Positions 1 to 64,000 of a stretch of 64,000 nucleotides of DNA are shown in pieces. How positions within the stretch are numbered: position 1 is the stretch's first letter; every line of letters starts with the position of its first letter. Origin of the DNA: Schizochytrium sp. TIO01. Lineage: Eukaryota > Sar > Bigyra > Thraustochytrida > Thraustochytriidae. Where the stretch lies: positions 1,570,001 through 1,634,000 of the forward strand of contig SMSO01000036.1 of NCBI GenBank assembly GCA_004764695.1. The letters are read 5' to 3'. A program made the translations under genes and the position numbers. The notes under the pieces were generated by a model that saw only the letters and a program-made list of their open reading frames with translations, searched no databases and had not been told where the DNA came from.

Positions 1-411
1 CGTCTGCTCAAGGTCGCGAGAGAGGAAGACTTCGCTGAGGTGATGGGGAATAAGGGGTTTGTTCATCTCTTTAAGAAATAATTTCACAACATTGGCCCAC
101 ACGTGAACATCGTAGTGTTCAAGAACAGGCCCAGGCGCATCGCGAGATCGCAATAAGTCCTTGGCAGCCATCTGGAAAGATGCCGCATCCGCTTCCGGGT
201 CATTTCCACCGACTCTCATGAACAAGTTGTCTGTGTTGAGCGCATTCTCATATAGGTAATGAAACAGAGGTGTGAGCACGGCCATAACACGATTCTCTTC
301 TTCACCATTGAGCCCCAGCTTCTTGGCGGCCTTGCTCAACTTGTAAGCCTTAGCCGCATCCTTTTTGTTGGTGGAGCTATTTTTGTTTTTTCCCCGCTTG
401 AAAGGCAGCAT
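1..411 (-). CDS. RhoGAP-domain protein, N-terminal part (runs off window)
   Basis: Reading left from an ATG at 411, 137 codons stay open to the window edge, so only the N-terminus is present. After a basic Ser/Lys-rich start (about residues 1-35) the sequence follows the RhoGAP pattern: a helix with TPLFHYLYENAL, then NLFMRVGGN at 63-70, where Arg66 sits where the arginine finger lies in the family's G-(I/L)-F-R-V-S-G motif. Further on come DVHVWANVVKLFLKEM and NKPLIPHH, matching the family's 'LK-flRelPePLip' block. RhoGAP domains speed GTP hydrolysis by Rho/Rac/Cdc42 GTPases and so regulate actin and membrane traffic. The domain starts about 40 residues from the N-terminus, so any other domains lie in the missing C-terminal part. 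Family assignment comes from motif reading; the target GTPase is unknown. Confidence 0.8.
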   Translation of the reverse strand, partial: MLPFKRGKNKNSSTNKKDAAKAYKLSKAAKKLGLNGEEENRVMAVLTPLFHYLYENALNTDNLFMRVGGNDPEADAASFQMAAKDLLRSRDAPGPVLEHYDVHVWANVVKLFLKEMNKPLIPHHLSEVFLSRDLEQT

Positions 412-3164
412 CGTAGTTCTGAGAGAAGCTTTGTGAGGTTTGCGAAACTAGATATGTTCTCAAGCAAGCAAGGAAGCCAAGATTTTCTCCACTTCCCTTA
501 TACACAATTAGATATGCAAGAAATCAAAGCTTACGGAAAGATCCCGCGAAAGAGAAGATAGTCAAGGCAAGCCGCCTCGTGACTTCCTTCGCACAAGGAC
601 GCTCACTGACTGACCAGCGGTTGTCAGAAGTGTAGCAGCTTTGTCTTTGCTTGTTCTCCTACCCCAGCAAAAGTGACCTGATCCACGAGCCACTCTATTT
701 CTGGGGAATAACTCCACGTTGTAAAGCTCTACGCAAAATATTGTGTACACAGCGAATCCTGTTGAAGCAGAAGAAGCCGAACAAGATGTCTGACTTGAAG
801 TACCGACAGAAAAGAAAAACCACCTAGGTGCTCTCTCAATCTGGCTAAATCAGAGACAAATCGATGCCGTGGCAGGCAGCAGTATCTACTCTGCTTATGC
901 GATGGAGGAAATAAGTGGAGTCGGTGGGGAGAAGGAAGCGGGGTTGAAAGATGCGATGTACTGGTTTTCTGACTGCTTGAGGAGAACCTTTTATAAAAGA
1001 CACAACAAACAAAAGAAGAAAGAATCAGTTGAAAGACTCACTGAGTGAAAGAAGAAACTCCGCGCTCACCCGAGCACTCGGAAGAGCAAGCAAATATGAA
1101 ACAACTAGCAGCAGAGACGCAAAGGTCAAAGAGTCCAATATTGCAGCTTTGGCGAAGATCTCAGACGAAACAATACACCCTGGGAAACGTCGCGTCGAAG
1201 TAATCGGCGGGCCGGCCGACTCTTGAAGAAATGGCACGAGCGAATGTATTTTATGTACCTACGTTATGAGCTCTGCTATCCAAAACACTAAGAACAGTAG
1301 GAGGCTCAATATTTGCTTTTCATTGTTTATTTATTCCAAGACCATTTCGTTTTTTTGGTTCCTAGAGGAGCACGAACCTTCACCCTGGGAGATCTTAACT
1401 TGTGGAGTTGTTCTAAAACATATCTTGAGTTTTTTAGAGTCTCGAAGCTGTTCGTGCGCAAGAGAATAATGATGGATAAATTGGGTTTTGGGATTTTCAT
1501 TTTGTTGGAATTTATATACTAATGTACAGAATATTTTCTGATTGATTATAATAATTTTTATTTTTAATAGCACATCTCTCGCCTGTTTGGCCTGTGTATG
1601 TTATTTCGACTCAGAATTCTGTGACTCGGCACCCTTTCTAGAAGTTCCTTTAAAAGTTGTCATATTTTCACTTGCAAGATTTCCAATTCGTTGTTTAACA
1701 AGTCTCTATTATTTCCTGAACTTCTTTTACACTCTTTTCGGTACTTGCCGATATCGTCGTCTCCCAGGAGGTGGCCAATGAAGAGAGACTTCGGCGCTAT
1801 CTTGCGCCGAGGTATTATCTTGGTCGGTGCACTCCTTAAGGTTGCCCTTGCAGCAGTAGAAAGTGTTTGCTCTCAGCCGCGAGAAAATGGGCGGTGAAAG
1901 GGCCCTTTAGCATTAACCTTGCTTTTATGTGCTAGCATTTAAGGATTGTCTTGGTTTAATGAAGACATAGAAAATTGAGGATGACTGCGTCGATCTGCTG
2001 ACTTGCATTATAGGAGGTCAGTAGGAGGTTAAAGATCTTTGGTGTTGGGCACCAAGGATTGACGCTGCCAACCATGAGCGGGGTCATTCACAATAAAGTA
2101 TTCTGAACTCACTTTGCATGATTGCCTGAAGGAATGAATTTTAGCTAGGTCCGCCACTATGTTGAAAATAAATTATGAAGAGCTGGGCGTTCGAAAGTCA
2201 ACTGGGGACATTTTAAAGGAGCTGAAAAATGTTATGTTGGCCAAATCTGGTCCACAAACTACATCTCTTAACTTTGAATTACATTTGGATTTTTGTTTTA
2301 CTACGCTTGAACTTCTAGGGCCTGTAGGTGGAAATTATATATGTGTTGTTTCATTGTGGGTGTTGTCGATCTGCAACTTCAGATCCGGAAAAAATAAACT
2401 CATTTTGACTGTCTAGAAGTGGGTTACGGGGTGCGGAATAATAGCCCTGGTAATCAAATCTTGCAAAAGCTTCATTGTTGAAGTCAATCCTTGGGCTGGT
2501 TCGAATATTAAGGAAAATCCAAACCTATCCTAACGAGGAAGTAAAAATTCACTGTTTGAGCAGATCCAGTTATATGTCGGCCTTTCCTTAAAGAGGTCAT
2601 ATATGATAAGAAGAAGCAAATCTAATCTAGCAAATCCAAGAAAAAGGTTCCGAAAATAAGCAGGCGACTGATTCTGTACAGAAATTATAGTTTGTCAGTA
2701 CTCGTCCACTTTCATTGTTTGCAAGTCTACTCAGAGATCGAAGGGGGAAAATCAACTTATTAGGAGACGGGGAATAAAAGGAATTACCTTCTCATTTCTC
2801 ACAAAAGTTCTTCGAGTAAACTTTTTATTCTTATTTATATATAGTGGTATGGTAGTATGGGTTTGTAATGATAGTGGAAGGGTCTTTACCAAAGGAGCTA
2901 TCTCCAAAAGATGATGCAGATTAGATACAGGATCAGGCGTATTTGCACATTAGAAAAGCTGCAATAAAGGACTGAAAACAAAATAGCAAAGTTGCTTGCT
3001 ATTCGGTTTCAAGTTGTTGCTTTGCTTCCTGATTGGCAACCAAATCGTTCACAGACGTAGTAGCTCCATTTAACCTCGCAACTTAAGTACGAACATTCTG
3101 CAACAGACAGGAGCCCAATTGGCCCAATTGGTGCCGCAGCAAGTATGTAAAATATGAAACCATA
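412..3164. other. Intergenic region, no recognisable gene
   Basis: This is 2.7 kb between the 5' end of the RhoGAP gene and the 3' end of the next minus-strand gene. It becomes AT-rich after about 1250. Short open frames occur on both strands, but none has recognisable motifs or coding-like composition. A palindromic TATA-like TTTTATAAAAG lies near 990 with no supported gene beside it. The left end should hold the RhoGAP promoter. Confidence 0.6.
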
Positions 3165-4277
3165 TTAGGGCAACAAAAAGGTCGACACTGATCCTAAGCC
3201 AGAGAACTCTGCTGAAACCCTTTGGTAGGAGTTAATGCCAGTAGCAACACAAATTTTGCCCGAAATAATGACGTCGCCTGCTCGGAGATACTTCCCACGT
3301 TTCGCGAGGTGATTTGCTAGCCACACGAGAGCATCGATGGGTGAACCAGCCGGGCAAACCTCTGCCTTTCCAGTATCAACAACTACACCATCAAAGCTGA
3401 GCGTGGCTGCAACATTTGCAAGATCCCGCGGATCCGCAACTTCCACCCGCTGCCCGAGCACAACACCCCCTGCACAGATTAAATCCGCCAGCTTCAGTAA
3501 TCCTGGTGCATTTTCCAAGCTAGGTAATCTGCTGCCAATTAATTCCAACGCCAGCCTCGTCTCGCCGACTGCTTCCCAAACCTCATCCACATCAAAGGCC
3601 CCGCTTTGAGGATTCTCGACTGCTTCAGTTGTTTTCGTTTCACAACTACCATCTTTCACAAGAGGCACAAGATCAGATTTCATGACAAAGGCAATTTCTA
3701 CTTCAACACCAAACAGCTTTGATCCCTCAATACTGAAAGCAAGGTTCTCATCAGCAATCGTTTCGCGAAGAAGCGGTGCCACCACAGCGACGCATGGCTT
3801 CCCAGTATCCTCGTCAACAGACGCTCCTGGTGCGCCAAGTTTCCAGCCTGCAAGACGTGAGGGCTCAACGAGACGCTCAATCTCATCATGGACCTGGTAC
3901 ACATGAGCAAGGGTCATGGGCACCACAGGGTTGACGACAAGGCGGGGGTTGCGGGGACCCCAGGAGGCCAGCACAGCGCGAGCTGTGCGAAGGGCTGCGT
4001 CTAGAGACCAAGTATTCTCTGCGGATCTGATAGAGGAAGCTGCATGAGCAGTGGCAAGGGGCGATCGGGACGGTGACGACGAAGACCATGGCGTCCGCAC
4101 ATCAGGGTTTAGCGAAATTTGATGGCCTTCCGTAGAAGACGCAGCATCGAGAAGCGAGGAAAACGCAGAGCTTCCACGAGATCGCGAGGAAAGGTGGGCC
4201 CTAAGCCGATCGATCCGCCGCGCAGCCTTTGCATCCAGGTCCATGGCGGCAGGACCGACGTCGATCCCACTTTGCAT
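3165..4277 (-). CDS. Fumarylacetoacetate hydrolase / 2-keto-4-pentenoate hydratase-like protein
   Basis: This is an uninterrupted 370-aa frame starting at ATG 4277; a second in-frame ATG lies at codon 12. The first ~90 residues are Ser/Arg/Ala-rich and may be a targeting or disordered extension, because bacterial hydratases of this family (about 260 aa) begin near AALRTARAVL. The core follows the MhpD-type pattern: RLAGWKLGAP (141-150), the acidic metal-site motif VEVEIAFVM with Glu192 and Glu194, a central FDVDEVWEAV, and a C-terminal GDVIISGKI block. The family uses Mg2+ or Mn2+ to hydrate, decarboxylate or cleave 2-oxo acids in aromatic and amino-acid catabolism. Which reaction this member performs cannot be read from the sequence. 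It is divergently arranged with the gene at 4802. Confidence 0.7.
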   Translation of the reverse strand: MQSGIDVGPAAMDLDAKAARRIDRLRAHLSSRSRGSSAFSSLLDAASSTEGHQISLNPDVRTPWSSSSPSRSPLATAHAASSIRSAENTWSLDAALRTARAVLASWGPRNPRLVVNPVVPMTLAHVYQVHDEIERLVEPSRLAGWKLGAPGASVDEDTGKPCVAVVAPLLRETIADENLAFSIEGSKLFGVEVEIAFVMKSDLVPLVKDGSCETKTTEAVENPQSGAFDVDEVWEAVGETRLALELIGSRLPSLENAPGLLKLADLICAGGVVLGQRVEVADPRDLANVAATLSFDGVVVDTGKAEVCPAGSPIDALVWLANHLAKRGKYLRAGDVIISGKICVATGINSYQRVSAEFSGLGSVSTFLLP

Positions 4278-4801
4278 TCCTTATATTTCCGCCACGCTTC
4301 TATTTGGTTATTGTCCTTCAAAAGTGCTCGGAGATTAGTCGATGTTCCAGGCGTTCCGAGTGCCAGGTTCCCGGACGCCTGGAGTAATTTATGTTCCATA
4401 AGTTCTATTTGTTCCACACACTCCGTCGTTCTGTTCTTTGCGTTCTAATCTGCGATCCCCTGGAAAGTAGGCTAACTCAACATGCTCATTCCTCGCATTC
4501 CTCGTATTTCTGGTTCTTCGGTATGAGTGGGCAATGAGAAGGCTTCGCGAACAGGATAATTCAGGTGGGAAGAGAAGAGAGGCGAGTTTGGTGAAGATCT
4601 TGAGATGAAAAAATGTGCTGTTTGAGGTCTTTTCTGAGGTTTTACGGCGTCGGGTTCGCATTATCAAAAGCAGAGAATTTAACTCTTTTCATAAACTTTT
4701 TTTTAATTCGATTATTGTTTTATTTGAAGGAATGATTGATTGACCTCGATTGATGACCCCCAAAACTGGTTTCGGGAGCGGGTCTCGCGACAGTGGAGGT
4801 G
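4278..4801. promoter_or_regulatory. Head-to-head intergenic region between 3165-4277 and 4802-5953
   Basis: These 524 bp separate two divergent starts and must hold both promoters unless they are shared. The middle is T-rich (around 4680-4730). I see no clear TATA box or known operator. ATGs at about 4731 and 4752 lie just upstream of the plus-strand gene, so its leader is probably short or contains upstream starts. Confidence 0.4.
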
Positions 4802-5953
4802 ATGGAAACTGTACAAGCCGCTTTGGGCGGTCGAGGTACTGCAGTCGACGCAGAGGCACTAAGGCAGTTGCTCTGCGAGAGCTTTGGTGTGGAACTCTCC
4901 AGGAGCGACGTGGTAACTGCTAGTGATGTTTCAAATCGCCACGACTCCGCACAAAACGCCAGAGCTGCCGCTCTTGCGACCTGTCTGTGCTCCGCTTCCA
5001 CATCGAGAGACTGGACGTTCTTCGACGGCCTTGACCAACCCAGAGATACTCCCGTCGATCCACCCAGGCAACGGCCTCGCTCCGCTGTCGCATATCCGCG
5101 GCAGTATTCAAAAAGCTCAAAATCACAAGCATCTTTAGGATTGTCTTCTGAAGAAGCGCTTTCCTCCGCGAGAAGCTACTCATCCGCTAATTTATCTCAT
5201 TCCGGTCGCTCTGAGAATAACTTCGGACCGAATTTGGCATCCGACCGCGAGTTTTGGGGAACTCGAAATGGCTGGCAGAAGGCACCGATAGAGTCTGACG
5301 TAGGGCGGTTTCTCAACCCTTTCGAGCAAGGCAACGCTGAGACAACTCGTGCAGATGCAATAGACAATATGCGGGTAGTAGAGACGGAGCTGCAGAAGCT
5401 TGCAAGGGCTATGGATAGTCTTCAGAGACTATCCAGGAGGTACGTCTCGCTAGCAGCAAGGCTTGGAGAGCACGGTAACGAGGTCACGCCACTCGATGCT
5501 TACTTGCACGCTGTGCAGCACAAGGATACTGCAAAGGCGCTGCGAGATCGTATTCGCCATGTCAAAGAAGAAAGGGCACTGTATGAGGAACTTGCAAAAC
5601 ATCTACCAGAAGTGCAGGAAGGAGGGGCATGGCAAGCATATGGGGGTGATGAAGAGGAGGATGCCAATGAGGTTGTTCGCGCGCTAGAAGGACTGGAGGC
5701 ACAGCTGGTGCAAGCTGCTCCTTCCGTGGAGAGAGTACGGAATCTATGGACTGCTGCAAAACAACGGGTACCAGCACAAGCGCTGTCTCGAATCATGTCG
5801 TCTTCTAAACTCCGCTCTCAGGCGAAACAGCTGTCGCGTAATTTCCCGTCAAGCAAGTTGCAAGACGAAGATGCAACTGCGTCAGAGAGACGGGCTGAAC
5901 TTGAGGCGCTGTGTGCAGCAGTACTGAAAGACACACAATTCAAAATTGTATAG
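4802..5953 (+). CDS. Hypothetical coiled-coil protein
   Basis: This is a 383-aa frame. The open frame begins with a GTG at 4793, but the first ATG is at 4802 and is preferred. Residues 1-60 are mixed helical. About 75-170 are Ser/Arg-rich and probably disordered. About 180-290 are strongly helical with heptad character (RVVETELQKLARAMDSLQRL, then KALRDRIRHVKEERALYEEL). An acidic linker follows, and the C-terminus is a basic helix rich in Lys, Ser and Glu. No catalytic motif, membrane segment or signal peptide is visible. I do not recognise the family. A scaffold or cytoskeletal/trafficking adaptor is possible but is only inference. It is tail-to-tail with the nitronate monooxygenase gene. Confidence 0.65.
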   Translation: METVQAALGGRGTAVDAEALRQLLCESFGVELSRSDVVTASDVSNRHDSAQNARAAALATCLCSASTSRDWTFFDGLDQPRDTPVDPPRQRPRSAVAYPRQYSKSSKSQASLGLSSEEALSSARSYSSANLSHSGRSENNFGPNLASDREFWGTRNGWQKAPIESDVGRFLNPFEQGNAETTRADAIDNMRVVETELQKLARAMDSLQRLSRRYVSLAARLGEHGNEVTPLDAYLHAVQHKDTAKALRDRIRHVKEERALYEELAKHLPEVQEGGAWQAYGGDEEEDANEVVRALEGLEAQLVQAAPSVERVRNLWTAAKQRVPAQALSRIMSSSKLRSQAKQLSRNFPSSKLQDEDATASERRAELEALCAAVLKDTQFKIV

Positions 5954-6517
5954 GTACTAGGAATATTATTTTTTGTTGTCAATGTGACGGCATTACAACC
6001 TTCATGGCCCTTCTTATACCAAATAGAGACATACAATAGATTACAAAGACCAAGATTTAGACCGAAACCATGGACCTGCGAACGCTACATACATATTTCA
6101 TCAGATATTCGACCAAAGTTACCCTTATGTACAAAAAACCTTGCATGTATTTTTGGTGTATCGATAAAGAAAAACACTGTAGACCGAAACGCTATTCATC
6201 TGAGGCACGAAAATCTGTTTGTCTAGGTTAGAAAAATGGTGCAGATTGCCATGTGCAGATCTCTCGTTCAAAAATTTGATGTTTATAAAATAAGTTAAAT
6301 TATTGAATATTATCAATTTACGTCTGACTGTAACTGAAGCTATAAAGCATGGGAAACACCACGGCAAGCTTCACCTTCCTTTTTCCGCCTGTGAACTCAA
6401 TATGTTAGACAAGCTCAATGAATAATTATTCTGGGGCAACTTTTCCAAGTGTGCCGATAGCCCTGTAGTAGCACAGTGATCTGCTAAGGTTTGCTTTATA
6501 ATTTAGTATCGTAATTC
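5954..6517. other. Convergent 3' intergenic region
   Basis: This AT-rich spacer lies between two convergent genes and probably consists of their 3' UTRs. An ATAAATTGA-like AT stretch occurs near 6285-6320. No gene is supported. Confidence 0.5.
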
Positions 6518-7636
6518 TTAGCTGGTTTTTGCAAGAGCTTTCTCAATGCGATCAACAATAGTTTCTACAGAATCACCAGTGCACAGTCGGGTACTTTGGC
6601 CACTCCACATGCTACGAAGATGCGGGCCACCCCGCTCTACACTTGCTTTCTTCAATGGGTTCGTAAGAGATTGCTGAACGGGGTACGGCGCAACATTGGA
6701 GCACTGGTCCATCACACGAGCTTTGTTGTGGTTACCCAACGCAAGACCTTGATCATAACCTAGTACATACTCATTAATGAGACCTCGGGCGGATCTTCCA
6801 GAGAAGATATCTGTACAAACAGTTTCGGTCTCAGCACTGGACATTATGCATTCCTTGTGCACTTTATCAGCTTCAGAATCGGAACTCGTGAGGAAAGCGG
6901 TACCGATGCACCCTGCTTCAGCCCCAAGGCATTGGGCTGCCGCCACACCGCGAGCATCAGCAATTCCACCTGCAGCAAGGACTGGAATTTTAACACGATC
7001 GACGATTTGAGGCACAAGACTCAAAGTGCCGACCAAAGAGCTGTCGGGCAGGAATGAAGCCCGGTGTCCTCCAGCCTCGGCTCCCTGTGCAATGATGGCA
7101 TCAACACCGTCGCTTTCAAGGAGCTCAGCTTCTGCCACAGAGGTCGCTGTGCCAACAACAACAGTGCCGTTTTGCTGCAGACGTAAGATATCATCCGCAC
7201 GAAGCCGTCCAAAGCAAAATGAAAACACAGGCACCTTCTTTTCCAGCACAATCTTGAGTTGTTCCTCCAACTTTGGCGAATCTAGTTTAGCAGGTCCTGC
7301 TGGCATTTCAAGGTTCATACGATTGTACAAAGGTTCAAGATTCTTACGCGCAGCTGCTTCGCGAGCTCTCAAGTCTTCAGACTCGCTCTCATACTCGTAA
7401 AGTGCGAAAAGGTTGACACCAAAGAGAGCATTTTCTGACTTGCCGCTCAGCTCTCGAATCGCGTCAATATCTTCTCCCAGAGCTTGTGGCGTCTTAAACG
7501 CAGCGCCATGGAAGCCTAAAATACGGCTCGACACGGCTGCCGCGACCAGCCGCGGTGACGAGACGCCTGCCATGGGCGCCAGGACCACAGGTCTCCGCTC
7601 CCAAAGCTGTTTGAGTGTGCTCATGTGTTTCGCCAT
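6518..7636 (-). CDS. Nitronate monooxygenase (2-nitropropane dioxygenase family)
   Basis: This is a 372-aa single-exon frame starting at ATG 7636, with an alternative ATG at codon 5. It is an FMN-dependent TIM-barrel enzyme that oxidises alkyl nitronates such as propionate-3-nitronate to carbonyl compounds plus nitrite/nitrate. Visible family marks are the N-terminal VVLAPMAGVSSPRLVAA (FMN loop, about 17-33), FGVNLFAL (72-79), the signature AQGAEAGGH at 183-191 with His191 at the catalytic-histidine position, and the phosphate-binding VPVLAAGGIADARGVAAA followed by GCIGTAFLTS. The C-terminus carries the family's 'MWSGQS' block. Length is typical of fungal and bacterial class I/II enzymes. No targeting peptide is evident, so it is probably cytosolic. 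It may detoxify nitronates, which is inferred from the family. Confidence 0.88.
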   Translation of the reverse strand: MAKHMSTLKQLWERRPVVLAPMAGVSSPRLVAAAVSSRILGFHGAAFKTPQALGEDIDAIRELSGKSENALFGVNLFALYEYESESEDLRAREAAARKNLEPLYNRMNLEMPAGPAKLDSPKLEEQLKIVLEKKVPVFSFCFGRLRADDILRLQQNGTVVVGTATSVAEAELLESDGVDAIIAQGAEAGGHRASFLPDSSLVGTLSLVPQIVDRVKIPVLAAGGIADARGVAAAQCLGAEAGCIGTAFLTSSDSEADKVHKECIMSSAETETVCTDIFSGRSARGLINEYVLGYDQGLALGNHNKARVMDQCSNVAPYPVQQSLTNPLKKASVERGGPHLRSMWSGQSTRLCTGDSVETIVDRIEKALAKTS

Positions 7637-9680
7637 GTTCTCTGTTAAGTTTACCTCTTCCTCCTCCTCTTCCCGTGTTCAAGCGTCTACTTCGCTTCAC
7701 CAAGTTGTGAATTTGCTGGCACTTGTCGCGGAGCGCATTCCCGGCCGTCTCGATCTTGGCGGATTCGAGCCACAACTCTCCAGTTCGGTTCTGTGTTCCA
7801 TAATTCGTCGAGATGTCCCAATCCTATGTCTTACCTATCGCTCTTTCTATAGCTTCTCATATGTCACGCATTACCTATTCTATTCTCCCCACTTGGATCA
7901 GAGTGAACAATCTCGATCGCCGCTGCGATGTGCACTGCAGATTGACATGATGCAGGTGGAGGTGTATAGATCGACAGATAGTCAGTTGCCTGCACTCTTT
8001 GGATCGTGTCGCAGCAAGAGGACAAGAGGGACCTTGCAGCGCAGGACCACCTTTTATCCGTGCCTCGGAAGCGACATAGACTGCGGCGGCGTATTTCACG
8101 AGGATCCTGCCGGATCGATTTCGGTTCTGCAATGACCCTCACGGGGAACTGCAAAGCCCTAGTTTTGTCCATGGCAGTAATGCCATGCAAGCCCAAGTAA
8201 ACCTCGTCCATGGATGAAAATTCATTCATTCATTCATTCATTCATTCATTCATTCCTGCCTACACACTGGGCAGAAGTGCCTCGGCGGCATATGGTCCAT
8301 GACATTTGGCAAAGGCTTTCTTCACGAGGGGCTGCCCCTTCGATCATGGGAGCGGAGTGCCTTTATAGAAGTTTGGGCATCATGCTCTGCTCTTTGAGGC
8401 TGTTCGTGAATCAGCGTGGCAGCAGTGGAGAAGATGTGCAAACGAAAGTGGCTGGCTATCCAAGCATGGCCATCATAGTCATCACGGTCACGAGGGTTGG
8501 CGACATGATGCAGGTGGCCAAGAAGGTAGGTAGCACCATCCGTGAGGGCCTGCACTAGAACGCCGAATTCAAGAACCACCCCAGAAACCTTCCTCTCTTT
8601 GCAGACGCAAATCGCCTTTCCAGCCATGCTTGTTCATGGCTGGCTCATAGTTGTTTGCGTTGAGCACTCCTGAGCCCACCAGAGAAACCTCGCGACGATT
8701 CCATTCGCTCTTTGGCCATCGTTTTGCCCAGGCCATGATTGGCCGCATGGTCTCACCTTCCTTCGTTCACGCCATCATCCTCTCGGCACCTGTGTGCACC
8801 CTTGAGGAGCTGAGAGTTTGCTGTGTTTTGTTTTGGAGCTGGCTGCGTTTACAGTCGCCGGTATGCCCGGAAGACCTCGAGCTTCTGCGCATAAACAAAC
8901 CTGCGCGAACGGTGCAGGTGCGAATTCGGGCACCCAATTTGGAGATCAGCGCTCCTGCCTGGCAGCCAAAGGAAGGAAGGTCTCATTCCTCCCCTTGAAG
9001 AATTCCTTTCCAATCTGCAATTGATTCTTCCCAATGAGAAAGAAGTACCTCGATAACGATGCAACGAACGGCCATTTATTTCTGCCTCTTTCGTTCGTTG
9101 AATGACCAACTAGCTTAGCTACCTTTGCCTACTGCCACTGACTTGTGCCTACCGAGGAAGCTCTGTTCCTGGCGCATTCTGAGAGCTTTTCTATGGAAAG
9201 GCGAATCATATGCTTTTGGTTCGTTTACAGGGTTCTTCTTGGGTTCTTTTGGACAGAGGCACCTGAGAGCAACCCAGGGCGTCATAGGTGAAGATACACG
9301 GCCTGACGGACGTCGAGCGAAGGTGGACCTAGGATGCGTCAGAAAACACGATTTGGTCGCTTCGGGAGAAATGGCTGATGCACGAACTGACCTACAGCTG
9401 AAGGATTGAGATGATGCGGAGTTGCGAAATGAGAGAATGGGAAGAAATTGTATTAGATGAGTATTTTTTTTGTTAATCCGTGGTCATGAGTGAAGCACCA
9501 GATTTCAGAACGTGCAAATCGGCGACGAAAAGTTCTTTATTCAATCTGCTTCTTTGGGAAAGCAGAGCAAACTTTGAACGCTGATAGAAACCAGATTTCT
9601 CAACAACAGTCGTGGGGGCTCGTCCAAGCCGGGCGCGGCTTTGCTCTGACTGCTTGCCACCGTTTCAGGTCTATCGCAAG
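7637..9680. other. Divergent intergenic region (2 kb) with an (ATTC)9 repeat
   Basis: This region lies between the nitronate monooxygenase and FUSC-like genes, which diverge from it. It is more GC-rich than the other spacers. Several 60-120-codon frames overlap on both strands, but none keeps coding-like composition across its length or shows a known motif. A minus-strand stretch near 7870-8230 alternates between two partly sensible frames, so a decayed gene or transposon remnant cannot be excluded. A pyrimidine tract and AG (9661-9669, TTTCAG) just before the FUSC-like ATG could be the acceptor of a 5' UTR intron. Confidence 0.45.
8220..8255. repeat. (ATTC)9 microsatellite
   Basis: Nine perfect tandem copies of the tetranucleotide ATTC lie in noncoding DNA. 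Confidence 0.95.
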
Positions 9681-12113
9681 ATGCTTGACTTGAAGACAGC
9701 GTGCGCGGACCCGGCAAGATGCTGGCGTGAGGTGACGAGAGTTTCAGACTGGACTTTTGCGACGCAGCTCCTTGTACGAAGGGCCGTGATGGTGTCTGTA
9801 ACGTTGGTTCTCTCATATATGGAGCCCATCGTGAAGGTGCTTGGCAGCACAACCATTTTCCTTCCGATTTTGTCGCTGTTGATGTGCATGGTCGGGGACT
9901 TATCCACCAACGTCGGCGTTATAACCCAATTGGCACTCGCCTTTTGCATCTCCCTCATTGCAATTGGTGTTGGGTTTGCAGCGGCACTTGCAATTCAGGA
10001 CTCTCTGCCAGGCCTACTCGTGTGGACCTTCTTCAACAGCTTTTGTTGTTTCTACTTCTTTTGCAATGAACAAGCCCCCCAGCGAAAGATGCCTGGCGCG
10101 ATTGCGCTCATCATGATCGATACAATCACACTCACTGGGTATGTGCTAGCGCTCGACTATGGATATGTCCCGTTCGACCTCATCGAAAAGTATGTTGGGG
10201 AGTTCACGTTAGCTTTTGTCCTCAGCACAGCTACTTTTACTATATCAGCGCTCACCATTTTCCCATGGCTTGCTTACAAAAAGTATTTTCAAGGTGAACG
10301 AGAGCTCCGACACGAAACAGCAGCAATGCTCCGACAAACCTGTGCAATTACACGAGGTGCCCCGGCATCTACATTTCCAGAGCTTCAGTTTGTCGATTTA
10401 CGTAAGAAAGGAGTTCAACTTGGCTCACTCGCAAGCTCCAGCGCATATGAACTAAGATGGAAATTTGATGGCTCTGGTGCTCGCTTGAAAGAGACATATC
10501 AAATCTCATGGCGAATTGTTCGCTTAACAATTATGCTTAATGAGGCCTCACGGACTATGCTGGGTTCTCCTCGCATGGAGCGTGCATGGGACGCCATCAC
10601 TCAGTGGGTAGAAGCTATATGCCAGGTTTTAGAAACCGAGGAGCTTGAAATGTACAAAACTTATGTAGAACTTTGTCGAGATCGTCGCGATGAAGCGAAA
10701 AGAATCCTGCAGGAATGTTCACAGGCGGAGATTCGTGAAGATGAGTTTTTAGGTCTTACCTGGCTCACACTTTCCCGTATTGGGCGTCTCCTCCAAGATC
10801 TTCAAGATGTTCACTACCGCACAAAAGAGCAAAAACCATTTAAATTTAATCTAGTTGACTGGAAATCAACAATTATTTTCGGCGCTGGAACAAACAAAAA
10901 ATCGTTCTTCAACGCTGCGAGATCTTATACATGGTTTGAAAGAATGACAAACGCCTTCTCAAACTTCACCTCCACGCAAACATTTAAAGCTGCCCTCAAA
11001 GGAGCAATGGCTGTCACGGTTTTCGTAGCTTGCATTTTTGGTACAAATTTGCACTTTACAGTTGGCGTCAATGCAGCTGTAAACGGTCTGCATGCTTTAG
11101 AATCTGTACTACGGCAAATGTATCTCGGGCCATGTATAAAACGCACTTGGGACCGCGCTTTCGGCTCGTTCTTAGGCTTCGTTGCAGCTGGCGCAGCCTG
11201 GACTATTGCTTGTGCTGGCTCTGGGTGGGTATCAAACCCTGCACTTGGAGGCTGGACTTTGCTTTTGCTCGGTATCCCAGTGTACATACCCTTTTATCTC
11301 AAACCAAACTACTTCCGGTACTCCATTGGCAAGGTGTACGTCATCGTTGCACTGATCGGTATCTATGAGCTAGCTGGTCCGGGTGAGAAATTTCCAGGCT
11401 TTTGGGAGGCCGGTGGGATCATGACTGCAGCCATTATATTTGGTTGTGTTGTTGGCGCAATCTTTTGCCCTGTAGTATCCACTAATTCGGCGAAGTCCTC
11501 ACTTGAACTTCTCATGATCTTTTCATTGCAAGAGCTCGTGCATGTCGTACAGTGTGGATATATTAGGGCATCTGACCCCAGTGTTGTTTCTGAAGATGTC
11601 CTTGAAGCAAGTCTGTGGCAGCTATGGAATGAGTCGCGTGCTCGGGGAACAAAGTTGCTGCAGAGCGCTGCAACAGAGTCTAGATTTGGTGATTCTATCG
11701 AATGGTATAAAGAAGCTTTGAGCCTGGTTACAAAAATGGAGACTAGCGTATGGCGCATTAATACCTTGGTAGATTGGACTACAATCCCAGAAGAAACCCG
11801 CCGTGCCATATCTGAAGAGCTATGTACAAATTTCTTTTTCGTCTCAGCTATATTGGAAAAAAATGTGATGCATTCGGTATTCCAGCCACCTCGTCTTTCT
11901 TTGGACCTTAGTACGATCAATACCAGCGCTTTAAAAGAGCCCGACGAGATCATGTCTGTCTTATGTAGCCGCACGGTTCTACGAACATCTCATCAAACCT
12001 TATCCGATGCTTTCAATGAATTCTATAAGATCACCAAACAAAGACTTGGAGGTCCAGCATATGCATCTAATTTTCTTCATCCGTCCATATCAACTTCTAT
12101 AACACCAAGTTAG
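9681..12113 (+). CDS. FUSC / aromatic-acid-exporter-like multi-pass membrane protein
   Basis: The frame is open from a GTG at 9612, but the first ATG is at 9681, giving 810 aa. TTTCAG just upstream could be a splice acceptor, so a short 5' exon is possible. Two hydrophobic blocks flank a long soluble middle. The first covers about residues 30-190, with several helices such as LPGLLVWTFFNSFCCFYFF. The second covers about 430-600, with FKAALKGAMAVTVFVACIF, GWTLLLLGIPVYIPFYL and VYVIVALIGIYELAG. This doubled layout, with an amphipathic cytosolic linker and a helical C-terminal tail, is that of the FUSC superfamily, which includes bacterial YccS/AaeB efflux proteins, yeast Bre4 and plant ALMT anion channels. 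Transport of organic or aromatic anions is the family expectation. The substrate and membrane are unknown. Confidence 0.72.
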   Translation: MLDLKTACADPARCWREVTRVSDWTFATQLLVRRAVMVSVTLVLSYMEPIVKVLGSTTIFLPILSLLMCMVGDLSTNVGVITQLALAFCISLIAIGVGFAAALAIQDSLPGLLVWTFFNSFCCFYFFCNEQAPQRKMPGAIALIMIDTITLTGYVLALDYGYVPFDLIEKYVGEFTLAFVLSTATFTISALTIFPWLAYKKYFQGERELRHETAAMLRQTCAITRGAPASTFPELQFVDLRKKGVQLGSLASSSAYELRWKFDGSGARLKETYQISWRIVRLTIMLNEASRTMLGSPRMERAWDAITQWVEAICQVLETEELEMYKTYVELCRDRRDEAKRILQECSQAEIREDEFLGLTWLTLSRIGRLLQDLQDVHYRTKEQKPFKFNLVDWKSTIIFGAGTNKKSFFNAARSYTWFERMTNAFSNFTSTQTFKAALKGAMAVTVFVACIFGTNLHFTVGVNAAVNGLHALESVLRQMYLGPCIKRTWDRAFGSFLGFVAAGAAWTIACAGSGWVSNPALGGWTLLLLGIPVYIPFYLKPNYFRYSIGKVYVIVALIGIYELAGPGEKFPGFWEAGGIMTAAIIFGCVVGAIFCPVVSTNSAKSSLELLMIFSLQELVHVVQCGYIRASDPSVVSEDVLEASLWQLWNESRARGTKLLQSAATESRFGDSIEWYKEALSLVTKMETSVWRINTLVDWTTIPEETRRAISEELCTNFFFVSAILEKNVMHSVFQPPRLSLDLSTINTSALKEPDEIMSVLCSRTVLRTSHQTLSDAFNEFYKITKQRLGGPAYASNFLHPSISTSITPS

Positions 12114-12837
12114 CATCAATCACTTTTACTAGTACATTTTAATAGTACACCATCTACCTTTGTAAGTCCCTCTCAGATTCGCAACAAAAATCCTTGCTTA
12201 GGTCATTATCCACAATCAAGAAAAATAATTACTATTGCTACTGGACAAGAGTATCCTTTGCTAGCTATCATGCACTGTATGCTTTTCATCCCTCGCTAAT
12301 TTCGCTTGTGACTCTATTACTTTGTGCAAATCGAAGACCTCACCATTTGTGGTGATATGGATAGTGTGGTCCGTTTTCAGAAGAGCAAAGATTGCCCACC
12401 TCGAAGGTGTTAGATATGACCCGGATGCCCCTACAGAGGCTTACAGAGTATCTACTCGATGAAAATTTTACCATAGCGAGCATCGCAACCGTTGTAGACT
12501 ATACATTATTTGTACCGCTTCGCTTGCATGCAAAATTCCATGCCAAAAGCAAAGAAGGCGACAAGTATTGGCGGAATTGTCGATTTTTTATAAGTTGGAA
12601 ACCTACTCCTACTACTAAGTAGGAAATAGAAAGAAAAGTAAAGAGTGCATCGAACGAACTTTTTCTTGCATTAGTTCTAATTAGCCTATTACCGCATCTA
12701 GTTAATACTCTAGTGCAGAGATGCTTAGTAGACAAAAGGAACAAGGTAAACAATATTTAGTCTGTGAACAGCAAACCCCGATCCTTATTTAGAGCCTCAC
12801 GTGGCTTCTCTGGTCGCCCTCACTTACTCGGTTGACC
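12114..12837. other. Intergenic region, no gene seen
   Basis: This AT-rich spacer separates the FUSC-like gene from the next plus-strand gene. It should contain the FUSC-like 3' UTR and the next promoter. A TTTATAAGTTGG near 12587 is TATA-like but too distant to assign. Confidence 0.5.
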
Positions 12838-13916
12838 ATGGTGGTACGTGGCAAAGTAGCGAGAATACGTGGCTCTTCAGAGAAATAACTCTAGGCGCAC
12901 GCTCTTTCAACGGTTTAACCTTGAACGATCTGGGAGACTCTTTTTGAGTGAGGACGAGACTAAAAACTAACTTGTGTTGAATACAATACAACCTTCGCTC
13001 TTTTACTCTTGGCACTTACCATTGCCTGAGCTTTTCTTTGCGGCCACGACCTGATTCTTGGTAATCATAAATTTTACTTGGTGTGCTCATGAATCTTGGG
13101 ATCTGTGTCACCTCCTGCGATTGGAATATTGCAATGATGATAAAAACAACTTTTTAAATCAGGTCTCGGTAAAACGTGTGAGTGTTTTGAACGCCTTTTC
13201 ACATGCCTGCCTCTATGATCACATCCGACAGTGGAGTGGAGAGAGGAACACTGAGGCACTCACTGGCCTCATCCGCAGTTTTTTCCAATTCGGTGCTGAA
13301 TTGGGTGAAGGACGTAAGTAGAAAAACGAGTCTGTTAGAAGTGACGCAATACTATACCAACAATATCAACAAACCACTGACAAATTTCGTGATTAACTCA
13401 TCCTTTTTACAATCAAATGGGCATTTTGACGTTTACAGGTTTGTCAAAAGTTAAATTTTCTGCAACAGAAGTAAAGCCAAATCGTCATAATAGAAGTAGA
13501 AGTCGCACGGGTCCTGTCCTTGGTGGTGCTCGTAAAGTAGGTTTAATGTGGATGTATTGTGCTCATGAGTATATTGAGTATATAAATTTCCAGAAGCTTC
13601 ATGTCCTCACTCTTATACTAAATTTGGCATGCCCTTTAAACAGGTTAATACAAGAAGTGAAGAGGTGTATCTTCATTGCTATCAAGGTGTACATGCTTTG
13701 GTGACAGCCTTCACACAGCAACGTGCAGGGGAAGACGATCCAGAGAGGATACGTCATTTTTTGGAACGAGTTGATGAAGCTTATGGGCTTCACCAGGGTG
13801 ACTCGACTAAGTTAGAAATGGCCATTGGACGGGCTATTGCCGAGAACTTCGACACTCCGTCACCGATGACTGGTGATTCCACTGCGAGTGTAAGAGTATC
13901 TATTGCAAATACTTAA
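12838..13916 (+). CDS. Small multi-exon gene, longin-like pattern (predicted by splicing)
   Basis: No single frame covers this gene; I assembled it from splice sites with matching phases. Exon A is 13163-13313 (acceptor AAATCAG, donor GTAAGT). Exon B is 13439-13536 (acceptor TTTACAG, donor GTAGGT). Exon C is 13644-13916 (acceptor AAACAG, ends in a stop). Introns are 125 and 107 bp, and all three junctions keep frame. A tiny first exon at ATG 12838 ending before GTACGT at 12844 would give about 175 aa; this first exon is the weakest part. The product reads SVLNAFSHACLYDHI, then NTEALTGLIRSFFQFGAEL, then EEVYLHCYQGVHALVTAF, then RIRHFLERVDEAYG. This strand-helix-strand-helix rhythm resembles longin/adaptor-like domains of trafficking proteins. 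The resemblance is a pattern judgement only. An AATAAA follows the stop near 13930. Confidence 0.5.
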
Positions 13917-14226
13917 TCCAAGGTTTTGCAAAATAAATTTGGACCATTAGGAAAGAACTTTGTGCCAAAAAATAATAATAAGTCACTTCACGAACGGCAG
14001 AAAGGTGAGAATTATTTGCTTATTTTGTGTTCACAGGAACAGGCCGCAAGTTTCTTTGTATTATTACTACTTTTTAAAATACTCATTTTATTCCTTCCAC
14101 AAGGCTAATTACTTTCCCAGCACACATAGCAGTGGTTGCATTTGTGTCTGGTTTCTCTTTTCTCGTTTGAAAGTAAAACTATCTTCCTTTCCTGGATTAG
14201 GCAGCGCTTGCCGGTTACTCACTTTC
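13917..14226. other. Convergent 3' spacer
   Basis: This 310 bp AT-rich spacer lies between the longin-like gene (+) and UGGT (-). AATAAA near 13930 is a candidate poly(A) signal for the plus-strand gene. No other feature was seen. Confidence 0.5.
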
Positions 14227-17200
14227 TCAAGCGCTGGACTCTTCCTGTGGGAGTGCGACGACCTCTTTAATTTCAGCATCCAGCTCTACCCAGCTCTGAG
14301 GAAAGAGCTCACCAGAGATTACACGTTTGGCCATATCCAACTTGGGTTCTTTGTGCAAGGGATTATTACAGAGATCAATTGTCTTGGCATCTTTCTTGGA
14401 GTCGTCTGAGCACCAGCTCTCGCACCATAACCATTCCTGCGGAAGACTTTTTATGGGGACCATATGTTGTGCATAATTAGGAAGATCCTGATCCAAATTA
14501 CTCAAAGAGTTTGGATCCCTACTGAGCTGATCATACAAGGCCCTTAACCGGTCGCCAACCATATTGCGACGGAAGCGCTTCAGATCCACAACATAGAGAG
14601 CAGAAATATGGTAGGGAAGCTCCCGAAGATGGTCTTTCCAATATCCTGACCGCCAGAACTGAAAACCAAGGGTTTCCTTGCGTGAAGCGCAGAATGGAGT
14701 ATACCCGTATGGCTTGCCTTCAAGATCCATATCCCAAAGCTCTTTCAGATCTGCACGAACAACTTGGTCAGCATCCACATATATCACTTTTGGTACATCC
14801 AGCGGAAATAATACATCAAGGAACAGAATCTTGTAGCCCCAAATGATTCTTTGCTTTTCTGTCTGGCGACGTAACCATTGGGGCCATTTGTAAGTAACCA
14901 AAGCAACTTCAAAGCCGTATGCTTCCGTGAGTGCCCCTAGGCTTACCTTGAAGTCCGGAGACAGGAAATTTTCGATCAACCAGAACTTCACTGGATTTTT
15001 CGTTGCCTTTGTCACGCTCACCATCATGATGCGCAAGAAACGCTCGTACAAAGCACCAGATGCCAGCGAAAAAACATGGATTGTCTCATTTTCTGATGAT
15101 GGTCTCAGTGGAGGAGACCCTATCGGCTTGACAGAATATTTGCTTGTGGTGCTAGCTGCTTGCGATAGACCTAGAAACTCTGAAGCTCTGCGAATTATCC
15201 ATTCCCACATTGACTCAGATTTAGTACCAGGCATAACCACTGATGAGGCTTGCTTCCTTGCATTCCAGTCCGCCTCATGAGGGTTGTTCTGGTTTTTGTC
15301 TTCGTCGACGTTTTCAAGAGAGTCAAGCAGAGATGCGCTTTCTTGGCCGGGGCGCTTTCTTGCTAGAATTGTATGCGCATCACTTGTAAATGTTCGAAGC
15401 ACCACTGTTGTCTCGTAATCCTTACTTAGTCCTCTGGATGGGGTTAATTCCGGTGACTGGATCATGTAAATGTCACGAGAAGGACCCTCTGCTAAGCTTA
15501 GCTTCCATACACCAGGCCCAGCCTGTAGCTGCATGTATCCTAGGTTTTTCATCACAAGAGTATCAGATGCAACTGTGCTCTGAGGATCCAGAGAGTGTAA
15601 TTGCACTTGGAGCCCTGCTGTAGGTGCGTGCGTCTGAGCATCGGCACAATGCCCTGTTACGAGAAGTTTACTCAAGACAAATCGGACAGTAGAGCGCTTG
15701 GATTTGGCCCTACCCAGTCGGATATTATCTGTGTCGAGTCCAGCAGTGTGCTGGGGGTATACGATCCATGGTTCGGGAGTGAACACCTTCAAAGTCAAAA
15801 TTTGTTCCTGAGGAAGTCCATAAAACCTCGCTGCAGGTGGCTCCTCAGCACGGTATAAGCCACCCTGAGCTGGATCTGGCTCGTTGTTTGCAGCTAGAAA
15901 CCGGAAGTAACTTGATAAGGGAAACGCAGAGATTGATGATTTAGGGGTCAAGACCAGGTCCACATGCGCTTGTAATTTATCACGAAGTACTCGAACAACA
16001 CCAGCCACACGTGGAGCAGCTTCAGAAAGAGGGTCGATCACTACCTGAATAACTAGTCTGCGTACGTCATCCTCGCTGGTGGAGAAACATAAATGCCCGA
16101 AAAGCTGTCGAAGGCGGTCCATGGGTAAGTTCCCGCGACCAGGTGTAGCCTGCATTGCGGCCAAAGGCGACAAGCTCATAATAACATCAGCCGTGGCACT
16201 TTCAGACTTCAAGGCGCGTTGAACAATAGCCGAGCGCGATGAGCGCTCGTGGCTGACAAGAAGCTCGAAGTCGTTTGAAGTCATTGATACAGACTCGGAA
16301 CTTGCATCAATTACGCGACCATTTGCAATAATGCTGAGCGGAGCAACTTTCCATGAACTTATGTGAGCACTGAGTTCAGTCATCCAGGGTTCTGCAGAAA
16401 GAACGGGGATTGCTGCTGCCTCTGTCTCAGACAGCAGTGCGTCGACACCAACGACGTCCTCCTCCATGAGCGCCTGAAGCACTGCAGCAAGACGACTGTT
16501 TTCTCCATAGATTTTCATTGGGAGCACAGCAACACGGACGTTCTCTGGCCTGGTGCTCGTGAATTCAACCAGATCGCGAAGGATGTCATTTCCACGGGTT
16601 GAGGCCATACTTACCTCGTCAATACACAAAAAAATAGTGACGTCCGCACCTGGAGCATCGTAAAAATAATGCACAAGGTCGGTCCTAAGAAAGGAAGGAA
16701 TGGGCATGAAGGTTGACTCGTAATTGCTAGCTAAAACTACCTCGTTGAATCGTGGAATTGCTTTACCATGATCTAAAATGTATTTGAGAACATTTGTCGA
16801 ATCTGTAACTTGTTGAAGATGCACCTGATACATCAGCACTCTTTGCTCCTTAAAGACCTCTTGGAAAAGTTGCGATTGAAATTCATCCGTACCAGGATAA
16901 ACTAGGCCGTTGAGAGTCCAACACGGAGCTTGGAGACCCTTCTTTTGAACAAAAACATTCATTCGATCCATAGTAGAGCTTGTCAACTCATTCTGAGGGT
17001 CTAGATATTCCATTGCGGCCTCTCGGTATTCTGCCTCGCTCAACCGACGACTTGAACTTGTGATAAGCGCTAGAGTCTGAGCAAAAAGTTCGACTGCGTT
17101 CGACTCAGTCAGATGTTCAGTTTGTGCCCTGCTAAGAATTCCTAGCGCATTGATACCAGCAGTGCGACCACTTGATTTCGCACCTGCAAGAAACAATGCA

Positions 17201-19358
17201 ACAAAGCACCTAGGGCCACAAATTCTATCCTCGTCATTTTTATCAATGCCTGTATTTTCTTTAGATCCAGGAACTGAGGAAAAAACCACACCAATTCGAA
17301 TTGGCATCTTCTGTTGGAGGAAATACATAGCGGCCTGAAGCGCTTTGCGGCCTTCAAGAGTCGCTGGATCAATAACCATGACAACTGTGTAAAGATTCTT
17401 TCGTACTGTCGCCAGCTGAAAAGACTGTTGCAGTAGAGCCTGAATCTGCTCTGGCCACTGTGCATACATGGGGTCCTTCTCAATATTATTGAAAAATATT
17501 ACAGCGCCTTTGGCATCTGTTCGAATATCTAAACGGCGTCCACTGCTTTGGATAATTGCATCTGGGTCATTAGATTTACCATGCGCTCCACTACCTCCAT
17601 CTGCGCTAGCAATGTGCATTGAAAGAGGTTCGATGAGTTTGCTTCCACCATCAATTATGGCCTCTGCAAGATCCTGAGCGCGAAGCTCGCCACGAATGGT
17701 CTCCATGAGAGAGAAGATGTTAAAAGACTCTGACTTTGCGTTTACTGAGACTCCGTTAACAAGAACTGTGCCATCAGGAAAATCAATGCTTCTCTCCGCC
17801 ATCTCTACCTGTTCAAGAAGGTCATCTGGAAACCGCACGTTTACTAGTGATTTTGCACGTGAAGGAAAGTTCTGAGCAATATCCTCCCAGCGAGCCAGCG
17901 GATCACTATCAGAAAGTACCTTCCATGTGGTTTGTAGTCCAAGATTTACCATATCCCATACCTTGATTTGCCCTAATTCTCCATTCTTGGATGCAGCTTC
18001 AAGTTCCTCACTTTCCAGGTCTGCGTGGAGAGCTACAAGTGCATCTTTGGCATATGGTAGTCGTTCTATCAACTTGTTAAATGAAATTCCACCCACTGGT
18101 GTGCTTAACTCTTCTAAAGAAATTTCATTGGATTGAGTGACGCGAGCATTTTCATGAGCACTGTCTCCGTCTTGATTTTTTTTGTGCGAGTCGTCATCGA
18201 CAGTCAGGTATTCCATATTCTTAATATCAAGAGCCACACCAAAACCTTGCAAAACTGTTGTGTTGATAGCAAATTTATCATTCGTTCTACCCTCACCAGG
18301 CATATGGCGTAGGATGTAAATCATATTATGGGAGGCAACAATATCTGTAAGGATCTTGTGCATGGCTTGAAAATCGGAGCTGCCGAGGACACCATGGAGA
18401 ACTGCTACCAGAGTCCGATGGTTAAGGTCTTTTTTAGAGTGTGGATGTACATGGTCTTCGCTAAAAACATCAAAAGCGTCTGGGTGAGATGGTGAAGTTT
18501 GCTCACAGTTTGCAACTTCATTCAAACGCTGCAGTTCCGCATGAAGAGACTGAGCTAGTACAGTTGGGTCCTTAACGAAAGAATGTTGCCCACAACCACA
18601 AATTCCTACCCATGCTCTGCCGTCATCAGGGAACCCATCCTCACTACCATCACTGATCCCCAGGGTGTGTCGCATCGCTAGGCCAAGTTGCCGCTGCTGT
18701 TCAATGGCAGGAGCAAATTCCCGAAGCTCCAAGGACAACCGTAAAAGATCATGTGACAGTGCCTTGACTTGATCGTCCCTTTGTGTTGCGCTTTGTTCAG
18801 CCACCAGAGATGTCCCAATATCCACAGCATCTGATAAGATAGAGCTCTGCTCGAAGGCTTTTGCTTCCCAATTTTTCTCTGTAACATGTTCCACGAACGT
18901 CCAAAATTCCTCGTTGCTTCCTAGCGCTTCACTGGTCTGTTCTCACCAAAAGATCATTTCAAAATTCAGATTAGTTCACAATCCTAGAGTACAAGACAGC
19001 CTCCATGTCAAGTCAAACATTTGACTAGATACACTAGCTTCAATTTCATGCTCAGCCAATCCTGGAGATCATTTGATCGTGATTCTACCAGGGGACAAGA
19101 TTTTCCATCGCAGATAATAGTGGCCTTCGTTCGATCACTTTGGCCATCTTGATGGCAGTTTCTCCTTAACAGAGAGGCACAACACTGACGATGTGCATCT
19201 TATAATGCCCCCATGCACAGCAAACTTACTTCGAGCAGGGGCCAGAAACGGTGAGTCGGCCATGGCACTTCAAGGCGAACCTCCAACGTGTTTTGCGCTG
19301 AGCCGAATCTTGCAACGGCGGCCACAACAAGCCAGACGGCCACCAGAGTTTGAGCCAT
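14227..19358 (-). CDS. UGGT: UDP-glucose:glycoprotein glucosyltransferase (UGGT)
   Basis: This ER folding sensor re-glucosylates misfolded N-glycoproteins for another calnexin/calreticulin cycle. It has two exons. Exon 1 (19358-19230, 43 codons) encodes a signal peptide (MAQTLVAVWLVVAAVARFGS) and LEVRLEVPWPTHRFWPLLE, the family's N-terminal 'aPWpaTPLLlE' strand. The donor is GTAAGT. The acceptor GAACAG precedes exon 2 at 18936 (phase 0), giving TSEALGSNEEFWTFVEHV and a 1612-aa product. Exon 2 continues through the thioredoxin-like domains into a canonical GT24 catalytic domain: VIYVDADQVVRADLKELWDM with D1431-x-D1433, PYGYTPFCASR, YHISALYVVDLKRFR, SNLDQDLPNYAQ, QEWLWCESWC and TIDLCNNP. The C-terminus is EESSA rather than an H/KDEL-type retrieval signal. 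The frame taken alone would start at a GTG and miss the signal peptide, which supports the intron. Confidence 0.95.
18937..19229 (-). other. UGGT intron 1 (293 bp)
   Basis: The donor GTAAGTTT is at 19229 and the acceptor GAGAACAG ends at 18937. Both flanking codons are intact (phase 0). The intron contains in-frame stops, and removing it restores an uninterrupted UGGT N-terminus. Confidence 0.88.
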
Positions 19359-19832
19359 GGCAGCAGATATATTCTGGAGCTGCTGCTATTTGGCACAGCT
19401 TCAGTGAAGAAGTTGGCGCCTGTGCAGCCGTAGCAGAGCTCGATTTTTGTATTTGGGGTTTTGAACTTGGCGAATAGGTTAATGAATGAAGATACTACTA
19501 CTACGGTACTACTTGGCTAGCTCGCTACCTTGGTAAGCAAAGCTAAGAGATCACTAGGTGGGACTAAATGGAATTCAACAAATATCGTGCAGCTTCGAAA
19601 TATAACAGCAGGGTGAAAAGGTATGAAAATGATGTGACGGATTATTTGCACGACAAACCATGTTTGTTTGAGGTTTGTGAATTGATGAATCATTTTCAGT
19701 GTATAGTATAGATCGGTTGCTATGGATAAATTTGTTGCTTAAACGTTACTTGACTCCTGCATCAAAGAGGTATAGGCTAAAGGGCCAAGTACAAATACCA
19801 AAATATTACTCATCATTATATAGAACAGTTTA
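19359..19832. promoter_or_regulatory. Spacer between tandem minus-strand genes (UGGT promoter side)
   Basis: These 474 bp lie between the UGGT start and the 3' end of the next minus-strand gene. Read on the minus strand, no ATG occurs for about 300 bp upstream of the UGGT start. No convincing TATA box was seen. A CTACTACTAC-type short repeat and CTAGCTCGCTA occur around 19494-19530. Confidence 0.4.
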
Positions 19833-22742
19833 TTAGTCAATGGAAAAACGAGAAACAGATTGCCATAAGTTGTTGTGATGAGTGGTAGAATTGTGGTTTA
19901 CTTTAGATGCAAAAGCAGCTGCAGAATTGGATGTTTTCATATCTAAAGGAGAGCTGATAGGGCTGAAGTTTGGATTGTTTACACCTCCATATAGGTCTTC
20001 GCCTCCAATACCTTCTTCATCATTTTCAGTAACAAAGAGGTCCTTGAAGCTTTTCCGTAGACCACTTACAGGATCAATCTCGTCTTCATCCTCCTCCTCT
20101 TTCCCCTCTCCCTCGATTCGACATTCCAGATTTCTCTCAGATAAACGTTGGCGGCTGAGTTCACGTTCACGGCCCTTGGAAGGTGGCAAGGGTCCAACTC
20201 CGATAAGATCTGCCGCACTAAGCTGGAAGAACTCTGAGTCGTTATGTAAATCAGCATGAGAGAGTTGAGATGCGGAAATCTGTGTAGGAGCACGCTCCGT
20301 ATCAAATTGCACAAGGCAAAAATCTTCCGCTTCATGGATTTCAATAACAGTACCTTCTCGATCAGACGTGTCTCGTACTCGATCGCCTGGACCCAAAGAG
20401 ATCCCAGACCATTCACTCTCACTTTCCCACATCCCCGAATGAGTCTCCTTAGGCAATTTCGGATTGTTTGTGGCATCTTGCTCGGTTTGATATTTGGCAG
20501 TGTCAGTGTCTCGGACGTGCTCATTTCCTCCTATGTATTTATGTTGTTCGGCCTCATGTCTTGACTGGCGTTTTGGTTTTCGTTTTCTTCGGAGACGCTT
20601 CTGCGCTTGAAGTTCTTGAGCATGCTGCTCTTGTGCTTGCAGCATCGCCTGTGCAACGCCAAGGGTCTTTTTGCGACTGCTCGCCTCAAATTGTTCGTAG
20701 AGCCGCAAGCATGCCTTCTGAGCCTTCACACCTGTTGCTCGTAATTTTTGAAACTCTTGTTCTGCCTCCTGTTGACGAATCGCAGCTAGATTCCGGTAGC
20801 CATCAAAGCAGGCCTCGCAGACTCGAACGAGCTGGTGCTGCTCTTTTCTCTCGTCTGCAGAAATCCATGCTGAGAGTTCGTCTTCAGAGTATGCAGGCTT
20901 ACTGAGCCCTGAACTAAGATTTTGTGCATCCTCCCAGGCTCGTTGGCTCGCTCTTTGAAGAAAAATTATCCGCTTTGAGATTGGCTTGGATGCCCTGGTA
21001 ACACATGACGATCCACCGCACAAGTCACCAGCACACTTTCTTGTACATACAGTACTGTTGTCAGAAGAATGTGACGTGTCTTTACTAATAATCCGCTTCT
21101 TCCTGGGCTTTGGCAGAGGTGCAACTATAGTCACTGTGGTTCCATGGCTGCGACGTTTTGCATTCTCAGAGAGGATATTATCCTCCAATTTAAGCGCTTT
21201 CACCTGTAGCAAATGCCAATGAGACTGTTCGTCTTGGCAAAAATCTGCTGCAAGTTCGGAAAGTGGAAGCCGAGTGTTCTTTCGTAAAGCTTGAGCAAGC
21301 TCTTCAATCATTTTCGCCGGAATAGGCCACACGCTTGGAGATGCTTGAACAAGATTACATCTCTCACGTGTTGACATATCTGTGGCAAGTTCATGAACAT
21401 GATGAGGGCGCAAGTTACGTCCGTGTAATGCATGTACGGTACCTAGCGGCATGCGGAGATGTGAGAGGTTTGGTACCGTCTGGGGGTGGACGTTATTGTT
21501 ATTGTCATTGCTCCCATCTTGCGTACTGGACAACGTTTTGGGCTCAGATTGCGATCCCCGAACCCAAAGTTGGCCTACCTTTGTTGCAGTAGTAGTTGAT
21601 TGTTGAACATACTCAGAGGTACTCGTAAGAATCCAAACTGAACGGCACCCATGTTGTTGATCCCACAAAGTACGAACAATCCATGGTCTTGTACCCCTTG
21701 CCTTCTGGAATTTCTGAATGCATAGGGTCCCCGGAGCATTTCTTTCAATCTCAGATAGGATATGAGCTTTAGAGTACAGGAATATGAGGGAAGAGTGATA
21801 ACCATAGAAACGATCGATCTTAAGATCTGCATCGCGAAAACGAAAGTGACTACGTTTTGCAACAGCAATAGGGTAGCCTTCAGGGTCAGGCGAGGTTCCA
21901 AACATTGTGTCGATTGCAGCAAGTAAGTTTATGTTATCCTTGCCACGTTCAAAGAAACGCCCCGAAAAATTATTGAAAGAGTCAAGTTCAACAGAAAAAC
22001 AAGGATCACTATCGACATCAGTAGATATACCTCGTTCACGGTGTGCGACATCAAGATTTACCACAATACAAGGAAGGAACGACGGCTTTGACCAAAGGCT
22101 TGTGGGTTTGCTTTTGGTAATTTGGGATGTCTGAATGCCCGATAAGGCTTTGGCGATATGCGGCCAAAACATAGAACCCGGCTCAACTCGTACACCCATA
22201 CCTGCATATACACTACGAGGCTCAACAGACACCGGGAAATAGTGTAACCCATAGAAATGGTTTGCAAAAGTTGCAGCTGTATATAATGTGCTTGTTTCTC
22301 GATTCACAGTAGGTACAGATAGTTTTCGTTTGCTGTCCCACCGCATCCTGTTTTTTACTTGTGTAAAGTTCGAAGCTCTAATTCCAGAGTCCTCTGTCCT
22401 CTCTGTGGCGGGGTCGCTTGCATCTTCTGAATCACCAGCCATCGGCGATTGGTCATTGTTATTTTCGGAAACGTCCAAATAGGGGTTTGTAAGAATGACT
22501 TGTTTCTGTCTCTTTGCAGGTAGTTCACGCCTTCTTCTAAGAAGCTTCCTATTTGCGATGCGGTTTCCGAGCATCAAACTTGAACTAGTGCCACCTAAAC
22601 TTAGCCGTCGTGCTTTTGAATCTTGTGTTTGGTCCTCCTCATCAACCACATGTTCCTCATCGAATAAGTTGGAGAACCAAGTCTCAAAACCCCTCTTGGC
22701 ATCACCAGCAGCTGAGTTCTCCTCCGTGCGAGAAGATTCCAT
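19833..22742 (-). CDS. Unrecognised 969-aa protein, weak tubulin-tyrosine-ligase-like (ATP-grasp) pattern
   Basis: The open frame begins with a TTG at 22754; the first ATG, at 22742, gives 969 aa. Residues about 1-140 are charged and probably disordered. About 150-540 form a globular core with YGLHYFPV, FLPCIVVNLDVAH, then LCIQKFQKARGTRPWIVRTL, and later ELAADFCQDEQSHWHLLQVK. The last two recall the 'iQKYie.P..i.grKFDiR' and 'D.n.kpwLlEvN' strands of TTL/ATP-grasp enzymes, but key residues are not cleanly conserved. A Cys-containing stretch (RKCAGDLCGGSSC, VCEACFDGY) and a long basic coiled coil follow. GDRVRDTSDREGTVIEIHEA near 830 looks like a small Tudor/KOW-type barrel. Function is unknown; a cytoskeletal role is only a guess. 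Confidence 0.6.
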   Translation of the reverse strand: MESSRTEENSAAGDAKRGFETWFSNLFDEEHVVDEEDQTQDSKARRLSLGGTSSSLMLGNRIANRKLLRRRRELPAKRQKQVILTNPYLDVSENNNDQSPMAGDSEDASDPATERTEDSGIRASNFTQVKNRMRWDSKRKLSVPTVNRETSTLYTAATFANHFYGLHYFPVSVEPRSVYAGMGVRVEPGSMFWPHIAKALSGIQTSQITKSKPTSLWSKPSFLPCIVVNLDVAHRERGISTDVDSDPCFSVELDSFNNFSGRFFERGKDNINLLAAIDTMFGTSPDPEGYPIAVAKRSHFRFRDADLKIDRFYGYHSSLIFLYSKAHILSEIERNAPGTLCIQKFQKARGTRPWIVRTLWDQQHGCRSVWILTSTSEYVQQSTTTATKVGQLWVRGSQSEPKTLSSTQDGSNDNNNNVHPQTVPNLSHLRMPLGTVHALHGRNLRPHHVHELATDMSTRERCNLVQASPSVWPIPAKMIEELAQALRKNTRLPLSELAADFCQDEQSHWHLLQVKALKLEDNILSENAKRRSHGTTVTIVAPLPKPRKKRIISKDTSHSSDNSTVCTRKCAGDLCGGSSCVTRASKPISKRIIFLQRASQRAWEDAQNLSSGLSKPAYSEDELSAWISADERKEQHQLVRVCEACFDGYRNLAAIRQQEAEQEFQKLRATGVKAQKACLRLYEQFEASSRKKTLGVAQAMLQAQEQHAQELQAQKRLRRKRKPKRQSRHEAEQHKYIGGNEHVRDTDTAKYQTEQDATNNPKLPKETHSGMWESESEWSGISLGPGDRVRDTSDREGTVIEIHEAEDFCLVQFDTERAPTQISASQLSHADLHNDSEFFQLSAADLIGVGPLPPSKGRERELSRQRLSERNLECRIEGEGKEEEDEDEIDPVSGLRKSFKDLFVTENDEEGIGGEDLYGGVNNPNFSPISSPLDMKTSNSAAAFASKVNHNSTTHHNNLWQSVSRFSID

Positions 22743-23260
22743 CGCTGCACGCAAGGTTGCAAGCGGGAATCACAGAGCTTTGCACGGTTGAGCTATACAA
22801 CTTTGCTATGACCATTCAAAGTAAGCAACGATTATCAGCGGGCCTATACTTTGGATACCTTCTGAATTTGTACAGATTCAATGGAAACCTATGCACCCTA
22901 TTCGAATTAACTCTAACTGCTACTGTTAGTGTTATTAGCTCTTACCATGTGGCGTAATATTATCCCTCATGATATAGATAGGCTCTCCAACGGATAACTT
23001 TTTCTATTTTTGCCACACAAAGAAGAGTGCAGATGGGTGCACTTATCACATGCTTTATAAACTTTACCTCGATGACACATAACAGAGTACGCTTCCAATG
23101 GCTTGCATAACGTTTACCATCCTGCGGAAGTACAAAGTTGCAACGAGAACAACTTAAGGAAGATTGACGACATTGTTTGACCCTGTGCTAATCGAGGCTG
23201 CAGACACTTGTTATGCCATAGGACGTAACCTCTGCCGAGGAAAGGCGCTTCGTTGGCACC
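22743..23260. promoter_or_regulatory. Head-to-head intergenic region
   Basis: These 518 bp separate the divergent starts at 22742 (-) and 23261 (+). No defined promoter element is clear. A plus-strand ATG near 23211 is the closest upstream start to the EF-hand gene. Confidence 0.35.
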
Positions 23261-25095
23261 ATGGACGAAGGCAACCATGTTTTGAATATGGTTCGTCGCT
23301 TCAAGAAGACACCACTAAAAGCTGAGGTAAGTTTCTCATTACATTCTGTCTAGGTGTATCCATCAACATCCATAGAGTCAATCGAATGCAGGTTGCAAAT
23401 TCTCCATGATGAAGCTTCTAACAGGAAAATTGCGCTAATTCTCACTACATCAATTTGAACAAACAGATCATTGAGGCGTTTGTCGATGTTGACACAAACT
23501 CTAGTTCACTTATTTCTAGGAGTGAGCTCCGTGATGGATTGCAGAAAAAATTCAATATTGATGTGACCGAAGAGGAGCTTGATGACGTATTCCACCGTAT
23601 GGATGTTACGGGTGACGATCGTTTAGATATCGTCGAGTTTTGTGACTTTTTAACTTCGGAAGTTGACCGTCTTCACCAAAAGCATCACCTCGCTGACAAT
23701 ATAGATAGTGAGAGTAGCTCTAGCTACAATCCTAGTGAATTGCAAACAAAACCAGTTGCTAGACAAGAAAGTACCAGTGAAGCTATAAAGGCAAAGCAGT
23801 TGCTTCAAGAAAATAGCACTGTGACACCTGCATATGTACCTGTGAGTAGCGACGAAGGTACTGATCATCAGCATCATCCGAGCGATGTGACTGTAACACC
23901 TGTCTATGTTCCTATGAACAGCGAGGAGGGCAACCATAATCAACAACAACACGACTTGGTGGCAACGCCGGTCTATGTTCCTATAAACAGCGAGGAGGGC
24001 AACCATAATCAACAACAACACGACTTGGTGGCAACGCCGGTCTATGTTCCTATAAACAGCGAGGAGGGCAACCATAATCAACAACAACACGACTTGGTAG
24101 CAACGCCAGTCTATGTTCCTATAAACAGCGAGGAGGGCAACCATGGTCAACAACAACACGACTTGGTAGCAACGCCGGTCTATATACCTATGGACAGCGA
24201 AGGGGGCAACCAAAATCAACAACAACACGCCGTAGATGCAAAACCAATATATCAACCTATGAAAAGTGAAGTAGATAAAGCGGATAAAGCTTACGATGAG
24301 GCCGTAATTGCATCACCGAAAAAAAATAATGTAGATGATGAACCTAGCAAACTAAGCCCCAGTCTTCATAGTCCTGAGGTTAAAGGTGAGCATACAGTCC
24401 AGCCGATAGCGTCAAACAAAGTATCAACTATTTTAGATGATACAAACGCTGAAATTCCGGAAGCAAAGAACCAAAAGAGCACTAAAGTTTCAGCACAGCC
24501 CCCCCCTAAATCATTTAGTATGGGTAATAGTAAAGTCTACCCAGAGCAGGTCCCAAACTTTCACATTCATATCAAGCATAGAATGAATCCGTTTAGGATT
24601 TTCTGTATTACGCTTTGTGGGCTTATGTTAATCTTCATTGTGGCACTCAGTGTATCTTTTGTCAGACTCTTCAGAAGTGACGTAACAACTGGTCAGCACA
24701 CAATACAACCCACAATACAGCCAACAGACATGCCGACATCCCATAGTCCTACAATGACTCCAACGTTGGCCCCAACGTATTTCCCAACATTCGCTCCAAC
24801 ACCACCTACACCAACTCCAACAGATGCTCCAACAGATGCTCCAACAGATACTCCAACAGATACTCCAACAAATGCTCCGACACCGTCTACGCCAGCTCCA
24901 ACAAATGCTCCAACACCACCTACACCAGCTCCAACACCAGTTCCAACAAATGCTCCAACACCACCTACACCAGCTCCAACAAATGCTCCAACAAATGCTC
25001 CAACACCACCAACACCAGCTCCAACAAATGCTCCAACACCACCTACACCAGCTCCAACACCAGCTCCAACAAACGAGTCGGTACCTATAAGCTAA
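23261..25095 (+). CDS. EF-hand, tandem-repeat, single-pass membrane protein with Pro/Thr-rich C-terminal stalk
   Basis: Two exons. Exon 1 (23261-23326) encodes MDEGNHVLNMVRRFKKTPLK plus AE and ends at GTAAGT. Exon 2 begins at 23467 after AAACAG (140-bp intron, phase 0), giving 564 aa. Without exon 1 the frame lacks an ATG. Residues 23-85 form an EF-hand pair: loop 31-42 DTNSSSLISRSE and loop 68-79 DVTGDDRLDIVE, each with acidic position 1 and Glu at position 12. Next come about six 23-residue repeats (consensus around YVPINSEEGNHNQQQH), a charged linker, and one hydrophobic helix at about 399-423 (IFCITLCGLMLIFIVALSV). The last ~130 residues are almost entirely Pro, Thr, Ala and Asn, like an O-glycosylated extracellular stalk. 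A cytosolic Ca2+-binding head with an outside stalk is the likely topology. Function is unknown. Confidence 0.8.
23830..24260 (+). repeat. 69-bp coding tandem repeat (23-aa units)
   Basis: About six units lie inside the EF-hand gene. The central four are nearly identical at the DNA level (differing by single bases such as GTGGCA/GTAGCA), and the outer ones are more diverged. This indicates recent expansion by unequal exchange with the reading frame kept. Confidence 0.9.
24715..25071 (+). repeat. Pro-Thr-rich short repeat (CCAACA/CCAACACCACCTACACCAGCT type)
   Basis: Short imperfect units encode PTPPTPAPTNA-like blocks, with repeated APTDAPTD and APTNAPT segments, in the C-terminal stalk of the EF-hand protein. 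Confidence 0.85.
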
Positions 25096-25699
25096 TAATT
25101 AGTCAAAATAGGTGACTACAGGCGGCATGATGAAGATTCTGGGCTGTATTGATTTTCTAATGCCACCAATTGAAGCTAAAGCCTAGGGATGGCCATGGAA
25201 TATCTCTAAAACCTTTTTAGATCTAGTTCTGTTACAAAATATAGCATTTAATTTCAGGGCATTAGTGCAATTTGTATATATCTAATCACCTATGCATCAT
25301 GTCTTAGTGTTACTTATCAGGGATGTGAATAAGTCTGAATGCAGTTTTGCTAGCTAATTTGGAATGGTCTTCATTTCTGCGAATAAAACTTCAATTCCAA
25401 AATACGTGAAGATCACTTCTTTGAACAGGATTTCCAGGACGGGCCCATGGATTCGGTGTTCAGCAGCAACACTCCTTTTGACTAAAAATATTGCTCTTCA
25501 CACCAGGGCGCACGATTATGGCAAAGCATATTTTGGCTGAAAACATAAACAAACAATAAATATGAAATAATTTAGAACGACATTTAGCCAATGAGGAAGG
25601 CTTCAGCTAAAAATATGAATATTTTCAAGCTGCAGATTGTAAGTCTACAATACTATAAGGTAGAATGCATATAGAGGTGTTGATGGCTGGGCTAATGAT
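25096..25699. other. Convergent 3' spacer
   Basis: This AT-rich spacer lies between the EF-hand gene (+) and the lipase gene (-). AATAAA near 25383 could end the plus-strand transcript, and another AATAAA near 25554 is available. No gene was seen. Confidence 0.5.
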
Positions 25700-27961
25700 T
25701 TAGCACGTGTCTTGGGGATTGGGGCGGCTGTTTAAAATTTGGACGTCAGGAAGAGAATGGGGGCTGGTGAAAGTCTTCGCGTTTGCAATCGCATTTAGGT
25801 ATCGAATAGGAAGGTGGGCAGTCAGAAAAGATTCTGAAAACTCTAAGGAATGCAGAAGTTCTCGAGGATCGATTTCTACAGGGTTCATGTTAAACTCATC
25901 AGAATCGAGGAGCCAAACAGTTCCAGCAGAGAACAGTTTGTTTTCCATGGCATCCTTTTCAAGGGTCCTATAAACCTCTCGGATTTCGTCTACAGATAGA
26001 ACAAAACCCTTGGCAGCATACGCATTTATGGCTAACTGGACATCGTGGACAGTAGAGAAACTCAACCGTGAAACAAAGTCATCACCAACAACCACAGCGG
26101 TGACAAATCGACGGGTAAAAGAGCTTTGAGCAAGTTCATGACAGAGACTGCATGGGGAGCCAAAAGCAAAAGCATGCATATCATTTGTACGCGGGCCAAA
26201 AGCTTCTGCTTGAGCCCAGAGTAATGTGAGAAGTGATGCGATACCTGCACCCATCGAATGGCCTGTGACCACAAGCTTGTAGTCAGGGTATTGATCAAGG
26301 GCATCTTGTACTTTGTCGTAAAGACTTACGGCAAGATTTCGTGCGGCGATTAGAAAGCCACGGTGAGCTTTTCCCTTGAAGCCACGCGCGGAGCTGTGTT
26401 CATCATCCTCAGCATCATAGCTAAAGAATGAAGCCGTCTCATCATCTCCATAGTCGTCGTCATCATCAGTGTCTTTATCCCCATCATCCTCTAGAAAAAT
26501 GGAGTGCTGATCAAGACTAGTACAGCTGCGACTGCGATACTGGCTACTGCGGCGTTTGCGAGCAAGCTTGCGACGTTCGCGCACAGTCTTGCTACCGTAG
26601 AGCGGACCATGAGTATCTTCATCCGTTTGGCATGTGAAATTTACCTGCTCGCAGACTAAATCAACGAGCAGATCTGCAATGTGCATTGTGCCGCGAATAA
26701 CCACAACAATATTTTCATGTGCATGGTCTACTGCAATATAATGAGCCGGACTGTACATTGCAACACTTCCGGGTGCCTGAAAGATCACATCATGCTCAGG
26801 CACTCCGGTGAGTGCAGTGATACCTTGAGAAAGAGTCTTTACTGATTTTGAAAGCTCCTGAGGGACTGCACGAAGAAGTCGTAAAAGTTGCGGTCCATAA
26901 GCCGCGGCGCTGAAGCGCATAAATAAGTCCCATCTGTTAACTCTCTTCTGACAGATGAGCGGAATAAAACTAAAGCGGAGATTTTCTTGTCTACGAACAA
27001 TGCGATCTTGCTTTTCTAGGGCCTGAGCTCGAACCATAGCCCGAAATCCTGCCGCAAGAATAAGTGGATTTTGATGTTCCAGCCCAGTACCAAGTCTATA
27101 CAACAAACGCATTACGCAAAGCATAGCTTCCCGATAATGCCCATCTCCGAACATCCAGCGGATCAAGTCACCATACTCACCGCCTCGCAGTGCCAAGCTT
27201 TTGTCTCCATGCTCAAAAATACGCATAATTTTTGCCTCTGAAGTTTGAAGACCTTTGTGGGTCACCTGCTGCACTGAGTGAAGTCCATTGCTGCAGTGCT
27301 GCACTGCAGAAGCAAATTTAGATAGACCTAGAGCATCAAAAGTATATGCATTCAACTCTAATGCTTTCTGCCCCAAACCAAAGAAAAATGAAGTTGTCGT
27401 TGTTGCAAAACCAAACGCTCCTTTGGTGCCAAATCGATATGCCCCTAGAAAGTCACGTAGAACACCCATTGTTGTTGCATTACGTTCGTCTTTTAAACCA
27501 TCAAACAGTTCTTCTTCCTTGACATGTTTGTAGAGGCGAGCTGTGTCGAAGCGCGACTCGCAAGCATCTCCAGGGGAAGCTTCTTCGAATGCTTTTGCGG
27601 TCTCTTTTGCTTTGGCTACTCTCGGCGATTGAGGTGACGACGGCGATGCAGTAGATTCGCCTCCAGGCTGTAGGCTGTCGCCGTTTAAGCTATCCCTTCT
27701 TTGGTATAGATGGCGGCTCCGGTGGTTGCGTTGAAAACTCCTGCCTTCGAGCTCGCCTAGAATATCATCCTGTTCTTCATCACTATTCTCATATTCTCCT
27801 TCGAAATCGTCGCCATCTGTATCAAAGTCCTCATTCCCGTCTGTAAATGATGTCGAGGCCAGCGTCGACGCTGTCGAGAACAGAGTCGGTAAAGACCTTG
27901 ACCTTGCCAGCTTGGAGTTCACTACCAAAGAAGCAGGTCTCGCCTCAGCATGAGGCGGCAT
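25700..27961 (-). CDS. Class 3 lipase, sn-1 diacylglycerol-lipase-like
   Basis: This is a 753-aa single exon starting at ATG 27961. The N-terminal ~140 residues are acidic/Ser-rich and disordered. The helical stretch around 150-330 has no clear membrane helices, unlike animal DAGL-alpha. The alpha/beta-hydrolase core starts near 400: YIAVDHAHENIVVVIRGTMH (oxyanion-hole strand), a charged insert rich in Asp around 470-510, GHSMGAG with nucleophile Ser569, VVVGDDFVSRLS with candidate Asp627/628, and FLTAHLPIRY with candidate catalytic His716. The last motif matches the 'DHLP..Y' end of plant and animal DAG lipases. The family hydrolyses diacylglycerol or monoacylglycerol to free fatty acid, relevant to lipid signalling or storage-lipid turnover. 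Substrate and location are inferred. The family assignment is strong. Confidence 0.88.
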   Translation of the reverse strand: MPPHAEARPASLVVNSKLARSRSLPTLFSTASTLASTSFTDGNEDFDTDGDDFEGEYENSDEEQDDILGELEGRSFQRNHRSRHLYQRRDSLNGDSLQPGGESTASPSSPQSPRVAKAKETAKAFEEASPGDACESRFDTARLYKHVKEEELFDGLKDERNATTMGVLRDFLGAYRFGTKGAFGFATTTTSFFFGLGQKALELNAYTFDALGLSKFASAVQHCSNGLHSVQQVTHKGLQTSEAKIMRIFEHGDKSLALRGGEYGDLIRWMFGDGHYREAMLCVMRLLYRLGTGLEHQNPLILAAGFRAMVRAQALEKQDRIVRRQENLRFSFIPLICQKRVNRWDLFMRFSAAAYGPQLLRLLRAVPQELSKSVKTLSQGITALTGVPEHDVIFQAPGSVAMYSPAHYIAVDHAHENIVVVIRGTMHIADLLVDLVCEQVNFTCQTDEDTHGPLYGSKTVRERRKLARKRRSSQYRSRSCTSLDQHSIFLEDDGDKDTDDDDDYGDDETASFFSYDAEDDEHSSARGFKGKAHRGFLIAARNLAVSLYDKVQDALDQYPDYKLVVTGHSMGAGIASLLTLLWAQAEAFGPRTNDMHAFAFGSPCSLCHELAQSSFTRRFVTAVVVGDDFVSRLSFSTVHDVQLAINAYAAKGFVLSVDEIREVYRTLEKDAMENKLFSAGTVWLLDSDEFNMNPVEIDPRELLHSLEFSESFLTAHLPIRYLNAIANAKTFTSPHSLPDVQILNSRPNPQDTC

Positions 27962-28078
27962 CTGAAGCTAATGAATTAAGTTTCTAGTTGGCGGTTTACT
28001 TCCCAGTGCCTGATTGATATTTCGAAACTACAGTTGTATCGCTTGCCTAGACTTGATTGCACTGTCGTAGACGTACGT

Positions 28079-28225
28079 ATGCTACTCTCAACGTGTGTAG
28101 TCGCTATTTTTTTTTTGTCTAGCGTTGCAATCGAATCAACGCAAGCCGACAGTACACCTAGAGGTGAGAGCCACGAGAGTATGAACTGTTCGTGGAGCAG
28201 CCGTTTGCGGCCTTTGGCGCGCTAG
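28079..28225 (+). CDS. Possible small secreted-peptide exon (weak)
   Basis: A 48-codon frame begins MLLSTCVVAIFFLSSVAIES followed by TQADSTPRGE, which has the shape of a cleavable signal peptide (hydrophobic core, then small residues). A donor-like AGAG/GTGAGA lies at about 28163 and an acceptor-like TTCTCAG near 28271, so this could be the first exon of a tiny spliced gene. It lies in the presumed leader of the divergent lipase gene. No homology is recognised, and chance is a real alternative. Confidence 0.2.
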   Translation: MLLSTCVVAIFFLSSVAIESTQADSTPRGESHESMNCSWSSRLRPLAR

Positions 28226-31200
28226 TCGATCTGCTCAGCTGCTGCCTGACGCTCTTTACTAATTCTCAGGTCCACTTGGTTTTTTATAGCCTGTGTACGA
28301 ATAAGCCAATTTTGTAGATGCTTCAAACGCTGTTAAATATAAGAATTGCAAAACAAACTCACGAACACGCAAAGGTGCATACGAATATTTCCAGGACCCT
28401 CGCAAACCAGTGAAAATCCTTCAAGTAATAACCAGTGCAGCGAGAAGTAGGTTTGACGTTGATTTGAAGAAGAGGCTTTTGATAAGTTAATGTTGTTTTG
28501 CTTGTTTTTTCTCGTTTTTTCTCAAATGATGACGCTATGAATTGCAATAATAAGAAAAGAATAAAAAAATAGACAAAATAGAAAACCAAACTTTTGATCG
28601 ACCAAGCAATCAAAAGGGGCGACAACGAAGAGCCCTCGATCAGTCCAGAGGCCCGTCCACCCTAGACGCGCCAACTCTCAACCGGTTACAACCCAGGAGC
28701 GATTCCACTCGTAACAGTGCGTTTTCCCTTTGCGGGAGCGCGGTCAAAGTAAGGCGGCGTCGCCAGATCACTTCCAAGCAAATGACCGCTTCAACGTGAA
28801 GTTGAGCCTCGCGTGAGGTGATCTAGCACGTTATTAGCTTCTCTGCCTTTGCACAGAGGCTTGTAGAGCAAGTGATGTACGAGCGCCCTGCTCGCTCGTG
28901 TGCTCGTCTACCTGCTTCAGCTGCGCGAGATAAATAGTTGATTGCTGCGTTGAGTACTTCAGTGGGTGCCTGTCTAAACCAAAAATAGAAATGGCTTCTC
29001 GTTCACGCTTTGAAAATAAAATTATGTTTTCCTAAGGTATAATTAATTACTCATATAAAATTTGACAAATTATTTTCTTTCTTTCTAAACAACAATTGTA
29101 GATAGGTACCTAGCGCATTCCTTCAGAGCTCCTCGCTTAAGTTTATTTACCCTTGAGCTGGATATAGCTCTATGCGCATTGTCATCTCTCTGATGCTGGC
29201 GGAGCAGCAGCATTTTGGTGCCTTCGAAAGTGGCGCTCGTCTCGAACATTTCGAATGGCTCTTCAGTTCTGTTGTAGTGGGAGCGAGGCTGGTTTTCTTT
29301 AATAAGAATAATAATTGCCACGTACTACTCATTTACTTTGGAATAAGGCCAAGAAAGCAGAAAGAATGTGCGAAGAAACTTAAAAGAACGATGAAAGCTT
29401 CTTCAAATAGACCGACTCCTAGGGGCACCTAACTAATACTGATAGCACCACTTTGCTTTGACAGAGAGAGTCAACATAGAAGGTTGGAAGAGAAATCGCC
29501 ACAACCACCAAAAGAAACAGTGCTCCCCCCTTATATATGCTTTCGAGGAGAACTGAAAGGAACTGGCTGCGGGGTTTCACTAGCCAGTGGGCAAGGCCAC
29601 TAAACAGAGGAGACCTATTAGGAGAGTATTACTGGCCATCATGGGAGGAATGGCTTGTGATTCCTGCATCGCTGAGGGGTGTTTTGCTGTGCGCACACCT
29701 GGAAGGGACGAGAAAACGCGCTGAACATTGCAATCGCTGTAGAGGAGAAAACTAAGCACTGTGGGGCTGTCGGGCGTTTTGGACCAGAGAGGAAGTGCAA
29801 ATGCGGGACTAGCTTGGAGGGTCTCCGAGCAATGCGGGGGGTTAGCAAAAACGCTAGGAGGTCCCTATGCTATGGGCCTCACAGGAGCTAGTGGGCAGCT
29901 ACGGGAAAGCCTAGGCCCAGGGCTGAAATGGAACAGGAAAGAATCGTAATGCAGGCCTCCTCAAGCTTGGCTTGGCTGTTTCTTCGCCCTTGCAGGACAG
30001 CTTGAGCTCGGGAGCTCTTTCTTCATTCGACCTTCAAGCTCAGTCCCTATCCTGACCCCAGCCAGCTTGGCATCAAGCCGAGCCTGCGAGCACCGACCGA
30101 CCGCCTCGCTCGTGTGTCGTGAAGGTCAGACGCTCCATATGCGATTGCAGCCTTATTCAATTACTTATTTATGTTTATGTTTTTTTTTTTTTTTTTTCAT
30201 GTTGTAAAGAAAAGAAAGAACAAAAAGAAAGAATCTCATTTAAAAAAAATAAAAAATTCAAAGGTGACCGGGTAGGCAGGTGCCTAGGCACTAAGCTAAG
30301 CTGCCTTAAGAGTCCAGAACCGCAGGCTTCAAGATGGAGGTTCGATGGAAACAGCAGAAGATGTAGTACAGTCAGTCTGCCAAACAGCCAGAACTGTGTT
30401 GTTTGGGCGGATGCAAAGAAAGCCGTATCTTTGAGCCCAGGATCACATCTGAGACGATGCAGGAACTAACGTTAGTTTGGGCAGCGGCGAAGTCTGAAGT
30501 CGAGGTTTGAAGAAAGAAGTGTGCGACCAAAGTCGCCTTTGAGCGAGGCCAAGACATCCATCCCTCCCTCCGGGAGCACTTTCTTTCACTCCAAAGTCGA
30601 GGCCAGAAGGGTGCTCTTGGCGCGGTGGCTGGCGAAGCTTGTCAAGAAGAGGCCCTTGGCAGGAAAGGCCTAGCTGCTTAGGCAGTCAGGAAGGCTTGTA
30701 AAGTGGCTGCTCGAGAAACTGTCGCTTGGTTATTGCAGGCAGACGACTTGGAGTGCAATGCATTGTGGGACCAGGCCTTGGTTACTAGCCTGAGACGACG
30801 ATGTGCGCGCCAGAAGGAGAAGGGGGAGAAGCTGCGCCGCCACACGTGACGGACGAATGAATACTGGCGGCAAGGGCGGCGTAGAGTGAAGTGTAGCATC
30901 CTCTGGGCGCAGGAGACCTTTGGGGAGCATGCTTTGATGCATTGACTTGCTACCTAGCAAGTAACTACGTACGTATGGCAACTAGCCTCAAGAATGGGCT
31001 CACTTCGCTCAAATCTCATTTTCTAATGTTTAGGTGTGAAGACCTTCCTCCTCAGAAGCGGTCTCTTACCTTGTCGAACGGCCCTTTGCTCATGTGGCTG
31101 TGGTTCAAGAGGCCGGTGAATCTTCGCTAGGCGTGTTGAGAAGCGAGATGAAAACACGAGGTAAATTCACTCTTACACAGCACAATCTTCTGCAGCGAAC

Positions 31201-32293
31201 ATATTGCAGTAACCAAGATTTTGATCGCCTGAAGAAACCTAATGAGAGGGTAAATGAAAAGTAGCGGAGTGAAATCTATGCAAAGAGACAGAATTCTCAT
31301 ATAGAATGCCGTACGCTACTGCAGCTATTGCCTCGCGTTACCTCAGTGCTTATAAAAGTCGCCCTTTCAGTCTTGAGCAAGGAGGTCAACTGCCTCTATC
31401 CATAGCAATCAAATCGCTTGGTTTATGAAGCAGCACCCTGCACAAGCGTTTAATGCATGTGCACAAACTGAATGCTTACTCCTTCCACAAGCCAAAAACC
31501 ACCGGCCATGTAATAGAGGAGAGGTGAAGTACCTACCTGTCGAATTGATACCAAAATGGGACAAACCTTGTGCAAATTCCGCGGATTGAAATCGAATTGC
31601 ATTAGCATCTGGGCCCAACGCTACGCTCACCAGAGGGAATTCGTATTGCACGGCGGTTTTATTACCCAGTGTCTTCGGGTGCAGTGGCAAATTTTGTTGA
31701 CTTCACACTGAGGTGGGGAAGTACGAATTGTGCATCGTTTGACTTCGAAATCGAGTCCAATAAGATTTTCTCAACTATATCATGAAAGAGTTTTGCAAAA
31801 CTGCTTGTCCCTACAAAGATAGCGTGTTCGTGTACACATCACCAGCTTTAAAGATCAAAAGAAGGCATGCTTAAATCTATAATCTAGTAGGTAGGGATAT
31901 TTACCTGTAGTTCTTTTTTTTTATTAAATTATTTTTTAACTAGCACTAGTACGAGATAGCGTATGTCTAATCCAATACCCATAGCGGGGGAATATTAGGT
32001 ATTTCAACATTAAGCTTAATTATCATAGGCTATCATATGAAGCACAGATCCGTTGTCGAAAAAGGGTTGCTCAAATTGGCGCGGACTTGGGTAGCTTGTT
32101 GTACTATAAGCGCAAGCGCACGGAGGATTTAAAGAAAAGACTCTTAACTACTGCCGGGGGTACTAAGTTTACTCACTGGGCACAGTTATATCTGCTGGAT
32201 AAAACAACCTTGTCATATTCGCATAGCCACGGTTCTCGTGAAGGCAACGGGATGTAAAACGTGAGCCTGTTGATTACAAGTTCGGGAGAAAGC

Positions 32294-32302
32294 TATATAT
32301 AA
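32294..32302 (+). promoter_or_regulatory. TATA box candidate for the coiled-coil gene
   Basis: TATATATAA lies 120 bp upstream of ATG 32422. A start site ~30 bp downstream would give a leader of about 90 nt. The position is plausible but untested. Confidence 0.45.
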
Positions 32303-32421
32303 CGCTGGCAGATGCCAGAAAGGGAGAGTAGTGGCTGACGTAACCTTAAAGTCCATACGTCACACAGGTAATACTGCTGACCATTTCTTGCTGAGCAGTA
32401 GCCAGTCTTTCGAGCTGTAGG

Positions 32422-33657
32422 ATGTCTTCGGGCGGTAGCGCAGATGGAGAGTTAAGCACCTCTGTCAGCGTCAACGATGCTCCAATGGACTGGGAGGCAC
32501 GAGCTAAAGAACTAGAAACCTATGTTATGGAGCTACAAGAGCAGGCAGAAATAGCGAAGCGTACACATGAGAACGAAATTGCAGATCTGAAGGACACCTA
32601 TGGAGTGACAGAACTGGAAAGTCAAACCCGTATCGAAGAACTTGAGCATGAGCTGGACCTCTCCAAAGAAACAGTGCGCAAATTAGAGCTTGAGGAGGCT
32701 GGGTATATTGTCCTCCAAGAGGAGAATGAGCGCCTTAGCAGGCTTCTCATTGATTTGCAAGACCAAATGTCTACGCTAGTAGCTGAGCACACAAACGAAG
32801 CAAACAGCATTAAGCGCGAATCTTTCAATGCGCGTGTGAATTTAGAGCATACATTTCGCAAAACTTTGCAAGAACTTGAAAAGAAGCTACACCAGAGGGC
32901 TTTTGCTGAAATGGATAAAGAAAGCAAGTCTGCGCTTGTGGAAAAAGCCCGTGTGCAAGATGAGCTGGCATTACAAACAATAGGCATCGAAGCTTTGACC
33001 AAGCGATACAATGAGAAATGTGCAATTGTACAAACTCTACGAACTGATAAAACCATTCTACAAGAGCATCAAAGCGCACAAACAAAGCGAATTAGTACTT
33101 TGAAGCAACAACTCGGGAAGTTGGAATCATTGCGGGTTGAACACGAGGAGGCACTCGTTGCAGCGCAGGCGAAAGCAATGGACGCAGACAGTTTGAGGAC
33201 TAGGGTAAAAGAATTAGAGACTCAAGTCTCTCAACAAGTCAATGCTTATGAAGCCGCTCGTACCAAAGCTGAGACCCTCGAGAAAAAGCTGCTGCATACG
33301 AGCGAAAAACTAAAGGCCTTAGAGCTCAGTCGGAAGAAAGGAGGTAAAAAGGTTCTTCCATCGATTGGCCCAAATGATGCATTATTGAAGACTTTGGCTA
33401 GTTTTGGAAAGCCATCTTATTCTACTTTGGAACAAACAAATCGCAGTGTGATGAAGGAAGAAAACGAAACCGACGCTGAGGTGTACCGTGGTGCTCCACG
33501 TGACCTTGGAGGCGGACTCCTTGAACCATCGTCAGTCACTCTAGCTAGCGCAAGCTTGCAAAATAACCATTCAATGCCTTCACTTCGGAAAAGTGAGTAC
33601 ACAGGTATTCTAGAAACATGGAATGCAAAATTTAATCAAAAGCGTCCATACTACTGA
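32422..33657 (+). CDS. Coiled-coil protein, possibly cilia/basal-body associated
   Basis: This is a 411-aa single exon starting at ATG 32422. From residue ~20 to ~305 it is almost continuous coiled coil rich in Glu, Leu, Lys and Gln (LETYVMELQEQAEIAKRTHE, QTRIEELEHELDLSKETVRK, ALTKRYNEKCAIVQTL). The ~100-residue C-terminal tail is Ser/Pro/Asn-rich and disordered. The central run LEHTFRKTLQELEKKL followed by EKARVQDELALQTIGIEAL resembles the arrangement in the CFAP157/BBOF1 group of ciliary coiled-coil proteins. Coiled coils resemble one another by composition, so this link is tentative. Thraustochytrids make flagellated zoospores, so a ciliary role would fit if the lineage guess is right. It has no enzyme motif or membrane segment. 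Confidence 0.65.
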   Translation: MSSGGSADGELSTSVSVNDAPMDWEARAKELETYVMELQEQAEIAKRTHENEIADLKDTYGVTELESQTRIEELEHELDLSKETVRKLELEEAGYIVLQEENERLSRLLIDLQDQMSTLVAEHTNEANSIKRESFNARVNLEHTFRKTLQELEKKLHQRAFAEMDKESKSALVEKARVQDELALQTIGIEALTKRYNEKCAIVQTLRTDKTILQEHQSAQTKRISTLKQQLGKLESLRVEHEEALVAAQAKAMDADSLRTRVKELETQVSQQVNAYEAARTKAETLEKKLLHTSEKLKALELSRKKGGKKVLPSIGPNDALLKTLASFGKPSYSTLEQTNRSVMKEENETDAEVYRGAPRDLGGGLLEPSSVTLASASLQNNHSMPSLRKSEYTGILETWNAKFNQKRPYY

Positions 33658-34143
33658 GTACCTATGATAAAGAATTCCTGTAAAATTAGTGAAATTAAGA
33701 AAATGTGAAGTTGATACGACTAAGTCAGTTGTTGCTGATACCATTTTTTTTTCTTTTCTGTCAAACTATCTAAGATACCCCAGACACGTTTGTCTAAGCT
33801 CTCTATATATCAGACCATTACTCTATGTAAAAATTGTTTGTGGTTTTCATTTTATCTTTATATTTCTATTTTCTAAGTTTTTGTATTTTTAATCTTTTTA
33901 AAGGTTGGAGATAGATCATAACGATTTAGATTTATCATCAAATCAGGTTTTGAATAACAATAGAAAGAAAAATGACAGGACAGGGCAATTCTATGCCGAG
34001 CTCGGAGGACTTCCAGAAAAGAGTTTTCACAGCAGCTGTGAAGTCTTCTTATTTATAATAGCCCTTGCGTACATTTTCCGTATTCCCTAAGGCTTTTGAA
34101 AAAGACAGACGCGAGCATCTGCATGAGTTCACAGGAACGAAAT
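33658..34143. other. Convergent 3' spacer
   Basis: This AT-rich spacer lies between convergent genes, with T-rich runs at 33744-33755 and 33840-33900. No gene or clear terminator was seen. Confidence 0.5.
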
Positions 34144-36483
34144 TTACTGGACCATCCGAGTAGAACGTGAACGCGTAGGGTGTGCCGCTGTAGATATTGA
34201 AGTAGAGGAAGACGACGACGATGACGAAGAAGACGCCATGGAAGATACAGAGCCAGAGGGCTGGAGGGTAGAAACTGGCATTCCAGAACCTTGCATTTTA
34301 CGTGCTCTTGTTTGAATACCGTACGATGACGAAGATGTCAAGTGTTTGGCAGGAAGCCCTGTGGATGATGTTTTTGAGGTATATCCTCGAGAGGTTTTAT
34401 ACATTTCTGTCTGACCCATGCTAGACGAATTGTAGGCAGATGTCCGGTTGATTTCTCGCAAGGGAAGGTCGCCATTACCACTATTCGTCCGCTGTTTACG
34501 TAGAATGTTGCGAATGGGGAGCATTGAAGATGATGAAGAAGATGATGATGAGGAGGGAATGTCTTCCTTGCTCTCTTCCTGTACCATACGACGCCGGCGG
34601 CCATCAAACTCATCATATTCGTCTTCAGAACAGGACATGGGAGATGACGGCTCGTCCATTGGTTGCGATCGCGAACGGGAGAGCCCAGACATTGAGTAGG
34701 TACGGTGGACACTAGGCAGCCGTGACATGTCATGCCCAGTAACTGACTTGGACAGTTTGTTGGATGTGGAGAGAATTCGGGATGTAAAACTACGTGATTT
34801 TTTGCGAAGGCGCTGATCGCCCTGCTCAGATTGCTGACTATTGGAACTTGATGAATGCCCGCGGTAAGAGTCATCAATCTCATGAGCATATTGGTTAGAC
34901 ATTTGTGCTTCACGACCAGTTGTTGAGGAATATGATTGGTTGGTTCTGGATTTGCGTGAAGCTGGCATGCTTCGAGACAAGGTTTCTTCGACGTCCATAT
35001 CCATATGGTGATAGTCACGTGCGGCGGCACGCATCTCTTGTGCAGAGTGCGGGCGGCTTACTGCATCATCCTCCACATGCGGAATATATTGTTGCTGATG
35101 AACATGAGCTCGTTCGCCCTCGCCAGTGTTTTGTCTCCTAGGCATCGCGCGTCCTGATTGAGTTGAGACATTCGTGTAAGAGTTGATGTTCTGTCCTGCT
35201 TCTTGCTGTTGAGGGGGGTTTGGTGCTGCGCGTGCAGACATGGTACGGCGTGACGCAGTGGACACTTCCGTGCTTGGATCAGATGATCCGGAGTGAGAAC
35301 CACTTGCTTGCTGATGCTGATGTTGCTGTTTGTGCGCGGTAGCAGCACGAAGCTTTTCTGTGTCAAGAGTAACAGGAGTTCGGGAATGAAGATGGTCACG
35401 CTTGGGTGGTGCGCGAAGCCCGTGTTCCTGAACAAAGTCTGCAACTTCGTCAATGATAATCTCGCGTAATGCCTTTTCATCGAGCTCCTGCTGCTCAAAT
35501 TCAAAATTAAACCTGTCTTCATCAATCTCTGGAACATGAATGGTCTTACCCTTGAGAGGTGCATTATCAAAAAATGGGTGAGCGAGTGCTTCCTTAACGG
35601 TGATACGGCTGGATGCAGAAAATCGAATGCACGATGTCATGAAATCAATGGCATCGTGGCAAGCATGCGGATAAATAGAAGCAAGGTCGACAGGCCCCTT
35701 TTTTGGAAGCGAGCGAAGGAATTGAATTGCCTGAGAGTTCTTAATGTAGGCTGTTTCGCTGGGGTGTGGTGTACCAATTACATCAAAAATGAGCTGTAGC
35801 TGGTGTACAAAGTTCTTCCCAGGGAAGAGGGGAGTACGTCCCAAGAGCTCCGCAAAAATGCAGCCAACCGACCACACGTCGACGGCGGCAGTATATTTGC
35901 CATCAGGGGAAAGCATGAGTTCAGGAGGGCGGTACCAGCGCGTGACTACATGCTCAGTCATTAACGGTTTACTTTCGGTAGCTTCTGGTGCACGGCGAGC
36001 AAGACCAAAATCACTAATACGTAGATCGCAGTTTTTGGAGACTAACAGGTTAGCTGGTTTGAGATCACGGTGGAGAATACCTTTGGAGTGAAGAAAATCG
36101 ATTCCTAGGACGAGCTGATACATAAAGTGCTTGTGATGAGATACACTGAGCTTCTGACTACTTTGAATGATGCGGTGGAGATCAGTGTCCATGCACTCCA
36201 TACCAATGTAAAGCGAGTCTTCCGTCTCTCCGAGCATGAGATCTACAAGGGTAATGATGTTAGGGTGCTGACCACAATGGCGCAAGAGACGAATTTCACG
36301 AAGGGTATGTTTTGCATCATACACACTTTTCGCCATGGGACAGATTTTCTTAATGGCAACCTTGTTTCCAGTCTGGCTATCACGTGTAGAACACACGACT
36401 CCGTATGCTCCTTTGCCGAGCGCCTTGACGAAGGTGTATCGTTCATCGATGTCGAACTTGGTGCCGTATGCGTCGAAAACCAT
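34144..36483 (-). CDS. MAP kinase (ERK-type) with TEH activation motif and long disordered tail
   Basis: This is a 779-aa single exon starting at ATG 36483. Residues ~17-320 form a complete CMGC/MAPK domain: GKGAYGVV (P-loop, 23-30), VAIKK with Lys45, HRDLKPAN with Asp140, DFGLARR with Asp158, WYRPPELM, VDVWSVGCIFAEL, LFPGKNFVHQLQLIFDVIGTP and a MAPK-type insert. The activation loop reads LMTEHVVTRWY: Thr176-Glu177-His178 replaces the usual Thr-x-Tyr, so the tyrosine half of the dual phosphosite is missing. The ATP and catalytic residues are intact, so it should be active or activatable. After the L16-like FNFEFEQQELDEKAL come about 420 residues of Ser/Gln/His/Arg-rich disorder. Long tails are seen in ERK5/ERK7-type kinases, but subfamily placement needs a tree. 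Confidence 0.92.
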   Translation of the reverse strand: MVFDAYGTKFDIDERYTFVKALGKGAYGVVCSTRDSQTGNKVAIKKICPMAKSVYDAKHTLREIRLLRHCGQHPNIITLVDLMLGETEDSLYIGMECMDTDLHRIIQSSQKLSVSHHKHFMYQLVLGIDFLHSKGILHRDLKPANLLVSKNCDLRISDFGLARRAPEATESKPLMTEHVVTRWYRPPELMLSPDGKYTAAVDVWSVGCIFAELLGRTPLFPGKNFVHQLQLIFDVIGTPHPSETAYIKNSQAIQFLRSLPKKGPVDLASIYPHACHDAIDFMTSCIRFSASSRITVKEALAHPFFDNAPLKGKTIHVPEIDEDRFNFEFEQQELDEKALREIIIDEVADFVQEHGLRAPPKRDHLHSRTPVTLDTEKLRAATAHKQQHQHQQASGSHSGSSDPSTEVSTASRRTMSARAAPNPPQQQEAGQNINSYTNVSTQSGRAMPRRQNTGEGERAHVHQQQYIPHVEDDAVSRPHSAQEMRAAARDYHHMDMDVEETLSRSMPASRKSRTNQSYSSTTGREAQMSNQYAHEIDDSYRGHSSSSNSQQSEQGDQRLRKKSRSFTSRILSTSNKLSKSVTGHDMSRLPSVHRTYSMSGLSRSRSQPMDEPSSPMSCSEDEYDEFDGRRRRMVQEESKEDIPSSSSSSSSSSMLPIRNILRKQRTNSGNGDLPLREINRTSAYNSSSMGQTEMYKTSRGYTSKTSSTGLPAKHLTSSSSYGIQTRARKMQGSGMPVSTLQPSGSVSSMASSSSSSSSSSTSISTAAHPTRSRSTRMVQ

Positions 36484-36548
36484 GATGCCTGATGAGATGA
36501 TGATGCTAAGCGGTCACTCGTTTTAGAAGTTTGCGTCCCCTTTAAAAA

Positions 36549-36556
36549 TTATATAA
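36549..36556 (-). promoter_or_regulatory. TATA-like element upstream of the MAP kinase
   Basis: The palindromic TTATATAA lies 66 bp upstream of the kinase ATG. It would give a leader of ~40 nt if used. The absence of minus-strand ATGs extends much further upstream (to 37057), which hints that a longer leader may also be made. Confidence 0.35.
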
Positions 36557-36860
36557 TGATAAATGTCTTGACCGAACCCAGTCAAGACGTGACAGCACCG
36601 GCTTAAACGAGGCCGTGTGTCCACCCCCACCCACTTCAAGCTCGTATGTGCCACGGCCAACGAGAATATTTTTTTGACCCAGCAATCTCCTCTTCGCGTG
36701 TCTAATCGACGCGGCTAGATAGCTAGACACTGCTTGTCAAACTCCGCAGCGAGCACCCTTAATCGTAAGCACAGCTTGCGGGAGGGCTGTCGCTCCCTAG
36801 TTCGCTGCCGGCACCTTGGGAGGGGTTTGCTGGCCCTTGCTCGATCGCCTGCCGCTCACC

Positions 36861-36888
36861 GCTGCTGTTGCTGCTGCTGCTGCTGCTT
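36861..36888. repeat. (CTG)n tract
   Basis: An imperfect run of CTG triplets, GCTGCTGTTGCTGCTGCTGC and onward, lies in the presumed MAP-kinase leader. Confidence 0.85.
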
Positions 36889-37157
36889 GAATAATGCTAC
36901 TGCTGCTGTTGGTTTGCTCTTTGCTATGTTGCGTGCCAATGGCCAGTTCTAGTCAGCGAGCTTTGCTTCACGCGAGGTCCTTCGCAGCCCCGAGGTGGTT
37001 ACACGCGATGGTTCCACGTGCAATGTGTGCAAAAGAAATGAAACGTTCGGGTCTCCACATGCAACTCAGCGTATCTGCCGCCATCAGAGGGGACAGATGA
37101 TATCAGTCCAAGCGCACTTTCCTTCTTTGCTTTTTGTTGGTTTTCTTTATCTTTCAC

Positions 37158-37200
37158 TTTGTTTGTTTATTTGTTATTTATTTGTTTGTTTGTTTGTTGC
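37158..37200. repeat. (TTTG)n tract
   Basis: Imperfect tandem TTTG/TTTA units lie in noncoding DNA. Confidence 0.85.
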
Positions 37201-40200
37201 TGTCTGTTTGTTTCCCTGCTTCGCGTGGCTTCTCGGCGGAGGGTCTCTGCAGATGGAGGCCTTGTGAATAATACTTGGCGCGCAGAACGACTATGTATGT
37301 GTGGAGACAGGGAGTCAGAGATCGCGAGAGGGTCTAGAAGGAGAAGGAGAGAGAGAAGGAGAAGACAGCCAAACCACAGCCAAATTGCGTTTTTCCGAAC
37401 TTGAGAGTTTCAGTTTTTAATAAAAATTGCTGATTCTATATATTTTTTTAGTTTAAAAAAACTTCTACGTGACTACATAGTACTTAAGCTTTGAGTATTA
37501 AGATGAAAGATCAAAAGAAAGTAACTCTTCATTTATGACTTTTATCATGGCCAATAGCAATCATTCACCTACCATACCATACAATATATATGTATATTAA
37601 AAATTAAAAATTAAATGTTTAAAAATAAAAACAAAGGACCTTCGTGGGACTGCTATTGTTTGTTGGAAACATCTTAGGTACTTCAGTAGCTAGGTACTAA
37701 AGGATTATGATGGCTGGCTGGCTTCCACTTTTTTCTTTTCATTCAATCGTTTCGTCGCTTAAAAGACGAAACGCAGGGAATCGCATGAAACCCTCGAGGT
37801 AGTCGTGCACCGCTGCCATGAAACTTACACGGACTATAGGTTCTATTGTAGGTACGGACTCGAACGCGGTGGCTCCTACTTTGGAAGTAGCCAGGTGCAG
37901 TGTCTTTGAGAGACTAGATGTACTTATCTCAATTCGTGAGAAGAGTTTCCATGGAGGCGCGCGCTAGAGGCGGGGGACGAATTCTTATCAGCTTCAAGTT
38001 CGCCCTTTTTTTTTGTTTCTTTTTTTTTGTGATGTTATTAAATCCTTAGGCGATCCAAGCTCAATAGAATACCAAGTTGAGTGCAATGACTTCCAGGTTC
38101 TCTTGCAAGCTCTTGGGAGAAAGTATTAGATTCTTGGAAAGCTACTGTTAGCATGATAAATGAAGCTCCTGGTGCAGATACATGATCGGGCGTTGTCATT
38201 TTCATTTTACTCAGCCTAGCAAAATGAACTTTGGAGAATGATTTGCAAGTATACCGAACTATTTTCAGCGAGGGCAACACTTCAAAAGTCAAAAGACCCG
38301 GAGGAGAATGCATTCTTTGTTTTGCTAAAATGTCATAAGCACAAAGGTAGAACGCGGGGTTCTATTTTTAGTTATTTTATAAGTTACATAGACTTAACAC
38401 CACGGAGACTCGAACACTATAATCATAATCAGGCCCGAAGCCATAGGTCTATTAGGTGCAAAGTAAGCGTTGAAGGCACATCATAAGGTTATTTGGTATA
38501 GCAGACTACACAACTGTCTAGGATGAGGAGCAGGTCACTCGAAGAAGGTGCATGTTTAGCCAGGCTATTTGACAGAAACGTGGGGCCTCATTAGTAATCT
38601 CAGAACCAAACACCAGTTAAAGAAATCAAACTTTGCATCCAATATACTTTGCGTCTAGACATCTGGTGATCCAAATAGATAAGTACCTCCCTCAAATTCA
38701 TCTACGCATTTGCGCCTTGAAGATGGTCTGATTTATAGGAAAGTGCAAAGCATTAGGTTTTTCTAATTTATGAGATTAAGAGTTTACGCCAAGAAGCAAT
38801 TCCCAATTTACAATACAAATTTAGTCTTCAAATTGGTGGGGGCTTGTTTCTGTTCCTTTCAAAATAAATAGTTCGAAAATTGAATAAAAGGTATGCCTGC
38901 TAGAGTTCGTTGTTGCTTGAGCCACGTCGTCCAGACATTGCACTTCCTTATCTAGGATGAATGTCGGTGGCCCAACTTTTTACTATCATGCATACGATAA
39001 CGAGTTAGAAAGCAATGCTATGACAAAGTGAGGTTGTTCAGTTGTGTCCAGTTCTTAAAACAAAATCAAAAGAGGGAACAAGCGAGAGTGAGAGTAAGTT
39101 CAAGGGACCTCATATCTAGTTTCGACGAAGCTGTTAATTGGTTTTACAGAAGTTCATATTTATCAAACCTGTGGAAGTGGCATGGTAACTGCATTCTTTA
39201 AAAGTTAGAAGGGCTTCCCAAGCACAGCTCTCGTAGGAATAGTGTGTAAAACTTTATGTTTAACATACAAGTCTTTATAGTTTGCGTGCCGATGCTGTAT
39301 ATCAGACTTAGATTCGATACAGACGCCAGACTTTGTTCGCTTCCCTGCCGGAACTCTACTTGCGAGAACAGTAGCGGGAGACCCAGACACATACATTTGG
39401 CACAGAGTCATCACAAGACGTGGCTCTCTCTCTCTCTTTCTCTGTTTTCTATCAAGCCGCCACGACTATGCTCCACTATCGCACTGTCGCTTATTCCCTC
39501 CCTTTGGAGCGAGTACTGTAGCTGTAGGTCTGAGGAGGGCCATTTCCTTTTGGGCCCATCCAGCCTTTCACCGCTTTTAACGTTCCCAATAACGTTCCCA
39601 TGAATCGCACCTCTATGTAGCAAGTCATGAGAGTGAATCACACTCGAAGGTGGAGCACATGCCAGCACATGACAGCAAGCAGCGCGTCCACATGCAACGC
39701 TTGCTTCGAGGAACTTTGAGAGTTGCCAAGAGAAAAGCGTGAAGAAAGGAGCAATGACTGAGAAATGCGAGGCAGCGGCAGTTCAAGTTAGTATTTGGAA
39801 AGGATAAAACTTTTAAAAATCGTTTCCTTTCTGTTTCAAAAGGTATTGAGGTGCACTATTGAGGCCGAGTTACGCTCTGTGGGTGTGTGTTTTACTCATC
39901 TTTCACAGCTCAGCTCTAGTCGGTGCCCGGCAAGAAGAAGTCGAAACGATGCGAACTTGCGAACATCATCAACTTGTTTGCCCTCCCGGCACTGTTACAG
40001 GTTGGGATACTGGAGGGATTTATAGGTGGTTGTTTCCATCACCTTGTCACGCAAATCAATGGCAATAGATATGTGCTGCAAGCATTCCTCAAAAGTGCTG
40101 CGCAGTCCCTCCATAGCTTAGTAATAGGAAGCGCAAGTTACAAACATAGAATTCTTTTAGGATGAAACAGTGAGGATTGGAGGTGACTTGAGCGAAACGA

Positions 40201-42302
40201 TGGAAACCTCCGTCGCCAGCGAGTGTCTTGGCAAGGCTTTCTGAGCTGACGTCAATTGCAGCAGAGCAGCGCAGTTATCGCTTCAGGAAGAGCATCCCTA
40301 GGTGCTTGAATGCCGTATCGAGACAATGTCAGGATAACTAATAATAGAGAATCTGAACATCACAGGGTGAAGCAGCGAAAGCCTTCCGAATTGCATATGT
40401 GTGTCGCATTCTACAGGGCTTAGGCTCTAATTTATCATGCACAGCAGCACCAGCAGACAATCCTGGGAGTTGAAATGTGGCTCACAACTTCTTCTGCTAG
40501 CAAGTTAAAATCAATGAAGGAAGGAATTGATCATGACGACAGATAGATGTTGAATGGTAGATAGAGGTCAGGACAAGAACCAGCACGGAAACCGAATTCT
40601 GTTTCAATGTTGCTAACTCTGCTTTTGTATAAATAAATTAATGCTCGTAGTTATGAAGACTACAATAATCGTATAAAGAGAAGCTCTTCGCAGCGAGTCT
40701 TCCTACGCCACTTCGTTTCCTCGAAACGGTCGTTCAACTACAATTACCTCTTTTAAATAGCAGCTGCAATAGCTTCGTCGTTTCCTCTTTCTCAGGTCAC
40801 TACTAGTACTTAATCGAATAGGGAAAGCTCTCAAAAAGAAAGTTTTGTTAATTTATTTTATTTTACATAAGAAGTTTATTTTGGGCCTAGAGAGTTCGTA
40901 GGTGATAGGCAGGTACTAGGCCTTAATTTTGTTTTAATTAAAAAAACAAAACAAAAAGGGGTCTTTCATCAAGTATGCCTGAAGACCATTTAGGTATTCC
41001 ATAGTAGCGAAAATTTGAAGAACCCCAAAGAAAGGACGAAACGAATGCTATTAGTTAGTTGCGCGGAAGTCAGTCTCGCCGACGCTGTGTGGAGCAATTA
41101 ACATCTAGTACTGCACAAGAGTTATATTATCATCTGTTGGCTGCTTATCCCTTAGTCTGCTATCGAGCGAGCGAAATCTGCACTAATGGGATGATCAAAA
41201 TAAATAAAATAAAGATCTCTAGGTGTATTTTCCGTAGATCCTTCAGATTGTAGTTCTTTGTGCAATCTATTAGAAAGAAAAATGAACTCACGCGCTGTCC
41301 CTAAATTTATCACACACAAAAAATGAATTCTGATTTGCGTACTAGCCATTTGTTCCTGCATTGTAAAGCTTCAAACAAGGAAAAGCTTATTAGCCTATGT
41401 TTTATTGGTTCGCTCATTGCGCTAAAAAAGTAAATATCTTGCCAATGTCAACTTTAAGTTTCGCTCCTTCTTGTATTTATCCCATTTACCAGCAGCGGGC
41501 CCAGGAGGGTCGCCATATTTCATAAATTTCGCATCACTCTTCCTCAACGTGATAAATGGAGGACTCTGTCTACCCTAGTACCCAGACAACGTCTCGAAGA
41601 GCTTGGATTATCTATTTTATTCAATTTTCTGGATGTCACTTAGCGTTTCGTTAACCTCCAGTTTTGCGTTTCATTATCATACGTTACTGTACAATTTCTT
41701 TGAGTCATAGCCTCACCTATCCTACTCTTAACACCCCTAAAATCCTCTTTGGGTTGTTCAACTAGGGTTAGGGCACTCATTCATCCTCATTGTTGAGCCT
41801 CTTACTATTGCGTACCTTTCAGAAGTGGGTTTTTCTTTTTTGTTCTACTTGAGGCACTGCTATACTTCACTTTCCTGCTCTATACTCTACTTACAACTCC
41901 TCTTTCCCTGCTCTCCCTGCTTGCGCTGCCCCCGTAGCACTTTCCTAGCGCCGCTGAGCCTTCTTCTCCGCGCCAAGCGAGTGATTGGTTGGCCATTCAC
42001 TTGAAGGTAACGCGGGGAACCCCTTTTGATCTGAGTCTCTATGACGGAGAGATGAAGGGAAAGAGTGAGTTTGTGAATGCTGTAAAGGGAGATAAGGAGG
42101 AAAGAGCCTGGTAGGAGTGGGTAAGGTTTGTTAGGGGTTTGTGCGGTTTATTGGCTGGTTAGGAGTGTATTAAGGTTGGCTAGGGGAGAAAGCGGAGGCG
42201 TATTTGCGGCAGAGAGCAGCTGGCAGGCAGACAGCAGAAGAGCGTGGAGCAGATCATCGATCGGTCGTGCGAGGGTGCGATTGATAGTGGAGGTTTGGCA
42301 AG

Positions 42303-42680
42303 ATGGTGGTCAAGACCAACGTGTGCGCGTACACTGAGTTCAAGATCTACCCTGGCCACGGCATCAAGTTCGTGCGCAAGGATGGTCAGCCGCTCGACTT
42401 CATCAATTCCAAGGCCAAGTCCCTGTACCACCAGCGCATCAAGCCCAACAAGCTGACCTGGACCACCGGCTGGAGGCGGCTTAACAAGAAGGACAAGCGC
42501 GACGACGGTAAGCGCATCCGCCGGCGGAAGATTGCCGCCAAGCAGAAGCCTTTTGAGGGCATGTCTCTTGACCTTCTCAAGAAGAAGCGTGACCCCAAGG
42601 AGAAGTCCGCTGCCCGCGACGCCGCCGCCAAGGAGGTGCAGGCCCGCCAGAAGATGTCCAAGAAGACCATCAAGAAATAA
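42303..42680 (+). CDS. RPL24: 60S ribosomal protein eL24
   Basis: This is a 125-aa single exon starting at AAGATGGTG. The N-terminal domain has the family hallmarks: FKIYPGHGIKFVRKDG, NSKAKSLYHQR and KLTWTTGWRRLNKK. A basic helical C-terminus follows (KRIRRRKIAAKQKPFEGMSL). The protein sits on the large subunit near an inter-subunit bridge. The zinc-binding cysteines of archaeal and some eukaryotic eL24 are absent (one Cys only), as also in yeast. The product is somewhat shorter than typical 150-160-aa homologues, with a truncated C-terminal tail. Codons are strongly biased to C- or G-ending (AAG, GTC, CGC, ACC), unlike most neighbours, as expected of a highly expressed gene. Inverted CCAAT motifs lie ~150 and ~315 bp upstream. 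Confidence 0.96.
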   Translation: MVVKTNVCAYTEFKIYPGHGIKFVRKDGQPLDFINSKAKSLYHQRIKPNKLTWTTGWRRLNKKDKRDDGKRIRRRKIAAKQKPFEGMSLDLLKKKRDPKEKSAARDAAAKEVQARQKMSKKTIKK

Positions 42681-44952
42681 GTAAGTGATCTTCTTTGATT
42701 TACCTAGTTCGTTCCTTTCTTCGATCGTGATCAGAGCCTGATTCGGCTCGAGACATCTCGCGAGGACAGCTTGTCCGGGTGCATTTAATCATGATTGCGT
42801 GCATCCATTTTTTCTTTCATATGGAGTGAGTTTGTGGCGTACATCATCACTGGCGTACTCACACTGGCGGAATATCGTCGGTGCAAAATATGGAGGAATA
42901 GATGGATGAATGTCTTCATACAGGCACCTATCTTCAACCTCGTGGGCGATCTCGCTCAGATGAGTGTGAGTGAATAAGGTGTTAAGGAGTTACATGAATG
43001 AATGAACGAATGATGCGTGAGCTCCTGCTTGTCTGTATGTCATGGAGACGGCCGCGCTCATCGTCGCTCGTGCTGCCTACTTTATTACTCTTGGATGCCG
43101 CTGCAGATGCATTTTGGCACCCTCTATACCCACATGCTTCATCTATATTCTAAGGTCAGCCTTTAACCCCATCCCCCACCTCATATACTTTTTCTTGTTT
43201 CTTTCGTTGACGCGATGCGACTAGTACACCTGTCGCTGATTCTCACAAAATCGAATGCGCTACTATTTTCTTGTGCCTTGAACTTGATACTTAGATTTCT
43301 TTCTCTGATTGCGGGTGTAATTTCCTTCTCGCTTTCCTCAGAGGAGAACTTGACTTGTTTCTTTTATTTGTACAAGGTTTTGTCTTTCTACTTCGAGCAT
43401 ACGTTGTCCTGCTGCTCTGTTATTCCTCTGTCCATTAAACTCATTAGTACATAATAGAGGTACTATATGGCGTCATCAAGTCCTTGCTCGTAAAACAAGT
43501 TTGGGTAGCCAGCACTTGATCCTTTTACATGAAGTAGTACGAGGTACTCTACAATGGAAGGCCTGTACAAGGACAAGTAGGTAGTAAATTGTAAACTAAA
43601 TACATGAAGTATCCATAAACAAAAACCAAACAGAGCTCATCATAGGAAGCTTTTTAATTTGAAGTATTCCATTACATTTACAATAGTTGTATTATATCAA
43701 ATTTTGTAAATCATTCAGGTTAGTGCCTCATTTTATTTCGGACGTTCTTTGAAGCAAGGAAAATCCCCCCAACGAATGCTCCGACCTACTTGCCGTCGTT
43801 GGCGAATGAAATCGTAAGTGATGGACTAGTGCTATCCTCGCCATACTCTTTGAGCTTTAGGTTCACGTTGTTTAGTACATACACGAGTTATCAGAGTGTC
43901 ATCCAGCGCGGAGCTGCCTCTTCAGCTGATAAGAACAAGAAAAACGATATAACAGATTATTAAACGAAATTCTGTATTTGAGACTTTGCTTAAGTATGTA
44001 TCATGATAAATGACTGTAAAGATGATACTGAAGAGTACTTGGGTAAATGTCCTCCTTTCGAGAGGAGTCCCAATGGTAGACTGGCAGACATGGTGGTTTA
44101 CGAACATATTCTAGACGTTCAATCATTCCAAATAAAGTCTGCCGAATTGGAGAGACAGCTTCGTTTCGCAAAAACATCGAGTGTTCTATTCAACAGAAGA
44201 GGAAATTACTATAAATTGCTAAGATCTATTCCAAAGCTTTCCACGAATTCAGAAGAACAGATTATGATTGTTATATGTGATAGCTCATATGTTAAGTTAA
44301 TATATTTAGCATTTCGTGCTTACTTGCTGAAATTATAAAAAAACACCATCCTAGTTTTTGCGTTTGAAATCTCTTTTTTGGTGCTGTGAATTGTAGATTG
44401 TGCTTCCTTTGATTTTATAGTACAGTTCATTGGTGCACTTAGTCAAAATTGGAGTTCGGCTGTCTCGCACGAAATCTTATAGGCTTATTTCAAATGAATA
44501 TGTAATGCATGAATTAGCGAAATATAACGGTTAGCAGTGAGGTGTTTTGTAAGTGCTTGGTTGGGAGGCTACTATGTGTCTTTTCAAATAACGTATTGAT
44601 TGAGACAGTTTTAACACCAAGCTTATGCACCAAAAGGCAATTATCCAACCTACAAGAGGAGAATTTCCTTGCAAGTGGTAGAGCGAAGAAAATAGTCAGA
44701 TAGTCTAATTGAAGGAAAACTGTACTAAGCTATTCCGGCGCTTTGAGATTATCCTGGGTGATAGTAATGCGTTTCTTTAACACACAAAGTGCAGTTTAAC
44801 ATGTCCATTCTAGGATATCGAATTAGGCTGAAGATCACGCAGAGGTTTTAATACATATTTAAATGCCCACACTTGAGGAAAAGATATTAAATAAAAAGTT
44901 TTGCATGTTGACAAGGATGTGACAAATGAAATAGAGGATAATGATGGGTGCT
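42681..44952. other. Intergenic region between eL24 and the RING gene
   Basis: The eL24 3' UTR is followed by AT-rich DNA. Small frames with hydrophobic residues at 42795-43454 lack motifs. One 111-codon ORF is listed separately. No other feature was seen. Confidence 0.45.
44003..44338 (+). CDS. Orphan ORF, 111 aa (weak)
   Basis: An ATG-started frame with mixed composition sits in AT-rich DNA: it starts MINDCKDDTEEYLGKCPP and includes VQSFQIKSAELERQLRFAK. There is no signal peptide, motif or recognised family. Its codon use is not obviously random, but its length is within chance expectation for such DNA. A remnant of a larger gene is possible. Confidence 0.25.
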   Translation: MINDCKDDTEEYLGKCPPFERSPNGRLADMVVYEHILDVQSFQIKSAELERQLRFAKTSSVLFNRRGNYYKLLRSIPKLSTNSEEQIMIVICDSSYVKLIYLAFRAYLLKL

Positions 44953-45967
44953 CTAAGCATCCTGGTTTCTGCGCCGCTCACGTTCGCGTTCTCGTCTTTC
45001 CCGTTGTTCTTGGACGCCTGGATTGTTCCAAGGTGATAATGAGACAAAGAAAAGCCAGACCATCATCACCATCTCACGGAAAGTTGCCCACACTGTTTCG
45101 GGATTTGGAATCCACTGTAAAACCTGATTTGCAAACGAGGTCTCCCAGTTTGCTCTTTCTGCATCGGGGTCATGCCGGGGCGTAGCCATCATTTTATAAA
45201 CTCTATGGTGTGATGTTTGCTGCTTAGTAGGAAGTGACGGATACTTTACGACGAGCTCATTCCAGTCTTTGAGAAGAACACCTCCTTTCCCCATAACTTT
45301 TGCTTTTTGAGGTGAAATATCGAAAACATGATCAATTAGATGCTGGTAAGGTAAACCTCAAGCAGGTATCGTTAGTAGATCAAGGTGACGTCAAAGCTCA
45401 GATTCTAATTATCTCCACTTACCTGAACAGATTCTTTGGGTTGCAAAGCTAGACACCAGCGTACTCCAGCGAAATCAAGTTCGACATAGCGATCAAAAGG
45501 TTGAGTGTTATGCTCAGGCTGTGGAGTAGATTGGAGTCTACGAATACGTTGGCGACACAGAGGACAGCGAGCAAGACCTGCTAATCTAAGTTTCCAGACA
45601 TTCTGAACAGCGCAATTGGCTGCATAAAGTTTGATCATTGGGAATTCATTATTCATCAAAGATGGTGAGAATGTCAGTAAGGGTGTGACTATAGTTGTAT
45701 TAAAATTATGCCATACGTACCGCACATGGGGTGATTACAACTGCCCAAGGACGCCACCGGGCGTTGTAAGTCTAACAAGCAAATGCAACATACTTCATGA
45801 TCGTCAGAAGCATCGGACTTGTAAGTACTGGTGAAGTCTGTCCTCGTGTCTGACAACAATATCTTTCTTTGCTCGTTATTGAAAGTGTCACATTCATCTT
45901 CTGGTACCGCTTGGTCCTCATGAATATCCTCTTCTTCCCCAGACGTTGCAACGATGCGCCTTCGCAT
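44953..45967 (-). CDS. RING finger - ubiquitin-like domain - membrane helix protein (three exons)
   Basis: Assembled from splice sites: exon 1 45967-45721 (donor GTACGT), exon 2 45619-45423 (acceptor TATGCAG, donor GTAAGT), exon 3 45342-44953 (acceptor TTACCAG). Introns are 101 and 80 bp, phases match, and the product is 277 aa. The first junction falls inside the RING and restores it exactly: Cys60, Cys63, Cys77, His79, Cys82, Cys85, Cys101, Cys104 (C-x2-C-x13-C-x-H-x2-C-x2-C-x15-C-x2-C, a C3HC4 RING). The second junction joins DFAGVRWCLALQPKESVQ to HLIDHVFDISPQKAKVMGKG, a ubiquitin-like fold pattern at about 125-190. A hydrophobic segment (MVMMVWLFFVSLS) and a very basic Arg/Glu tail close the protein. 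Such proteins are usually membrane-anchored E3 ubiquitin ligases. The partner and target are unknown. Extra 5' exons are possible. Confidence 0.78.
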
Positions 45968-48900
45968 GATAGCAAGCAACAAGTTACAGCTATTCGAGCA
46001 GCTGCAACGTTTGTAAAGTGGCCTGCACAGTATGAAGCTTTAGGCCGATACCGAGGTTTGCCAGGTTCAGGTCCTCGCGTAACTTCTGACAGTGGTCTTG
46101 CTGGATCCGCTTCGTGGAATAGTTGATGAAAAGAAGCGTTACTTACCTAGCTAATAGTAGATGCCTAGTACTCTCCCACTCTCAGCTACTTGCTCGTTCT
46201 GTTCTATTTGTTCTTCTAGAGTGTGCATAAAAGGTAAGAGAAGGGACAGGCATACATGGGTCTTGGTGGTGCTCGGCAAAGTCCTTTGATACCGCAAATG
46301 AGACCGTAAGCGTGCGTTGAGTTGTATTTTAAGGTTCATCCAAGAGCAATTAATTGAAGCGATAAACAAACAAGTGTATAACGTAGAATATTTGTAAGTG
46401 AGCGAGTGAAGGGCTAAGTGGTCGCACGCACGATCACAAAACGTTTATGTTGCGTTCAAGCATCACTCTTGCTGCAAGCACCTGAAGCTGCGAAGGTGGG
46501 TAGTAAAGGAGGCAAAGTTAGCACGGTTGAGGACTGTGAGCGAGATGGGGCTGAGAAAGTGCAATTTCCTTTTCTTGCTTATGATTCTCGATTGTGTTTG
46601 ATGCGTTTTGAGACGTATGGGTGGCGGAGGTGGAAACAATTGATTGCTTTGAAAGGCCAAGCAGCCTCGTTTTCTTTTTTCTTTGCTCATTTTCTCTTTC
46701 AACTACTCTCCACTGATTTACCCCCACACCAAATTAAGCTCAAGATTCATTGTAAGCTTGGTGTATCGTGTCTCTGGGTTTTGCAAAATTGCGAGTGATA
46801 GGTCGTGACTATGAGTAACCACACTCGCTAGTTCGTTTCAAATTTTCTCGTCGTATACTCTCTCCATGAACAGATCGTCAGATAAGATTACGCACACCTT
46901 AGTGCTTTCTAGTCGCAGCATTTTGGGTTATGCAAGATAAAAGAATCCATTAGACTCCTCTGTACGACAAGCAAGTTAATGAGTGATCCTTTGTTCTCTC
47001 GAAAGATACATAAACTTATTGGTATAGTGACGTTACGATTCGACACTCGTCCTATAACTGTTGATAAAATACTGTTGTAGCAAATTTCTGGGCGCACATT
47101 CACAAAGCTTTATGTTATCATTTGACGAGCTTTCTCTCTGTTGCAGGCCTCAATAAGAGCTCAATCATGGAAATTTAGGGTTTTCTCTCTCATAGCATCA
47201 GCCCATCTATCACCTGCGAGGAAAGCATTTCATTTTCTCCCCGCACAGTTTAATTACATGCTTGCGGCTTTGTCTGCCCATAATATCTTTTCGATTTGCC
47301 CACATACCCAATAGTTTAAGAATCAATGCTGGGTTTGTGACAGAGGGCAAGTTTTCCTCTCATTTTTGGGTCCAAACAAGCAGAGCACAAAATGTAGCTA
47401 TGGGACCCCTTCATGACGCATTGAACTGACTCTTTATGCATACGCAGATTACCGTAGGGTCCAGTGGCGGGCGAGCGAGCGAATACCTGTTATGAAGGGA
47501 TAAGCGTGTGAAGCAAGCAGGGCTACCCTTGAGGGCGCAGAAATCGTGCGAAATGTGAAATTAATCTGCTGATCTTTCCTTTCATGCGCAGCTTTGCCCC
47601 AATGATTGTACACTACGGTTCGTTTACCGATAGTTCGGGTCTGGCAGTCGTTTACGACTCATCGTACATGTACCGTTCTTTTCCTACTAGCCCTAATAAG
47701 TAGGTAAGTACACCTTTGCCTCCCTACTAGTAGAGAATGTCAGGGACCAGAACAGCTGATCAGCAGGTCTCTGGCAAACTCTGCTCTAGCCATGCGCCAA
47801 AGGCGCCATGTGCAGTTTTGCCATGGCCCCGTCCTTCAGTATGCTTCGTCGCGCGTTTCTTCGCAGGTTCGCAAAACCCAATCCGGAGGGCTCGGTGGCG
47901 CTCCGTTTGGAGCTCTCTGTAGCGAAGGGGGGACAACTTGAGTCAGGGACACAGCAGAGACAGCTGCTGACCGTAGTCAATCAACTCCTAGAAGAACTGC
48001 TAAGGTTTGGGTTACAAGGGCGCGCCTTTCGAATTAGGCAGTCGAAGCAGGCGCTCGAGCAGCCACTTCCTCCCACAGACTTGCCCTTGTGGGTGGCCGA
48101 TCTCGGGAGAGCTGACTGAGGTGCGTTGCCCATCCATGCTTCAGGCCAGTGCGCCCACTGCACGTACACGCACGGCATCGCCTCGTCTCGTGCATCCTGA
48201 TCGGGAGAGGGAGGTCCAGCTTCGCGGGCCGTCGATGCCCCGGGCCGCGGGCGGACCCAAGTGCAATGTCCGCAGAGGCGGCGCATGGCATGCATGCATG
48301 CGCCGCGCTGTCTCCTCGCTCGCTCGACTCACATTTGGGTTTCTGTGGACAAAGCGCCGCGAATATTACAAAAACGTCGGCTTGAACCGTAATATAGAAA
48401 GAAAGCCATAGAAACGGCCGCCCGCTACCTGGCTAGCTACTGGTATAGCTAGCAGTGCAGCTCCTAGCGCCAGCTAGCTTCGCATACAGTGATCCTTCGA
48501 GCGCCACATTGGCTGGCCCCACGAGCGCACGGAGCGCCGCGAAAAGCACCGAAGACTGAGCACAAGGCGCCGATTGGGGCTTGTGGCGAGCTGCACTGCG
48601 CTGCGTGTTGTTTGGCTGGAGGCTGGCTGACTCTTCTGCACCTGGCTGGCTGGCTGGCTGCCGCCCTCTGTCGCGGGGATTGGGGTGCCGTGGAGGGCAG
48701 GCAAGCTTGCTTCTGCAGCTGTCCTGGGCAGCAGCAGCGATCGATGGCCTCGAGGTCGCTGGTCGCGGTTTCTTGTGACGAGGACTGGGGCCGGTTCGAA
48801 GAACGCGGAGGTGTGCGAAGCAGTGTGGACAGTCAGTCCTTCAGAGAGCTCGCTAGGGACCCGGGGCGATCGCACGGAGTCGGCGAGGAAAGGAACGCGC

Positions 48901-51900
48901 GAAGAAAAGTCTTTGGCGCCACGACTTGAGAGCGAACTTCGAGTTCGTTTGTGCCACAGTGAACGGTGGTACCCACGGCTTTTCAGGCAGGCGCTTTTCA
49001 GGCGCTTTTCAGGCGCGTTTCAGGCGAGGGGCTCTTGCTTCAAGCCGGGGCAAGCACGCTAACCTGCAAAGGGCAGACGTGATGCGGCGGCAGGAGCCAC
49101 ACGTCGTGGCCACTCACTGTAATAACGAGCATGGACGAGGGCTCAACGAACGTGCTCCGGAGTCCGCCGGTTCTTCAGATACACAGGCCTCGGGCGTGGT
49201 TTTGGGCGGCTGATGCACGGTCGCTCAAACCGGCTCACTGACTCACACTCTCTCACTCTCTCAGCTCAGTCCTTGCTCAGTTATGACGTGGCGGTGTGAA
49301 AGACTTTCGGAGAACCCAAACTCGAACAACAGCCATTGGAAAAAGCAATTTCAAGCTCTCTCTCACTCTCTCTCTGTCAATCGATCAACTCCTAAACAAG
49401 AAGTCGCAGTTCTTTCAAGCAAGAGAAGAAGACGAGAGCCCATTGATGGTACGTAGAGATAGACAGAGTAGAGAGTGGAGAGAGAGAGAAAGAAAGAGTG
49501 TGTGCGCCTCCTCCAGCTAGGAGACACAGCGGCGGTCTTAGAGAGCAACAGAAAAAAGAAGTATTTCAACAGCAGAAGTGCCGAGTGATTGGGTGATTAG
49601 GAGGATATCCTGAAAGATGAGTCGTCAGCTTCGTCGTCCCCAGAGCCTCTCTGTTTCTCGCCAACGTAACGCACGCGCGCAATTCATTCCACTTCATTTC
49701 ATTTCCTCGTCTTTCTGAAATTATTGTTGCTCTCAATTTTTCTGCTTGATGCAGCGTATCTTTGTTCTTTCTTTTCCCCCCCCTGCTTTTTCAGGATAAA
49801 AATAAAACTCGTGTACATAGGGCTGTAGTAGGGCACTCAGTTGGTAGGTACCACCTTAAATCTATAGTAACTTGGGTAAAAACTTGAACTCAAGCCACAA
49901 CAAAGAGAAAAACTTACTACCTCTGACTAATGAGAGTGCTACCGTATATAGCTAGCTGCTCCAGGTTGAGATCTTGCTACGGCTGATGCACATGCTAATG
50001 CCTACGTAGTACGCGGTAGGTAGGTAATGCCGTGACTGGGAGCATGACGCTTATTCGGGTAAAATCACCTATGAAACTCTACGGAAAGTACTAATGAGGA
50101 GTTAAGCTAAAGAGCGGCTGACAATTGTAGCTGGAGCTAGGAAATACTCAATAACATAGTTTTGTGAGCTATTTCTGCGAAGTAGTTTGCTAGTTAGCAC
50201 CAACAATCCGTACTCGATACCCCCCACCCCTTTCCAGGAGAACCGAGTGTACCGTATCTTCTGCAATAAGCCTCACCCGCGAGAGGGTTAGATAGTGAGT
50301 GTTTCAGGGCTAGATCCACTGCTGACTGCCACATTTTATTTCTAAAGATACTGGCACACCTACGTAGCTAGCTAGCTAAGTACCTACCTTCAAAAACGGG
50401 AAGTTTGACAACCACAGGCCACAGGAACTCGAAGGGATGTCTCAAAAACCATAGTCATGATAACCACGATTGACAGCAGCACCATCAATTTGTTTCATGG
50501 GCCACTGGCGATCACGATGTTGAATGCATTTTGATGATGGTTATGGATCACGAAAACAAAGTGGAAGAAAGTATGAAAATATACGTATACTATCTGTATC
50601 TAGCTAGTCACTATCAAACACTACGTAGCTAGCAGGTAAGTAGCAATATAGGTTGCTTGCTAACGAATTCAAGGGTTCGCAGGAATGCGCGGTGTCCGGT
50701 ATGAACGGGCGAGTAGCGGAGGAAAATAATCTGAGCGGTTGTGGGCCTCGCTTTATGAGAGCAGATAAAGGAATGGTTTGTACCCCCCCCTTCCGCACTG
50801 TCGATGTATGGTTAAGAGGGTGGAGAGGGGAACACGAGGGAACTTTTTGGTGAGTGATATTTTCTTCATTATCATTTTCTCTCTCTAGCTAGCTATAGTC
50901 AGAGCAAAGCTGAGCCCTTGGAATATGGAAGAAGAGCTCTGCTACTTATCGGAAGTGTTTCATCATGAAGCACTTTAGAGGTTTGTTTGTTCATTTATTT
51001 GTTTAATTGTATGGCTCTTCCTTCTGTGCCCCCCTATTTTCGCTCTGGTCCGGGTTCCTAGCTTCCAACGACCTTTCTTCTCGAAGAACCGGACGATCGT
51101 CCAGAGGGCAAAAGAGCACTCCGAGGAGTCGTGGAAATGACAGACAGGCCAGGTACTACTAGATACTAGCTAATAGATACTATCAGCTGCCCTGAGCAGA
51201 GAAAACTCGGGGAATTCTCTTCCTTTAAGTTCTGAGGAGCCAAAGAACGGCCGTCTCTGATCCTAACTAGTCCTATCGCCATGGAAAAAGAAAGAAAGGA
51301 ATGCTCTCAACAAAATAATCCGAAATTTCGATGGCCGCCGCGAGGATAATGGAGCTTAGAACTCCCCAAAGATCCTGCAGTCCTACTGTTAACAATATCT
51401 GGCGCTGTAGTATAAAACCCGCTCTCTGTGGAACTCCAGTAGGTAGTAGCCAATACTAGTCATGGTGGTAGATTTGGCTGCCCACTGCAGGGGACTGTGG
51501 GGAGTAGTCCCCAGGTTTGAAAAGCTGTTGAGATTTCGAGTTTTCTGACTCTTTGGTAAAATTTGAAATTACGTGCCGCTCGGGCGACCTCGCAGACGGT
51601 AGCGAGGCAATCACTATCGTCGAGACGTCAGATGCCACTCGCGAGAGTCAGGTTCGTCTTATTTCTACTTTTTGCTTCGTCACTGGCGGGAGAGCAGCTT
51701 TGGCAGCAGCAGGGGTCAGCGGCGGGAAGTCTTAATTCCCTCGCAAATTCGAGCTCGCAAGCACGTGAAGGCGCATTTGCTTCATCCATCGCGATGCATT
51801 TCGGTTTGCATTGCATTCAAAGCTGGGACTTGCGAAGATAAGATGGAAAGGGCCATTTTGAACGGGCCGCGTCCAAAACCTTGCAAGGATAAGCAATTAA

Positions 51901-54079
51901 TTCTTCTCTTCTGCAACCTCGCAGCCAAATGCACTTGGGTTTATGCCTGCTCGGGAGCGTGTCTCTCTAGGTCTTCGAGCCTCTCTGCTGACGGGTCACG
52001 CGCAGAAAGCCCTCCCTGTCGGTTATGCGGCATGCCATAGTCCGGCTGGAAACACAAGAATCAAAGCCAGACTTTCCGGAGACAGTTTGTCTCTGGTAGA
52101 GCAAGGGCAATTAATGGCACGCACGACATTGGGTTGAGACCAAGCGGAGAGACAACGACTACTACTTGGCCATTGCAGCGTCAGAGGGTACAGAGCGTCG
52201 TGGGCGAGTTCTGCGGCAAATGTAACATCTGGAGAGAATCTAGAGACAAGGACTTAGAAGCGCACTGAGGAGGACTGCCCTCTCGCGGATCGGATCTTAC
52301 GCAGGAGCACAGGGAGAAGGGTTTGGATTTGCGAGTAGTTCTTACAGAGGAGGTCAATGCTTTGAGCTGCTTTGCGGTCAGCAGCAGAGATCTCTCTTCG
52401 ACGAACCACGAAGGACAGGGAAGAGAGTCCAACGCTGGAGAACTTAGCGGTTGGGAACACCGGGTCGAGCGCACGGGGCGTATGGGCAATGTAGGTTCTC
52501 TCGAAGGGCGTTTCTTTGCCTGGAATTTCAAGAAAGCTCTGCGCAGAGGTGCACAGTTAGCTCGACAAGAATCCTCCTGGAGATCCAGTACTTCTTCTTG
52601 CAAATTAGAGAGGGGGAAAGAGAGAAAGAGAGCAGGCTCGATCGAGTGAGGAGGAGTGCAGTGCAGTGATGGCCATTCTTTCTTGGGAGCGTGGTCTGCT
52701 TTTCGTGGCTTTCCCGTACGTATAATGAAGATGGACGGAGCGATCGGTGCAGATGGTATGGAGAGACCAATGTATTGGCTCGTGACGTGTTTGTCACCTG
52801 CTATTTCTATTTCTACCGCTGCCACCGCCGCTACTTGGACATTCGTTTGCAGTGCTACACTTGCATTGTTTGTGGTGAGCAAAGGCCCAGATCGTCAAGA
52901 ACTGGCGAAATGACTGACGTAGGCGTGTTCACTAAGGTCCCTACAGTTCATCTATCTGGTTAGCTTTTCAAGTAAGTGACCAGCTAGCTATAGCTTGGTA
53001 GTATGTAATCAAGCAAGGAAGTAAGAAAAGGCGAAGAGGTCGTTAGGTTGTGAGAGGGGGTATTTTAGAAGGGGGCTTGATCGAGAAGATGAGCTGCCAA
53101 AACTAGACTAAAGGTGCCTGTTTTTCTTCTAGCGTAGAGCTATTTAGGATCCTTCTTTTGTGCTCTAGTGAGCGCCTTTTCGTCCTTTGCTTCGTGGGTT
53201 TTGCCTGCGTTTCCACTACTGCATATATAATTTCCATTGATTCATGGATTTATTCATCATTTGTAGGTTAGCTACCTACAATTTGTTGGTTTTTTTCAAG
53301 TGTTTTATTTTATTTATTTACTGTACAAAGTATTAAAAAAATGGTGAAAATAAGAAGAAAAACCTGAACGTCAACAGCGAGCCGACAGCGATGAGAGCGG
53401 CCTTTAGCGAGGGTATAGATAGGTGCTAACAGAACACTTAGGTGGTGTACGTTCAAAGGACACGGTGGAAGATAATCCGTGGCAAAATGATATGGGGTGA
53501 AAAAGCCCGCGCTAGGAAAGGGCTATCAGAAGTTCTAGCAGTCAAACACTTCGTTTGGCTGTTAGGCAATTTCTGTTTTTTCAATATTATTTTTCTTTTT
53601 TAACAGGGTAGTTAAGATAGGGGGTAGACTAGACATATTGCTTGATCCCAACGAGGGTTGTGACTATGGATTTGATCAGTGTATGCTCACTTGGAAAGGG
53701 GTTATACAGGGAAGTAAGGAATGTCCAAAGTACCCCCCCCCCCTAACTTTTTTTCTTTTAATGCGACGGACGGAAAATGCTGTCTGCTGTTTCTAGCCAT
53801 TGCTCTAATTAGCGGAAACTATACTCTTTTGCTAACACCAGCTCATTATCTTTTGAAAAGTACAGATTGGAGCCTTTAAAGAGGTACCGTACTAACCAAG
53901 AGCAGGCGGAGCAAAGAAGAAGTTTTTTTTTTTATTTTTAAGTTTTTTTGTATTAATATAAAAAGAATAAAGACATCAGTGTGTGGAGAACAGGAAAGTT
54001 TAGGATAGAATGCTAGAAAGCAGTACTGCCCTAGCGAAGAGACACAGAAAAGAAACTAAGAAGAAAAGAGAAATAAATG
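45968..54079. other. Eight-kilobase region without a recognised gene
   Basis: Patchwork of AT-rich DNA with GC-rich islands at roughly 47740-49200 and 51550-52950. Open frames in the islands overlap on both strands and have no motif. Noncoding marks include CT-dinucleotide runs (49230-49380), short TTTTCAGGCGC tandem units near 48980-49025, repeated GCTAGC/TAGCTAG palindromes (48440, 49950, 50365, 50885, 52980) and a poly(C) run near 53730. A purine-rich block lies at 54010-54180. Spliced or noncoding genes could be present but cannot be supported. Confidence 0.4.
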
Positions 54080-54888
54080 ATAAAAAAAAAAGGAGGAGAA
54101 AAAGAAAACGAGCGCAGAGGGGGGGGGGGGCAGGAAGAGAAAAGGCACATAAAAAGAAATTAAAAAGACAAACAAACAGACGGCGGACGCGCTCGCGCAG
54201 AGAAACAAACACCCATCGCTCCTCTCTCCTCCCTCTGCTGAAGCTGGCGGCGTTAGGAGAGGCACCATAGGAGTTCACTAGACGCAGCTCCTAGTCGGCG
54301 CGTAGGAGGTCCTAGGCCCTGCCGGTAGCTGGGATCGCATAGGCCACAACTGGTGACACGTGCGAAACGTGCACTGTGACCCCCTTGTGAAAGTTACTCG
54401 TATATTATACCCCCCCTGACTTAGTCGGCGAAGCAGCGAGGGAAGCCCAGATAAGGGGCATCGCAAGCATTTAGCGCAAGGTAAGTCCCGCACGAAAGGT
54501 GCGTACACCCCGTTCTGTTTCTTGAGACTAGCTGGCTAGGGCTTGCTTTCCTGCCTTTGGCGAGGTGCCCTCGACGTGGAGGCGACGCTGGGAAGCAGCT
54601 GGGCGGACGGGTAGACGCTGGAGGCAGGTGTGGCTGCGCGCGGCTGGCAGCAGTATCGAGCGGCCGCCGCCGACCCGCGGAGGGCAGAAAGAAAGACAGA
54701 GGGCGAGGCGACAGACGGAAAGCGGCGAAAGAAAGTGCCGCCATAGAGAAGAAAGAACGTTCCAGGCCTTGGCGTGTTCTTTTCATCCTTCCTTGTTCCC
54801 GTTCCTGTCTCCAAAGGCGTTCTCTTGAGGCGCCCCCCCTTAGGCGAGTGCTTAGCCAGCTGGTAGAGCTGCCGAGGTTCGTTCTTTC

Positions 54889-55020
54889 GATCGATCGTCG
54901 GTTCGTTCTTTCGTTCGATCGATCGAGTGAGTGCCAAACAAAGCAATCGACCGATCGATCGATCGTTCATTCAATCGATCGATCAATCAATCGATCAATC
55001 AATCAATATACAGACGTCAT
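54889..55020. repeat. (GATC)n/(AATC)n tetranucleotide repeats, first cluster
   Basis: Interleaved runs of GATC, TTCG and AATC units with small interruptions. Confidence 0.85.
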
Positions 55021-55265
55021 ACGTGGATATACGTTCTTACAGCCAGCCATATAAAGAAGGGAAGAACGAGAAAAAAACTGACAAAGCGAGACAAACAGAC
55101 GGATCGACAGACGGATTGATTAAGCAGAAAGCAGCTGGCTCCGGAGCGGGCAGCAATATTCAATCGCCGCCGCCTGCCGAGCAAGCGAGCCGGCCATCGG
55201 GCACGCTGAGCAGAGCTGAGCAGAGCTGTGCTTGAGCTAGGAAGGTGCAGGCAGGGCGGCCCCGC

Positions 55266-55322
55266 CAATCGATCGATCGATCGGTTAATCAATCAATCAG
55301 CCAATCAATCAATCAATCAATC
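55266..55322. repeat. (GATC)n/(AATC)n repeats, second cluster
   Basis: GATCGATCGATCGG is followed by runs of AATC. Confidence 0.85.
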
Positions 55323-55572
55323 CATCGACTCTGAGTGAGTTAGTTCCCCCTCACATTCCTTCATTCATTCCTTCATTCATTCCGCATCACGTTCATCAGC
55401 CGTTCTCTCCGCGGTTCTTCCTCCCTCCCATCCGTTCTTTTTTCCGTTCTTTTACCCCACCACCAGTACCTAGCCGCGCGCTAGCGAGGGACTAGCGGCA
55501 GTAGCGGGGTCCTAGCGCGTCCCGCAAGATCAGTGCGCGGAAGCACCTTAAGCGAGGCACCTTAACTGAGTG

Positions 55573-55573
55573 C

Positions 55574-55607
<34 letters not shown>

Positions 55608-55608
55608 C
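55573..55608. repeat. (AAAG)n microsatellite
   Basis: Perfect tandem AAAG units in the leader zone. Confidence 0.92.
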
Positions 55609-55810
55609 TCTGAAGAGAGAGACAGAAAGAGAGAGAGAGTGAGTGGCGGCGAGGCGGAGCGGGTTTAGGGTAGGAGGCATTAGGGGTCCCGTAGGGGCTG
55701 CGGCGCGGGCTGGGAGAGGCAGGAAACAACTTCGCGGCGGCACCGCCTCGGCCAGGCAGGAGCGCGGTCGGCAGCAGCGGCAGCGGCAGCGGCAGCAGCG
55801 GCGGCAGGCA

Positions 55811-55831
55811 GTAAGTAAGTAAGTAAGTAAG
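55811..55831 (+). repeat. (GTAA)5 run, overlapping 5'-splice-site-like GTAAGT
   Basis: Tandem GTAAGTAAGTAAG makes several overlapping copies of the strongest splice-donor consensus, preceded by GGCA. It could be a cluster of alternative donors or chance repeat growth. Confidence 0.85.
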
Positions 55832-56050
55832 GAGCAGCGACGGCGAGAGGCCGGGCCGCAGAGGGAGCGCCGGCCGGGAGGAAGGGCGACAGCCAGCCAG
55901 CCCCGGCGATTCGGCACGCGAGAAAAAACTCAAACTAAGAAAGAAGAAGAAGTACGTGTAAAAGAAGAAAGCGGAGCGCATCGATCGAGACCAGCCCACG
56001 CACGAGGGCGGGCCTCGGAGCAGCGAGAGAAGGACGGCGAGCGGCAGACA

Positions 56051-56076
56051 GGCAGGCAGGCAGGCAGGCAGGCAGA
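56051..56076. repeat. (GGCA)n microsatellite
   Basis: Tandem GGCA units in the leader zone, with a second short run near 56125. Confidence 0.9.
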
Positions 56077-56710
56077 CAGGCAGGGCCCTGAGCAGCGAGC
56101 CGCAGCGGAAGGCCGAGCAGAGCCAGGCAGGCAGGCAGAAACTTTCCTGGAAAAGGCAAAAAGAACAGAAAGAACAGCGAACTGTGCCAAGCAGGGAGAG
56201 TGCGCCTGCTTACGCCGACCCGTTCTTTCTCCTGGTTGGCCTCCTGATCAAGGGAACATCAACTCGTGGGTCTGAAGGCGGAATAGACTCGGATTCTTTC
56301 AGTCCCTGTTCTACAATATAACATAGAAGAAGGGCACGAGAGGGTTTTTCCTCTTATTCCCCTCTCCTCTGTTTGTTTGTTCCTTTCTTTCTTTCACGGG
56401 TTGTTCTCTCGTGTTATTCTGGGGACACGTGGTCCGGTTTCGCGGAGCACACTGGGAGTGAGTGCCTGAGTGCCTGAGTCTCTTGAATCAAAGTCGAGAG
56501 TAAGAAAGAAAGAAAGATAGAAAGATAGAAAGAAAGCCCGTTCTCTGTCTCGTTGTTCGCTTCTGTTTTTGTTTTTCTTTCTTTCATTCTGTTCTTTCCT
56601 TTCCTCTCCTTTCCCTCCGGTCTTTTGCCTTCCTTCTTTCCTTCTCTTTTGTTTGTTTGTTTTCTTTTTTTCTTTTTTTCCCTTCGGCGCAGTTGAGGAG
56701 GTGGTAACGA

Positions 56711-56738
56711 ACTGACTGACTGACTGACTGACTGACTA
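56711..56738. repeat. (CTGA)n microsatellite
   Basis: Tandem CTGA units (ACTGACTGACTGACTG and on). Confidence 0.92.
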
Positions 56739-56880
56739 ACTATTACTAACTAACGAAGTACCTCAGCAATTAGTAAGGGAGAGGATCGACGGGAAGAAAG
56801 AGGGCAGCAAAAGCGGAAAAGGCGGTGGTTAGTGAGCCGCTTAGTCGCGTACTTAGTCAGGGAATCAGTTAGCGTAGCGT

Positions 56881-56898
56881 AGCGAGCGAGCGAGCGAG
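56881..56898. repeat. (GCGA)n microsatellite
   Basis: Tandem GCGA units (AGCGAGCGAGCGAGCGAG). Confidence 0.88.
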
Positions 56899-57736
56899 GA
56901 TCGTCGATCCCGTTTCAAATTCTAACGCAAGGCGGGCGGCTAGATCGATCATCCACGCTCCCTCCCGCTGCCTGGCTATCTCGTCCTGCCCGCTCCGGTG
57001 TCCTGGGCTTGCTTCTGTTTTCGTTATTGTTTCTGGTATTGTTGTTGTTTGTTTGTTTTTGTTGTTTTTTCCTCTCTCGAGAAGAAGCAGAGGTCATTTG
57101 TTTGTCTTTCTTAACAAGCGAGGTGGAGGGAAAAAAAAGGAGGAAAAACAGAGAGAAATACGAAAGGAGGTCGTAAGAAGCGGCTAGGAAAGACTACGGA
57201 AGAAGAAGAAGAAGCAGCAGCAGCGACGGGGTCGTGGAGAGGCAAGGGAGAGGAGGAGGAGGGCGAGCAGCAGCAGCAGCCGCGGCAAAAGCGAGGAGGG
57301 GGAAAAAACGGAGCACCCCTCGGTTCTTCCTCGCTCGTGTTCAGGTGGGTTCAACAGGCCAGCAAGGCCGTGCTCAAGGTTGTGAAGGGCGGCGAGAAGC
57401 AGCCGGGAGAACCAGCAACCGCGTCTGGCACGGACAGCCACGCGGGCTCTACCTGCAGCATCCGCGACGAGGTCTGCAGCAGCGAAGCAAAAGCTTCTTG
57501 TTCCTCTTGTTCCTCTTCTCCTTCTTCTCCATTTGCTGGGAACGTCTGCACGACGGACCGCGAGAATAAGAAGCCCAGCCAGCGCACGGTGCGCGGAAAG
57601 GGTTCAGCTACGATAGATCTTGAAGGACTTGAGGTGGTTGCGTCCAAGGAGGAAGTGGACAAGGAGGTGTCCGAGCAGACCTCCGGAGGCGTAGAACAAC
57701 AGATAGCGGTGGAGGCCTGCAGGGAGGCGCCTTCCC

Positions 57737-57826
57737 ATGCGCGGGGCGCGCCAGGTGACAAGCTCGTTGACCCCGAAGAACAACAGCCCCAACCTCCGAG
57801 CCAGGCGAATTCTGGCAAGGATATGA
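57737..57826 (+). CDS. Upstream ORF (29 codons) overlapping the p300/CBP start
   Basis: This is the first plus-strand ATG after 3.66 kb. It opens a 29-codon frame (starts MRGARQVTSSL) whose TGA overlaps the next ATG as ATGA (57823-57826). The arrangement would allow termination-reinitiation or leaky scanning to control the downstream protein. The peptide shows no motif. Whether it is translated is unknown. Confidence 0.4.
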   Translation: MRGARQVTSSLTPKNNSPNLRARRILARI

Positions 57827-60800
57827 GCGAGGGGCCCCAAGGTGCAGCTGCTCTAGATTTACCGACCAAGAAGGTAGCTTCTAACCAGAGTGCAGACGTG
57901 ACGCCCTCGCAGGCAGCAGCTTCGAAAGACTCGGAGCAGGAGCAGCCTGCTCCTGCATCGACCGCAGTGTTGAAAACCAGAAAGGCCGAGGACAGCCAAC
58001 AAAGCGGCGAGAATTTGAGCGGAGAACCAGGGCAGAATTGTCTCGAGTCTTCATCTAGCTCGCACGCAGATCTCACAAAAGCCAGAAAAGAGGGACCGGA
58101 AGCGGCCGTGTCAACTAGCACCACGACGCCGAAATCCACAACATCGCCATCGCAGCCAGCCCCGACGACTAGAACGACGGGCGTAGCCACGAGATCGTCG
58201 CCGCGGGCGGCGGCCGCGGCGGCGACGCAACAACAAGCCGTCGAGGGCAACAGCAAAACAAATTGCGCGCAACAGGTCACAACTGCAGAGGCAAGCAGCG
58301 AGGAAACCATGCTATCTGACCCACCTCCCGCAACCGCAGTTCCTGTGCGGGAGCCTGCTTCCGTCACAGAATCAAGCACAACAACTCCACAGCATCAACA
58401 AGCGGTCTCAAACGAAGTTAAGCAAGAGCCGGTATCAAATTCTGCTAATGCACCAACAGCAGGGACAACAGTTGACGCTGTTAGCGCACCGTCAGCACCC
58501 GATTCGCAGAAACAACAGTCCCAAGCAAGCAACCCGCAAAACTCCTCCGGAAATTCACAGGTTGCCGCCACTGCAACAATGCCAACAACAACAGCACCGC
58601 CAACAGCAAGTGCAGCAAACGCTAATGCGAAACCTGGACCAGGTCCTGCTGGGCACCCACAACAACAACAACAACAACAGCAACACACGCCACGATCAGG
58701 AGCAAATGCAGCATCGGCGCGGTCAACGCCTGCAAAATCACCTTCGACAGCGTCAGGTCCTAATACAAGTAATGGAACGGTTACTTCAAGTCCCGCACGA
58801 ACTATGAATAACCAGGTTCCATCACATGGTCACATGAAACAAGAATCTGTTGCACGGACTGCCTCTGCTGGATCAACGAATACAGCTAGCATGGCAAGGA
58901 CCCAGACGGCTCAACAGGCACCTGCTGCTGCAAATGGAACCATCTCTGGGGCCCAGGCAGCTGTATCACAAACGCAAGCCGCACGGACAACACCACCCGC
59001 ACAACATGCCCCACCCTCGGATGGGAAATGGCGAGTTGACGCACAGGCTGATGTGGAACCACGGAGAGTGGTCATTCAGCAAATTGTCAGCTTATTAGAG
59101 TCTTGCAAGCCCAAGGCTTTTGCGCGTCGCCATGAGAAGCTTGTGGATCTCGCACGAAGGCTTGAGGTTGCTCTCTATAAACAGTCCAAAACGAAGGAGG
59201 AGTACATGGATCAAAAAACGTTACGCCAGCGTGTGCGAGAACTCGCTAAGGCGAGCACAGCACAACAGCAGCAACAACAACAGAGGCAAGCGGGGCAACC
59301 CGCAGGTGGTGCAAGGGCTACACCTGCCGCTCGCCCTCAACAACCGTCAACAGCAGCGGCAGCACCCGCAGCACCCGCAGCTGCCTCTCATGTCAATACG
59401 AAACCGACTTCAAATGCACCAGCTGCCGCAGGTGTTACTGTTGCTAAACCACCATCGTCCCCTGCCGTGCAGGCTCCAGCAAATGCAGCCCATGAGATTA
59501 AGGCGCCCGTAGCTGCTGCATCGACTCATCCTGCTGTGAACTCAGCAGCTGCTGCAGCAGCCGCTCGCCAAGCTGCCTACACAAACCAGCAGCAACAGAG
59601 GGTTGCTGCTGCAGCCGCCGCCGCTTCAGCTGCGACGGCCAATGGTACACCTGCTGTTGCTATCCCCCCTAACGCTGCTGCGTATGAAGCAAAGGGTGCC
59701 GGTGATGTTCGTATTAAAGTGAAACCGCCTGCACCAGCGGGGGGCAGCCAGCAAGCAGCAGCCGTAGCGGCAATGCAGCAGCAGCAGCAACAACAACAAC
59801 AACAACAGGCTGCAGCTGCAGCTGCTGGTACCCGCCCAGCATCATCTTCAGCTCATGATAAGGAGCAAATTCTTAAACAAAGGCAACAACGTTTGTTGCT
59901 TTTGCGACATGCTAGTCGCTGTCAAAACCCCGAAGGCACTTGTAAAGTTACGGAGCTCTGTGGACGCATGAAACGTTTGTGGAAGCACATTTCCAAGTGT
60001 AAAGATCCTCGTTGTCCTGAACCTCATTGTGTATCATCTCGCTATGTATTGTCACATTACCATCGTTGCGAGAAAGAAGAATGCCCTGTTTGTAAACCTG
60101 TCCGCCTCATCTCAGCATCACAACGTAGTCAGGCTCTTGCTGCCCAGCGTAAGCAGCAACAACAATTACAGGGCCTTGGTCAGCCAAGTTCCGGTGGAGC
60201 TGTACAACCAGGAGTGGCAGTGGCGCCTAGTTCTTCTGCATCTTCAGCAGCTGCATCACAAACTGCTGTAACATCCCCAGCTGCTGCTGCTGCTGCTGCT
60301 CCGGTAGTCACAGGCGCAACCTCCACACCGAAGCTTGCAGCTGCAAGTACTGCTGTCCCTCCTGTTGTTTTGCGACGTCCCGATGGTAGTGTTGTCAATG
60401 ACCCGGCGGTTCTTGCAAGGTATAATAACCTCTCTAGGCAACAACAACAGGCCCTGGCATTGCGTCAACAACAACAGAGCAACCAGTTAGCATTGCAACG
60501 TCAGCGCGTTTTGCAGCAGCGGCAACAGCTGCTGGCAAAGGAACAACGTGCGCAGTTTCCAAATGCTATCGATCCAACTAAAGCTCGCCACTGTAAGTCT
60601 GGCACTGGGCCTTCTTTGCCGTTCAGTATGTCTCGTAGAAGCGTTGAAAAGCACATCGAATCTCTCCGTGTTGAACGATTGCAGCCAAACCTTCGCCCAC
60701 TCTTGCGAAAACTTATTGAACACAAATCCAACAAAGGCATTTACAATGCCCCTGTGGATTGGAAGGCCATGAATATTCCGGACTATCCACGAATTATCAA

Positions 60801-63800
60801 AACTCCAATGGATCTTGGCACAATTCGCAAGCGTCTTGATGCTTCCTATTACACAACCCTGGACCAATTTAAAAACGACATTGTGCTTACTTTCAAGAAT
60901 GCAATGACCTTTAACCCTCCTGAAAATGAGTACCATACACGTGCTGCAGACTTGCTCAAGGTAGCACATAAAGAGTTTCCGCTGATCCTAAACAAGATTG
61001 AGCGAAATGGCAGGCCCAAAAACCAAGACTGTCAGCTTTGTCGTCAATCTGTTTGTGAACAATGTCCTTTATGTGAGCGGGGCTGCATTCCTTTCCAGCC
61101 GAAACTCCTATTTTGCTCGGGAACCTGTGGCAAACGTATCCAGCCCAATAGCGTATACTATACGGGTGTTGGGTACAACTATTGCTGGTGCAGTGACTGT
61201 TATGACAAAGCTCGTACCGGTGTTCTTTCAGTTAATGGCCAGTCCTATAACAAAGACAGTTTGACAAAGAAAAAGAACAACGAACTTTACGGTGAGCCTT
61301 GGGTATCCTGTGATAAATGTGACCGCTGGGTGCATCAGATTTGTGCGCTATTCAACTCACGTAAGAACAGCCTCACATCCTCACAGGATTACATTTGCCC
61401 TCTCTGTCTCATCGAGGAATCAAAACTTGGTGAAATAGAACGAGCAAACGAGTCCAAGTCCAAGTCTGGTGGAGGCAAGAAGGCAGCAGCTGCAGCAACT
61501 GAGGAAACTAAACCCAAGCCTGAACAGGCTACTGTAGCGAAAGATGCCAAGGATGAAAAGCCAACTACAGGAGACGATGCTACACGTGCGAAGGGAAAGT
61601 ACAAGCATTTTGTCCTTCCTGCTGGCAAGCGGGTACCGAGTGCAAGAGAGCTTGATCAATCTCGCCTTGGCGTATTTCTGGAAAAATGGCTTCGTAACTG
61701 TATTACTGAATTCCGCACTAGGGAGATGGAGCGCAAACCTGACATTTCTGACTATGAGCTTGGACCTGATGCGGACAAACTGCATGTTCGCATCCTGTCC
61801 AATTTTGATGAAAAGTGCCAGGTGAAGCCTTTTGTGAAACGACTTATCCCGGAGTATCCTGATGCTTTTCCATTCCGTTCACGTTGTATTTTCTTGTTCC
61901 AAGAACTCAATGGTGTTGACGTTCTCTTCTTTGCAATGTTTGTCCAAGAATACGGATCTGAGTGCCCTGAACCGAACCGTCGCAAGATTTACATCGCTTA
62001 CCTTGATTCTGTGTATTATTTCCAACCCCGCAGAATGCGTACAACCGTGTATCATGAGCTTCTTCTCGGGTATCTTGAATACATGCGTCGCATGGGCATG
62101 ACATCAACGTACATTTGGGCATGTCCTCCTCCTAACAAACGTGATGATTACATTATCCACTGCCATCCTGAAGATCAGCGTGTGCAAACACCTGAACGTT
62201 TACGAAAATGGTATCATGATATGATCAAGGTTGGTGCTGATCGAAGGATTTTTATGGGTTCGTGTGCTATGTTTGAGGAGCACTTCGAAGGTTCTGCTCG
62301 TACAAACCAGAAGAAGAGCAAATCTAAATCTAAAAAGCGCTCGAGCAAGTCTAAGTCCAAGTCTAAGTCAAAGAGCAGCAAAAAGGGAAAGAAGAGTAGT
62401 GGTCGAAAGGGTACCTCAACACGCCGTGTGAGCGGAGCAGCTGCCGCGGCTGCTGCTGCTGCTGCTGCTGCTGCCGAAGCAAAAGCAGCTGCCGAGGCCG
62501 CAGAGGCAGAGACTGAAGCGAAGAACGGGGACGGCGAAAACGAGAATAACGAGGATGACAATAACGATGAGGCACTTGGACTTCTTGCTGATGTTCCCGA
62601 TATGGACGGTGATGATGATGAGGAAGACGATGATGCGAACACCGAAGCAAAGGCGACACCTGAAGATGGCGTTCCGCTGAGTGAAGCAGACAAAGCTAAA
62701 GCCATTGCTGAGGCTGCAGGTGTTACTTTTCTTACACCAGCCAATGGGGTTCGTGCTGGTGATGATCGCATGCTTGCAGAAGACTTGGAACGCCGAAAGC
62801 TTACGAAACTTGCTGCTTCCGGTAATTTGCCTTACTTTGAGGGCGATTACTGGCCTCAAGAAGCCGAAGAACTTGCGAAGGAGCGTGCTAGACAAAAGAA
62901 GAAGGATGAAGATGGAAAGGGTGGTCGTAGTAAGCGAAAGCGTCGTCGCGCTGGGGAAGAAGCTGAAGAAAAGACCGAAGAAGCTGAACCTGAGGAAAAA
63001 CCTGTTGCAGAACTTGCTGTTGAGCTTTCTGAAGAGGAGGCTGTAGAGGCTCGTGTTCAACTAATGCAGCGACTTGCCCAACAACTTGAGGTCATGAAGG
63101 ATGATTTCCTGGTTGTCAAAATGGCGCACGAGTGCTCCCGATGCGGAAAGTATCTGCTTCGGGGACGATGGGAATGCCGCCATCCTTCATGCCTTGAGGA
63201 GTTCGGCTTTAATAAATCTTGTCCATTCGCTCTGTGTAATAGTTGCTACATTCTCGAATCGAAACGCCCAAAGGAACAACAACACGGTGGAGGTTGTATT
63301 GCTGATGGTGAAGCTGGTAGGCCAAAATCTGTTTCAGAAGAAGCGGACAAGGACGCTGGTAAAGACCAGGAGGTGATCGACGTAAACGTTGAGTTCAAAC
63401 GCAAGGAGCGCGAGCGCGAAGAGAAGGATGCTAGAGAAAAGGCAAAACGCGATGCTGAGATTAAAAAGAAGAAGGAGGCCAGAGAAAAAGCAAACGGCAA
63501 CCCTGATCAGAAGAAGGTCAAAGTAGAGGCTTCTGCAGCCGATGCTAAAGAGGCTACAGCTGGAAACTCTTCCGCACCATCAGCATTAGGGGATACTTCA
63601 AAGAGCTTGGGTAGCGAGGTGGCAAACTTGGAGATGAAGAAAGAGCCTGGCGATAATACAAAATCTGTTAGTGCTTCCGGGTCTGTAAAACGCAGCGCTC
63701 CGGAGAGCACTTCGGTAGTCAAACCAATTTCTTCATCTTCCGTCTCTGAAACGAAGGTAGATCCACCAGCAAAGCCGAATGGATTGTCCCGAGCAAAAGA

Positions 63801-64000
63801 GGTGAATAATGAAGCTAAGAAGGCAGAATCGTCGCCGGCAGCTGCTGTGGAAGTTGATGAGCAGAGCCAGCAGGTAGTGAAGAAGCAAAAGGTCTCAGAA
63901 ACCTCGTCCAAGGTAATTGAAACCTCGGCTAACAGTTCTTCAACCACTCAGGCTGGGGACAAAACCAAGTCACAAGACGAGAAAGGAATAACAAACAAGG
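57823..64000 (+). CDS. p300/CBP-type histone acetyltransferase (runs off window)
   Basis: An uninterrupted frame runs to the window edge (at least 2059 codons from the first in-frame ATG). Order of domains: Ser/Thr/Gln/Ala-rich disorder; KIX-like helices at ~403-478 (KWRVDAQADVEPRRVVIQQI start); TAZ zinc finger ~680-765 with HASRCQNPEGTC and CGRMKRLWKHISKC; bromodomain ~938-1060 with PMDLGTIRKRL and acetyl-lysine-binding Asn1031 in TFNPP; RING/PHD ~1067-1197 (WVSCDKCDRWVHQIC); KAT11 acetyltransferase ~1261-1490 with IWACPP (Trp1432) and LRKWYHDM (Tyr1464), matching the p300 substrate-tunnel Trp and catalytic Tyr; basic Ser/Lys and poly-Ala/acidic linkers; ZZ finger ~1771-1810 (HECSRCGKYL). 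A second TAZ probably lies beyond the edge. It acetylates histones and factors as a transcriptional co-activator. The frame is open back to 57115 without an ATG, so a non-AUG or spliced longer N-terminus remains possible. Confidence 0.93.
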   Translation, partial: MSEGPQGAAALDLPTKKVASNQSADVTPSQAAASKDSEQEQPAPASTAVLKTRKAEDSQQSGENLSGEPGQNCLESSSSSHADLTKARKEGPEAAVSTSTTTPKSTTSPSQPAPTTRTTGVATRSSPRAAAAAATQQQAVEGNSKTNCAQQVTTAEASSEETMLSDPPPATAVPVREPASVTESSTTTPQHQQAVSNEVKQEPVSNSANAPTAGTTVDAVSAPSAPDSQKQQSQASNPQNSSGNSQVAATATMPTTTAPPTASAANANAKPGPGPAGHPQQQQQQQQHTPRSGANAASARSTPAKSPSTASGPNTSNGTVTSSPARTMNNQVPSHGHMKQESVARTASAGSTNTASMARTQTAQQAPAAANGTISGAQAAVSQTQAARTTPPAQHAPPSDGKWRVDAQADVEPRRVVIQQIVSLLESCKPKAFARRHEKLVDLARRLEVALYKQSKTKEEYMDQKTLRQRVRELAKASTAQQQQQQQRQAGQPAGGARATPAARPQQPSTAAAAPAAPAAASHVNTKPTSNAPAAAGVTVAKPPSSPAVQAPANAAHEIKAPVAAASTHPAVNSAAAAAAARQAAYTNQQQQRVAAAAAAASAATANGTPAVAIPPNAAAYEAKGAGDVRIKVKPPAPAGGSQQAAAVAAMQQQQQQQQQQQAAAAAAGTRPASSSAHDKEQILKQRQQRLLLLRHASRCQNPEGTCKVTELCGRMKRLWKHISKCKDPRCPEPHCVSSRYVLSHYHRCEKEECPVCKPVRLISASQRSQALAAQRKQQQQLQGLGQPSSGGAVQPGVAVAPSSSASSAAASQTAVTSPAAAAAAAPVVTGATSTPKLAAASTAVPPVVLRRPDGSVVNDPAVLARYNNLSRQQQQALALRQQQQSNQLALQRQRVLQQRQQLLAKEQRAQFPNAIDPTKARHCKSGTGPSLPFSMSRRSVEKHIESLRVERLQPNLRPLLRKLIEHKSNKGIYNAPVDWKAMNIPDYPRIIKTPMDLGTIRKRLDASYYTTLDQFKNDIVLTFKNAMTFNPPENEYHTRAADLLKVAHKEFPLILNKIERNGRPKNQDCQLCRQSVCEQCPLCERGCIPFQPKLLFCSGTCGKRIQPNSVYYTGVGYNYCWCSDCYDKARTGVLSVNGQSYNKDSLTKKKNNELYGEPWVSCDKCDRWVHQICALFNSRKNSLTSSQDYICPLCLIEESKLGEIERANESKSKSGGGKKAAAAATEETKPKPEQATVAKDAKDEKPTTGDDATRAKGKYKHFVLPAGKRVPSARELDQSRLGVFLEKWLRNCITEFRTREMERKPDISDYELGPDADKLHVRILSNFDEKCQVKPFVKRLIPEYPDAFPFRSRCIFLFQELNGVDVLFFAMFVQEYGSECPEPNRRKIYIAYLDSVYYFQPRRMRTTVYHELLLGYLEYMRRMGMTSTYIWACPPPNKRDDYIIHCHPEDQRVQTPERLRKWYHDMIKVGADRRIFMGSCAMFEEHFEGSARTNQKKSKSKSKKRSSKSKSKSKSKSSKKGKKSSGRKGTSTRRVSGAAAAAAAAAAAAAEAKAAAEAAEAETEAKNGDGENENNEDDNNDEALGLLADVPDMDGDDDEEDDDANTEAKATPEDGVPLSEADKAKAIAEAAGVTFLTPANGVRAGDDRMLAEDLERRKLTKLAASGNLPYFEGDYWPQEAEELAKERARQKKKDEDGKGGRSKRKRRRAGEEAEEKTEEAEPEEKPVAELAVELSEEEAVEARVQLMQRLAQQLEVMKDDFLVVKMAHECSRCGKYLLRGRWECRHPSCLEEFGFNKSCPFALCNSCYILESKRPKEQQHGGGCIADGEAGRPKSVSEEADKDAGKDQEVIDVNVEFKRKEREREEKDAREKAKRDAEIKKKKEAREKANGNPDQKKVKVEASAADAKEATAGNSSAPSALGDTSKSLGSEVANLEMKKEPGDNTKSVSASGSVKRSAPESTSVVKPISSSSVSETKVDPPAKPNGLSRAKEVNNEAKKAESSPAAAVEVDEQSQQVVKKQKVSETSSKVIETSANSSSTTQAGDKTKSQDEKGITNK
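62438..62475 (+). repeat. (GCT/GCC)n poly-alanine coding tract
   Basis: GCTGCTGCT-type triplet run in the p300/CBP gene encodes about 13 consecutive alanines between the acetyltransferase and ZZ regions. Confidence 0.85.

Follow-up and report, generated by a model that had tools for sequence, protein, structure and literature searches.

Within a 64,000-nucleotide window of the Schizochytrium sp. TIO01 genome (the whole stretch of DNA that we analyzed), the + strand contains no ATG from 54080 to 57736, immediately before a gene encoding a p300/CBP-type co-activator. Our best reading of this zone, to which we assign a probability of about 0.72, is that it represents an AUG-purged 5' leader that is scanned by ribosomes, together with the first part of an N-terminal coding extension of the p300 protein. 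Three observations underlie this reading: the absence of ATG is total and confined to that one triplet on the coding strand, the same pattern recurs at other genes of the genome, and ATG-free runs are longer before the regulators that we sampled. All features of the window described below lie on the + strand.

An exact count across the zone returned 0 ATG and 30 CAT, matching the zero and approximately 30 given in the original prediction, with the nearest bordering ATGs at 54077 and 57737. In 1000 dinucleotide-preserving shuffles of the 3,657 bases, a control that had been proposed together with that prediction, ATG occurred 22.1 ± 3.9 times with a minimum of 9, and zero was never reached. The asymmetry between strands is likewise as predicted, in that CAT was present at no less than its shuffled level (25.2 ± 4.0) and ATG alone was depleted, on the coding strand alone. 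ATG was the sole triplet with a count of 0, the next lowest being TAT at 15, and near-cognate codons were not depleted (CTG 64, versus 43 expected from a Markov model; ACG 48; GTG 47). Tetranucleotide arrays, including GATC, AATC, AAAG, and GGCA, are frequent in the zone, and their abundance is the one point in favour of chance or composition, whereby ATG-less simple repeats would mimic depletion. Masking the tandem arrays nevertheless left 0 ATG against 15.7 expected, with CAT undepleted at 22 against 16.2 expected, and together with the shuffles this rules out a compositional artefact, to which we attach practically no likelihood. Approximately 530 triplets in the zone are a single substitution away from ATG, and thus continuing selection would be needed to maintain the AUG-free state. 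When 244 kb of this genome were read on both strands, the runner-up ATG-free run was 1,159 bp; the zone is the longest run in our genome sample, which comprised the window, further pieces, and search loci and amounts to less than 1% of the 64 Mb in 37 contigs. No frame within the presumed leader had a steady coding score that would indicate a coding or antisense gene, predicted RNA structure was ordinary (mean z of -0.18), the only matches to the zone elsewhere in the genome were short simple repeats, and a search of viral_contigs for relatives found none. At a separate locus, L011:3401-8457, we observed 3.66-kb windows that lack CCC on the + strand.

The gene downstream of the zone runs from its first in-frame ATG at 57823 to 64000 and on past the window, and its open frame is unbroken from 57115 to 63999 at the window end. 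Pfam and own-genome searches support its earlier identification as p300/CBP: a KAT11-type HAT domain (residues 1315-1469; HAT_KAT11, PF08214, 109.3 bits versus a cut-off of 22.5) is preceded, in order, by TAZ (688-757), bromodomain (959-1041), and PHD (1156-1195) domains. A KIX-like match was weak, with KIX_2 at residues 406-485 scoring 20.9 bits, below the cut-off of 25.6. The own-genome search identified three more HAT_KAT11 genes elsewhere in the genome. Upstream of the p300 gene, 17 kb from 37000 to 54000 contain no open frame longer than 250 codons, and this region is either gene-poor or made up of many short exons.

Were ATG-free runs to mark scanned leaders, their ends would be expected to coincide with start codons, as is mostly the case. 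Before two p300 paralogs on contig C13 the runs are 885 and 424 bp and end exactly on the first ATG, while a third paralog, on contig C6, is preceded by a run of 49 bp. At eight Myb-domain genes, which were taken from the top of a search list rather than chosen for long runs (L045-L052, a further Myb-domain locus being L015:4090-5249), the runs measured 392, 1069, 475, 815, at least 1,424, 506, 66, and 1294 bp, the lower bound applying to L049, where the run extends to the limit of the retrieved sequence. In seven of the eight, the run ending on the first in-frame ATG was the longest in the 2.1 kb fetched. At 11 of 16 proteasome loci an ATG-free stretch of 183-468 bp preceded the start, and the median run was 660 bp for Myb versus 272 bp for proteasome genes (Mann-Whitney p=0.0005, for small samples rather than the whole genome). 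Fixed windows were also used, to avoid the bias of choosing runs. These contained 2 ATG versus 19.7 expected between -400 and -200 of 11 regulator starts, a set partly picked from genes already known to have long runs, and 2 versus 13.0 expected between -100 and -50 of a random sample of 26 ORFs. Of the runs of 400-600 bp, 23% ended on an ORF of 150 aa or more, compared to 0.5-3% of those shorter than 400 bp. The p300 zone is the extreme of a pattern that is common to many genes here and reaches its greatest lengths before the sampled regulators. Long ATG-free leaders are not peculiar to p300 and are found at the sampled Myb genes as well. The p300 gene departs from the rule in one respect, in that its run ends not on its own start codon but on an out-of-frame ATG.

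That ATG, at 57737, had been taken as the start of p300; this assignment is not supported, as the earliest ATG in the p300 frame is at 57823. The ATG at 57737 instead opens a 29-codon out-of-frame ORF (57737-57826) in a weak context, with C at -3 and C at +4, and its TGA overlaps the ATG at 57823 as ATGA, an arrangement that could permit reinitiation. Among 36 reference starts of the genome, 24 have A at -3 and 19 have G at +4, and the start context score of 57823 fell below all 36 while that of 57737 fell below 35. Upstream of 57823 the p300 frame contains 236 codons without a stop, a length matched in 0.3% of same-region shuffles, and over the 240 nt from 57583 to 57822 its codon score lies above that of the median coding window, a level equalled by 1.3% of open noncoding windows. 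Within 300 nt the upstream coding signal comes roughly second among 37 upstream regions, and the cumulative signal across the whole open stretch of ~700 nt lies above all 36 controls, which were read over at most 300 nt. The coding signal of the extension is thus moderate, and the open p300 frame has a moderately coding-like character as far upstream as about 57345, if not further. We consider 57345-57822, which contains no in-frame ATG, to be a probable N-terminal coding extension on the basis of the open frame and codon statistics. These features place the apparent beginning of the p300 frame ahead of all its in-frame ATGs. Translation therefore probably starts before any in-frame AUG is reached, and may do so at a non-AUG codon, probably a near-cognate one lying somewhere from about 57200 to 57620. 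In-frame near-cognates that score within the range of real starts are ACG at 57553, GTG at 57589, and ATA at 57613, with chance matches of such quality not rare, and further candidates are the ACG codons upstream at 57196 and 57226. No single non-AUG codon is favoured by the data, and the N-termini of the paralogs, which we compared with p300 to place its start, begin in unrelated low-complexity sequence. A start at 57737 joined to p300 through a short first exon was rejected; the best fit for such an arrangement, a 50-nt intron from 57755 to 57804, cuts sequence that is coding-like in the p300 frame.

A conventional start at AUG 57823, reached by leakage past 57737 or by reinitiation after the uORF, would render the upstream open frame fortuitous, and we regard this as possible though unlikely. 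It would use the earliest in-frame ATG of p300, and both the weak context of 57737 and the overlap of the uORF stop with ATG 57823 are in keeping with it. Set against these points are a context at 57823 poorer than that of every reference start, with 57737 itself poorer than 35 of the 36, the length of the open upstream frame and its coding-like codon use, and the behaviour of other genes, whose long ATG-free runs end on the start codon itself. It is more doubtful still that a real ATG start in the extension is hidden by a base error of the assembly or a recent mutation. Two genes described below, a PfaA-like polyunsaturated fatty acid (PUFA) synthase and the L007/L004 paralog of p300, have broken frames, which suggests that some indel errors or pseudogenes exist, yet the p300 frame is unbroken from 57115 to the window end and gives no direct indication of an error. 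Single bases, moreover, do not carry any of the statistics for the absence of ATG.

Splicing bears on how much of the zone would be part of the mRNA. A possible intron from 54481 to 57344, proposed from splice-site sequence, has a perfect donor (AAG/GTAAGT) and a pyrimidine-rich acceptor (TTCAG/G) that is the best of the zone; no other YAG acceptor in 57000-57823 follows a strong pyrimidine tract. In the corresponding transcript, a first exon of about 400 nt (54080-54480) would join a second exon at 57345, and the ATG-free 2.86-kb intron would be retained, or transcription alternatively started, in some transcripts only. The coding signal is clear only downstream of 57344, which favours a real splice site. 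An ordinary intron, however, would be under no pressure against ATG, and these 2,864 bases contain 0 ATG versus 16.8 expected; partial retention, or cap sites within the intron, would explain this absence. With the intron removed, the mRNA would lack most of the zone. Splicing would leave the start-codon problem in place because 54080-57736 has no ATG in either form, so that the first ATG of the spliced mRNA remains 57737. A spliced leader strikes us as rather improbable. Start codons created at a splice junction were also examined: an AT/G junction is impossible, as AT followed by a GT donor already spells ATG, and the A/TG arrangement is available in frame at a single site, whose acceptor is poor. 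We consider it very improbable that ribosomes enter internally near the coding region and that the upstream leader is irrelevant to translation; we found no support for internal entry, and it would relax selection against upstream AUGs, yet their exclusion is total.

Under the AUG-purged leader reading, transcription would probably begin near 54080, with the whole stretch scanned and purifying selection the cause of the missing ATGs. The zone would be kept AUG-free because scanning ribosomes, which enter at the cap, would start at any AUG they met. Past the candidate near-cognate codons, ribosomes that bypass the weak uORF at 57737, or resume after it, could possibly make a shorter p300 isoform from AUG 57823. 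The original proposal of strand-specific selection against upstream starts is well supported with respect to its pattern, which involves ATG only, the coding strand only, and the same rule at other genes including the p300 paralogs, and we infer selection as the agent. A possible TATA-like element, TATAAAAA, lies upstream of the zone at 53957-53964; this weak lead counts against the leader reading, as the element would put the ATGs at 54010 and 54077 inside the transcript. We tentatively suggest that this lineage uses almost leak-free first-AUG scanning, keeps regulator leaders of one to several kb free of AUG, and makes p300/CBP without an AUG, from a near-cognate codon met after more than 3 kb of scanning.

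Depletion of upstream AUGs is general in eukaryotic 5' UTRs, and a Lynch-type model treats the upstream AUG as the cost of a longer leader (PMC3283318). While the zone shares this selective principle, the usual depletion is statistical and limits leader length, whereas here an apparent leader of 3.66 kb contains none (PMC3283318). Toxoplasma gondii, likewise a protist, combines genome compactness with leaders of unusual length (a median of about 800 nt), but its upstream AUGs are not suppressed and uORFs occur in about 90% of its transcripts, in contrast to the long ATG-free runs that precede many genes here (PMC7854901). In Candida albicans, too, multi-kb leaders occur in a compact genome and belong to master regulators of cell state, with 5' UTRs of 3,041 nt for UME6 and 2,978 nt for WOR1, and long 5' UTRs at CZF1 and EFG1 as well; the UME6, WOR1, and EFG1 leaders modulate translation, those of UME6 and WOR1 lowering it (PMC6034079). 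For these Candida leaders an effect on translation is demonstrated (PMC6034079); at p300 the feature seen, at the level of sequence, is total AUG avoidance. A close parallel for the start is Neurospora crassa cpc-1, in which an AUG-less in-frame extension is overlapped by a uORF and near-cognate starts were shown in vitro; the same work covers cpc-1 homologs in Pezizomycotina and Basidiomycota (PMC5487733). Both genes have near-cognates in the main frame and an out-of-frame uORF over the extension that near-cognate initiation bypasses, or in p300 would bypass (PMC5487733). The cpc-1 leader, however, is just over 700 nt with AUG uORFs, as opposed to 3.66 kb without AUG, and the cpc-1 near-cognates were tested and some are conserved, whereas those of p300 are candidates predicted from sequence (PMC5487733). 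A literature text search for Aurantiochytrium transcription start data gave nothing on the p300 gene. What is new here is that an apparent leader of several kb excludes AUG altogether, and that shorter versions of this arrangement recur before other regulators.

Upstream AUGs are considered to set a limit on 5' leader length, and a 3.66-kb AUG-free leader, together with ATG-free runs that reach 1 kb or more at the sampled transcription factor genes, would provide a natural test of the reach of scanning and of how strictly the first AUG is used. ATG-free runs also offer a practical, annotation-free route to leaders and start codons in this genome, and by this measure p300 stands out for a start that breaks the rule. 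Large genomes are found among thraustochytrids (PMC12258536), and the 64 Mb of this genome, with its PfaA-like PUFA synthase, are in keeping with them. Several observations concern the assembly itself, in which at least two conserved genes have apparent frame breaks. The p300 paralog at L007:5759-9937 and L004:1162-3792 (C13, about 635.5-642 kb) has an apparent one-base frame change just before its HAT domain, reflecting either a pseudogene or an assembly indel. A PfaA-like PUFA synthase (L027/L028, C4:608161-617209) is split into two open frames, with the frame break pointing to the ACP repeat region. Lastly, one set of mitochondrial-carrier matches came up, equally scored, at both C16:10895-11431 and C31:8804554-8805090, so that C16 looks as though it repeats a part of C31.
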